Below, piece after piece: positions 1 to 44,772 of a stretch of DNA of 44,772 bases. The stretch is from assembly GCF_016632335.1 (NCBI RefSeq), contig NZ_JAEPBG010000030.1, positions 1 through 44,772 on the forward strand. The letters run 5' to 3'. Each line of letters begins with the position of its first letter. Within the stretch, counting starts at the first letter, position 1. This DNA comes from Noviherbaspirillum pedocola. Lineage in GTDB: Bacteria; Pseudomonadota; Gammaproteobacteria; Burkholderiales; Burkholderiaceae_D. The position numbers and the translations under genes were made by a program. Below the pieces are notes generated by a model. That model was not told the origin of the DNA. It made no database searches and worked only from the letters and a program-made list of their open reading frames with translations.

Positions 1-94
1 TCCCATAATTCATCCGGCAAGCGCCATCCGTCGTCCTGCTTGACCATGCCCATGATGTCCTCCATCAAAAACACTGGCTTGGACAAGCATTACT

Positions 95-1144
95 TCAATT
101 CTTATCCCTACTGGAATAGGCTCTAAGAGGCACTCCCAGTTTAGTGCTTCGATCAAATGAAAATACGTGCTCACGCGGGTTTTCCTCGCAGCGCCCGACA
201 ATCCTTCTTGGAAATTCTGGCTCCCCTTTGTCCAGTTTCACCATCCACCCACAGATTGGACACTTCGTGGAGTAGCGATTGACATGGATAGTGCCTGGCA
301 CATCCGGATTATTTGATCGATTTATTTCGATAGTCGCCCCAGTCTCTTTCCAGGCAATTGTCCAGTCCGGTGCAACAATAATTCGATCATCGAATAGTTT
401 CCATACTGCTGCGCCGTGCCTGTAGGCCAGACCGGAAACAAAAAAGCCCATTATCAGCATCACTAGCTCTTGACCACCGAGCGGCCCTTTTTTGTTCCAA
501 AGGACCAGCAATATTGCCGCGATATAAATTAACACCATCGTGAGATAAACCAGTTGCCACGTTATAAAGCTGTAACGTTTGGCTGCAGTCCACCTCATCC
601 CCTCCTGGAAGAATAACCGTCCTGCAAAAGACAACTGGAGCGCGAGATCCTTTGTATAAGTGATCGCCTCCGGCGTCGAATCCATTTCCGATTCAAATGG
701 CGTGATCGCGGACTCTTCCTTGGATATTTCCTCTGCCTCTATCCAATAGAAAGCTGGCTTCCCTTCCATTTTTCTTAATATAGGGTAGACGTTCAGCCCT
801 GCATCCCTGCAACGTGCGATTACATTTTCTTTGATGGCCGGATACCACTTTTCCTCTATCTCTTTCCATAGCGGACTTACCCACGCTGATGCGTCGCGGT
901 TGGGATTTGTACCAACATCCAAATGGATCTGCTTCGTGGGTATTTTGGGGCCAGCCCGATCCTCCGAGGCTCCCGCGATTGTCTTTTCTGCAAGGTAGGC
1001 CATCACCTTAAAGGCATTTTGCTGCTTCTTGTCGGGTGGTATGGAGTCAAGGAGGATGCGGGCAACCGCCGCCATCTCATCTGCTTTCTCATTACCGTTC
1101 ACAGCTTCCCGATCCGCGGTTTGTACGTTTGACTCGACCATCAT
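95..1144 (-). CDS. Membrane-anchored protein with C-terminal zinc ribbon, function unknown
   Basis: I do not recognise this 349-residue protein. Its first half is soluble and charged. Two hydrophobic segments follow at about residues 192-216 and 224-245, suggesting a membrane hairpin. The C-terminal part carries a possible zinc ribbon: a CPIC pair at residues 295-298, then Cys319 and a nearby His. The gene diverges from the CoiA-like gene with an 84-bp spacer, so the two may share a control region. The start is the first ATG of a GATGATGG cluster; the second ATG, three bases on, is equally possible. The reading frame is intact. Membrane topology and metal binding are inferred from composition only. 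Confidence 0.75.
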   Translation of the reverse strand: MMVESNVQTADREAVNGNEKADEMAAVARILLDSIPPDKKQQNAFKVMAYLAEKTIAGASEDRAGPKIPTKQIHLDVGTNPNRDASAWVSPLWKEIEEKWYPAIKENVIARCRDAGLNVYPILRKMEGKPAFYWIEAEEISKEESAITPFESEMDSTPEAITYTKDLALQLSFAGRLFFQEGMRWTAAKRYSFITWQLVYLTMVLIYIAAILLVLWNKKGPLGGQELVMLIMGFFVSGLAYRHGAAVWKLFDDRIIVAPDWTIAWKETGATIEINRSNNPDVPGTIHVNRYSTKCPICGWMVKLDKGEPEFPRRIVGRCEENPREHVFSFDRSTKLGVPLRAYSSRDKN

Positions 1145-1228
1145 TTGACCCTCAACTGCTCCTCAACTGACTACTGAGACACCGGCCGCAAGCCTAACTT
1201 GGCGCCATCCCCCAACCGGAGCCAAGAA

Positions 1229-2710
1229 ATGTCCCAAAAGAAACAACCTGAGCATGGTATTCGATTCGCATTGCATCTTCCAACGCAAAGGATGGTGAGC
1301 CCAGCCGAAGTTAAAAAAGGCCTGACCTGCGATTGTGTCTGTGTCGCCTGTGGGTCACGCCTAGTGGCGCGAAAGGGTGAAATACGCATCGCTCACTTCG
1401 CCCATCATCAAGATTCCAACTGTCCTCATGCAGTTGAAGCGGCGATTCACTGGATGGCAAAACAAATTATTGCTGAAAGAGGGAGCATTTTTGTCCCGCA
1501 CCGCGTCCGAACAAAATTGGTTCACGGTAAGCGCAATGTATGGGAGGAAGCGATCTCCGTTGAGGTACAGCAGGAGGGCGTGGTCGAGGTCGAAGATTGC
1601 CGAGTCGAGAAAAACGTGGTCGGAAACTCACCTGCAGACCGCTTTCGTCGACCTGACTTGATCGCAAAACTGAACGGCATTCCGCTCGCCATAGAGATAT
1701 GGAATACACATGCTGTTGATTTCGAAAAGGAGAAATGGCTTGAGCAGCATGGCTTTTCCGTTCTCGAGATCAATGTCAGCGATCTTGCAGATCTGTCCAC
1801 TGACGCCTACAGGGCAGCGCTGGAACAACGCTTATTTTCCCAATCGGGGAAGGCTAAGTGGCTTGTGCACATGGGGGATAAAGAAGCCGGAGAGCGACTG
1901 AATGTCCGCGAACAGGAATTACGTATTGAGAAACAACCAGAGGAAGAGCGTTTGCTTGCCCTATTGGAAGCACGAGAGGCCTCCAGAAAACGCCAGGAGG
2001 AAGAATGGGCAAAGGAAGTAAAGGAACGCGAGGAAGCCCAAAAAAGAGAAGCGGAGCTGCGAGAACAGGAGCGCGACATCGAGGAATTCAATTTCCCTAT
2101 AAGCAATTGTGTCGTTCGTATAGGGAGAAATGATTCGCGTGTGACGCTGAAAGCGCATGGCTACCCAACAAAAAACGTCTGCCTTCGCATTTCAGCGTTG
2201 GCAAAGAAACATGGCGGAAGATATCTACGGAATATATGCCGCTGGGATTTTTATGGATGCAAGGAGACTAAGACCTCATTCGACACGCTCCATATGCATG
2301 TACTTGGGCTGACTAAGCCGGATTTTTATGTCATCTTGAAGCTTGCCGCTTCACAGATAATTAAAGCCCCCATCCCCATTCGACCAGCGGCCTCGGTAAT
2401 GTTGCCCGTTGCACCGGCTTTGCCACAATACTTTGACGATCCGGCATTACAGGAACTCTTTGACGAGCGGGCGGGCATGCTTGAGTTCGAGAGCGGAGTA
2501 ACCCGAGAGGAAGCGGAGCGGCAGTCTCTCGAATATGTGCGGTCTATCGCACAATCAAGAACAGGCACATCGCGTGGAGAAGTGCTGCATGCCGTACAGC
2601 AGCAGATCGCGCCGCCGAGTGTTGCGAAATGCTGCGACATAGCCGTAGCGGAAACAAACGACGATGCGGTTATTCAAGAACCCGTTGTCTGCGACTTTGC
2701 GTTTGCGTGA
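1229..2710 (+). CDS. CoiA-like protein with PD-(D/E)XK-type nuclease core and coiled coil
   Basis: The 493-residue protein begins with the layout seen in CoiA-type competence proteins. A cysteine pair sits near residues 38-41, followed by an HFAHH motif, a further Cys-His and a conserved E-x-x-H-x-x-x-K stretch. The central RRPDLIAKLNGIPLAIEIW segment matches the PD...ExW core of CoiA-family nuclease folds, with the usual lysine not obvious. Residues of about 220-310 are rich in Glu, Arg, Lys and Gln and should form a long coiled coil. The C-terminal 180 residues are not recognised. The ATG at 1229 is chosen because GGAG lies seven bases upstream; a TTG 30 bases earlier lacks such a site. A role in processing incoming single-stranded DNA is inferred from CoiA, not shown. 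Confidence 0.75.
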   Translation: MSQKKQPEHGIRFALHLPTQRMVSPAEVKKGLTCDCVCVACGSRLVARKGEIRIAHFAHHQDSNCPHAVEAAIHWMAKQIIAERGSIFVPHRVRTKLVHGKRNVWEEAISVEVQQEGVVEVEDCRVEKNVVGNSPADRFRRPDLIAKLNGIPLAIEIWNTHAVDFEKEKWLEQHGFSVLEINVSDLADLSTDAYRAALEQRLFSQSGKAKWLVHMGDKEAGERLNVREQELRIEKQPEEERLLALLEAREASRKRQEEEWAKEVKEREEAQKREAELREQERDIEEFNFPISNCVVRIGRNDSRVTLKAHGYPTKNVCLRISALAKKHGGRYLRNICRWDFYGCKETKTSFDTLHMHVLGLTKPDFYVILKLAASQIIKAPIPIRPAASVMLPVAPALPQYFDDPALQELFDERAGMLEFESGVTREEAERQSLEYVRSIAQSRTGTSRGEVLHAVQQQIAPPSVAKCCDIAVAETNDDAVIQEPVVCDFAFA

Positions 2711-3152
2711 CTCGGCCAGTGTATTGCATTCTTGGCGATGCCGACTATATTATGGCTTCGATATAATTTTTATAACAGTATGGCGACGGCGCATTTCGTC
2801 CATGGCGCAGCCTCCACCTAAATCGGCAAAGACATGGACACTCTCGGATCTCACCCACGCCGCCCCTTTCTTCTCGGTGCTTACCTGATTTACGCGCCGC
2901 ATATCTTTGCGGCGCGTAAGGCGCACGAAATCCTTACCGCCGCTCCACCGCACAGTCCCTCCGGTTCGTTAAGGCTCGATTCCGGCGAAACGGTGGAATG
3001 GGTCTATCTGAACAGTCCTCCTACAGCCTAAATCGTTCGCCATTCAAGCGTGCCGACACCGGCATTTGCCTTCAGTTTCCCTGTGCGCCATTTCCACTCA
3101 TCCGGCGAACGTGACTTCTCACGATGGCCATCTTGTTCTCAAGGAGATGGAA
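2711..3152 (+). other. Intergenic region before the cobT-like gene
   Basis: This stretch of 442 bases holds no gene that I can support. A 65-codon open frame at 2834-3031 has no convincing ribosome binding site and a composition unlike a real protein. The notable element is a perfect hairpin at 2890-2919. The AAGGAG ribosome binding site of the next gene lies at its right edge, at 3141-3146. Confidence 0.5.
2890..2919. repeat. Perfect 11-bp inverted repeat (hairpin)
   Basis: TTACGCGCCGC at 2890-2900 and its exact complement at 2909-2919 flank an eight-base AT-rich loop. No T-run follows on the plus strand, so it is not a standard intrinsic terminator. It could be a protein-binding palindrome or an mRNA structure in the leader of the VWA gene. 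Confidence 0.6.
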
Positions 3153-5165
3153 ATGACTCAAGCAGCACACAAGGCATCGATGCGGCACCTGTACCTGTAC
3201 ACCTACCTGCTTCTTGACGAGGTCAAGCGGGCGGGCAGACCGATCCGCATCGAGTGGGGCAACCTCACGACCGCTTCCATCGGTCCCGATCCGTTAAACG
3301 ACAAGGGACTGGTGATGAAGCTCAGTAACATGGCAGCCACCGGCACGGAGGAGGATGCAATCCTGCTGCGCGCGCTGGTGGCCCATGAAATCCTCTGCCA
3401 CGGTAACAACACGGACTTCGACGTGAAGCTGCCTGCGGGTCTTGCCGGAAGACTGGCGAACCCGCTGGAAGACGCACGCGGTGAACTGTTGGCCGCAAAG
3501 TCGTATGGCGGCTCGAAGAAGGTCATCCGGGAAGGCATCGAGATCCTCACGCAACGAGGCATCTTTACCGGCCCAGGCGACGATCCGTCGGCGCTGCATC
3601 CTGCGGAAATCCTCTTTAGCTGGCTGGTCACGGAGCTTCGTTCGGAGCTGCTTGGCCAGAACTGCCTGGAGGAGTTTTCAGTGGCGTACCGCGAGTTGGC
3701 GATCAAGACTTTCGGCACCAAGCTGACCGCGCGGGTGAAAGCCGAAGCGTTGAACGCCGCCTACGCGGCTGATACGCAAGGTGCCGCGGATGCGGCGCAG
3801 CGCATCGTCGAACTGCTGGAACTGACCGCCAAGGAGCCGCCCCCGCCGCCACCGCAACCCGGTGATGGACAGGACGACCCCGACGATCAGGACAGCAACC
3901 CGTCGCCAGACGAACCGGGCAACCAAGGAGATCACGATCAAGCCGATAGTCAGGGGAATCCCGACGATCAACGAGACGATGACCAACAAGGGGATACGGA
4001 CGATCCAAGCGGTCAAGGCAACCAGGGAAATACGGACGACCAAGGCAGCCAGGACGATCAAGGAAGCGCAAGCAACCATGACGACCAGGATGACCGAGAC
4101 GCGTCTGGCAGTTCAGGCGGCCAAGGTCATTCCGACGATGGGGATGCTGCAGGAGGGGACGCTACAGGCGGCAACGCAGGTGGACAAGGTACCGATGACT
4201 CCGCCGGCGCCACTGGCACCGATGGAGACACTGCGGGATCTGGCGCAGCAGGCTTCGAGCCGTCTTACGACGACTTGCAGCAGGCGATCGCTGATGTCCT
4301 CGCTTCTACCGATTCCGACGCCGGCAATTATGGCAAGGGGCTGGAAGAAGTTCTGTGCGAAGGCAACGAGGCCATGCAACATGCCTCGGGTGGCAGCCAT
4401 ACCAGTGAAATGCGGGAAGTCGAGCCGCCAAGCATCACCAGGCCTCCGGAGCATCGGGCCCAGTTGCGCAGCGGTGCACGATCGACCGCGGCCACGCTGG
4501 CGCTGAAGATGGAGGAGCTGCTCGAATCGCATTCCATGGTGGCGCGATCCACGTCTACCGAAGGGCGGCTGCGGCCGAACAAGGTGGCGCGAGTGGCAAC
4601 CGGCGACTTGCGGGTATTCCAAAAGAAGACCCGCAGCGAGGAGCTCGATACGTGTCTGTACTTCCTCAACGACGAATCCGCAAGCATGGGAGAGACGTTC
4701 GGGGATATCACGCGACGGGAAGCCGCTGGCCGGGTGGCTGTCGCAGCCGGCGAGGTATGCGATAACGCCAACATCCCGTTCGGGCTGGCCAGCTATAGCA
4801 CCTCGGTGCGGGAATGGCAGGAAATGGACGGCGACTGGGCGAAAACCCTGAACCAGTTCGTTCCTTCTTCCCGGGATTGCACCAATACCCACCTGGCAGT
4901 GGTCTGGGCGCTCAAGCGCCTCATGGAACGTAAGGAAAGCCGGAAAATCCTCTGTGTCACCACAGATGGCGATCCGGGCGACCTGCAAGTCCTCGAGGCG
5001 GCAATCCAGGAAGCGAAACGGTTCGGCGTGGAAGTGCGCTTTGTCTTGATCGACAGAGAGTACGAACGTCACTACCGAGGCCTATCCGCCGCTTTTGGCG
5101 TGGCAAGTAATCCGCGCCAGTTGGCCGAAGCAGTTTTCGGCGCACTGGAAGCGGCATTTGCTTAA
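3153..5165 (+). CDS. CobT-like VWA-domain protein (MoxR/CobS partner)
   Basis: This 670-residue protein has the three-part layout of CobT-like VWA proteins. An N-terminal helical domain carries an HEILCHGNNTDF motif at residues 78-89. A low-complexity acidic linker rich in Asp, Gln, Gly and Asn spans about residues 229-370. A C-terminal VWA domain has a MIDAS motif, DESAS, at residues 507-511. In aerobic cobalamin synthesis CobT works with the AAA+ protein CobS to load cobalt, but there are no cobalamin genes here. The likely partner is the CobS-like ATPase at 22,396, and the substrate is unknown. The ATG at 3153 has AAGGAG six bases upstream, so the longer frame from 3066 is rejected. A strong terminator follows directly, making this a single-gene unit. 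Confidence 0.85.
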   Translation: MTQAAHKASMRHLYLYTYLLLDEVKRAGRPIRIEWGNLTTASIGPDPLNDKGLVMKLSNMAATGTEEDAILLRALVAHEILCHGNNTDFDVKLPAGLAGRLANPLEDARGELLAAKSYGGSKKVIREGIEILTQRGIFTGPGDDPSALHPAEILFSWLVTELRSELLGQNCLEEFSVAYRELAIKTFGTKLTARVKAEALNAAYAADTQGAADAAQRIVELLELTAKEPPPPPPQPGDGQDDPDDQDSNPSPDEPGNQGDHDQADSQGNPDDQRDDDQQGDTDDPSGQGNQGNTDDQGSQDDQGSASNHDDQDDRDASGSSGGQGHSDDGDAAGGDATGGNAGGQGTDDSAGATGTDGDTAGSGAAGFEPSYDDLQQAIADVLASTDSDAGNYGKGLEEVLCEGNEAMQHASGGSHTSEMREVEPPSITRPPEHRAQLRSGARSTAATLALKMEELLESHSMVARSTSTEGRLRPNKVARVATGDLRVFQKKTRSEELDTCLYFLNDESASMGETFGDITRREAAGRVAVAAGEVCDNANIPFGLASYSTSVREWQEMDGDWAKTLNQFVPSSRDCTNTHLAVVWALKRLMERKESRKILCVTTDGDPGDLQVLEAAIQEAKRFGVEVRFVLIDREYERHYRGLSAAFGVASNPRQLAEAVFGALEAAFA

Positions 5166-5174
5166 CTTGCAACT

Positions 5175-5207
5175 CACCCTCTCATCTTCAAGATGAGGGG
5201 GTTTTTC
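5175..5207 (+). terminator. Rho-independent terminator of the cobT-like gene
   Basis: CCCTCTCATC at 5177-5186 pairs with GATGAGGGGG at 5192-5201 (one T-G wobble) around a five-base loop, followed by a run of five T. It begins about 11 bases after the stop codon. Confidence 0.85.
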
Positions 5208-5332
5208 TTTGGAAGAAGGCAAAAAGTGATGAGTCGCGAACGCTACGCAGTTACCGGCAACTTCAATTTGCACCATTGAGAAGTTTCTGAGAAGAATGCA
5301 ACAATGGCGAAATTAGCAACAGGAGAAGACGA

Positions 5333-5680
5333 ATGACTTGGATGGGGCCGACTTACGGCATGTGGGCAGACAGCGTGGACTCGATGAAGGAGTTTGCCCA
5401 GGCAGCGCGGGAGAACAAAGAGTCTGCCGAGCAGTGGCGCGAGTACGCCAAGAACTTGGAAGCGGCACTAAATGAAGTAGGTAATAAGTTTTTGCGTACA
5501 AAGGACATGTATATCGAGGCGGCTGGAAGAGAAAAGGCACAGGCAGTCCTCAAGGAAGCCGCACTGAAAGAAATTGAACGGTTAGATCCGTCCAACAAGC
5601 TCCTTGACCCGACTTTCCGCAAGACGATCTTCGATAGGGAGAAAGAAGAACTCGTAAAAGAGCTGAAGCAAGAACGCTAA
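5333..5680 (+). CDS. Small charged helical protein, function unknown
   Basis: I do not recognise this 115-residue protein. It is rich in Glu, Lys and Ala with few turn formers, so it is probably mostly helical, perhaps a coiled coil over residues 17-105. It has no signal peptide, membrane segment or cysteine. A good AGGAGA ribosome binding site precedes the ATG. It lies alone between the terminator of the VWA gene and a gene-poor 690-bp stretch before the pilus operon, on the same strand as both. No function can be assigned; a role as accessory to the VWA protein is only a guess from position. Confidence 0.75.
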   Translation: MTWMGPTYGMWADSVDSMKEFAQAARENKESAEQWREYAKNLEAALNEVGNKFLRTKDMYIEAAGREKAQAVLKEAALKEIERLDPSNKLLDPTFRKTIFDREKEELVKELKQER

Positions 5681-5903
5681 TCGCACGCACTGGCGCCTAC
5701 CTGTGCGCGGCAATGCACCGATCTGCATCAGGTCGCGGACCGGTGCCGAGGCGTGTAATATCAAGCAGCCCGAGGGACCGATTAGCACCATGCGTTGAAG
5801 TAGTGGCTGTTCCTACCCCATGTGGCCTACGAAAGCACATGGAAATGGGAAACGATGCGGCGACGCCTCCTTCTCTAAAAAAGCCTACGTACAAGAGATT
5901 AAA

Positions 5904-5999
5904 ATGGACTACATACTTCTTTCCGTAGTGGCCGTTATAGGAATTGGTGGCGGGTTGATTCTGCTGTACCAAGTAAGAAAAGGCCGTCATAAAAATTAA
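5904..5999 (+). CDS. Possible 31-residue single-span membrane microprotein
   Basis: The ATG at 5904 opens a 31-codon frame. It encodes a short acidic start (MDY), one hydrophobic segment of about 20 residues and a basic tail ending RKGRHKN, the usual pattern of a single-span membrane peptide with its C-terminus in the cytoplasm. A weak AAGAGA site lies five bases upstream, and a strong terminator follows 43 bases after the stop codon. Size and membrane pattern make it plausible, but no family is recognised and a chance frame cannot be excluded. Confidence 0.35.
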   Translation: MDYILLSVVAVIGIGGGLILLYQVRKGRHKN

Positions 6000-6041
6000 A
6001 CGCGGTTGTCCCTGACCCGCACGGAATCTCGAATCGTACAG

Positions 6042-6075
6042 ACCCACCCGGAACTTTCGCCGGGTGGGTTTTTTT
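6042..6075 (+). terminator. Rho-independent terminator
   Basis: ACCCACCCGG at 6042-6051 pairs exactly with CCGGGTGGGT at 6060-6069 around an eight-base loop, followed by a run of T to 6075. It separates the region before it from the pilus operon. Confidence 0.9.
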
Positions 6076-6310
6076 ATCGTCGTTGCCCCTTTCCTCTCCA
6101 CTCCTGCGCACGCAAGCAGTCAATTTCAGCCTTCCACGCCTTCTAGCCGCATGCGCCATGCAGTAGGGGATGCCTTACTTGCAACCTTTCCTTTCCAGTG
6201 AAGGGCTTTGCCCCTATCACCGCTTCGGCCGCATCCCAGTATTCCAGTCCCCTCCCTGTGTATTCGAACACACATGCCGCATCTTGCCTAAAAATATTTA
6301 TACATACGCT

Positions 6311-6339
6311 TTGTATTACAGGTATATGTAAGGTATGAT
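6311..6339 (+). promoter_or_regulatory. Sigma-70-like promoter of the pilus operon
   Basis: TTGTAT at 6311-6316 and TATGAT at 6334-6339 are separated by 17 bases and resemble the -35 and -10 boxes. They lie just downstream of a terminator and about 32 bases before the secretin start codon, in a locally AT-rich stretch. This is the only good promoter seen before the operon. Confidence 0.6.
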
Positions 6340-6370
6340 GCGAGCCATCCAATAATATTGCTCGGCAGAA

Positions 6371-7903
6371 ATGAACTCCTTCTTCAGAAAGACCACCGCA
6401 TCTCTCCTGGTAGCAGCCACTCTCGGCGGTTGTTCGACGTTTCCGCGGCAACCGATGGAGCCGTCCGTTCCCACCAAGGACACGGCAAAACTGAAGACCG
6501 TCGTGGACCAGGACGACACGAACACGATGGATCTGGAGGCGGGATTCAATTCTGAGGATGTGTTCATGCTGCGCCCGGTGGAAGAGGAGGGCGTGGTACC
6601 GAATCGTCAGGTCAAGTCGGTGCACGTCACCGAGTCGGGCGTCTACGATGCGCTGATGCTCATCGCCCGGGATGCCGGTCTGTCGCTGAATATCGAGGGC
6701 GGCCCGAAAACCGCTGAGCGCTTTGGCGCTGCCGCCGTTTACGACTTGAAGGGCTCGCTGAAGGATGTGCTGGAGTCGCTGTCCGAGTCGATGGGCATCT
6801 TCTACAGCGTGCGCAACAACACGTTGTTCCTGCAACAGGAGCAGCAATACATCGTTGAATTGCCGCCGGCACTGTCCGAAGACAATGCGGCCGGTCTGGC
6901 GAACACGCTGCAGCACCTCGGCGCGCGCGACCCCTATATCGACCGCCTGAATCGTTCGCTGGTCTTCCGCACGAACCGCAAGTCGCTGGCCCGCATCGAA
7001 AGCTATCTGCAAAAGGTCCGCGACAACCGTGCGCTGATCGTCTATTCCATCGACATTTTTCAGGTGGACCTGAAAGACAACAGCAACGTCGGCATTTCGT
7101 GGAACAAGCTGGCCTACAACAGCAAAGGCCTGCCGACGTATTCGACGTCCCAGAACGGCGGGAACGCTGCCACCACACTCGGCAGCACGAGCACTGGCAC
7201 GGGCAATGGCACCGGAACCAGTTCCGCTGTGAGCACCGCATCGGCCGCGGTAGGCACCACGGTGGCGGCGACGGCGAACGCCTTGGGCATGAACCTGATC
7301 CTGTCCTCCAGCCGCCTGACCGTCGACAGCCTGATCGACTTCCTGCAGACCCAAGGCAACGTGAAGGCGATCTCCCGTCCGCGCCTCTCGGTCATTACCG
7401 GGACCAAGGGCTCGTTGCGCGTCGGCCAATCCACGACCATCGTCAGCAAGGTCGGCACGAACTATTCGACCAACGTTGCGCAGGCCACGACCGAAACCCG
7501 CGACATCCGTACGGGCCTCGATCTCGCCGTCCATGCCGACTACAGCGACAACACCGTCTATACCAACCTGAAGATGAGCCTGTCCGAGATCGTCCGGTAC
7601 AACAAGTTCACGGCGCTTGGGATTGACCTGGTGCTGCCGGATGCGGCCGACCGGGACATCGAAAACGTCATCCGCTCGCGTCCCGGCGACCTGGTCCTGT
7701 TGGGCGGCATCACGACCGAACACGAAACCCGCGATGACGTGCGCGGCATCTCGCAGAACACCACCGGCAAGGAAGTGATCCGCTCCGAGCTCGTTCTCGC
7801 GCTGCGCACCAAAGTTGTGTTCTTCAAAGGGAAGAAGGACTCAGCAAGCCGCCCACTGGCGATGAACACCTCCGTCCAGCAACCCATCGCCGGCGGCCAG
7901 TGA
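6371..7903 (+). CDS. pilN: Type IVb pilus lipoprotein secretin (PilN-like)
   Basis: This 510-residue protein should form the outer-membrane channel through which the pilus leaves the cell. It starts with a lipoprotein signal peptide whose lipobox LGGC places the lipidated cysteine at residue 21. The middle has the small alpha/beta domains typical of secretin N-regions, and a Ser/Thr/Gly-rich stretch lies at about residues 258-300. The secretin core follows at about 310-475, including the SRPRLSVITGTKGSLRVG segment and a closing PGDLVLLGGITT motif. It opens the operon 32 bases after a promoter. In plasmid R64 the equivalent gene is pilN. The upstream pilL and pilM equivalents are not visible here. 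Confidence 0.9.
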   Translation: MNSFFRKTTASLLVAATLGGCSTFPRQPMEPSVPTKDTAKLKTVVDQDDTNTMDLEAGFNSEDVFMLRPVEEEGVVPNRQVKSVHVTESGVYDALMLIARDAGLSLNIEGGPKTAERFGAAAVYDLKGSLKDVLESLSESMGIFYSVRNNTLFLQQEQQYIVELPPALSEDNAAGLANTLQHLGARDPYIDRLNRSLVFRTNRKSLARIESYLQKVRDNRALIVYSIDIFQVDLKDNSNVGISWNKLAYNSKGLPTYSTSQNGGNAATTLGSTSTGTGNGTGTSSAVSTASAAVGTTVAATANALGMNLILSSSRLTVDSLIDFLQTQGNVKAISRPRLSVITGTKGSLRVGQSTTIVSKVGTNYSTNVAQATTETRDIRTGLDLAVHADYSDNTVYTNLKMSLSEIVRYNKFTALGIDLVLPDAADRDIENVIRSRPGDLVLLGGITTEHETRDDVRGISQNTTGKEVIRSELVLALRTKVVFFKGKKDSASRPLAMNTSVQQPIAGGQ

Positions 7904-7938
7904 GCAGGCGCTGCATTCGCTACCAGAAAGAAAAGAAC

Positions 7939-8766
7939 ATGAATTTCGCAACGAAACATCGCGTCTCAGCGGCGCTTTCGCTCCTGGCCGGTCTGACCGT
8001 GCTGGGCATGGCTGCCCCGAGCTACGCGCAAGTACAGATTCCGAATCCCCTGATGCGGCCGCAGCCGCCCAAGCTGACTCCGGTCAGCGATCCGCACAAT
8101 CTCAACAGCCCCTTGCCGCAAGGGTCGGCTCCGGCGCCCGCGCCGACTGCCTCCTCCCCCGCGAACGTCCCGCCGCCGGTCAGCTCGTCCGACTTCCTGC
8201 GCACGGCGCCGGCGAGCAGCGGCGAGAGCAAGCCGGATGCGACGGTCACCGAACTGCGCCAGCGCTTTGATGGCTATTACGTTTCTGCGACGGTCGGCGA
8301 TCAGGCCGTACTGCGCCGCGCCGCCACCGTCGCCGCTGCCGCGCCGCAAGCCAGCGCCGCTCCCAGCATCAGTGCGATGCCGCCACGCCCAAGCCAGTCA
8401 GCCCTCGGCACGGTCGGCAGGGCGGAAAGCATGGTCGTCCGGGACGGCGAACCCATCGAATTCCTCGGCTCTTCCGTCACGCTGGTGCCAAAGGTAAATG
8501 GCGGCCGCGTCTCGCTCTACTACTACAGCGACGCCGCGACGAATAAGAAAAAGCGCTCCCCGTCGGCCCAGGTGGTCTTCCTCGGCCAAGTGGAATCGCA
8601 AGCGCCCGCCACGACGGCGCAGATCGTCCTCGAAAAGCCCGATCCCGGCTTCAAGGCATCGATTTCTCCGGAAATCAAAGGCATGACAAACGGTAGCACC
8701 ACGAACGGCTCCCTTAGCCCGGCGATGAACGGCGTGCCGGGCCCGATCGCAATGCCCGCTTACTAG
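7939..8766 (+). CDS. Periplasmic pilus assembly protein, proline-rich
   Basis: This 275-residue protein has a clear Sec signal peptide with likely cleavage after SYAQ near residue 31. A long Pro/Ala-rich region up to about residue 150 is followed by a compact beta-rich domain (about 150-235) and a Gly/Asn/Ser-rich tail. It lies between the secretin and the ATPase, where R64 has pilO and pilP, so it is probably the periplasmic connector between secretin and inner membrane. I do not recognise a specific family. The ATG at 7939 is chosen because the signal peptide begins there; the frame is open 39 bases further upstream into the secretin stop. Confidence 0.75.
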   Translation: MNFATKHRVSAALSLLAGLTVLGMAAPSYAQVQIPNPLMRPQPPKLTPVSDPHNLNSPLPQGSAPAPAPTASSPANVPPPVSSSDFLRTAPASSGESKPDATVTELRQRFDGYYVSATVGDQAVLRRAATVAAAAPQASAAPSISAMPPRPSQSALGTVGRAESMVVRDGEPIEFLGSSVTLVPKVNGGRVSLYYYSDAATNKKKRSPSAQVVFLGQVESQAPATTAQIVLEKPDPGFKASISPEIKGMTNGSTTNGSLSPAMNGVPGPIAMPAY

Positions 8767-8775
8767 GACACGGCC

Positions 8776-10521
8776 ATGAACCATTCTGAACAGCTCATGT
8801 TGGCCCGGCGCGGGATCGGCGAAGCGTCGGTGCGCGGACAGGCCCTGATCGACGCCGGACTCATCTCGCCGTCGCAACTGGATATCTGCCTGCGCCAGCA
8901 AGCGTACTGGAGCGAGCAGGGGCGCACGCTCTTCATCGAAGAAATCCTGGTGCGCAACCGGTTCGTGTCCAAGAACGCGATCGTGAAAGTCAACGCCGAC
9001 ACCGATGGCGGCGCGACGAGCAGCCTGTTCCAGAAGATTCTTCCTGTTCAGGTATGCAAGCAGTATCAGATCTATCCGCTTCGGGTCACGAACGAGACGC
9101 TGGAAATGCGCTCGGCGACCCCGCTGACGGAGCGCCAGATCGCCTCCATCCTGCAAGCATGCGAAGTCAAGGTCAGCGGCGTCAAAATCATCCCGACCGA
9201 CCGTTTCGACGTCTACGAGACGCTCAACCGGCTCTCGAGCGGCGAACACTCATTCCCGACGATGCTGGCTCGCCTGAAGGTCGAAGCGATCAACGGCGTA
9301 CTGCTGCGCCAGGCCTACCAGTCCATGCTGATCGAAGCGATCGACATGCGCGCCTCCGACATCCATCTGGACCGCAAGCCCGATCCGGAAGCATGGATCA
9401 GCCACCGCATCGACGGCACGCTGGAGCAGACCCATCTGGTGCCGGCGTCGCTCATGTCGGCGCTGTTCATGCGCCTAAAGACCGAGGCGAACATGGACGC
9501 CTCCGACGACCGCCGCGCGCAGGATGGCCGGCTCAGCATTGAGGTGCGCGGACGCCTCATCGATTTCCGCGTCGCCACCCAGCCGGTTGTCGGCGGCGAG
9601 ACCATGACGCTGCGCGTGCTGGACCCGGATGCGCTGATCACGCTGGACGAACTGTTCCCGAACCAGCCGGACATGGCGCAGCTCTTCCGCAACATCTCTC
9701 GTGTCGAAGGCAAGAGCGGCGGCCTGATCCTGTTCTCCGGCCCCACCGGCTCGGGAAAGACGACCTCGCTTTACGCGCTGGCGCAGGAATTCCCGCGTGA
9801 CGAGGCCAATATCCTCACCGTCGAGCAGCCGGTTGAATATGTGCTGCCGTTCACGCGCCAGATCCAGCTCAATGCGCATCTGAAGGAACAGGCACTCGAT
9901 GTGGAGCGTTCGATGCTCCGCCAGGACCCGGACGTGCTGATTCTGGGCGAGATCCGCGACAGCGACACGATGATGGCCGCGTTGCAGTTCGCCCAATCCG
10001 GCCACCTGGTGCTGGCCACCATCCACGCCAATAACCCGGCTGAGACGTTCGAGCGCGTCACCAATTTCGCCGAAGGCTCTTCCAAGGCCAGCGCGCTGTA
10101 CATGCTGGCCAACAACCTGCGCGTCGTGGTGAGCCAGCATCTCGTGAAAACCCTGTGCACCTGCGCCAGCGCGGTGGACGCGGCCGACGACATCGCCGAT
10201 ATCGCGAGCAAAGCGGCATACCGGCAGGTTCACTTGCGCCAGACGAATCTGCTGCGCCGTGCAAAGGGTTGCCCGCGCTGCCGCCATACCGGCTATTACG
10301 GCCGCGTCGCGTCCCACGAAACTCTGATCATCGCGACCGATTCGCAGACCCGCGCCGACCTGACCGCGCTGGTTTTCGACTCCGGCAAGGCGTATTCCCG
10401 CCTCAAGGAAATCTCGGGCGTCACGATCAAGTCCCGCGAAGAGTCGCTCGCCCGCCTGCAGGAAACCGGCGTCATCGATCTGGCGACCACGCTCAAAGGC
10501 GCGGCCAAGGAGCTGCTCTGA
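8776..10521 (+). CDS. pilQ: Pilus assembly ATPase, GspE/PilQ family
   Basis: This 581-residue cytoplasmic ATPase should power pilus extension. Walker A, GPTGSGKT, lies at residues 322-329; a Walker B-type DVLILGEIRD segment with the acidic pair and a histidine-box ATIHAN follow. The N-terminal 180 residues resemble the N-terminal domain of GspE-type ATPases. Near the C-terminus CTC and CPRC pairs form a possible zinc-binding tetracysteine. Length and motifs fit the R64 PilQ type. An AGGA site overlapping the preceding stop codon sets the start. The gene joins the next one by a TGATG overlap, implying coupled translation. Confidence 0.92.
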   Translation: MNHSEQLMLARRGIGEASVRGQALIDAGLISPSQLDICLRQQAYWSEQGRTLFIEEILVRNRFVSKNAIVKVNADTDGGATSSLFQKILPVQVCKQYQIYPLRVTNETLEMRSATPLTERQIASILQACEVKVSGVKIIPTDRFDVYETLNRLSSGEHSFPTMLARLKVEAINGVLLRQAYQSMLIEAIDMRASDIHLDRKPDPEAWISHRIDGTLEQTHLVPASLMSALFMRLKTEANMDASDDRRAQDGRLSIEVRGRLIDFRVATQPVVGGETMTLRVLDPDALITLDELFPNQPDMAQLFRNISRVEGKSGGLILFSGPTGSGKTTSLYALAQEFPRDEANILTVEQPVEYVLPFTRQIQLNAHLKEQALDVERSMLRQDPDVLILGEIRDSDTMMAALQFAQSGHLVLATIHANNPAETFERVTNFAEGSSKASALYMLANNLRVVVSQHLVKTLCTCASAVDAADDIADIASKAAYRQVHLRQTNLLRRAKGCPRCRHTGYYGRVASHETLIIATDSQTRADLTALVFDSGKAYSRLKEISGVTIKSREESLARLQETGVIDLATTLKGAAKELL

Positions 10522-11768
10522 TGTTCAATTCGCTGCGCAGCTATCACGTCGACTATCTGCTGAAGTCGAAAGCGGATGCCAACGCGGTGGAGGACCGCAT
10601 GGCGCCGGGCCATTTCCGTCATCGTGCGCTGATCGTCGGCGAGAGCGAGGAAGAAGTGGTTTCCGTGGTGCGCCGGCAGGGCGGGATTCCGGTCAATGTG
10701 GAAATGGTGCGCAACCGCTTCAAGTTCTTCAAGCGTGTCTCCGCAGAGTACAAGAAGCAGTTCCTGATGGCGATCCATTTCAACTGCGCGTCCATGTCGG
10801 CGGCGCGCGCACTGGAAGCCGTCATTGAATCGGATACGTCCAGCACCCGCGCCCAGTTGAACAGCGCGCTGGCGATCATCAAGCGCGGCGGCGGCTTCAT
10901 CGAGGCACTGGTCAGCCTGAACTTCTTCAATGAATCGACCCTCGCGATCCTGGAAGCGGGAGAGCGGACCGGCACGCTCACCGAGGCGCTGCACACCGCA
11001 GTGGAACACCTTGACGCCCGCGCCGTGAACAACAAGCTGATGACCGGCATGGCGTCGATGGCTGGCCTCGAGATCTTCATGGCGATGAGCACCGTGGTCA
11101 GTAATCGGTACGTGATGCTGCCGATGATGCTGGACAACATGCCGGTGGACGCCACGCCGGCGAAGACCCAGGAAATTCTGGACGCCATCCACAGCGCGAT
11201 GCTCTTCAGCGACGTGATGATGTGGGGAACGCTCGGCCTGTTCTTTGTCGTCATCATGGCCGTTTACGCCTATTTCGACCGGGATCAGGCGTTCCGCACA
11301 TGGGTCGACGACAAGGTGATGAGCGTGCCGGTGCTGAGCCAGGCCATCCTGCATTCCGCCGTCGCCAATTCCTTCCGGGTCGCGGCCTCGCTGGTCAAGG
11401 GCGGCGTCCACCTGAATGCCGCGATCGCCATCGCCGAGAAGAGCACGCGGGTGCCGGGCGTCATGCGCTACTGGGCACAGGCGCGGGTGCGTTCGGAGAA
11501 CGGCGACTCGGTGGCCGCGATGCTTTCGCAGTCGATGCTCGACAACTCCGACCGGCTGCTGGTCGGGGCGCATACCGACCGCGCGCAGCTGGCGACATCG
11601 TTCGCAACCATTGCGGAGCGCCGCAGCTACATGGCGAGCAAGGCCTCCAAGCGCTTCGGCATGGTGTCGTTCTTCGCCACCGCCGTCTATCTGACCGTGG
11701 CCGTTCTCGGCTCGATTTATGTGATCTGGATTCAGAACGAATCGCTTCTGTCTGGACTGAAAGGCTAA
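10521..11768 (+). CDS. pilR: Pilus inner-membrane platform protein, GspF/PilR family
   Basis: This 415-residue protein is the polytopic platform that interacts with the ATPase. Two repeated helical GspF-type domains (about residues 60-190 and 270-395) alternate with three hydrophobic segments: a strong one near residue 240 in the LGLFFVVIMAVYAYF stretch, a weaker one around 175-200, and a final one near 390-408. The start codon overlaps the ATPase stop by one base. The frame is open another 366 bases upstream inside the ATPase gene, but that extension is a shadow of pilQ. It corresponds to R64 PilR. Confidence 0.88.
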   Translation: MFNSLRSYHVDYLLKSKADANAVEDRMAPGHFRHRALIVGESEEEVVSVVRRQGGIPVNVEMVRNRFKFFKRVSAEYKKQFLMAIHFNCASMSAARALEAVIESDTSSTRAQLNSALAIIKRGGGFIEALVSLNFFNESTLAILEAGERTGTLTEALHTAVEHLDARAVNNKLMTGMASMAGLEIFMAMSTVVSNRYVMLPMMLDNMPVDATPAKTQEILDAIHSAMLFSDVMMWGTLGLFFVVIMAVYAYFDRDQAFRTWVDDKVMSVPVLSQAILHSAVANSFRVAASLVKGGVHLNAAIAIAEKSTRVPGVMRYWAQARVRSENGDSVAAMLSQSMLDNSDRLLVGAHTDRAQLATSFATIAERRSYMASKASKRFGMVSFFATAVYLTVAVLGSIYVIWIQNESLLSGLKG

Positions 11769-11770
11769 CC

Positions 11771-12616
11771 ATGATCAACCCGACTTCCCTGGCGCCGGTC
11801 TACTCGGCCATGATTGCCGGCCGCGTCGTGAACCATTCCGGCGATGTCGACAAGTCGATTTTCTTCATTGCCCGCGAGGTGCTCCATACTGACAAGATTC
11901 ACACCCTTGTTTCGGTCGATGCGAAAGCCAATCAGGCTTACTACTTTGCGGTGCCTTCTACGGCGCTGTCGCAGACCGGTTCCTTCGAGACCCCGCTGGC
12001 GGCCGCGTTCCCGGCGCATCCCGAGCATGCGGGCGACGGTGCCTACTATCTGGAGCGGGAAACGTTCGCCTGCGCCGTCATCAAGGATGGCGAGTCGTTC
12101 CAGTGTCTCACCAACAAAAGTGATGTGCTGCTGAACCACCTGCGCGACCTGGACCTGTCCATTCACCGGGTCGATGGCGCCGCGCCGTGGCGACTGGAAT
12201 CCGCGGTAGGGCGCTACCGTCGCTTCGCCGACGGCTTTTCGGAAAAGACGATCAAGCTGGCGGCCTCGGTGACTGCCGTCGCGGCGGTTGTCGGATTCGC
12301 AGCCATGCTGGCGCACAGCGTCATGTCCTCCCACCTGAAAAACACCAGCGCCAAGGCGACCGAGCAGCTCAACGCCATCGTCATGCGCATCGAGCACGCG
12401 TCCCCCCTGTCGCAGCAACTGGCGCAGTTCCAGAAGGTTTCCTCGACGGTCGTGCGCGCCGGCGGCTGGATCGATGCCTACCAGTTGAAGGGCAACGCCG
12501 AGACGTTTTCGGTCAGCCTGCCCGAATGGGTCACGCAGGACTACATCAAGGCGCTCGGCCAAGGCACCCGAGCCGACAAGGATGCGAAGAACAACGTCAT
12601 ACGGGTAGAAAAATGA
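11771..12616 (+). CDS. Bitopic inner-membrane pilus protein (PilO/PilL-like position)
   Basis: This 281-residue protein has a cytoplasmic N-terminal domain of about 160 residues. One membrane segment at about 161-188, rich in Ala and Val, leads into a periplasmic domain of about 90 residues. That shape resembles the PilM-PilN fusion or PilO-type assembly proteins of type IV pili, which link the cytoplasmic motor to the periplasmic ring. I cannot assign it to a named family with certainty. It follows pilR by two bases and overlaps the next gene by four bases (ATGA), so it belongs to the same translationally coupled block. Confidence 0.7.
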   Translation: MINPTSLAPVYSAMIAGRVVNHSGDVDKSIFFIAREVLHTDKIHTLVSVDAKANQAYYFAVPSTALSQTGSFETPLAAAFPAHPEHAGDGAYYLERETFACAVIKDGESFQCLTNKSDVLLNHLRDLDLSIHRVDGAAPWRLESAVGRYRRFADGFSEKTIKLAASVTAVAAVVGFAAMLAHSVMSSHLKNTSAKATEQLNAIVMRIEHASPLSQQLAQFQKVSSTVVRAGGWIDAYQLKGNAETFSVSLPEWVTQDYIKALGQGTRADKDAKNNVIRVEK

Positions 12617-13104
12617 ACAACTCACTGCTGAAGTGGAAATCGCTCGCCACGAAGCTTTCCTCGTCCGCTCGCTACGTCAGCGTCGCGACCCCGAGCGTCG
12701 TTGCCGTCGCGCTGCTTTCCTCGTGGTTTGCGTTCCACCAGGTGCAGCAGGTGCTGGACGACACGTCGAAGACGGTTGCGGCCAGAAACGATATCGCTGC
12801 CACCCAGGCCGCGACGGTAAAGAAGATGCCGCTGACAGCAGCTGGCTATGAGGAGGCACGCCGCCTAGTGGGAGAAGGCAATCCGGGCGTCGTAGTCAGC
12901 CTGAACAAGGACAAGTCCGCGCTCACCGTCTCGGTGTCCGATCCCGCGCTGATGCCGGAGTGGCTTTACCTCATCTCCACCATGCAGGCGTACCAGCCCG
13001 GCCTGATGTGGCAAGCCGAAACCATTTGCCTGAAGAAGTGCGAGGGCGGGGAAGCCGCCTTCGCCGAGCTGAAGGCATACACCCAACAGGTCGTGATCCA
13101 GTAA
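12613..13104 (+). CDS. Small bitopic pilus assembly protein
   Basis: This 163-residue protein has a basic cytoplasmic start, one membrane segment at about residues 25-45 and a periplasmic domain with a CLKKC motif near residues 136-140 that could form a disulphide. The start overlaps the previous stop by ATGA. Size and topology fit the small PilO/PilP-type partners that pair with a larger bitopic protein in type IV pilus machines. The specific family is not recognised. Confidence 0.7.
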   Translation: MNNSLLKWKSLATKLSSSARYVSVATPSVVAVALLSSWFAFHQVQQVLDDTSKTVAARNDIAATQAATVKKMPLTAAGYEEARRLVGEGNPGVVVSLNKDKSALTVSVSDPALMPEWLYLISTMQAYQPGLMWQAETICLKKCEGGEAAFAELKAYTQQVVIQ

Positions 13105-13120
13105 CCCAACAGCACCCATC

Positions 13121-13924
13121 ATGAAACTCACGAGGAAAATCATTTTTGGCGTCGCGGCCGTCGCGATCGCCGGTACCGTCGGCGCGGCCTACAGCGTTTC
13201 GCTGGCCGGTTCGCCCGCCAACAGCGCCAGCGGCGCAGGCAACCCGCTTGCCACCGTCAACGGCCGCATCGTCAGCGAGTCGACACTGCTGCCGCTGCTG
13301 CAAAACGGTCTGGACCGCACCAATGCGCTGGACCGCCGCATCACCGTGGAGGTCGTGGCGCAGACAGCGGAGAAGAATTTCCCGAGCGAGGCGCGTGCCG
13401 CCCTGGACGCGGCGCGCGGCGACCTCCTGTTCCAGCTTTACGCCGCAAAGCGTACCGCTACATTGCGCGCCGCCGTCACCGAGCGCGATATCGCCGACGT
13501 GTACGAAACGAAGATCACGGCCGAGGATTCGCGCCAGCTCAAAGTGCGGACCTTCGTGGCCTCGGATGCGAAAGACGCCCAGACGGCTTATGAATCCGTG
13601 GCGAGCCGGCGCAACAGCCCCGAAGGCAAGGAAGCTATCGGCAAGTTCGCCTACCTGAAAAAGGATGGCGATCACTTCGTCGCCACCGCTGAGATTCCCT
13701 ACAACCTCGGCCAGATGATGAAAAAGCTGAAGGCAGGCGACGTGCTGCCGCCGACAGTCATCCGCGAAGGCGTGCTGGTCGCCTACATCGAGGAGGTCAA
13801 GGACGTACCCAAGCCTTCTCTTGAAAAGGTTAAGGAAGACATCCGGACCTACCTGGTCAACGATCGGCTCTCCAAGGAGATCCAGGCATTGCGGAAGGAG
13901 GCCAAGATCGAATTGAGAGGGTGA
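13121..13924 (+). CDS. PpiC/SurA-like periplasmic peptidyl-prolyl isomerase or chaperone
   Basis: This 267-residue protein has an N-terminal signal anchor (residues 4-28). A SurA-type helical chaperone part begins with the typical A-T-V-N-G-R-I-V element and is followed by a degenerate parvulin domain. The closing helix, with SLEKVKEDIRTYLVNDRL, is characteristic of SurA/PpiC C-termini. The parvulin core is poorly conserved, so it may work as a holdase rather than an isomerase. Its place between assembly genes and pilins suggests that it escorts pilins or the adhesin through the periplasm. Such a chaperone is not part of the R64 pil operon. Confidence 0.75.
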   Translation: MKLTRKIIFGVAAVAIAGTVGAAYSVSLAGSPANSASGAGNPLATVNGRIVSESTLLPLLQNGLDRTNALDRRITVEVVAQTAEKNFPSEARAALDAARGDLLFQLYAAKRTATLRAAVTERDIADVYETKITAEDSRQLKVRTFVASDAKDAQTAYESVASRRNSPEGKEAIGKFAYLKKDGDHFVATAEIPYNLGQMMKKLKAGDVLPPTVIREGVLVAYIEEVKDVPKPSLEKVKEDIRTYLVNDRLSKEIQALRKEAKIELRG

Positions 13925-13991
13925 ATTTTTCAAGCAGCAGTTTCTTTGTAAGTCGGCAGTTCCACTAATAATCAATCGGGAGTTTTAAGAA

Positions 13992-14642
13992 ATGAAGAAG
14001 GTTTTCAAACACAAGAAGAAGCAGAGCGGTTTCGTCGGTCCCCTGTTTGTGGCGATCCTGCTGATCGCGGTCGTGATGGGCGCAATGGCCAAGATGAGCC
14101 GCAACAGCACCACCGGCGTCACCGATCAGGGCGCGAAGACGAACGCTGCGGTGCTGATGAAGCAGTCGAGCGATTTCAAGGCCGGTTTCGACCGCCTGCT
14201 GACCACCGGCACGGTGACCGCCAACCAGATCACGTTCGACACCAACGCCACGACGGGCCTGTTCAACCCGACGCCTGGCGCACAGTACGCCGTGCTGCAT
14301 ACGCCGCCTGCCGGCGTGGCGCAGAGCGGCACCCCGGCCTACACCTATAACCCGAACATCAAGCTGCCGAGCATTGGCTCGAACAGTGCGGCAGACGGTG
14401 TGGTCGTGGTCGGCAACATCTCCCTCGCCGTGTGCAACCAGATCAATACCCAGCTCTACAACGATGCGGCGACCAACACCCCGGCCACCTCGACCGGTTC
14501 GTCCGCCTCCTGGATGGGTACGGCAGCAATCGACGATAGCGGCCTGACCACCAATGGCAACTTCTACAACGGCCGCCCGGAAGGCTGTGTGAAGACCAGC
14601 GACGGCCAGTACGTCTACTACAAGGCGCTGAACGAGGTTTAA
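13992..14642 (+). CDS. pilS: Prepilin-like major pilin (PilS-like)
   Basis: This 216-residue protein has the form of a type IVb prepilin. A short basic leader ends in QSG, followed by a hydrophobic segment of about 20 residues beginning FVGPLFVAILL and a soluble domain. Two cysteines, near residues 144 and 199, sit in the VCNQIN and EGCVKT contexts typical of the pilin D-region disulphide. The predicted cleavage after Gly13 would make Phe the first residue and Leu the fifth, so the usual Glu5 is missing. GGGAG lies eight bases upstream. A terminator hairpin follows within 20 bases, which would make this the most abundant pilin product. Confidence 0.75.
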   Translation: MKKVFKHKKKQSGFVGPLFVAILLIAVVMGAMAKMSRNSTTGVTDQGAKTNAAVLMKQSSDFKAGFDRLLTTGTVTANQITFDTNATTGLFNPTPGAQYAVLHTPPAGVAQSGTPAYTYNPNIKLPSIGSNSAADGVVVVGNISLAVCNQINTQLYNDAATNTPATSTGSSASWMGTAAIDDSGLTTNGNFYNGRPEGCVKTSDGQYVYYKALNEV

Positions 14643-14658
14643 TCCGCTCCCTCAGTCA

Positions 14659-14685
14659 GGGCCGTCCGTGGGGATGGCCCTTTTC
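14659..14685 (+). terminator. Intercistronic terminator/attenuator between the two pilin genes
   Basis: GGGCCGTCC at 14659-14667 pairs with GGATGGCCC at 14672-14680 (one G-U pair), followed by TTTTCC. It lies inside the operon between the major and minor pilin genes, so it would let only part of transcription reach the minor pilin and the adhesin. Confidence 0.65.
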
Positions 14686-14708
14686 CTTCGCTCCTTTCAT
14701 CGCGCATC

Positions 14709-15227
14709 ATGAAAAACAGACAATCAGGAATCGTCGTCGCTTATCTGCTCGTCGCCATCAGCTTGCTGTCGGTAGTGACGCTGGCCTATTCGAAAATCGC
14801 CCGTTCCAGTTCCCTGAGCCAATGGAACCAGGACACGAAAACGGCGCTGCTCGATCAGGTTTCCCTGATTCGCGGCAGGATCATTGCGTGCGCGACGATG
14901 TACCCGAGCGGAGATTCGGTGAACCATGTCCGGTTTCCGACTACCCCAACGGTCGCCCTCGTATCCGACCTGACCTGTCCAGGCAGTCCGTCTACCAACA
15001 CCAATCTGTGGTCAGGCACTGGTGGATTGCCGTTGCCCGCCATGCCGTCGCGTTTCCGCCCCTGGACTTACACATATGTCTCCGGCGGCACCATGAGCAT
15101 CACCACCACCGCGGCCCTTGGGACTTCAGATAGCGCCGCCATGGGCGTGCTCGACGCCGTGGCCAGCCGTATCGGCAGCAGCGCCACCCGCTCCGCCGAT
15201 CAGCTTGTCATCAAGCTGATGAACTGA
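14709..15227 (+). CDS. Minor prepilin-like protein
   Basis: This 172-residue protein starts with MKNRQSG followed by a hydrophobic helix (IVVAYLLVAISLLSVVTLAY), the pattern of a prepilin leader and first helix. After cleavage the fifth residue would be Tyr, not Glu. Two cysteines lie near residues 58 and 97, and the rest is rich in Ser and Thr. It is separated from the major pilin by an attenuator and from the adhesin gene by one base. It is probably a minor pilin that links the adhesin to the filament tip; no closer family is recognised. Confidence 0.7.
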   Translation: MKNRQSGIVVAYLLVAISLLSVVTLAYSKIARSSSLSQWNQDTKTALLDQVSLIRGRIIACATMYPSGDSVNHVRFPTTPTVALVSDLTCPGSPSTNTNLWSGTGGLPLPAMPSRFRPWTYTYVSGGTMSITTTAALGTSDSAAMGVLDAVASRIGSSATRSADQLVIKLMN

Positions 15228-15228
15228 C

Positions 15229-17769
15229 ATGCATCCTGAACATCGCAACATGGCTACTTCTCCTGCATTTTCCTTGACCCGCCGGGTCGTTCTCGCCGCG
15301 TTCACCATCGGCGCCACTGTGCTTGCACCCCTCGCATCCGCCGCTTCTGCCAACGAAGTGCTGGGCGTGGCCGATATGACGAGGTCCGCGACGCAGAAGA
15401 TAGCCGTCCAGCAGGCGATCATCGCGCTGGCCTCGGAGAGCAGCGACAGCGACGCGGATGGTTTCATCGAGCCGCCCGCGATGGACACGACTGCTGGCGG
15501 CCCGGCTGGTGGCGGGTTCATCCCGTCCACCAGCGCAGCGCCGAAAACCGATTCCTATGGCATGAAGTTAGGCTATTGCGCATGGGACAACGGATCGACA
15601 AACACCAGTACCGGCAGGATCTCCGGCAGCACCAGTTCTCCAGGCGCACCCGTTCTCGCCATCATCTCCGCTGGCATCGACAACACGTTCAATACGACCT
15701 GCGCGTCCCTCGCGGCTGGTGGCGGTGCGGCCGGCGACGATTTTGTGATTGCCTATAACTCGATCCAGATCCAGCAAGGCAACTCGGGCACCCTGTTCTT
15801 TGGCGACCCGGTTGCCTCATTGTCGGTGCTGCAGGGACTGAGTGCGGCCACCCTGAAGGATGGCCAGCTGCGCCTGACCAAGGATACGAACGCGCTGTAC
15901 CGCTGGAATGCCGGCACATCCGTCTGGACGCCGGTCGGTGGAACTGGCTCGAGCATGCCGTGGCTCACCGATAACAACAATAACTATTACTCGAACAACC
16001 AGATTTCGATTGGCACGAAGTCGCCCCTCGCCATGTTCCAGGTCCATGCCGGCGCGTTGGGCACTTCCGCGGGTAATACGCTGGACATTTCAATGGCCAG
16101 CCACACCAATGGCAACTACACGATGCTGCGCACGTTGGCCTACCGGTTTGCCAATGGCGGAGGATGGGATACAGCGTCCACCCGCCTGCAAATGAAGGTC
16201 GATAGCACCGACATGGGCTATATCGAATTCAATCCCGCTGGTGCACAGGGAGGCATTGTGTTCGGAACCGGCATGTCGACGAATGGACCAGGCGCAATTC
16301 CCGAGCGCATGCGCATCTCGCAGGACGGTCGCGTGGGCGTCAATCTGACCACTCCGTACGCCGGCGTTGCAGTCAATTATTCCGGCCTCATCGGCAATGC
16401 CAATCAGTATCCCTATGACGTTGGTGCCGGAACGATTGCGGCTGGTAAGTCGATCTACAGCTATGGCACGATGTGTATCGGGAACTCAAATGCCGACTGC
16501 TCGGGCACTTATGGCCTGTACATGTATTACGGCGGGATCAATATCAACCAGAATAATCAATATCCCACCAATCTGAGCCAAGGATACAACGGTGCGCTGA
16601 AGGTTACGACGCCAAGTGGATGGGTTGATATCGGGTCAGAGAACAGTGGCTGGGCGCACTTCGTCACCGATCGAAATCTCTTTTATTTCAATAGAGAATT
16701 ACAGGCCGAAACTGCCTTAAGGGTTTACAACACCAACACCTATTTCACAAGGACGGACGGTATCATCAACGGCTATCGGGTCTGGACGGAACAGCCGTGG
16801 GCCGGCCGTACAGTGGCGTCCAACAGTTACGGCTATGATTTTTGGTCCGCGCCGCTGCAAATCAGAGAATACAACTATGAAGTCGGTAACGGCGGTGACA
16901 TAAACCGCGCACCGCGCTTAGCCTTTCACTGGGGCCAGGTTGCAGCCGCTATGATCAGGTTGAACTACGATGCAGTTATTGAACTCGTAAATCAGTCCGG
17001 CACCGACTATGCAAGCATGCGCGGAGGGAATTTCTGGGGTTATGGTTTCTACCAGTATTCCGATGCGCGGCTGAAGCGTGATATCGCCCCGATTTCGAAC
17101 GCGCTTGCCACGATCGCCAACCTGCATGGCTATCGATATTATTTCGATCATGAAAACCATCCGGACCGCAAGCTGCCTACTGGCCGCCAGATCGGATTCA
17201 TTGCGCAGGAAATGGAGAAATGGGTCCCTGAACTGGTCACCACCGGAGGAGATGGATATAAGACGGTCAACTACGCGCAGATGACGGCTCTCCTCCTGGA
17301 AGGTATCAACGAGCAGCAGGCCGTGCTCCAGCACCTGACCAAGAAGAACCAGTCCACCTTGTCCTTTGCGATCCCGACCATCGAAGGTAATGACGCACAC
17401 TTCAAGCGCATCGAGACGGAGAAGCTGACCGCGGCGCAGATCGAAGCCGAGCAGGCGCGGATCAAGAAACTGAAGGCAGAGGAAATCGAGGCCGAGCGCA
17501 TCAGCCTCGTGAAGACGGGCGAAGCGGAAGTGTTCGTGAATGCGGGAAGCTTTCAGCCGATCTTCGCGCCGGCAACCGGCACGCAGTACATGGTCAATGC
17601 CTTTGCGGAGGACGGGAGTATTGCGATTGCATCGGTTACCGCGACCGGCAAGCGCCTCATCGTGACTCCTATCAGCGGCTCAGGGATCGATGTGCAGGCT
17701 TGGGGAAACCAGATCGGTGTGCTGGCTGAGAACAAGACGGTCAAGACCACCTGGATTCGTACACACTGA
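15229..17769 (+). CDS. pilV: PilV-like pilus tip adhesin with C-terminal Peptidase_S74 chaperone domain
   Basis: This 846-residue protein has a Sec-type signal peptide (about residues 16-40). An N-terminal region follows that contains YCAWDNG, IISAGIDNTFNTTC and GDD motifs, like those of PilV-type tip proteins and some tail fibres. The middle is long, beta-rich and rich in Gly, Asn and Tyr. The C-terminus has the Peptidase_S74 pattern: YSDARLKRDI with the putative catalytic Ser611 and Lys616, then GFIAQEMEKWVPELV and a VNYAQMTALLLEGINEQ helix. A coiled-coil and beta tail of about 130 residues completes it. In phage fibres S74 domains drive trimer assembly and then cut themselves off just before the serine. 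The start is one base after the minor pilin; an ATG seven codons later also fits. Confidence 0.85.
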   Translation: MHPEHRNMATSPAFSLTRRVVLAAFTIGATVLAPLASAASANEVLGVADMTRSATQKIAVQQAIIALASESSDSDADGFIEPPAMDTTAGGPAGGGFIPSTSAAPKTDSYGMKLGYCAWDNGSTNTSTGRISGSTSSPGAPVLAIISAGIDNTFNTTCASLAAGGGAAGDDFVIAYNSIQIQQGNSGTLFFGDPVASLSVLQGLSAATLKDGQLRLTKDTNALYRWNAGTSVWTPVGGTGSSMPWLTDNNNNYYSNNQISIGTKSPLAMFQVHAGALGTSAGNTLDISMASHTNGNYTMLRTLAYRFANGGGWDTASTRLQMKVDSTDMGYIEFNPAGAQGGIVFGTGMSTNGPGAIPERMRISQDGRVGVNLTTPYAGVAVNYSGLIGNANQYPYDVGAGTIAAGKSIYSYGTMCIGNSNADCSGTYGLYMYYGGININQNNQYPTNLSQGYNGALKVTTPSGWVDIGSENSGWAHFVTDRNLFYFNRELQAETALRVYNTNTYFTRTDGIINGYRVWTEQPWAGRTVASNSYGYDFWSAPLQIREYNYEVGNGGDINRAPRLAFHWGQVAAAMIRLNYDAVIELVNQSGTDYASMRGGNFWGYGFYQYSDARLKRDIAPISNALATIANLHGYRYYFDHENHPDRKLPTGRQIGFIAQEMEKWVPELVTTGGDGYKTVNYAQMTALLLEGINEQQAVLQHLTKKNQSTLSFAIPTIEGNDAHFKRIETEKLTAAQIEAEQARIKKLKAEEIEAERISLVKTGEAEVFVNAGSFQPIFAPATGTQYMVNAFAEDGSIAIASVTATGKRLIVTPISGSGIDVQAWGNQIGVLAENKTVKTTWIRTH

Positions 17770-17787
17770 ATTACATGGCTGGCCTTG

Positions 17788-18618
17788 TCAGATCCCTTCA
17801 GAGCGCCGCCGCACCCACTCCGTCGGAGGCGTGCCATTCCTCTCGATGAAGGCCCTTGTAAAAGAGCTTTGTGAGCCATAGCCCACCGCGCTGGCGACAG
17901 CTTTGGCCGGCTGATTCTGCATCAGCAGCCGCTCCGCCAACGCCAGACGCCAGTCGGCAACGTAGCTCGCTGGTGTCGTGCCGACGAGCTCACGAAATCG
18001 CAGCGCGAATTTGCTTCTCGACATCGAGGCCTGCCGGGCGAGGTTATCCAGATTCCAGTCAGCAGACGGATCTTCATGGAACGCGTTGAGTGCCTTCGCG
18101 ATGCCGGGGTCACTGAACCCGGCCAGCAACCCCGAACACATGCGTGCGTTGTCGATTTCGTGCCGGATGATCTGGAATACCAGAATCTCGCACAGCCGGT
18201 CCAGGATGAAACGCTCGCCCGACCCGCCACGCGATTTCTCCGCATGGGCCAGGCTAAAGGTTATATCCATTCCCGGTACCTCTTTCAGCGGAATGGCCAC
18301 GTAGGAAGGCAGCGCAAGCGCGATCGGATTCGATGCGGCTTCCTTAAACATCACGTTGGCGCAGACCAGTTCAGCGTTCGAACCGGGTGGCACGATCAGA
18401 CGGTGATTGAAGGGGCGCGGGTAAAAGATCAGAGTGGGTTCCGTTGCCTGTACCGACGAACCGTCATCGTGCTGCATGGTGACCGGACCACGCCGCACGA
18501 GGTGCAGATGCCCGACATTTTGTTCGACCCCGAAATCATTCGCCCCGCAAAACTCACCGGCGAAAAACGTTTCGGCACGAAAGCTGAAGCGTGGAAGCAA
18601 GGATTCGATCAGATTCAT
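17788..18618 (-). CDS. AraC-family regulator with cupin_6-type sensor domain
   Basis: This 276-residue regulator has an N-terminal cupin-like ligand domain (about residues 1-165) that starts MNLIESLLPRFSFRAETFF, the usual opening of this subfamily. The C-terminal AraC double helix-turn-helix spans about residues 180-272, with WNLDNLARQASMSRSKFALR and AVGYGSQSSFTRAF helices. An open frame continues 222 bases upstream, but that extension looks non-homologous and the ATG at 18618 fits the family start. The gene is convergent with the pilus operon and divergent from the chemoreceptor gene, with a 187-bp shared control region, so it may control the chemotaxis cassette. Confidence 0.82.
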   Translation of the reverse strand: MNLIESLLPRFSFRAETFFAGEFCGANDFGVEQNVGHLHLVRRGPVTMQHDDGSSVQATEPTLIFYPRPFNHRLIVPPGSNAELVCANVMFKEAASNPIALALPSYVAIPLKEVPGMDITFSLAHAEKSRGGSGERFILDRLCEILVFQIIRHEIDNARMCSGLLAGFSDPGIAKALNAFHEDPSADWNLDNLARQASMSRSKFALRFRELVGTTPASYVADWRLALAERLLMQNQPAKAVASAVGYGSQSSFTRAFIERNGTPPTEWVRRRSEGI

Positions 18619-18805
18619 CAAATTTTGGACGAAATGAAAAAGAGTATGGACGATTTGCGTAGGCTCTCGCTTAACCGGGCCGGTGTTCTTGTCGATAACA
18701 CCATAGCGTTTATCCATCCTCAACATCGCAGCGCGGATCGTGACGGGAATTCCCGGCTCGCGTGAAGCCAGGACGGTGTGCATGCCCAACAACAGGAAAA
18801 AAATC

Positions 18806-20422
18806 ATGAACACGCTGTCATCCCTCAAAATCGGGACCAAACTCGCGCTCGGCTTCGGAGTCGTCGTGGCGCTGATGCTCGCGCTGGCCGGCTTCTCGCT
18901 GTTTCACATTTACAGCATCGATGCGGTCATCGGGAACCAGAACAAGGTCCGCACGGAGAAGCTCGAGCAACTCTATCTGGCGCGCGAAGCCCTGGACCAG
19001 ACCGGCATCGCCGCTCGCAACGCATTCATCTTCACGGATGAGGCCGATGCGAAGCGCGAACTCGATATCCTCGACCAGCAGAAGGCAACCTATTTGAAGG
19101 CGCTGGACGCGATGGCGCCGGTATTCAAAGGCGATGCCGCGTTCGACAAGGCGCAAAAAGGCTTGCTCGCCATGGCGCAGGAACTCACGCGCCCACGCAA
19201 ATACCGCGACGCTGGACAGATGCGCGAATACGGTGAATTCCTGGTCAAGGAATGCAGCCCGTTGCGCCGCCAGATCGTCGCTGATATCGATGTGCTGCTC
19301 AAATCGGTACAGCGCGACGTGGATTCCGTTAGCAAAAACGCTGCGAATGAGGTTGGCAGGACCGCCACCATCATCCTGATCGTCTCCGCAGCTGCTGCGG
19401 TGCTCGGCATCGTCGTCGGCATTCTCATCACCCGCGGACTGCTCAAGCAGCTCGGTGGCGAGCCCGTTGAAGTTGCGACCATCGCCCGGCATGTCGCTGC
19501 AGGCGATCTGGCAATCGCTGTAACGGTCAAGCATGGCGACCGCTCCAGCATCATGCACGCAATGCAGGAGATGCGCGACAGCCTCGCACGCCTTGTCGGC
19601 CAGGTCCGCGCAGGGACAGACACCATCGCAACCGCGTCGGCCGAGATTGCCGCCGGCAATATGGACCTGTCCTCCCGCACCGAGCAACAGGCGTCTTCGC
19701 TGGAAGAAACCGCGTCGGCGATGGAAGAACTGACCTCGACCGTCCGGAACAATGCCGACAACGCCCGGCAAGGCAATACGCTCGCCTTGTCCGCGTCGAC
19801 CATCGCGGTCAAGGGCGGCGAAGTCATGTCCGAGGTGGTCGGCACGATGGAATCGATCAATCAATCCGCGAAGAAGATCGCCGACATCATCAGCGTCATC
19901 GATGGCATTGCGTTCCAGACCAACATCCTCGCGCTGAATGCGGCAGTCGAAGCTGCGCGCGCCGGCGAGCAAGGGCGTGGTTTTGCCGTGGTGGCGTCCG
20001 AAGTGCGCAGCTTGGCGCAACGCAGCGCGGCCGCGGCGAAGGAGATCAAGGGCCTGATCGAGGATTCGGTCGACAAGATTGGCGCTGGAAGTGCCCTGGT
20101 GTCGAATGCGGGCGCGACCATGGACGAGATCGTCGACAGCGTCCAGCGTGTCACCGCCGTCATGGCGGACATCCTGAACGCATCGCAGGAACAAAGCGCG
20201 GGCATCGAGCAGGTCAATCAGGCGATCGGCCTGATGGATAGCGCCACCCAACAGAATGCCGCGCTCGTTGAGCAGGCCGCCGCGGCCGCCAGTTCACTTC
20301 AGGAGCAGGCCAGCCAGCTTAGCCACGCCGTCAGTGTCTTCAAGGTCCGGGATAACGTTGTTGCTGGCGCTGCCGGCGCTCCCCTACAATCCCGCGTCCT
20401 TCCATTGGAATATACGAAATGA
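18806..20422 (+). CDS. Methyl-accepting chemotaxis protein
   Basis: This 538-residue chemoreceptor has the standard layout. There is a first membrane segment (about residues 12-36) and a periplasmic four-helix-type sensor (37-184). A second membrane segment (185-209), a HAMP domain (about 210-263) and a long signalling helix pair follow. The conserved tip, with [20 protein letters not shown], is near residues 367-386. The sensed ligand is unknown. AGGAAAA lies just upstream of the ATG at 18806; the open frame from 18740 is rejected because this start matches the family. It overlaps cheW by ATGA. Carriage on a transmissible element next to a pilus suggests signalling to pilus or motility. Confidence 0.93.
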
Positions 20423-20898
20423 ATACCGCTGCTTCATCCATTACCTATCCCTGCGAATTCCTTACTTTCCGTCTCGGCGCGGAAGAATATGGCATCCATA
20501 TTCTGAAGGTGCAGGAGCTGCGCGCCTATGAAAACGTGACGCGGATCGCCAATGCGCCAGACTTCATCAAGGGCGTTATGAACCTGCGCGGGATCATCGT
20601 GCCAATCGCCGACATGCGGGTGCGCTTCAACTCCGGCGCGGCTACTTACGACTCCAGCACCGTCGTCATTGTTTTGAATATCGGCAACCGGGTTGTCGGC
20701 ATGGTCGTTGACAGCGTCTCGGACGTGGTCACGCTGACGGAGGAACAAGTGCGTCCGGCGCCCGAGCTGGGCACGGTCGTGGATACGGACCACCTCATCG
20801 GCCTCGGCGTAGTCGACGAGCGCATGCTCATCCTCATCGATATCGAACAGATGCTTTCCGCCTCGGACATGGGGCTGCTGGAGCGCATCGCCGCCTGA
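20419..20898 (+). CDS. cheW: CheW chemotaxis adaptor
   Basis: This 159-residue protein is a full-length CheW. It shows the opening [20 protein letters not shown], the [16 protein letters not shown] core and a [11 protein letters not shown] segment, all typical of the family. CheW links chemoreceptors to the kinase CheA. No cheA or cheY gene is in the window, so it must work with host components or with genes elsewhere on the element. The start overlaps the stop codon of the receptor gene by four bases, so the two are coupled and this adaptor is probably dedicated to that receptor. Confidence 0.93.
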
Positions 20899-20950
20899 CG
20901 GGTTGGTTTCGAACAGTTCGGTTCCTACGCGCTTCTATCGACAGTCGCTC

Positions 20951-22180
20951 ATGATCAAGAGTATCGAGATAAGCCAGCTATGCGTTGGCATGTATGTGCA
21001 TTCCCTGCCCGGTGGCTGGACCGCCCATCCCTTCCTCCGGAACCGCTTCCTGATCACAAACCGGGCTGAAATCGCCAAGATCGTTGATGCTGGCTTCACA
21101 CACCTCGAAATCGATGTGGCGAAGGGCTGCGATATCGTGGCCGTGACACCGGCTCTGGTAGAGGAAACGGAAGCGGTTTCCGATGCTGCGCCGCCAGAAG
21201 TCGCGCTGACACCGGTTTCTTCCCGTGCCGGCACGGCCAGCTTGTCCGATGAACTCGGGCGGGCGAGGGCGCTGATCGCTCAGGCTTCGCGCCTAGTCCA
21301 GGATCTCGCTCAGGATGTCCGTCTCGGGAAAGTCATTCAGCTCGATCGCGTCGAGCCTGCCGTCGAAGGCATCGTCGATTCGATCACACGTAACCCCAAT
21401 GCGTTGCTGGTGCTGCTGCAGCTGAAGAAAAAGGATGATTACACCTTCCTGCACTCGGTAAGCGTGTGCGCGCTACTGGTGGCATTTTGCCGTTTCATGG
21501 GGATGCCGGGCGAGGTGACGTATCAGGCGGGCCTTGGCGGCTTGCTGCACGATATCGGCAAGGCGGAGGTGCCGGATGCCATCCTGAACAAACCCGGCCG
21601 CCTGACACCGGAAGAATTCGAGGTCATCAAGGCGCATCCCAAGGATGGCCATGCGATTCTGGCGCGGGTGGCCGGGCTGAGTTCCATCGCGCTCGACATC
21701 ACGTTGCGCCATCATGAGCGCTGCGACGGCAACGGCTATCCGGAGGGCTTGTCGGGGCCGGAAATCAGCGATCTGGCGAAAATGGCCGCGGTCGTTGACG
21801 TCTATGACGCGATCACCTCGGAGCGTTGCTACCATCAGGGCATGCCGCCCGCCCAAGCCCTGTCCCGCATGCTCGAATGGAGCAAGACGCAGCTAAGTGA
21901 CGAGCATGTGCGCGCCTTTATCCGCTGCATTGGCATCTTCCCGTCCGGCTCGCTGGTCCGTTTGGCCTCGGGCCGCCTTGGCGTCGTGACCGCGCAAAAC
22001 CCGAATAATCTGCTTGCGCCAGTGGTCAATGTGTTTTTCCACACCAGGTCGAATACCTATATTCCGCCCGAGCAGGTCGACCTTTCCGCTCCCGGCATCG
22101 CCGAGCGGGAGCGCATCGTCTGTGCCGAGTGTCCAGATACGTGGCGCGTCGACCCACACCGCTTTCTCGAAATCGGCTGA
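20951..22180 (+). CDS. HD-GYP domain cyclic-di-GMP phosphodiesterase
   Basis: This 409-residue protein combines an N-terminal DUF3391-like domain (MIKSIEISQLCVGMYVHSL and following, about residues 1-125) with an HD-GYP domain (about 150-340). The catalytic motifs are present: His168, LLHDIGK with H200-D201, the HHERCDGNGYP segment at 254-264, and DVYDAITS. It should hydrolyse c-di-GMP to GMP or pGpG in the cytoplasm. Lowered c-di-GMP generally favours motility over attachment. The gene follows cheW by about 50 bases. The ATG at 20951 matches the family start; an upstream TTG is less likely. Its link with the receptor and CheW is inferred from position. Confidence 0.92.
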   Translation: MIKSIEISQLCVGMYVHSLPGGWTAHPFLRNRFLITNRAEIAKIVDAGFTHLEIDVAKGCDIVAVTPALVEETEAVSDAAPPEVALTPVSSRAGTASLSDELGRARALIAQASRLVQDLAQDVRLGKVIQLDRVEPAVEGIVDSITRNPNALLVLLQLKKKDDYTFLHSVSVCALLVAFCRFMGMPGEVTYQAGLGGLLHDIGKAEVPDAILNKPGRLTPEEFEVIKAHPKDGHAILARVAGLSSIALDITLRHHERCDGNGYPEGLSGPEISDLAKMAAVVDVYDAITSERCYHQGMPPAQALSRMLEWSKTQLSDEHVRAFIRCIGIFPSGSLVRLASGRLGVVTAQNPNNLLAPVVNVFFHTRSNTYIPPEQVDLSAPGIAERERIVCAECPDTWRVDPHRFLEIG

Positions 22181-22395
22181 TTCCTCCCTCGCGGTCGCGC
22201 TAGCGCCATATCGGCCGTCAGCGACCGCAAATTCTCACTCCTTGGTCACAGCTGGCCAAGGATATTCCGACGTTGTCGCAGTCTGTTTTCCGTTTCCGTG
22301 TGAGGCATCTCCTTGGGCCAGGTTTCGCAATTCCTGCGCAGCCTTACTTTCAACCCACTATGGAGCCACATCGGGACAACCGATATGGGAAACAC

Positions 22396-23535
22396 ATGCA
22401 AGCAGCAATCCAAGCAATCGAAAAAAAGCCCGTCAAGGATGTTTTTGGCCTGGACGACCCGGCGTTTGCAAAAACCCAGGTCAAGGTGTTCGCCTCTACC
22501 GTTGATACCCCGGCCATCGTCGATGGCTTCAAGTTCACGGTCGAGAATCTGCGCCGGATGATGGTTTGGGCGGCTGCTGCCTCCCTGCCGGACAACTTCT
22601 TCAAGGCCAACATGAAGAAGAACCTGATGATCTTCGGCCCGACCGGCTGCGGCAAGACCGAACTGGTCAAGCAGTTCGCCGCCCGCACCGGCCGTCCGCT
22701 GTTCCGCATGCAGTGCAGCGAGGACACCGATCAGGCGCAACTGTTCGGCTCGTGGAAGCTCTGCCGTCCGATCGCCAAGGAGGAACCGGGTGAAGACGCG
22801 GGGATTCTGGAGAAGGGTATCCAGGGCATTGCCAAGGCCATCGAAAAGCTGGCCATCAGCATCAAGCGCAATACCGGCGTCGGTCCCGAGATGACGTTTG
22901 TCGACGGACCTGTGCTGCGCTGGGCCCGTACCCCGAACGCCATCCTGGTGCTGGACGAGTCGGATCAGCTGTTGCCGACGGTGTCCATGAGCCTGAACTG
23001 CGTACTGGACGGTGACGATATCGTTGTCCCGGAAACGGGAGAGCGGATCAAAATCGCACCAGGCGCACTGGTAGCGGCCACGGCCAATACCAACGGGCGC
23101 GGCTCCGCCGGCGGCAATGGCGGCAGCGCTTCTCTCTACAAGGGCACCAAGCGGCAGAACATCGCCTCGATGGACCGGTATTTCGTGATCAACACGACCT
23201 ACCTGCCTGAAGAAGAAGAAAAGCAGCTGCTGATTAACCAGATCGGCCTGCCGGATGTCGCGGCAACCGCCATGGCAAAGCTGGCTGGCAAGGTGCGCTC
23301 CCTGTTCCTCGGTCTCAATGAGGATGCAGGCGCGAATGGTGAACCGCTGGAGTTCACGATCACCACCCGCAACCTGCTGAACTGGGGCATGAGCTATCGC
23401 CTGTTCAATGTCACCGGCATGGACAGCAAGATAGCGTTCACCGAGGCGCTGAAGATGACGCTGCTGGACTTCGGTTCGGCCGCGGAACGCAAGGCGGTTC
23501 TCGACCTCTGGGAAACCATTGTTGCGGACTCCTGA
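22396..23535 (+). CDS. CobS/MoxR-like AAA+ ATPase
   Basis: This 379-residue ATPase has Walker A GPTGCGKT at residues 81-88, Walker B ILVLDE at 183-188, and the MoxR-branch features of CobS, including an ATANTNGRG sensor-1 region and a C-terminal lid. CobS proteins form hexamers that work with the VWA protein CobT. Here there is no cobaltochelatase context, so it probably remodels another target together with the VWA protein at 3,153. GGGA lies about six bases before the ATG at 22396; the longer frame is rejected. It overlaps the next gene by TGATG. Similar CobS-CobT-DUF3150 sets are known from plasmids and large phages, without a settled function. Confidence 0.85.
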   Translation: MQAAIQAIEKKPVKDVFGLDDPAFAKTQVKVFASTVDTPAIVDGFKFTVENLRRMMVWAAAASLPDNFFKANMKKNLMIFGPTGCGKTELVKQFAARTGRPLFRMQCSEDTDQAQLFGSWKLCRPIAKEEPGEDAGILEKGIQGIAKAIEKLAISIKRNTGVGPEMTFVDGPVLRWARTPNAILVLDESDQLLPTVSMSLNCVLDGDDIVVPETGERIKIAPGALVAATANTNGRGSAGGNGGSASLYKGTKRQNIASMDRYFVINTTYLPEEEEKQLLINQIGLPDVAATAMAKLAGKVRSLFLGLNEDAGANGEPLEFTITTRNLLNWGMSYRLFNVTGMDSKIAFTEALKMTLLDFGSAAERKAVLDLWETIVADS

Positions 23536-24011
23536 TGGTTCAGCTGTATGTGAACCCCAACGCTGGAAAGGGGCCGAGTGCGGTGCCGAAGGCCTGGGGA
23601 TTCGATTCCTCGGGCACGGTGGACACCATTTTTTGGGGCTCGCTCAACAAGAAATGGACAGTCGACCAGAAGGCAGGCGGCTATGGACGGGAAACCGCTC
23701 AAAAGAAGCAGCGGGAAGGCTACTTCTATGTCGGCGACTTCGCCAGCAGGGAAGCAGCCTACCGTTTTGCCGAAGCCTGGACACAGGGAAGGGCGGGTAC
23801 GCCGTACCAGTACGATCCCGCCAACATGGAGCAGTCAGCCATCGCGGAAGGATTACGGACGTTGGGCCAGAAGGCGAGGGCGGTTTCTTCGCCTGCATCC
23901 TCTGTTCCGCCACCGGCGCCACGCCAGCAAACGCGCAAACCTGAGTTTTTCGATCAGCTCAGCGCACAGGAGAGCAACGCGGCCGCCACCGGCTTCGTTC
24001 TCGACTTTTAA
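23535..24011 (+). CDS. Unknown protein coupled to the CobS-like ATPase
   Basis: This 158-residue protein is not recognised. Residues 1-100 look like a compact alpha/beta domain rich in aromatic and Gly residues, with a GYFYVGDF segment. A Pro/Ser-rich linker follows, and a short C-terminal motif ends in an acidic-aromatic tail (FVLDF). The ATG overlaps the stop of the ATPase gene (TGATG), so the two are translated together and the product is probably an ATPase cofactor or substrate adaptor. A terminator follows at once. Notably the DUF3150-like protein also ends in an aromatic tail (FTFEF), possibly a shared docking motif. Confidence 0.7.
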   Translation: MVQLYVNPNAGKGPSAVPKAWGFDSSGTVDTIFWGSLNKKWTVDQKAGGYGRETAQKKQREGYFYVGDFASREAAYRFAEAWTQGRAGTPYQYDPANMEQSAIAEGLRTLGQKARAVSSPASSVPPPAPRQQTRKPEFFDQLSAQESNAAATGFVLDF

Positions 24012-24017
24012 TCCTCC

Positions 24018-24052
24018 AAGCCTCGACTTCCCAACGGAATCGAGGCTTTTTC
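24018..24052 (+). terminator. Rho-independent terminator after the CobS-like unit
   Basis: AAGCCTCGA at 24018-24026 pairs with TCGAGGCTT at 24040-24048, followed by a T-run. It closes the two-gene CobS-like unit. Confidence 0.85.
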
Positions 24053-24220
24053 TTTTCCCTTTTCTTCTTCCTCTGCCCGGTCTGTCCTGCAGATGCCCGC
24101 CTTACAAGTTCTTGTGCTGCATAACCAAGTACAAGTTTTGGCGACGAGGCCCTTCCTCAAGCCGCAATTCCATTCGATCCGTTCGGTCCCGTAGCGGGCC
24201 ACCACTTGAGGAGATTTCCT

Positions 24221-24379
24221 ATGTTGGCAGCACTCCCAAGCACAGCTTCCTTCTTCGATTCCCGCTTCCTGTTCCCCGCGCAGGCAGAGGAACCGCTCGA
24301 TGAGTTCGACCCCGGCGCCGCGTCGGCGGATGGACTGGTGGCCATCGAACTAGAGGTCGAGGAGATTGTGCTTGATTGA
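24221..24379 (+). CDS. 52-residue acidic microprotein
   Basis: The ATG at 24221 opens a 52-codon frame with an excellent GAGGAG ribosome binding site seven bases upstream. It is framed by terminators on both sides, so it is an independent small gene. The product has a short apolar start and then a strongly acidic part ending in an EVEEIVLD-type tail with about a dozen Asp and Glu residues. No cysteine, membrane segment or known family is seen. A strongly acidic tail could suit binding to the AAA+ ATPase or to a DNA-binding surface, but that is only inference. It lies between the CobS-like and DUF3150-like genes. Confidence 0.65.
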   Translation: MLAALPSTASFFDSRFLFPAQAEEPLDEFDPGAASADGLVAIELEVEEIVLD

Positions 24380-24397
24380 TTCCCCTACCCACCACCC

Positions 24398-24437
24398 GCC
24401 CCGGCCCGCTTTTTCAGCGGCCGGGGCTTTGTCTTTT
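24398..24437 (+). terminator. Rho-independent terminator after the microprotein gene
   Basis: GCCCCGGCC at 24398-24406 pairs exactly with GGCCGGGGC at 24419-24427, followed by TTTGTCTTTT. It starts 18 bases after the stop codon at 24379. Confidence 0.88.
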
Positions 24438-24515
24438 CCTGTTCGCCATTTCACCAATGTCAGGGCCAACGCAAGTGCCTTCTTTTGTAGTTCCTACTCT
24501 TGAATGGGGAAATGT

Positions 24516-25481
24516 ATGGATATCACGCAAGTACTGAGCAACATGGTTTTGGTCGACATCATCATCGGCGGCTCCACCGGCGAACGCACCCTGGAGGCGG
24601 ACGATTTCATTCGTGAAGTCGGCAAGATGCTGCCGCCGGGGACGTTCTCGTGGGTGTCCAAGGCCCGCACCGACGCCAAGCGCATCATCCTGCGTGTCGG
24701 CGCGGCGCGGCGTGTCGATAACCGTGTGCGCGGCTACTTCGTTCCGCTGGACCGCGCGCAAGCGGTGTCCGACGAACTGAAGGTGCTGCGCGACACGTTC
24801 CAGGCGCAGAAGGCAGAGTTCCTGCAGGAGCTGCCGAACATCATCGACGAATGGGCCGCCAACCCGCAAAACGCAGTGGAGATCAAGCCGGGCCTGACCC
24901 GCGCCGATCTGATTCGCACCCACGCGCCGAAGGCATCCGACCTGGACAAGCTGCTGCGCTTTGCCATGTCCGCCACGCAGATCCAGTCTTCCCAGTTTTT
25001 CGGGGAAGACGATGCGCTGCATACCGAGGTCAACGGCCTGCCTGGTCAGGCAGCGCTGGAGATTGCGGAAGACGTGAAGAAGTCGTGGAAAGGCGCGACC
25101 GGTGGCAAAACCACCTCGCGCGTGCTGGGCCTGGTCCGCCGCATCCGCCAGAAGGCGGATTCGATGGGCATCCTGTCGCCGAAATTCGAGCATTTGCGCG
25201 AAGCGTGCGACCGGGTCCTGAGGCAAATGCCGCAGACCGGGGCAATCGAAGGGCTGGAGTTCATGCAGATCAGTGCGCTGCTGGAGTTCTGCTCGCGCCC
25301 GGAGAATATCTTGGCTGAGCAATCCATGCGCTTCGATCCGCTCGATGTCGAAATCGAGGTCGAAGAACCGGCGCAACAAGCGCTGCCCGAACTGGACGCC
25401 GACGTACCGGCACCTGTGGAGAACATCCCGCCGGCGCCAGCGGCCCCGCCGCTCGAACAGCACTTCACGTTCGAGTTCTAA
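24516..25481 (+). CDS. DUF3150-like protein
   Basis: This 321-residue protein resembles the DUF3150 family, which often sits beside CobS/CobT-like genes on plasmids and phages. It is mainly helical and soluble. It has a basic middle section (about residues 185-240) and an acidic, Pro-rich C-terminus that ends in FTFEF. The function of the family is unknown. The ATG at 24516 has GGGGA five bases upstream; an ATG 12 bases earlier is possible. The gene is flanked by terminators. With the CobS-like ATPase and VWA protein it forms a recurring three-part set, here broken up by the pilus and chemotaxis genes. Confidence 0.75.
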   Translation: MDITQVLSNMVLVDIIIGGSTGERTLEADDFIREVGKMLPPGTFSWVSKARTDAKRIILRVGAARRVDNRVRGYFVPLDRAQAVSDELKVLRDTFQAQKAEFLQELPNIIDEWAANPQNAVEIKPGLTRADLIRTHAPKASDLDKLLRFAMSATQIQSSQFFGEDDALHTEVNGLPGQAALEIAEDVKKSWKGATGGKTTSRVLGLVRRIRQKADSMGILSPKFEHLREACDRVLRQMPQTGAIEGLEFMQISALLEFCSRPENILAEQSMRFDPLDVEIEVEEPAQQALPELDADVPAPVENIPPAPAAPPLEQHFTFEF

Positions 25482-25491
25482 GCAGAAGCAA

Positions 25492-25530
25492 AAACGCCAC
25501 CATCCTTCTCGGATTGGTGGCGTTTCTTTT
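25492..25530. terminator. Terminator between convergent genes
   Basis: AAACGCCACCA at 25492-25502 pairs exactly with TGGTGGCGTTT at 25515-25525, followed by CTTTTT on the plus strand. The complementary strand has a short A/T-run too, so it may serve both the DUF3150-like gene and the convergent regulator gene. Confidence 0.85.
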
Positions 25531-25545
25531 TGGCGAAGATGCGTC

Positions 25546-26208
25546 TTAGGCAGCTTTCGCCTTCTTGCTTCCCGTGTCCGTCGTCGTAGCCAGAGCAGGG
25601 TGCTCCATCTGCAGCTTGCGCATGAAGTTGCGGCCCGCCTCGCGCTCGTACAGCAACGCCAGAAGGATGCGCGTGTTGACCGGAAGCTGTTCCCATTCCT
25701 TGAAGGAGGGTACCAGCGACACCCAGTTCGGATCGGCCTGCATCGCTTCCCGCACGATGTTGAGCTCATCGTCCAGCGTGCGCTTCACATAGAAGTCGGT
25801 CGGCTCGAAGTATTCGGCCAGCACCAGGACCTGCACCGTCGGCATGCCGAGGAATTCAGCCACGCGCTCGAGTTTATCCTTGCCCACCGACTTGATCTTG
25901 CGATGGCCGTTGCACATCGAGGCCCAGTAGATCGTCGTCACGCCCATCAGGTCGGCAATATGCCGATCCGGCAGCCCCCGTTCGATCAGCGTCTTCTTGA
26001 TGAGCGTGATCAGCTTGCGGCCTTCGATCTTCGGCTTACCGTCCTGCGGCTCCTCGTCATCCGCCTCAACCTCCGTGGCTTCCGGCAGTAGCGAGCCCTG
26101 CTCGTGGAGATCGGACACTTCTTCCGCCCGGACGGTCCGGCCTGACTTCTTTTCCGCGGCACGCGCGGGCGCCGCCGCCGGCGCTTTTGCAGATACTTTT
26201 CTCGGCAT
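25546..26208 (-). CDS. Helix-turn-helix regulator, Cro/C1-like
   Basis: This 220-residue protein has a disordered, Ala/Lys-rich N-terminus (about residues 1-65). A helix-turn-helix domain follows at about 66-120, with the GLPDRHIADLMGVTTIYWAS segment as likely recognition region. A helical C-terminal domain and a basic tail complete it. It faces away from the DNA-processing operon across a 328-bp region with a strong promoter, so it is a good candidate for the repressor or activator of that operon. The exact family is uncertain; it resembles XRE-type plasmid regulators. Confidence 0.75.
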   Translation of the reverse strand: MPRKVSAKAPAAAPARAAEKKSGRTVRAEEVSDLHEQGSLLPEATEVEADDEEPQDGKPKIEGRKLITLIKKTLIERGLPDRHIADLMGVTTIYWASMCNGHRKIKSVGKDKLERVAEFLGMPTVQVLVLAEYFEPTDFYVKRTLDDELNIVREAMQADPNWVSLVPSFKEWEQLPVNTRILLALLYEREAGRNFMRKLQMEHPALATTTDTGSKKAKAA

Positions 26209-26400
26209 AAGTGTTCTTTCCAGTTTAAATACTGGCGCACGCGCCAGAATCGCAATACACCTAGTATTCTACTGTATGTTGTGCCTTATACGGCATTTTC
26301 CCGGTATTTCCCCCCCGCGTCCTCCCTCTGCTGTCGCGCTTTTCCGCGACACGCCCCCTGCACTTTTTCCAACATCGATATCAGTATTTTTTAACTTGTA

Positions 26401-26430
26401 TTGGTATTGCATCCATGTGTTAAGTATAAT
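26401..26430 (+). promoter_or_regulatory. Strong sigma-70-like promoter of the DNA-processing operon
   Basis: A perfect -10 box TATAAT at 26425-26430 is preceded, 18 bases upstream, by TTGGTA at 26401-26406. It lies about 107 bases before the ATG of the OB-fold gene, in the divergent region after the regulator gene. The long leader leaves room for operator sites. Confidence 0.6.
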
Positions 26431-26536
26431 TGTTGATGCAAGACAACTTTCCGCCTTCGATCGAGGCAATGCGGTGGGCGGCTTGTCTCGACTAATGCCC
26501 CGGTGGGGTGACATTGATTATTCTTCAGGAGATTCC

Positions 26537-27517
26537 ATGCTTCCAATGGACGCCAAACGCAATGCCGATTCGTATTCCTACCCGAACGGCATGCTCAATT
26601 CCGGCTGGATCGTCGGCGTGCTGCGCCAACCCGGCGAAGGCAAGTGCTTCATCCAGCAAACCGCCAGCGAGAACCACATGCTGCCGGTCGAGTTCGACCC
26701 CCGTCAGGCGCCGCTGCCGCGCGACCTGAAGGAATGGGATCTGGTCATGGCGTACTGCCATTTCATCGGCGCACGCGAGAATGACGTGCGCATCGTGCGC
26801 GCCAAGAGCATCCGCTTCGAATCGCCGAACCTGATGCACATGGATAAGCGCTTCGCCGAAGACGTGATGCGCAAATGGTCCGTCAAGGTGCATGCCGCCG
26901 CCAAGGATTCCGGTGTGCCAGCGGCCATCGAAGCGGTTGGCAAGCTGGCCGGCGACGTGCCTGCCAAGGAAGAGCGCATCAACAGCGTCGACTGGCGCGT
27001 GCTGAAGCTCAACAAGAACGCCACCAATACCGTGCAGCTGGCCGGCTTCGTGCAAGCCAAGTCGCTGGAGCGCAACCGCGTCAATGCCGAGGGCAAGCCG
27101 ATGAATGACCGGCTGGTCGTGCTGCTGCGCCAGACCGAAGATCCGGACAAGAGCATCCCGATCCGCTGGTATGGCCGCAACCTGGAGCCGCTGGCCAACA
27201 CGCTGACCCGCGGCCTGCCGATCAAGGTGCAGGGCGAGTACCGCCTCGACGTCAAGGCGCTCGGCGCACCCGATCCGGAATCTGGCCTCGCGCCCGTGTC
27301 GAAGCTTCCCTATATTGAAGCGAAAGACTTCCCGGGCCCGGTCACCCCGGATTCGGGCCTGATCAAGATCGCGCCGTTCTGGGTTGCCGAGATGCTGGAA
27401 ATGGGCTCACGCAGGGCGCCACGCCGCGAAGCTGCGCCAGCGCCGGCCGCACCGGAAGGCATCGATTCGGCTGCAATTCTCGCCCAAGCGCTCGGTACGC
27501 CAGCATCCGGAGCCTGA
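26537..27517 (+). CDS. Probable OB-fold single-strand-binding protein of the element
   Basis: This 326-residue protein has a region (about residues 155-230) that looks like an OB-fold of single-strand-binding proteins, with TNTVQLAGFVQAKSLERN and RLVVLLRQTED strands followed by IPIRWYGR. An earlier domain (about 10-80) may be a second small beta domain. The C-terminus is Ala/Pro-rich. It heads an operon with topoisomerase III, as replication or processing proteins of integrative elements often do. AGGAGA is four bases before the ATG at 26537; the long frame from 25997 is the antisense shadow of the regulator gene. The assignment rests on pattern and context, not on a certain family match. Confidence 0.55.
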   Translation: MLPMDAKRNADSYSYPNGMLNSGWIVGVLRQPGEGKCFIQQTASENHMLPVEFDPRQAPLPRDLKEWDLVMAYCHFIGARENDVRIVRAKSIRFESPNLMHMDKRFAEDVMRKWSVKVHAAAKDSGVPAAIEAVGKLAGDVPAKEERINSVDWRVLKLNKNATNTVQLAGFVQAKSLERNRVNAEGKPMNDRLVVLLRQTEDPDKSIPIRWYGRNLEPLANTLTRGLPIKVQGEYRLDVKALGAPDPESGLAPVSKLPYIEAKDFPGPVTPDSGLIKIAPFWVAEMLEMGSRRAPRREAAPAPAAPEGIDSAAILAQALGTPASGA

Positions 27518-27521
27518 TGCC

Positions 27522-27752
27522 ATGGCTGACATTTGCGACGATTCAGACGCGATCAATGAAGCCTTCATCGAGCGCGGCGTGAAGGCAGCCCAGGCCAGCC
27601 TTTCGGTCAGGAGGCTCGCGCCGACAGGCATTTGTCACAACAGCCGCTGCGAGGCGGATGTCGAAGAAGGCAAGCTTTTCTGCGACAACCAGTGTGCCGA
27701 GGAACACCGGCGCACCGAAAAGCTCCGGGCCATCTCCGGCACCCGGCACTAG
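27522..27752 (+). CDS. Small zinc-ribbon protein
   Basis: This 76-residue protein has an acidic helical start and a single four-cysteine element, GICHNSRCEADVEEGKLFC plus NQC, resembling short zinc ribbons of phage and plasmid proteins; TraR/DksA-like relationship is possible but the spacing differs. It begins four bases after the OB-fold gene stops and precedes topB, so it is part of the same operon. Zinc binding is inferred from the cysteines. Confidence 0.7.
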   Translation: MADICDDSDAINEAFIERGVKAAQASLSVRRLAPTGICHNSRCEADVEEGKLFCDNQCAEEHRRTEKLRAISGTRH

Positions 27753-27830
27753 CGCGCGTGCCTGCCGCAACGAAGCCAAGCTCATGCGAATGACTTGGCT
27801 TGTTTTTTATACACACCAAATGATTCCTGC

Positions 27831-30350
27831 ATGAGCAAGATGCTGATCGTGGCGGAAAAGCCGTCCGTAGCCAAAGATATCGCCGCCGCGCTGGGCGGGT
27901 TCAGTAAGGTCGAGAACTGGCTGGAGAGCGACACGGCCGTGGTGTCGTGCGCCGTCGGCCACCTGGTCGAGCTCTTCGCCCCGGAAGCCGCGACCACCGG
28001 CCGCGACCTGTCCTCGCTGCCCATCATCCCGGCGCGCTTCGCGATGAAGGTGCTCGAGCCGAGCAAGGCGCAATACCTCCTTCTTGAACGGTTGATGGCC
28101 CGGCGAGACATTTCCAGTGTCGTCAATGCCTGCGACGCGGGACGCGAGGGCGAACTGATCTTCCGGCTGATCTATGAAAAGGCACGGTGCACCAAGCCGA
28201 TGAAGCGGATGTGGCTGCAATCGATGACCGCGGATGCGATCCGCGACGCCTACCGCACCATGAAGCCCGGCTCGGCGTTTGACAATCTGAGCGATGCGGC
28301 CAAGTGCCGCAGCGAAGCAGACTGGGTGGTCGGAATCAATGGTTCGCGCGGCATATCGGACTTGCGCGGCCGCCAGACGCACCGGCGCCAGATCATGGCG
28401 GCAGGGCGCGTACAGACGCCGACGCTGGCGATCCTGGTGCACCAGGAACAGAAGATCCGGAACTTCGTGCCGCAGGACTATTGGGAAGTGCATGGCACCT
28501 TCGGTGTGCAGGCCGGCACCTATGTCGCCAAGTGGTTCAATCCGAACGCCAAGGAAGAGGGCGAGGAAGGGCTGGTCAATCGCTTCACCGAGAAAGCCAA
28601 GGCCGAGCAGGTGGCCAACAAGTGCCGCGGCGTCGCGCCGAGTTCGGTGACGGACACCTCCAAGCCGGTCTCGAAGGCCGCGCCGCGCCTGTTCGACCTG
28701 ACCTCGCTGCAGCGGGAAGCGAACAAGAAACTCAAGTTCTCGGCAAAGAAAACGCTCGATATCGCCCAGGCGCTCTATGAGAAGCACAAGGCGACCACGT
28801 ATCCGCGTACCGATTCGACAGCGCTGCCGGAGGATTATGTGCCGACCGTGGCCAAGACATTGAACGCCTTGGCCGGTACCGCGTATGAAACACACGCAAA
28901 GCAGGTGCTGGCCAACGGTTGGATGAATGCCGGTAAGCGCATCTACGACAACGCCAAGATCAGCGATCACTTCGCCATCGTGCCGACCGGCGTGAAGCCC
29001 GCCAGCCTGACTGCCGAAGAGGCGAAGATCTACGACATGATCGTGCGGCGCTTTTTGGCCGCTTTCTTTCCCGCCGCGGAATACCTGCACACCACCCGCA
29101 TCACCGTTGTCTCCGGCGAGTCGTTCAAGAGCACCGGCAAGGTGCTGACCGCGCAGGGCTGGCTGGCGGTGTATGGCGTGGATATCGATGATGACGGCAA
29201 AACGCCTTCCTTGTGCGTCTATCAGCCAGGCGAGCCGGTCAAGAATGTGGAAATCGTCATCAAGGACCTGAAGACCAAGCCGCCGACCCGTTTTACCGAG
29301 GCGACGCTGCTGTCCGCGATGGAAAACGCCGGCAAGCTGGTCGACGATGACGACTTGCGCGATGCGATGAAGGAGCGCGGCCTTGGCACGCCGGCTACCC
29401 GTGCGGCGACGATCGAGGGGCTGCTGAGCCGGGTCGACGGCCGCGGCGAACCGAAGGAGCCGTATGTCGACCGCAAGGACAACTGGCTGGTGCCGACCCC
29501 CAAGGGCATGGACCTGATCGGGTTTCTGGATATGAACGGCATCGACGCGCTCACTTCGCCGCGCATGACAGGGGAGTGGGAGCAGAAGCTGCGCCAGATG
29601 GAAGCTGGCCAGTACGCACGGGATGCCTTCATGGCGGAAATTGGCGAGCTGACACGCCACATCATCGACGCGATCCGGCAGAAAGCGCCGCCGTCCTCGA
29701 TGCTAGCGGGCTGCGCCTGTCCGAAGTGCGGCGCGGGCGTAGTTTCGGGTGGTCCGACCTATGTCTGTGAAGCCAACTGCGGATTTGCGCTGTGGCGCGA
29801 GATCGCCGGCCGCATGTTCAACGACGAAGAGATTGCGCAGCTGCTGGCCGATCGGCAGACACCGACGCTGGACGGCTTCCTCTCCAAGAAGAAGACGCCA
29901 TTCAGCGCTGCGCTGAAGATGAATGACGAGTTCAAGCTAGAGTTCGTCTTCCTCGACGACCCGCAGACCGCCCTACGCAATTCGCTCGATGCGTCGGGCA
30001 ACTCGGTGACCTGTCCTGCCTGCCAGAGCCTGATGCGGCGGATCAAAGGCAAGAAAGGCTGGTTCTGGGCCTGCACCAACCGGGAAGCCGAGTGCAAGAA
30101 GACCATGAATGACGAGAACGGCCATGCGGTTGCCTCGAACGCCGGCACTACGCTGCCCAATGGCGCGACCGTCGCTTGTCCGCAATGCACCAAGCCGATG
30201 CGGCGCATCAAAGGCCAGAAATCCTATTTCTGGGGCTGTACCGGCTATGCCGACGGCTGCCGCAGCACCCTGGAAGACAAGAACGGCAAGCCTGTACCCA
30301 AGACATCGAAACCGGCCGCGTCCGCCCAGGATGCTGGAGCATTCCTATGA
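27831..30350 (+). CDS. topB: DNA topoisomerase III
   Basis: This 839-residue type IA topoisomerase relaxes and decatenates DNA through a single-strand break, useful for resolving plasmid or transfer intermediates. The TOPRIM domain starts MSKMLIVAEKPSVAKDIAA and contains CDAGREGELIFR at residues 101-112. The catalytic tyrosine is Tyr324 in TTYPRTDST. The C-terminus holds a Cys-rich region of zinc ribbons, with CPKCG, CPACQ and CPQCT pairs. It is longer than chromosomal TopB of about 650 residues because of this zinc-ribbon tail, as is usual for versions on mobile elements. It overlaps the next gene by ATGA. Its last 87 codons are duplicated downstream. Confidence 0.95.
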   Translation: MSKMLIVAEKPSVAKDIAAALGGFSKVENWLESDTAVVSCAVGHLVELFAPEAATTGRDLSSLPIIPARFAMKVLEPSKAQYLLLERLMARRDISSVVNACDAGREGELIFRLIYEKARCTKPMKRMWLQSMTADAIRDAYRTMKPGSAFDNLSDAAKCRSEADWVVGINGSRGISDLRGRQTHRRQIMAAGRVQTPTLAILVHQEQKIRNFVPQDYWEVHGTFGVQAGTYVAKWFNPNAKEEGEEGLVNRFTEKAKAEQVANKCRGVAPSSVTDTSKPVSKAAPRLFDLTSLQREANKKLKFSAKKTLDIAQALYEKHKATTYPRTDSTALPEDYVPTVAKTLNALAGTAYETHAKQVLANGWMNAGKRIYDNAKISDHFAIVPTGVKPASLTAEEAKIYDMIVRRFLAAFFPAAEYLHTTRITVVSGESFKSTGKVLTAQGWLAVYGVDIDDDGKTPSLCVYQPGEPVKNVEIVIKDLKTKPPTRFTEATLLSAMENAGKLVDDDDLRDAMKERGLGTPATRAATIEGLLSRVDGRGEPKEPYVDRKDNWLVPTPKGMDLIGFLDMNGIDALTSPRMTGEWEQKLRQMEAGQYARDAFMAEIGELTRHIIDAIRQKAPPSSMLAGCACPKCGAGVVSGGPTYVCEANCGFALWREIAGRMFNDEEIAQLLADRQTPTLDGFLSKKKTPFSAALKMNDEFKLEFVFLDDPQTALRNSLDASGNSVTCPACQSLMRRIKGKKGWFWACTNREAECKKTMNDENGHAVASNAGTTLPNGATVACPQCTKPMRRIKGQKSYFWGCTGYADGCRSTLEDKNGKPVPKTSKPAASAQDAGAFL

Positions 30351-30706
30351 ACCAGAAGAATCTGATCGTCAAAGCCACCTTCATCGTCTTTGCGTTCTGG
30401 TGGACCGTCTGCAACCTCTATACCCTAATCACGGACCGGAAATGGTTTTGGGAGAGCATCCCGCTCATGGCGCATAGTCTCTACCAGAACGTGGCAGGCT
30501 TCTTTGTCGGAATCGCGTTCACAGCGTCGCTGATTTTCCTTGTGCGCACGGTGGCGCTGAATCGCCTGCAGCCGGGATCCTTCAATGGCGTGACCTCGTC
30601 CATCGGACCGGTTCCCATTCTGGCGCCGCCGGCGAAACGGGTGAAAACGAAAGACTTTCTGTCCATCGAAAGCGAACGCGTCAAGCAATGCATCGAAGCG
30701 AACAAG
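30089..30706 (+). repeat. Direct repeat, copy 1 (topB end plus traI-like start)
   Basis: This 618-bp unit corresponds to 31311-31928 at an offset of exactly 1,222 bp with no insertion or deletion. In the topB part I count 27 differences in 262 bases; the part after it, encoding the N-terminal membrane region, is more diverged. Confidence 0.85.
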
Positions 30707-31330
30707 GCAAATCAATCGAACGAAGAACATGCCATCCCGAAGACGTCTGAGCCGCAGTCTGAAGCGCATGGCGCAGCAGCTCCTACACCTGCGAACCGGG
30801 CCGATGTAAAGGATGAGGTGCAAGGCCGCATTTACGGGGCAGACCTCGACGAAGACGGCAATTACCCAGAAGACCCCGATGAGGACAGCATTGAATGGGC
30901 TGACCTCAGTGAAGAAGTGATGCAAAACGCCTTCAAAACTACGGACTTAAATGAGCTTGGGGAGCTCGGGCTGGCGGCCAGCGGGGAGGCGCTGGTACAT
31001 GCCACTGAGGCGCCCATTGATGGTGTGGACCCGGATCTACTTGCCTCACCGGAGAAATGCAGTCTTGGCGCGGACGGCCTGGAGCTTGTGGCAGACGGAA
31101 TTCCCGTCATCTCGAATAGTGGCGAATCCGACTTGGTCGCTACATCTGAAAGGTGCCGTGAAAGTGATCCTGCTGACCAGGCTGTGCCCGCCGACAGTAC
31201 TGGTAAGCCGAAGGAATCAAGCATTGAACCGTCAGGAATTCCCCTGAGCCACGATTGTGGCGTCGCCATACAGGATGTTCCCAAAGATCCGGTTTCCAAC
31301 TACAAAAAAACGAGTGCAAGAAGATCATGA
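30347..31330 (+). CDS. Truncated traI-like paralogue without HD domain
   Basis: This 327-residue protein repeats the start of the gene at 31,569 without gaps for about 120 residues. That part includes two membrane segments (about residues 10-27 and 47-67) and the PVPILAPPAKRVK and IESERVKQ motifs. It then lacks the whole HD domain. Its second half is an acidic linker ending GVAIQDVPKDPVSNYKK, matching the C-terminal linker of the full-length protein (GTAVQDVPRDPVSKYKK). The last few residues come from a junction with topB sequence. It is therefore an internally deleted copy created by a tandem duplication. The frame is intact and coupled to topB by ATGA, so it may be made as a membrane protein. 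Confidence 0.75.
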   Translation: MNQKNLIVKATFIVFAFWWTVCNLYTLITDRKWFWESIPLMAHSLYQNVAGFFVGIAFTASLIFLVRTVALNRLQPGSFNGVTSSIGPVPILAPPAKRVKTKDFLSIESERVKQCIEANKANQSNEEHAIPKTSEPQSEAHGAAAPTPANRADVKDEVQGRIYGADLDEDGNYPEDPDEDSIEWADLSEEVMQNAFKTTDLNELGELGLAASGEALVHATEAPIDGVDPDLLASPEKCSLGADGLELVADGIPVISNSGESDLVATSERCRESDPADQAVPADSTGKPKESSIEPSGIPLSHDCGVAIQDVPKDPVSNYKKTSARRS

Positions 31331-31928
31331 ATGACGAGAACGGCCATGCGGTTGCCTCGAACGCTGGCACCACGCTGCCCAATGGCGCGACCGCCGCTTG
31401 TCCGCAATGCACCAAGCCGATGCGGCGCATCGAAGGCCAGAAATCTTACTTCTGCAGCTGTACCGGCTATGCCGATGGCTGCCGCAGCACCCTGGAAGAC
31501 AAGAATGGCAAGCCTGTACCTAAATCCTCTAAACCGGCGGCATCCAGCCAATCCGCGGGAGCGTTTCTGTGAACCATAAAAATCCGATTATCAAAGCCAC
31601 GTTCATCGTCTTCGCCTTTTGGTGGACTGTCTGCAATGCGTACACGCTGTTCACTGACCCGGTCTGGTTCTGGGAGAGCTTGCCGGCGATGCGCTATGGA
31701 CTCTTCATCACGGTCGTTGGACTTCTTTGCGGCCTTGTAATCAGCGCCGCGCTAATCGTGCTGGAGCGCAGCCTCGCCCTGGATCGCCTGAAAGGAGGAA
31801 GCTTCCTCGGGATTACCTCCACCATCGGTCCGGTGCCGATCCTCGCGCCGCCAGCGAAGCGGGTAAAGGCCAAGGAATGTCTTCCGATCGAAAGTGAGCG
31901 CGTCAAGCAATGGATTGCAGCGAACAAG
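31311..31928 (+). repeat. Direct repeat, copy 2 (topB end plus traI-like start)
   Basis: Second copy of the 618-bp unit. It begins at the shared CGAGTGCAAGAAGA where the linker of the truncated paralogue (ending YKK) joins topB sequence, which marks the recombination junction. Confidence 0.85.
31327..31572 (+). pseudogene. Duplicated 3' fragment of topB (zinc-ribbon remnant)
   Basis: The frame encodes the last 81 residues of topoisomerase III again, from MNDENGHAVASNAGTTLPNG to the end (GAFL). It keeps the CPQC ribbon but changes a conserved WG to CS. It has no TOPRIM or catalytic domain, so it is a remnant. It remains open, and its first ATG overlaps the stop of the truncated paralogue by ATGA. 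Its stop overlaps the start of the full-length gene in the same way, so a small zinc-ribbon peptide could still be translated and carry ribosomes into the next gene. Confidence 0.8.
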
Positions 31929-34193
31929 GAAACCAACCCGGCCTACGTTGCGCTGTTCATGGCCGTGTGGGAGACGCTGTCAGCTCACAAGACTCATCCC
32001 GCAAGCCACCGCAAAGGCGGTCACGGCGGAAGAACATTGGCCGAGCATTGCATGGCGGTGGCCGACACGGCGCTCGAGCTTGCACCGGGCTGGTCGTACG
32101 ACGGTGTGTACATCAAGCGCGCCGGCAAGACACCGAAGCTGATCATCGCCAAGCGGAATGCCGAGTATAGGTTTGACCCTGCCGATCCCCTGATCCCGAT
32201 TCTTGGGCTGGCACACGATATTGGAAAGATTGAGGCCTATAAGCTTCAGCCTGACGGCACGGTGCTGACCAGCGAGAGCAGCTCCGAGCAGGACGACGCA
32301 GGCGTGAAGCACGATGCGCTCGGCGCACGCATCCTTGCCCGGATAGCGGAGTTCTGGGAGATCCCCCCTGAAGACAATCGCATCCTTTCTCGTGTCGTTG
32401 CGCACTACCACCATCCCAGTGACTTCCCCGTGGACAAAGATGGGCTGGCGCTGGACGACCGCATGATGGCCTTGCTGGAATTCCTGATCTTGGCCGATCA
32501 GACCACCGGACAGCGGGAAAGCGGCATCAGCGCCGCGTCAGCCAACGCGGACGCGATCACCGAGACGGAAGGTGAGGAGATCTATGCGGCGTTCGTTGCA
32601 TGCGTCACTGAGCAGGGCCGAATCAATGGTACCGGCAACATCGAAGCCGACAAGACCTTCAAGATTGGGCAGAAACATGGAAACGTAGTGTATTTGCGAG
32701 ACGAGGCGCTGCTTAGGGCCATGTGCAAGCAACTTGGCGTTTCAATCGAGGTAGGAAGAGGCCGCTACATCTTGCTGAACCGAATTCTCACTGTTCTGGA
32801 AGAGAAAGGCATACTTGTTACCTCCCATAATAGTGTTGATTTCAAAGGGTATCAGCCGCTGTATTTGGTACGTTTCTACCATAGCGAGACGGCGACTGCT
32901 TTGGCTGATTGGCACCAGACCATCGTCATTCGACCCACATCGCAACATGGCGATCTGCATGCTCTGCTGAATCTATCGCCTCTAGCAACCACCGCGAAAA
33001 TCGAAGGGATCTACTTTGCGCATCTGAACAAGATTGCTGACCCTGCCAAATTGTTTGACCTCGTTGGCAAGGCCTTTGACGATGATGTCCTTCAATCGGT
33101 ACGCAAAGGGATAATGGCCGCTGGCATGCCAGTTGAAGCAGTCCGCACTACAACGCCAGCCGTCGAACCCCGTCCAGCACCGGAGAAACCGGAAACGGCC
33201 CCGATCAAGGTCTCACCGCCGAACGCTGGTGTCCTGAAAATACACGCCACGGTAACGAACACAACTCCAGAATCAGTTTCCCCGACTCCAGATCTGACTT
33301 CCGACGAGACTCCATTTGATTGGGACAATCTGGATGCTCAAGTGAAGATAAATGGCTTCGATGCAGGCGATATCGATGGCATGCCGTCGAATTCACCTGA
33401 TGCCGAGATAACTCACGAACAACCCATCATTTCGGACGTTACCCCGGCCGGCGCAGAAAGCGACGACATGGATTTGCTGGCGCCGCATGTGATGGTTGGA
33501 TCCGACGCGACTGATTTCGATGCCGCCATGGAAAGCGATGTTCTGGCAACAAGCCATATTGAACCTTCGGCCCCCACGGACGAAGTGGGTGTAATCGAGC
33601 CACCAGCGGCTGCTGATGCTAACGGACTAGATAAATCAGTCGATGAACCAGGTCATCATACGCTCGGCATTCCGATGGATCACGATCGAGGCACGGCGGT
33701 GCAAGATGTTCCGCGCGATCCTGTCTCCAAATATAAGAAGCAAAAGCAGGCAGAGCGTAATGACGCAAATTTGGAACAGCTACGGCAGGCATCCAATCCG
33801 TCCGACTTCTTGCAAGGTCTGTCAGCATCCCAAACGAAGAAGCGGGCTGAAAATGGACTTGTAGCATATCTCGGCTCAGGCAATAACCGTAAAGCCCCTG
33901 GCAGGATTAAGGCAGCGGAGACGGGCGCTTCTTCCTCTGACGGTCTGAGCGAGTTCAAGTTAGAACACTCGTATGAAGTTTTTCAAAAATTGGTTCAACG
34001 CGCGGTAGAAAGTGGAGAGCTACATTGCCTGGCAACGCTCGATGGCAAACACTTCGTTTTGCAATCCATGATCGAAAAGGCTTTTCCAGGGCAAAATATC
34101 GATGAGCGGTTGCCTCCGGCATTGGTCGAACGACGCTCCACAAGCGCCGGTGACGTCCTTCTCATTCCTGTGGCACCGTTAGCAAATGGCTGA
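31569..34193 (+). CDS. traI: TraI_2/MOBH-like HD-domain protein (putative relaxase) with N-terminal membrane anchor
   Basis: This 874-residue protein has two N-terminal membrane segments (about residues 10-27 and 47-67). An HD-phosphohydrolase-type domain (about 130-350) follows. It shows the THPASHRKGGHGGRTLAEHC pattern, LAHDIGK with H216-D217, and VVAHYHHPSDFP, all typical of the TraI_2 domain of MOBH relaxases. A winged-helix-like section, a long acidic linker (about 540-720) and a conserved C-terminal domain (about 795-874) complete it. MOBH relaxases nick and lead the transferred strand. An N-terminal membrane hairpin is unusual for a relaxase, so an accessory role is possible. The start overlaps the topB remnant by ATGA. 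Confidence 0.75.
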   Translation: MNHKNPIIKATFIVFAFWWTVCNAYTLFTDPVWFWESLPAMRYGLFITVVGLLCGLVISAALIVLERSLALDRLKGGSFLGITSTIGPVPILAPPAKRVKAKECLPIESERVKQWIAANKETNPAYVALFMAVWETLSAHKTHPASHRKGGHGGRTLAEHCMAVADTALELAPGWSYDGVYIKRAGKTPKLIIAKRNAEYRFDPADPLIPILGLAHDIGKIEAYKLQPDGTVLTSESSSEQDDAGVKHDALGARILARIAEFWEIPPEDNRILSRVVAHYHHPSDFPVDKDGLALDDRMMALLEFLILADQTTGQRESGISAASANADAITETEGEEIYAAFVACVTEQGRINGTGNIEADKTFKIGQKHGNVVYLRDEALLRAMCKQLGVSIEVGRGRYILLNRILTVLEEKGILVTSHNSVDFKGYQPLYLVRFYHSETATALADWHQTIVIRPTSQHGDLHALLNLSPLATTAKIEGIYFAHLNKIADPAKLFDLVGKAFDDDVLQSVRKGIMAAGMPVEAVRTTTPAVEPRPAPEKPETAPIKVSPPNAGVLKIHATVTNTTPESVSPTPDLTSDETPFDWDNLDAQVKINGFDAGDIDGMPSNSPDAEITHEQPIISDVTPAGAESDDMDLLAPHVMVGSDATDFDAAMESDVLATSHIEPSAPTDEVGVIEPPAAADANGLDKSVDEPGHHTLGIPMDHDRGTAVQDVPRDPVSKYKKQKQAERNDANLEQLRQASNPSDFLQGLSASQTKKRAENGLVAYLGSGNNRKAPGRIKAAETGASSSDGLSEFKLEHSYEVFQKLVQRAVESGELHCLATLDGKHFVLQSMIEKAFPGQNIDERLPPALVERRSTSAGDVLLIPVAPLANG

Positions 34194-34497
34194 TCGTGCT
34201 TCGCCTTGCCAAGGAAAGGCAGCTGGGCATCTTCGCGAGAAAATGCCTGGAGTCGCCGCATGGATCGACTCCCTGCGCGAGGCCTTCGGAAAGGAGATGG
34301 TGGACGAGATGATCCGTACCGGCCTGAAGAAGGGCACGTTTTGGGCGGTTGAAAATGGCAATGTCGTTGGCCAGCCGCCTGCCGATGTGCTTGAAAAGCA
34401 TTTCGCGGAACTCGCCAATCCCGAACCTTCGGTACCGCCGACTGAGGCGGTGACAGCCCAGCCCGAACCTTGGATTGACCGCCGCTGGCCGTCTTGA
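34186..34497 (+). CDS. Small unknown protein after the TraI-like gene
   Basis: This 103-residue protein is not recognised. It contains a helical middle part (VAAWIDSLREAFGKEMVDEM) and a Pro-rich acidic end finishing in RRWPS. Its start overlaps the stop of the TraI-like gene by eight bases, so the pair is coupled. No cysteine, signal or membrane segment is seen. It may be an accessory of the TraI-like protein. Confidence 0.7.
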   Translation: MADRASPCQGKAAGHLREKMPGVAAWIDSLREAFGKEMVDEMIRTGLKKGTFWAVENGNVVGQPPADVLEKHFAELANPEPSVPPTEAVTAQPEPWIDRRWPS

Positions 34498-34762
34498 AGC
34501 TGCAACAGCTTCTTTTTCGTCAGGTCACAACTGCCAGGCACTGCAGGTCTTCCCATCGCTGCGGAGAGGGCGTACGGCTCACTGAGATTGTTGCGCCGAC
34601 GGCGACGCATTGTCGTGCACAGCCTGCTCCGCAAATTATGTCTATGCCTAGTTCATTCCCGTAGGCCCGTAAACGGTTGAGAGCCAGCACTGCCATTGCC
34701 AGAGCCTAAACTTTCGCTAAAGGGATTTTGCGAAACCATTTCTACAGGAATATGATTTGAGC

Positions 34763-35092
34763 ATGGCTATTCAATTCGACACTCTCCGCTACGTTGAGAA
34801 ACTGAGGTCCGCCGGCATGCCTGACGCGCACGCCAAGGCGAGTGCTGAAGCATTGTCAGCCGCATTGAAGGAATCGCTCTCCACTTCGTCGGTGGCCACC
34901 AAAGATGACATTTCTGCAGTCCGAAACGATTTAAGTACACTCAGGAATGATGTAAATCTGTTCCGGGCAGAAATGAAGGCGGAGTTGCGCACTGAAATCG
35001 GCTCGGTACGAGCCGACATGAAGTTAATGCAGTGGATGCTCGGCACGATCGTTGTCGGTGTCGTGTCGCTCATCGCGAAAAGCTTTTTCTGA
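34763..35092 (+). CDS. DUF1640-like coiled-coil protein with C-terminal membrane anchor
   Basis: This 109-residue protein opens with AIQFDTLRYVEKLRSAGMP, matching the DUF1640 (CCDC90-like) family start. A coiled coil follows over about residues 45-88, and one C-terminal membrane segment spans about 90-107. Such proteins are widespread in betaproteobacterial accessory regions, often beside toxin-like or mobile genes, and have no settled function. AGGAA lies six bases before an in-frame TTG at 34757, which may be the true start. The ATG at 34763 is chosen because it matches the family start. A terminator follows. Confidence 0.8.
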   Translation: MAIQFDTLRYVEKLRSAGMPDAHAKASAEALSAALKESLSTSSVATKDDISAVRNDLSTLRNDVNLFRAEMKAELRTEIGSVRADMKLMQWMLGTIVVGVVSLIAKSFF

Positions 35093-35106
35093 TCTGAACT
35101 CGTCCG

Positions 35107-35144
35107 ATCCCCCGCGTGCCGCCTTGGTGCCCGGGGGATTTTCT
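35107..35144 (+). terminator. Rho-independent terminator of the DUF1640-like gene
   Basis: ATCCCCCG at 35107-35114 pairs exactly with CGGGGGAT at 35132-35139 around a loop, followed by TTTTC. Confidence 0.8.
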
Positions 35145-35703
35145 TCGCCTATCGGATTCGAGGCATGGGCCTGGCGGTAGGTAGATCTCTACTAAGCATA
35201 GCAACCGGAACCGAGGCGCAGCTCGAGCGTACTGGTCAACGTGGATTTGTTTCCCATGCTGTACCGCGCACACGTTCCGGCCCGTAGAAAAATTTCCCCT
35301 GCGCACAGATTCTCAAATGATATGATGATAACCATTATTATCGCCAGACCATTTTAGGTTTTCAGAAAACGGAATTACCTAAAGGGCAGGTCAATTCATA
35401 CATTCAAAGCCTGCTTTATAGAAAACATTTCTGAACGCTGAAACGAAACCTCTAACGTCCACTTTCCTCATCGTTCTTTGAAAAAGGCTGTTTGGTTGAT
35501 GAAGACTGATAGCGGACACCCGCTAAAAATCCAACGAAGGCAGTAGACGCTTGGCATCTGCCGCTGCAGCAACGACTCTTCCACAAACGCGCTAAGCACT
35601 GCAGCTAAACTTTATAGATTGCATGAAACATCTGTCAATAAGATGGACGACCATTTTTGAACATGAGTCTAAAAGGAATTATACACTTAGCATAATTAGG
35701 ATA
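35145..35703. other. Gene-free boundary between backbone and AT-rich operon
   Basis: No gene is supported in these 559 bases. The left 130 bases still have backbone composition. From about 35,310 on the DNA is clearly AT-richer, and this may be where the cargo was inserted. A 7-bp inverted repeat (TTTAGGT at 35353-35359, ACCTAAA at 35377-35383) and a GATAA/TTATC dyad near 35,325-35,345 are visible but short. I see no terminator for the minus-strand operon that ends at 35704. Confidence 0.5.
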
Positions 35704-36648
35704 TCAAAAACAGTCAAAAAGCCAAGTTTGTCCCACGCCTACAGTCCGACCTACGTGACGCTTCGGAAAATCATGCAAAAAACGAACTCGAGATTTTTCT
35801 TTCTCGGGCAGATATTGGTAGAAGAGTGTAGCGCCTAACGTCATTGGGCTCGTACCTAATAATATTATATCAATTGCAGAAGAATCCTTTATCAACTGTT
35901 GAAGCAAAAGGATTGTATCGGAAGGAGACGCCGCAGAAATCGTTCGCCGATTGAATTCACTAACCGGCAATTCTTTCAGAAAAGACTCATTCGCTAGTCG
36001 GCATTTTAATTGGCCATCTAATATGTAAGGCGGATCACCAACCACTGATATGCAATCTTCACGTATCCAATTATAGTGCTGCACAAACTTCTGGGCACGG
36101 TCAGAGTCAAAACCAAGAAAAAAAACATGCCGCTTTGGATGGTTGTCCTTTGCGATAGAGGGAAAGTCCAAACCAGTAATCCAGCCCGGGGGCTGGCGAA
36201 TGCCATAAGTTTCAATCGGGGGCAACTCCTCCTTGATCGGCTGTGGATAATTATCTGGTGCTGTGAAGCCACATACAACTAGAATATCCGGGCGCGCAAG
36301 TAAGCAAGGCAGCACAAAAAAACAATACTCCCAATCTTTGTCTGTCAGATCAATCAGCACGGTGGTAATTCCACCCTTCTTCACTGGGATTTCCTGCCCA
36401 ATCATCTTAGAGAGATGCGGCCAACCCACTTCAACTCGCGAACTACTCACCGAAAAGGAAAAGTTTAGATTACGCGTATCGGTACACTCTATAGCAATTT
36501 TCTTTGAAGTGACTGGGCTAAGTTGAAGAACCCGCTTTGCTCGATCTTCGCTATGATCCCCAACGGGGGAACTGATGACAATATCCACGTCCACGAGCCA
36601 TTCACGCAACTCTTCCTCATTACGAGTCGACCTTGTCTTTAGCTTCAC
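35704..36648 (-). CDS. Unknown 314-residue protein, last gene of candidate defence operon
   Basis: I do not recognise the family. The protein has alternating beta and helical segments like an alpha/beta (Rossmann-type) fold. Notable stretches are HVFFLGFDSDRAQKFVQHY near residue 175, VVGDPPYILDGQL just after, and an LLGTSPMTLGATLFYQYL segment near 260-277. The last two look like conserved sites. There is no signal peptide or membrane helix. Translation starts at a GTG overlapping the ATPase stop by four bases (GTGA), so it is coupled to the large ATPase and probably forms a complex with it. It could be an effector or target-sensing subunit. Confidence 0.8.
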   Translation of the reverse strand: MKLKTRSTRNEEELREWLVDVDIVISSPVGDHSEDRAKRVLQLSPVTSKKIAIECTDTRNLNFSFSVSSSRVEVGWPHLSKMIGQEIPVKKGGITTVLIDLTDKDWEYCFFVLPCLLARPDILVVCGFTAPDNYPQPIKEELPPIETYGIRQPPGWITGLDFPSIAKDNHPKRHVFFLGFDSDRAQKFVQHYNWIREDCISVVGDPPYILDGQLKCRLANESFLKELPVSEFNRRTISAASPSDTILLLQQLIKDSSAIDIILLGTSPMTLGATLFYQYLPEKEKSRVRFLHDFPKRHVGRTVGVGQTWLFDCF

Positions 36649-39614
36649 AAAAGCCTTTCTTGCGATGAGGAGTCAAATCCTGAATTTACGGCATTCAAGT
36701 ATTGCCGTTGCAGTGCTGCATACTCAGCTTGAGATCCCATGAATAAAATACGTAGTTCCTCACCAGAAAGCGTACCAAGTTTTTTCTTGCGACGAGGAGA
36801 AAAACCATAGTGCGGGGCAAAGCACGGATTTAGCTGCCAGTCGTCGAGCTGAAGATCAGCGTCTGATTTCTGTTTATTACCGGGCAGACGGAGCAAAATC
36901 GATTCAGCATAGGCGGCCTGGAATAAGTCGGTCCAAACTTCGTTTATTTCAGTGTCTTTTGTAACGCTAAAATGATTAATTTCAGGCTCACTTTGCGTGG
37001 GAGTCCGGTTCATAACAGCAAGCAATTGTCCCAATCTGTCAGTGAAATCCAAAAGCTCTCTAGAATACTTGGGTAGAGACCGAATGACGCCACGATAACC
37101 ATCCGCAGCCTTACGAAGCGCATCAGTTTGTATGGAAACAGAAATTGGAGGTGCAGCGGTCTCCCCCTTTCGTGGACTCGCAAACCATTCTTCAACGATT
37201 GACCGGCAAAGTTCTAGAAAGGTTCGGACATTGCGACCTGACAGCAAAGATACTGTCTCAGTTCCTGCATACATCACTGCTTGTGGTCGGCTATACAGGC
37301 GCGCGAGCCAAAAAAGTGTACCGCGCTCGTAGTTGTGGCGCCAGTCCTTTGCTTTAGATGTATTATTTTCAATTTCATAAATCACGCTGTCTGGATCTTT
37401 ACCACTTCCTTCTCGCTTCCTTAGGCGGCCTTGATTCATTATTACAACCCCCAAGGCTTTAGTTAGAATATTTGGCTCCCGATCGAACCACGCAAAGATC
37501 CCGGCCATATCAGCGGGGAAAAATTTAGATATCCAATCTCGTAATGGCTTGTCTTGCTTGGTGTGGGCAATACGCCTTGCTTGATCCGAAGCGGTTTCGG
37601 TCGCAAGTAGCTCGTCGAGTGTAGTGACACCAAGCAAAGAAAAGAAATCGTTATTTTCCAGATATTTTTGCGCAATATTCTGCAAATGGCCCGTAAACTG
37701 GATAGTGTCAATACTCTCATCTAAATTAACGAGATTGAAATCGTGTATGGGCTGAATCTGTTGACCGTCCGCAAGTGTAGCTGTTGTTCTAAGACCAGCT
37801 TTCCCATGCTTGCAAAGCAATCGGTACGTAACGTGGTCGCTTTCTTTTATTTGCTTAATACGGCTGTTAACGACTTTTTGTTGGTCCTCTGTGTAGTGCT
37901 CATACTCATCGAGTATCACAGCAAAATAATGTTTTCCAAATTTGCTGTCTGGAGATTCAGTTAGCTGCTCGACCAAAAGTTTAAGCAATATGTTGCTTTG
38001 CAACCTGGCAGGCTCAGGAGTGTTTTCTGGATTGTTGACGTAATATCGCATCGAAGCTAATCGGTCTTCAATTGCAATAAGCAGTGCGTCCATCGTGGGA
38101 TCAATATTGCGATATTCTGGCCCGAACTCTCTGATTAAAACTTGATATAGCTTTTTCTCCCTATCCGCGCTTTCACACCAAACGGCCAACCCACCAAACT
38201 CATCAAATGCGTGTAAAGCTTTCCTTAGAACTAGAAGGTCAAAGAACTGAGAGAACAACATATTGTAGTGGCCTTGTTTGTCCCGCGTTGCCGGGACAAA
38301 CACTTGTAACAGATCAATATCGATGCGAAGATAAAGCCCCAAGTAGGTGGGCGCTAAGTCGGGACTTGGCACGACTCCTTTCTGTCTAATGGCACCTGCA
38401 ATACGTTCGACGCTGAAATACCTGCCCAACATGGTCTTACCGCTTCCGCGCGCACCTTGGAATATGACAGGCATGAACGTACTCATTGCCCGAACAAGCT
38501 CTTTACCTGGGTCAATAAAATACTGACCTATTTGTTCATGATTGGCATAGTCCGCTCTGAGTAAAACAAATGGATTAGTTGGTGTAGCGGTCTTAACTGA
38601 AGGAGAATCTATCGGCGTTATATATTTTTCTAACAGCTTCTCTGCTAATTGGCCTATGTTTTGCGCATAGTCCTTCTCGCGCGCAGGCGAAGTGGGGCCT
38701 ATTGAGTCGACGATCGTCTCTTCACCAAGCGCCAGACGCGGGATGTAAGGTAAGCGTATTTGGAAACCTTTAAAGTCCGGCCACGAGCAAATGGTCTGGA
38801 CTTCGGTAAGCCATTTTCTTCTTTCGCTGTCAGCAAGCTCGGGTTCTGGCGAGCCAACTAAAATACATCTCTTGCGTCCATATTGCTCAATAAATCCGTC
38901 GCTTTTTAATCTACCGACAAGTTCTTTAGTGCCCTTAATGTTTTGGCGATTAAAGCCACTTACAATAACAATTGTCTTCGCCAATGTCATCGCAACATAA
39001 AATGGATCACTGAATCCAGTACGCGAGTCTATCAATATGAAATCAAAACCGTAACCATTAGGTTCATCTTTTGAGGTAAGTCTAGCTAGTATATCTGCCC
39101 AAGCGGCATCACCTGCAGAAGAGTAGAAATTCTCCCAGCTAAAATGATTCAACGCGTCGAGATAGGTCTTTCTTTTCTTCTCGTGATTAAGGTCTCCGGG
39201 CCCTTCACCGTTGCCCCATAATGAATTGCTTGCTGGGATTATCCATAGATTACCGACGCCAGAACTGTCTTCTTTTTTTGCGTGCCTTATAGTCACTGGA
39301 GTCGCATATTCTTCGAGAATCCATTTAGGAAAGCTTGTCCTATTTTTCTCATCGTCTGAGGTCGCAGTGTAGAGAGAAAGAAGCTCAATCAAGCCATAAG
39401 GCGCTGGAGCAACGACCTCGCGGAAAGGAGAAATTTCATGCAAACCAGGAGCTTCCAGGTCAAAGTCCAGCATGAGCACTTTTTTCCCTTTTTTGGCCAG
39501 CGCAATAGCAGTATTGGCAAGCGAAAGTGATCTGCCCACGCCTCCCTTATGGGAATAGAAGGCAATGATTTGTGGGTCTTGCGTCATGATATGTTCCATT
39601 GAGCTGTTGTCCAT
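36645..39614 (-). CDS. Large double-ATPase protein: KGGVGR ParA-like domain fused to AAA-type P-loop domain
   Basis: This 989-residue protein carries two nucleotide-binding domains. The first (about residues 15-330) is ParA/MinD-like, with a deviant Walker A HKGGVGRSLSLAN near 22-34 (arginine instead of the usual lysine or glycine-lysine), VLMLDFDLEAPGL and ILIDSRTGFSDP. The second (about 345-700) begins NPFVLLRADY, has Walker A GARGSGKT near 387-394 and a Walker B-like VILDEYE near 566-572. It resembles ORC/CDC6-type STAND ATPases. A 290-residue C-terminal domain is not recognised. The ATG at 39614 overlaps the previous stop by one base; a GTG one codon earlier is possible. It is the likely motor or signal-transducing core of the operon. 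Confidence 0.85.
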   Translation of the reverse strand: MDNSSMEHIMTQDPQIIAFYSHKGGVGRSLSLANTAIALAKKGKKVLMLDFDLEAPGLHEISPFREVVAPAPYGLIELLSLYTATSDDEKNRTSFPKWILEEYATPVTIRHAKKEDSSGVGNLWIIPASNSLWGNGEGPGDLNHEKKRKTYLDALNHFSWENFYSSAGDAAWADILARLTSKDEPNGYGFDFILIDSRTGFSDPFYVAMTLAKTIVIVSGFNRQNIKGTKELVGRLKSDGFIEQYGRKRCILVGSPEPELADSERRKWLTEVQTICSWPDFKGFQIRLPYIPRLALGEETIVDSIGPTSPAREKDYAQNIGQLAEKLLEKYITPIDSPSVKTATPTNPFVLLRADYANHEQIGQYFIDPGKELVRAMSTFMPVIFQGARGSGKTMLGRYFSVERIAGAIRQKGVVPSPDLAPTYLGLYLRIDIDLLQVFVPATRDKQGHYNMLFSQFFDLLVLRKALHAFDEFGGLAVWCESADREKKLYQVLIREFGPEYRNIDPTMDALLIAIEDRLASMRYYVNNPENTPEPARLQSNILLKLLVEQLTESPDSKFGKHYFAVILDEYEHYTEDQQKVVNSRIKQIKESDHVTYRLLCKHGKAGLRTTATLADGQQIQPIHDFNLVNLDESIDTIQFTGHLQNIAQKYLENNDFFSLLGVTTLDELLATETASDQARRIAHTKQDKPLRDWISKFFPADMAGIFAWFDREPNILTKALGVVIMNQGRLRKREGSGKDPDSVIYEIENNTSKAKDWRHNYERGTLFWLARLYSRPQAVMYAGTETVSLLSGRNVRTFLELCRSIVEEWFASPRKGETAAPPISVSIQTDALRKAADGYRGVIRSLPKYSRELLDFTDRLGQLLAVMNRTPTQSEPEINHFSVTKDTEINEVWTDLFQAAYAESILLRLPGNKQKSDADLQLDDWQLNPCFAPHYGFSPRRKKKLGTLSGEELRILFMGSQAEYAALQRQYLNAVNSGFDSSSQERLL

Positions 39615-40471
39615 CACTCAGATGCATGAATAGTTGGGCGTGGTATTCGGGATCGAGGTTTACCCGCAACAATACTGGGGCGCATGCCTGTAATTAACGC
39701 CTCTATATCCTTTACGGTCAATGAAACCGACTCTGGCGCGCCTGCTTTCGTTAGAAGCTTAACCATGCGATTGAAGTAACCTTGAAAACGTTCAGCCGTA
39801 ATTGGTTTATGGGAAATCCATTCTGGAATTATCAGCCGGCTGTTAATATCACGACTGCCGGAGGAGATCCAAGCTCGCGCGAGCATAGTTAGAGCTCGAA
39901 GAATGATTGTTGAATCGAGGACACTGAGCTCTCGTGTCTGACTTCTGGATGCGGTCACTAACATAGCCTGCAATGCTTCAATATGAGGTGCAAGGCTCAC
40001 CTCTAAGGTATTATCTTCATCTGCAGACTTGATTAATATAGCCAAATTCGTGACATCTATTTGTCGAGATAAAAGCGAAAATATCAGATCCTTATTAGGG
40101 ACAAGCTTTTTTTGTGCATCGTGCATCCGGCCAACAACTTCGCGAAAAGCGCCGCTATATATCTTCTCCGAACCTATGTTGATATAAATTGATTCAATAA
40201 GGTTTACTGTTCGCTTAAGGACCTCAGCGCTATCATTTGACATTGGAGGCAGGCAGTTTTCTAAAACCTCTGCTACTCCTACCCAGAAAGAAATACGTTG
40301 ATTTTCATTATCAGCATAAGCGCTATAGAAGGCATCATATAGCCACTGCTGAGGAGGTTCAGAATCGAACGTCGGTGGGCCTGCATCGGCGGAAAGCAAT
40401 GTCCCATCTTTCTCTGTCAGGCGAAGCTGAACAGCCCGGACTATCTCATCGTGGTTGGTAAAGAATGCCAT
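39614..40471 (-). CDS. Unknown helical protein of candidate defence operon
   Basis: I do not recognise this 285-residue protein. It is mostly helical and soluble, with heat-repeat-like alternation of apolar residues over about 40-215 and a basic, Pro/Arg-rich tail (PRSRIPRPTIHASE). No catalytic motif stands out. AGGAAG lies nine bases before its ATG. Its stop overlaps the start of the double ATPase (TGATG), which implies stoichiometric production and suggests that it is an adaptor or scaffold for that ATPase. Confidence 0.8.
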   Translation of the reverse strand: MAFFTNHDEIVRAVQLRLTEKDGTLLSADAGPPTFDSEPPQQWLYDAFYSAYADNENQRISFWVGVAEVLENCLPPMSNDSAEVLKRTVNLIESIYINIGSEKIYSGAFREVVGRMHDAQKKLVPNKDLIFSLLSRQIDVTNLAILIKSADEDNTLEVSLAPHIEALQAMLVTASRSQTRELSVLDSTIILRALTMLARAWISSGSRDINSRLIIPEWISHKPITAERFQGYFNRMVKLLTKAGAPESVSLTVKDIEALITGMRPSIVAGKPRSRIPRPTIHASE

Positions 40472-40484
40472 CTGGCTTATCTTC

Positions 40485-41291
40485 CTATAAGTGCCCGAGC
40501 TTTTTTATACGAGATTCGACTGCTCGAAAATAGCCGTCGCCAACCTCCCGAAAATCGATCCAGTCTGTAACGTCGGTATCACTCCGATGAGAAACCCTTA
40601 CATCATCTAACTTGAAATTATCTCTTTTTAAAGAGTCTTTATGCACCCACCACTCTTTGCGTTTTAATTCGCCCGTTTGTAGTACGCGTGCTCTTCCGTA
40701 TGGAATTCTTTCGCTTTCTGTTTCCGGCGATGGATCGAAGTACCAATTATAAAAAGCATGAACCCATGTGGGTTTGAAAACTGGTATCGGTTTCGCGAGA
40801 GAGAAATTGAAAACTATTATCGGACTTTCTTGAGTCATACGGCCGAAGCTGAAGAGGCCTAGTTCGTCAGCCAGTTCACAGATTTGAGCATAATTGGAAT
40901 CGATGTTTGCTCTTTCGGTGAACCATAAACCCCGCTTTCCCTCTACGTAATCCGAGAAATGAGCAGCCAACTCTAAATCGTCATCGGAATTGATATCACC
41001 TATGCCAAGCCAATGCGCTCGAGTTAGATGGGTACACTTGGTTCCCGCCGGCATTTCGAACATAACTCCTTGTTTCCATACGCTTGGGTCGGCATGTAGT
41101 AATTTTGCGCACTCTACTGCGTCTACAGCATTCTTCATCCTATCGCTCGTCGACGCTTGGATTTCTTTATCTGTATATAAAGCATTAAAATGTAATAGCG
41201 CCGCCTCACGCAAATCAGAAGGTAGCGTGTTCCAGTCGACTGTGGCTAGTGCCTGCTCGTATGCAGCCTCGTTTTTACTCCAGTAGCTCAT
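40485..41291 (-). CDS. Unknown protein of candidate defence operon
   Basis: I do not recognise this 268-residue protein. It is rich in Trp and His, with several WxH and HxS patterns. Residues 90-190 alternate short strands with aromatic residues. An IVFNFSLAKPIPVFKPTWVH stretch and a closing HRSDTDVTDWIDFREVGDGY segment may be conserved. No signal peptide, membrane helix or known nuclease motif is clear. It lies 66 bases after the methylase gene and 13 bases before the next gene on the same strand, so it belongs to the operon. Confidence 0.78.
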   Translation of the reverse strand: MSYWSKNEAAYEQALATVDWNTLPSDLREAALLHFNALYTDKEIQASTSDRMKNAVDAVECAKLLHADPSVWKQGVMFEMPAGTKCTHLTRAHWLGIGDINSDDDLELAAHFSDYVEGKRGLWFTERANIDSNYAQICELADELGLFSFGRMTQESPIIVFNFSLAKPIPVFKPTWVHAFYNWYFDPSPETESERIPYGRARVLQTGELKRKEWWVHKDSLKRDNFKLDDVRVSHRSDTDVTDWIDFREVGDGYFRAVESRIKKLGHL

Positions 41292-41357
41292 TGCCGTGCC
41301 AATTTTGTAATTACAATAAATAGTCGAATAACAAATACAATATGCAAATCAAAGCAC

Positions 41358-42572
41358 CTAGTAGTTGCTAAGTGCTATGTCAACTGGCAAAGTCGCACAC
41401 ATTAATGCGCGTTTTGGGATGAATTTGGCGCAGCTCCCGCCTGCCAATGATCGTCGCCACATTATTCCTTTCTCCGAGGAAATGAATTGCCATAGTCGAG
41501 ATCTTAAATGGTCAGGGGATGCAATCTTGAAAACACAGTCGGTTATAGGACGTACGCCTTCGACTACGATAGCCGCGTTGTCGAGACATCTCCCGACCCG
41601 GGGAATTAGGATATCCCCGGGTTCAGCCATGACCAGTGAGGCGTCGTTCTTGAACATTCCGCTTGGAAAGCAAACTTCTTGCGAAGAATGTTTTCTAAAA
41701 GACGTCGTATGAAAGAAACTTTCCGAGATCTTTTCGAGCTCATTCGCAGAATGCCTTCCCCGTCGTGCTGATGTACCAAGGGCAGTCAAAGTAACTGCGT
41801 TTTCATCTGCACCTGACTTTGAAGAACACAATAATGATGACAAATCTGCAGCATCGAACCACCCGTTATAAGTTACGGTCAGTCCCTCTTCTACTGTGTA
41901 ATATCTTGCTTTCCGACGAGGTCGCGCCTTGTCGAAAATGAATGCCGCAGCCTCTACCTCAGCACTTCGGAAAGCTTTTGCCGGGAGACGTAGCACCTCG
42001 TGCAAACCGAATGAGTTGAGGAAAACTTTTAATACCGCATTGTCTTTGCCATACTTAAGTGCTTTCAAAGGCATGAAAATTGCCGCTTGACCTTGACTGC
42101 TAAGGCATGAGATGGCTTGAATAGCAAATGCGAGCTCCGCTCTATAGCTTTTGGCTTGTATATTACCGAAGTGGTCTTCAATATATGATAAAGATGGCCC
42201 CGAGAATGAAATGAAAGGCGGATTAGAGATCGCGTAGCTAAATTCTCCGTACTCCTTTCGCATACGATCTGCGAAATTTTTCTTTAAAACGGAGCGTTGA
42301 ACAAAATTACAGCGAGCATCTAGTTGTGCAAACTTCGCTCCTATTGAATCTATATCAACGAGTGTTGCGGACGTTTCTGAATGCTGTTCCAAAAATGCGC
42401 TTGCTAAAGCGCCTGGGCCACATCCTAGGTCAATAACTTTCCCGTTCCCGTTTCCACTAACCTTCCTGAACCTTGAAATAATGAGTCTTGCGAGTAGTGG
42501 AGGAGTCGCAAATTGGCCAAGACGAGGGTCGCCTGCAGTGCCTGCTCTCCGCCATGCAGATGATTTTTTCAT
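41358..42572 (-). CDS. DNA adenine-N6 methyltransferase with HsdS-like C-terminus
   Basis: This 404-residue protein opens with RLGQFATPPLLARLI, the G-x-x-x-T-P lead-in of gamma-class N6-adenine methylases. It has motif I DLGCGPGA at residues 48-55 for S-adenosylmethionine and motif IV NPPF at 117-120, the catalytic motif. The C-terminal 100 residues look like a target-recognition half of HsdS, with PGDILIPRVGRCLDNAAIVV, a CVFKI strand and a closing ALMCATLPV. It is thus a compact single-chain methylase plus specificity unit, about half the length of type IIG or PglX proteins, and it has no nuclease domain. It is first in the operon. It probably marks host DNA or senses target DNA for the system. 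Confidence 0.85.
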   Translation of the reverse strand: MKKSSAWRRAGTAGDPRLGQFATPPLLARLIISRFRKVSGNGNGKVIDLGCGPGALASAFLEQHSETSATLVDIDSIGAKFAQLDARCNFVQRSVLKKNFADRMRKEYGEFSYAISNPPFISFSGPSLSYIEDHFGNIQAKSYRAELAFAIQAISCLSSQGQAAIFMPLKALKYGKDNAVLKVFLNSFGLHEVLRLPAKAFRSAEVEAAAFIFDKARPRRKARYYTVEEGLTVTYNGWFDAADLSSLLCSSKSGADENAVTLTALGTSARRGRHSANELEKISESFFHTTSFRKHSSQEVCFPSGMFKNDASLVMAEPGDILIPRVGRCLDNAAIVVEGVRPITDCVFKIASPDHLRSRLWQFISSEKGIMWRRSLAGGSCAKFIPKRALMCATLPVDIALSNY

Positions 42573-43862
42573 TACAGTTCTTGAATTTTTGCAATGTTGT
42601 TCTTGGCAGAAAGGCTAGTTCGCAGGTTGTAGCTATACATGGAGGTTCTTGGCAAAGTGACTTGATGGCAACTGTTTTGATGGAAGTTTACACAGAAATC
42701 TTACTCGGTGCTGATCATTCGGCGATGTCGACAAGGCAAGCGACCAAGCCGGGGACGTAGTCCGGATGGACTCGAGGCGCTTCCAGTCTTCAAGCCGAGT
42801 GAGCAGCGCCCATAGAGGTTGTTGAACACGTGGATGCCTCGACAACCGGTAAGGTGTCGACTAGAGATCCGCCTCTTCCCTTTGGCTCGGGAATAGGAGT
42901 CGACAGCGTGTGAAGTTGCCTCTCTCGTGCACGCGAATGAACGCGTATCTAAATGGTGATGCGCTAGGACTTACATCCTCTCTACATGCGACCCACTGAT
43001 GGGATAGCGCACAATAGTGTGCGACACTACCGCAATTTCATTTTAGTGTCAGAATCGTTTGAGCTAAACTTAGCTAAGTAAAATTACACATTACGCTGAA
43101 CGAAAATTATATTGATCTATTGCAATACGACGGATCTCCGAGCCGCATAAATCTTGATAAGTTATTTCCCTCTTGCCCAAAATTTCGATTCGGTACGGTG
43201 CCAAAGCTGATGATGCATTCAATATTCGAAGGAAGGTCGAGGCTTGATAACACGGCGTAGCATCATATGAAAGGGAGTGCTTTCATACAACCGAAATGGA
43301 AGCACACTCGCGATACGCAAAACCATAAACATACGCCGTCGCAATTTTGTAAATTCTCAGAGAGCGACTGGTTCGGTGACTATCATTATGCAAACATAAA
43401 TAAGTAAAAATTTTATCGTCAAGTGATAAACCGCACTCGTCCACCGTGATTTTTATGGAAAATTTTTTCCATATGGCATGACATTGTATAAAATTCGACC
43501 TTCCTATTTGAAGGTCTGATCGTCCGCTTTCGCTGCTTTCCGGTCGCACCCACAGCCACTCTGTGCTGCCGATGCGGTTGAATGACACCCGTTCGAGCCG
43601 AAGGCGCACGATCCAATATTGGCCTTTTCGCTCTATTATTTAGAACGTTATTCGCAAGTGGCAAAAGTCGTTACAAGAATTCACATCAAGATTAGTGAAA
43701 ACATTGTAATTCGCGTAGACCTATTCCTACAAATGTCTTACACTCCTGCACGGTTTTGCTCGAATACATATTGACCAAGTATGAAACGCGCAAGGCAATT
43801 GCGAGTCAAAATGATGAGAGCTATTGCTGAGACGCTGCATTTTTCTAGTAGAGGAGTATAGA
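42573..43862. other. AT-rich 1.3-kb region without recognised genes
   Basis: This stretch has open frames (for example 43283-43609 on the minus strand, 108 codons), but none with both a ribosome binding site and a recognisable sequence. It must hold the promoter of the minus-strand operon at its left end and the promoter of the H-NS gene at its right end; I could not pick boxes with confidence. A small hairpin (CGCACA / TGTGCG) lies at 43008-43023. Decayed insertion-sequence DNA or an unannotated RNA is possible. Confidence 0.5.
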
Positions 43863-44147
43863 ATGGCTACGTATAAAGAGATTCAAAATCAAATCGCTGA
43901 ACTGCAACGCGCAGCCGAAGAAGCGCGCAACCAGGAGGTGCAAGGCGCCATCGATCGGATCCGTACACTAATGGCGGATTACGGTTTGTCCGTTGACGAT
44001 ATTGCCGGTAGCAAAAAACGCGGCGGCAAAGTTAAGGGTGGGGGCAAAGTTCAGTTTCGTGACAATGATGGAAATACCTGGTCGGGACGTGGCCGCATGC
44101 CCGGCTGGCTGCACGGTAAGGACAAAGAGCAGTTCCGCGTGGCGTAA
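43863..44147 (+). CDS. H-NS family nucleoid protein
   Basis: This 94-residue protein is a short betaproteobacterial H-NS. An N-terminal coiled coil (about residues 2-45) mediates dimerisation, a basic Gly/Lys-rich linker follows, and the C-terminal AT-hook-like domain contains DGNTWSGRGRMPGWL, which binds the minor groove of AT-rich DNA. GAGGAG lies six bases before the ATG. H-NS homologues on mobile elements silence AT-rich cargo and lower the fitness cost of carriage. Its position next to the AT-rich operon and spacer fits that role. A hairpin follows the gene. Confidence 0.93.
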   Translation: MATYKEIQNQIAELQRAAEEARNQEVQGAIDRIRTLMADYGLSVDDIAGSKKRGGKVKGGGKVQFRDNDGNTWSGRGRMPGWLHGKDKEQFRVA

Positions 44148-44164
44148 GCTCCGGCGAATCACAT

Positions 44165-44188
44165 GCCACCAAGCTTCTTCTTGGTGGC
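44165..44188 (+). terminator. Hairpin after the H-NS gene
   Basis: GCCACCAAG at 44165-44173 pairs exactly with CTTGGTGGC at 44180-44188 around a six-base loop. A poor T-run follows, so it may be a weak terminator or an mRNA-stabilising hairpin. Confidence 0.6.
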
Positions 44189-44772
44189 GAAATCTTAAAC
44201 GCTCTATGTACTTTGAAGTATTTCTGTCTTCCGTCTTCTTTTCTTCAGCTCTGTGTTCCGATAAAACGCCAAGAGACCATCGGGGTATTGCGCTCTGAAA
44301 ACCTTAGCCAAGCCAAGACGTTCTTTCGCGAGGAGTAGCTCGAGTTAGCCCATGTGCGTGTGTGACCTCAGTGCCCCGCACCCCGACGAAATAGACAAGC
44401 TGAAGAAAGCCATCTATGTGGAAGTGGTCGGTGGAATTACGGCGAGGAAAACGGAAAACCTGGTGGCCGAGAAAAGCCGGAACATCCAGCAGCTGAGTCA
44501 GATTTCACTGAAATTCCTTCACGCCCCCTTCGGGCAGTCATGGAGCGTACCGTCGCCGAGCTGTAGAGCGTCTCCCGGATCGACGGAAAAGACGTTCCTC
44601 TCCCAGAAAAATAATTTCGAGTAAAAGCTTTGGCGTCATGGTCGGCTCGAAAAATCTATGGTCACCCTCCTTTTTGCAAGGGTAGATTTTGGGTTTTGTG
44701 ATTGGCTTGCCTAAATCTATACGGCGTCTGATTGGAGAGCACTTCCCCGCGCCACGATGAAAGTCGCGCCTG
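44189..44772. other. Right-edge region without a supported gene
   Basis: A 90-codon frame at 44352-44624 has a GAGGAG site, but about 16 bases away, and no recognisable sequence, so I do not call it. Near the edge, an inverted repeat at 44652-44689 is visible. The region may lead into a gene outside the window. Confidence 0.4.
44652..44689. repeat. Imperfect inverted repeat at the right edge
   Basis: AAATCTA at 44652-44658 and TAGATTT at 44683-44689 flank a second pair, ACCCT at 44664-44668 and AGGGT at 44679-44683, around a T-rich loop. It could be a terminator-like hairpin or the end of a mobile element. Confidence 0.45.

Follow-up and report, generated by a model that had tools for sequence, protein, structure and literature searches.

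A methylase, double-ATPase and CARF-like operon in Noviherbaspirillum pedocola: by sequence, a variant of the modular ORC-CDC6-like / CARF6 class

The window analyzed here is the whole stretch of 44,772 nucleotides from Noviherbaspirillum pedocola, contig NZ_JAEPBG010000030.1, positions 1 to 44,772 (assembly GCF_016632335.1). As an earlier note on this DNA had described, positions 35704-42572 hold a unit of five open reading frames, all on the minus strand; in the order of transcription these are:

41358..42572, minus strand: P0005, an N6-adenine DNA methylase of 404 aa (PF02384, PADLOC MTase_II, motifs)
40485..41291, minus strand: P0004 (P4), an orphan 268-aa protein specific to what is called type B below (homologues at the same place in other loci)
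39614..40471, minus strand: P0003 (P3), an orphan, poorly conserved 285-aa protein (4-base overlap with the ATPase gene)
36645..39617, minus strand: P0002, a fused double ATPase of 990 aa from a GTG start (NF047398, PF24389, motifs)
35704..36648, minus strand: P0001, a CARF-like protein (PADLOC CARF6) of 314 aa (CARF6 match, AF2 model)

The successive junctions measure +66, +13, -4, and -4 bases. The last three genes had been said to overlap by 1 to 4 bases; two junctions do overlap, each by 4 bases. The ATPase, given earlier as 989 residues, is 990 residues long when read from GTG, and both of its ATPase domains are supported. The described AT-richness is evident, with a GC content of 0.454 for the operon versus 0.59 for window positions 1-34500, and the H-NS neighbor is present as an H-NS-like protein at 43824-44147 (plus strand), approximately 1.25 kb from the operon. 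The conjugative element postulated around this copy was not confirmed: none of the ten window ORFs scanned matched a conjugation family. Six of them matched Pfam families (topoisomerase, VWA, chemoreceptor, endosialidase chaperone, CoiA N-terminal, and HD) and four matched none. In the genome of the window, TrbI has two matches, both on contigs other than the window's own, and the sole match to TIGR03760 lies on another contig and falls below the cut-off. Searches of the window for tRNA and Rfam families found nothing, and between 35000 and 44000 promoter-like sites (15 vs 12.7 in shuffles) and terminator-like sites (13 vs 9.1) are about as numerous as in shuffled sequence.

The assignment of P0005 as an adenine methylase is borne out by its match to PF02384 (N6_Mtase; E 1.8e-12) and by the catalytic motifs I (DLGCGPG) and IV (NPPF). 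Residues 18-391 also match the PADLOC MTase_II model PDLC03285 over nearly its full length (E 4e-28). The C-terminal region is a putative target-recognition region, since the C-terminal part of the methylase of a Klebsiella relative matches type I specificity models (E 3e-4).

P0002 is built of two ATPase domains. Residues 15-237 match NF047398, the KGGVGR-motif variant ATPase (E 5e-37), and residues 12-268 match PADLOC PDC-M28B (E 1.4e-24). Residues 348-947 match PF24389 (ORC-CDC6-like) with an E of 4e-108 and 363 bits against a cut-off of 27. Motifs are found at positions 24 (KGGVGRS), 388 (GARGSGKT), and 568 (ILDEYEH), and ATPase motifs are present in all four type-B ATPases. Family matches and motifs thus support an N-terminal KGGVGR SIMIBI-type (MinD/ParA-like) domain followed by a C-terminal ORC-CDC6-like AAA+ domain. 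A search for a kinase domain in P0002 gave no match, with a weak AAA overlap (E 0.0024). The KGGVGR domain is akin in sequence to MinD, ParA, and Soj, and the PHROGs match is to a ParA-like partition protein. Both observations would suit a role in element maintenance, in which the KGGVGR and ORC-like ATPases serve the partition or replication of a mobile element and the methylase marks its origin; we regard this as improbable in the light of the relatives considered below.

P0001 lies directly downstream of the ATPase gene, with a 4-base overlap. It had been listed as an unknown alpha/beta protein, a description that no longer applies, as it matches the PADLOC CARF6 models (best E 4e-15). Its AF2 model, calculated from 10 alignment rows, has a pLDDT of 83.0 and a pTM of 0.86 and reveals two Rossmann-like lobes. 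The best Foldseek match in the PDB is Csa3 (E 2.7e-3, probability 1.00). Among the 50 Foldseek matches listed, 11 have a probability of at least 0.90, none of them with an E below 0.001; ten are CARF proteins, Csa3, Csm6, Card1, and Can2 being represented, and one is the unrelated FabI. TM scores of the fold matches are about 0.25-0.39 (about 0.2-0.3 by query length), again with no E below 0.001, the SAVED proteins aligning over approximately 320 columns with a TM of 0.35-0.39. By E, places two to five go to low-probability matches to polynucleotide kinase and a chloride transporter, and a BFVD fold search returned weak matches headed by a DUF2493 protein. Taken with weak sequence scores, these matches suggest a fold that is likely CARF/SAVED-like. 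In the 10-row alignment, the conserved residues R36, D100, T102, G179, R184, G265, and D293 follow the strands of both lobes. Such a pattern would be compatible with P0001 acting as the effector, either a ligand-gated or a ring-nuclease-like enzyme, with P4 as the sensor. We consider this exchange of roles unlikely: P0001 has no fused effector domain and no nuclease family match in Pfam, NCBIfam, or PADLOC, and its highest-probability fold matches are proteins with CARF ligand-binding domains. No nucleotide-messenger enzyme was recognized among the operon proteins. Among the four type-B genomes none has a SMODS synthase and none a Csm1-type Cas10 above the cut-off; weak Cas10 matches occur in three of them, the genome of the window not being one of these.

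The earlier description of two unknown proteins holds for P4 and P3, neither of which has a credible family match. At the limits used, P4 matches no family in Pfam, NCBIfam, PHROGs, or PADLOC, and P3 none in Pfam, NCBIfam, or PHROGs; a lone PADLOC match of P3 to LmuA (E 0.021) was discounted. Their relatives are likewise without Pfam or NCBIfam matches, save one P3 homologue (TIP120, E 0.35), and comparison of both proteins with PDB sequences gave no credible match. A divergent PRTase was ruled out for either, their profiles being unrelated to the PRTase-CE profile (probability 0.1%). P4 homologues occupy the same place in four other loci (L036/L053, L051, L052, and L083); P3 homologues are found in the same loci and were identified mainly by position. 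The five-sequence alignment of P4 contains 18 invariant columns, and that of P3 three, the start included. The AF2 model of P4 (pLDDT 36.7) is unusable. Because P4 and P3 are both without a fold, naming P4 the type-specific effector is a guess.

A tblastn search of plasmids with P0002 matched 169 records, 129 of them from Klebsiella, and the Klebsiella matches listed align with residues 354-973, the ORC part. Klebsiella KPC plasmid NZ_MT810376 carries, in tight order, a methylase, a 297-aa protein, an ORC-CDC6-like ATPase, and a 303-aa protein. Family matches identify the 297-aa protein as PRTase-CE (PF24390; E 3e-50) and the 303-aa protein as CARF6 (E 5e-47). Here we label the combination of ORC-CDC6-like ATPase (PF24389), PRTase-CE, CARF6, and N6 methylase as type A, and that of KGGVGR-ORC fusion ATPase, P4, P3, CARF-like protein, and methylase as type B. 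The genome of the window itself carries a second copy, of type A (C3), on another contig. Further type-A loci were found on a Diaphorobacter plasmid, on Cupriavidus plasmid pRK1-1, on IMG/VR contigs, in four E. coli genomes on plasmid copies that are nearly identical, and in a record deposited under the name Acinetobacter phage MD-2021a, where neighboring genes such as efp and cstA look chromosomal. In the Klebsiella KPC plasmid and the E. coli copies, the operon is annotated as hypothetical proteins and a methylase only. Of 369 genomes of the class, 10 have a PF24389 match above the cut-off, as against none of 14 control genomes.

A total of 24 loci, chosen by ATPase match and not at random, were opened, and some of these also went into the profiles used. 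They include six of the nine other genomes above the PF24389 cut-off, three of 175 plasmid records, one of two phage records, and the two copies of the window's genome; the remainder came from the genome-contig, viral-contig, and order-genome searches. Within this ATPase-selected set, 22 loci have a CARF6-like gene next to the ATPase (it is absent in G968 and L092), which makes it the most constant ATPase partner, a further point in favor of P0001 as effector. In 20 loci the unit contains or adjoins a methylase (none was found in L037, L039, L040, and L092); in L041, L005, and L056 it is on the opposite strand. The third partner is exchanged: HD-CE replaces PRTase-CE in L037, and a protein kinase is fused to the ATPase in L038 and L039. 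In L092 a calcineurin-like partner was suspected by eye upstream of the ATPase; a PDB sequence search with it was without match. On this comparative evidence, a core of ORC-CDC6-like ATPase and CARF-like protein, usually with a methylase, can be taken as shown to be common to loci with swapped partners. The absence of known kin claimed earlier thus does not stand: the ATPase belongs to PF24389 (E 4e-108), P0001 matches CARF6, and both form part of a recurrent core that in the loci opened is found most often with PRTase-CE. These family assignments place the five genes, as a variant, in the ORC-CDC6-like / CARF6 class.

The settings of the relatives bear on element maintenance. Type-A relatives reside on plasmids, as such a role would have it. 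Against it, the same core stands with PRTase-CE, with HD-CE, or with a fused protein kinase; it is also present on contigs of 594 and 894 kb (G184, G963) that are probably chromosomal; and the genome of the window carries two different types.

Type-B relatives were recovered with an alignment of P0002 and one relative (A1), searched against genome contigs; P0002 as a single sequence had found nothing there. Three of the matches are to the full-length fusion ATPase: one in the acidophilic iron oxidizer Ferrovum myxofaciens P3G (L051, operon copy at 6443-12924), one in a Methylobacter MAG (L052), and one in an uncultured gammaproteobacterium (L053, a contig also numbered L036). A further match was confined to the KGGVGR part. 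In all three the order of genes is P4, P3, ATPase, CARF6, methylase, whereas in the window the methylase comes first. All five genes therefore stand together in four lineages; the order of the four core genes is constant, and the methylase may precede or follow them. With this recurrence in three lineages besides that of the window, the set is more than a chance assemblage. With starts as chosen by the analyst, genes overlap at nine of 12 core junctions over the four type-B loci. The methylase ORF of the Methylobacter MAG starts at motif I, its N-terminal part missing in frame, and in the Ferrovum contig a TrbI conjugation gene adjoins the operon. The genome G968, from the same order, has P4, P3, and the ATPase spread over two contigs, both of which break off within the ATPase gene. 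Approximately 33 bases beyond this gene follows a methylase ORF that lacks its N-terminal part, and a CARF6 gene was not found; this copy is thus decayed or misassembled.

Few genomes carry the set. The full-length type-B ATPase was found only in the window's own genome among 398 genomes of the phylum, and among 399 genomes of the order in its own, in G1040 (a match identical in coordinates and score to the Ferrovum copy), and, split, in G968. P4 homologues occur in two of 380 genomes of the class, both within the set. From these surveys we conclude that type B is rare but real. Used as a single-sequence query among 195 relatives, P0003 found its own genome only. Against plasmids there was no DNA-level match, and P0001, P0003, and P0004 had no tblastn match. 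No type B was found in viral contigs, one such scan giving type A only.

Trees were calculated for 16 of the 24 loci, four of type B and 12 of type A (G968, L084, L085, L037, L038, L039, L040, and L092 were left out). The type-B ATPases (ORC part) fall on one side of a branch with the 12 type-A proteins on the other (support 100/100). The type-B CARF6 proteins likewise lie on one side of a branch (100/99), with the program's long-branch warning at the window protein, and earlier LG+G4 trees give the same split of types A and B. In the methylase tree the window sequence clusters with the type-A methylase of Diaphorobacter (95/94), a join of two long branches, and the AU test did not reject a single type-B methylase clade (p 0.147). 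The core may therefore be co-inherited and the methylase exchangeable. It is also conceivable, if doubtful, that the methylase is an orphan neighbor and that the unit consists of P4, P3, ATPase, and CARF-like protein, forming a signaling or stress system blind to DNA methylation. Its grouping with a type-A methylase, its change of position between the window and the remaining three type-B loci, its opposite strand in three loci, and its lack of recognition in four of 24 all agree with such independence. On the other hand, it belongs to or adjoins the unit in every complete type-B locus (four of four) and in 20 of the 24 loci opened, across plasmids, viral contigs, and genomes.

No PADLOC system was matched by the whole set, in keeping with the mismatch to named systems claimed earlier; that claim also holds for BREX, DISARM, and restriction-modification, whose tested features are absent in the five proteins. 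The closest comparison is type A itself: its ATPase belongs to the same family (profile-profile probability 100, 602 columns), and the CARF6-like family, the kind of methylase, and the order of ATPase then CARF6 are all shared. It differs in that the type-A ATPase (625-691 aa in the loci opened) has no KGGVGR domain, and in that a PRTase-CE gene takes the place held in type B by P4 and P3; PF24390 matched none of the five window proteins. P0001 matches the CARF6 models of two PADLOC systems (CARF6--CARF_CARF_CARF and CARF6--CARF_STK_AAA), as does the CARF6 gene beside the kinase-ORC ATPase of L038. However, P4 is not matched by these systems, P3 (E 0.021) and the ORC domain (E 0.0024) are matched marginally, and the kinase domain fused in CARF6--CARF_STK_AAA has no match in P0002. 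The match of the PADLOC PDC-M28B models to P0002 (E 1.4e-24) is confined to the KGGVGR part; the ORC part and the other four proteins are unmatched. Type-A PRTase-CE resembles the retron type III-A PRTases, matching PADLOC PRTase_III-A, whereas the five window proteins have no PRTase or retron match. DISARM comprises a SNF2-type helicase, DUF1998, and PLD proteins, matches to all of which are absent among the five. Unlike type I and II restriction-modification systems, P0001-P0004 have no nuclease match (HsdR or type II REase), and P4 could be a nuclease of new fold. The window methylase matches mad2 of MADS (E 1.5e-17), as does the Klebsiella type-A methylase, and two ATPase relatives match mad8 weakly (E 1.4e-3 and 4.7e-5), but no other mad component is found among the window proteins. 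BREX combines an N6 methylase with BrxC, an ATPase of the ORC/Cdc6 clade that is proposed to scaffold a sensing complex (PMC12839542). The window shares with it the N6-adenine methylase and a large ATPase of the ORC/Cdc6 clade. It differs in that the five proteins have no PglZ, BrxA, BrxB, or BrxL match and in that the ATPase matches PF24389 and not DUF6079 or DUF499; at E up to 1, neither PglZ nor BrxC (DUF6079/DUF499) is listed for any of the five.

Database names already cover the class (PF24389, PF24390, PF24391, and PADLOC CARF6). No PADLOC, Pfam, or NCBIfam model matches P4, and P3 has marginal matches at best; these collections therefore do not cover KGGVGR fusion, P4, and P3 in combination. 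Likely sources of the names CARF6 and PRTase-CE are Makarova 2020 and Burroughs and Aravind 2020. Among the literature matches listed there is no description of the system, and prior mention, notably in those two works, is possible. In the literature searched the name PRTase-CE was not found and CARF6 appeared in an unrelated context only; KGGVGR is not mentioned among the matches listed, which does not imply its absence from print.

Taken together, we put at roughly 55% the probability that the operon is the type-B variant of a modular, methylation-linked, ATP-driven anti-invader system, its role against phages or plasmids being one that we infer. The mobile settings of relatives, on a conjugative IncFII plasmid, on IMG/VR contigs, and beside TrbI in Ferrovum, speak for this reading. 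In such a system the methylase would mark host DNA at its recognition sites as self. The double ATPase, with P3 as adaptor, would assemble on unmethylated incoming DNA, much as BrxC is proposed to act as a scaffold in BREX. This ATP-driven assembly would activate the CARF-like protein, as a sensor of a nucleotide-like ligand or as a transducer, and P4, the type-specific part, would execute or trigger the block. As no nuclease is recognizable, cleavage by restriction would be a less likely outcome than a block of replication, exclusion, or shutdown of the cell. More tentatively, type B might be an immune machine of its own, in which a SIMIBI-type (MinD/ParA-like) switch fused to an ORC-like DNA-loading ATPase reads the methylation of incoming DNA, the CARF-like protein relays the alarm with no need of a Cas10 or CBASS synthase, and P4 receives it as an effector with a new fold.

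The role for which CARF proteins are chiefly known is the reception of cyclic oligoadenylates in type III CRISPR systems. In this operon, where no messenger synthase was recognized, a CARF-like protein is tied to an ORC-like ATPase and a methylase. If the anti-invader reading is right and the unit defends, it raises the questions of how methylation status becomes an alarm and of what the CARF-like protein senses. The swapping of partners (PRTase-CE, HD-CE, kinase, or P4 with P3) around one core amounts to a natural experiment. Since the type-A operon is carried by a Klebsiella KPC plasmid and by plasmid copies in E. coli, the class may shape the combinations of plasmids and phages that coexist.

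The genome that carries the five-gene operon holds a second system, which is of type A, the related clusters in which an ORC-CDC6-like ATPase (PF24389) is accompanied by PRTase-CE (PF24390), CARF6 and an N6 methylase. It lies on another contig (G000:C3), and the operon's own contig additionally encodes an endosialidase-chaperone protein and a chemoreceptor.

L005 5611-10748 (G000:C3): type-A system whose methylase gene is divergent; the other genes encode PRTase-CE, an ORC-CDC6-like ATPase and CARF6
Window 15229-17769: endosialidase-chaperone (Peptidase_S74) protein
Window 18740-20422: chemoreceptor

The genes around the ATPase vary among the related loci. A Vsr endonuclease gene adjoins the HD-CE locus, an HsdM-like gene the unit of L084, and a phage integrase that of L085. 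The ORF upstream of the ATPase in L092 resembles a metallophosphatase by eye, an identity that a PDB sequence search with this ORF did not confirm.

L037 1-4419: HD-CE (PF24391) gene replacing PRTase-CE, adjoining the ATPase/CARF6 pair
L084 3457-11326: PRTase-CE-like/ATPase/CARF6 unit preceded by an N6_N4-type methylase
L085 2035-8473: the same arrangement
L092 3194-4402: candidate metallophosphatase ORF, upstream of a PF24389-like ATPase

Two further type-A loci come from phage or viral records. The phage label of the first is doubtful, because the flanking genes (efp, cstA, tRNA-Val) look chromosomal; in the second, the remaining type-A genes are open, unlike the split PRTase gene.

L043 7006-11829: type-A unit (record classed as an Acinetobacter phage)
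L088 4084-4971: PRTase gene broken into two reading frames (IMG/VR contig)

The type-A operon also occurs complete on a Klebsiella KPC plasmid, where it is annotated solely as hypothetical proteins and an N-6 DNA methylase.

L004 5774-10876 (NZ_MT810376): complete type-A operon

At 99% identity or above, this operon is found on plasmids in four of 5426 E. coli genomes, for two of which the source is given as "conjugation assay."
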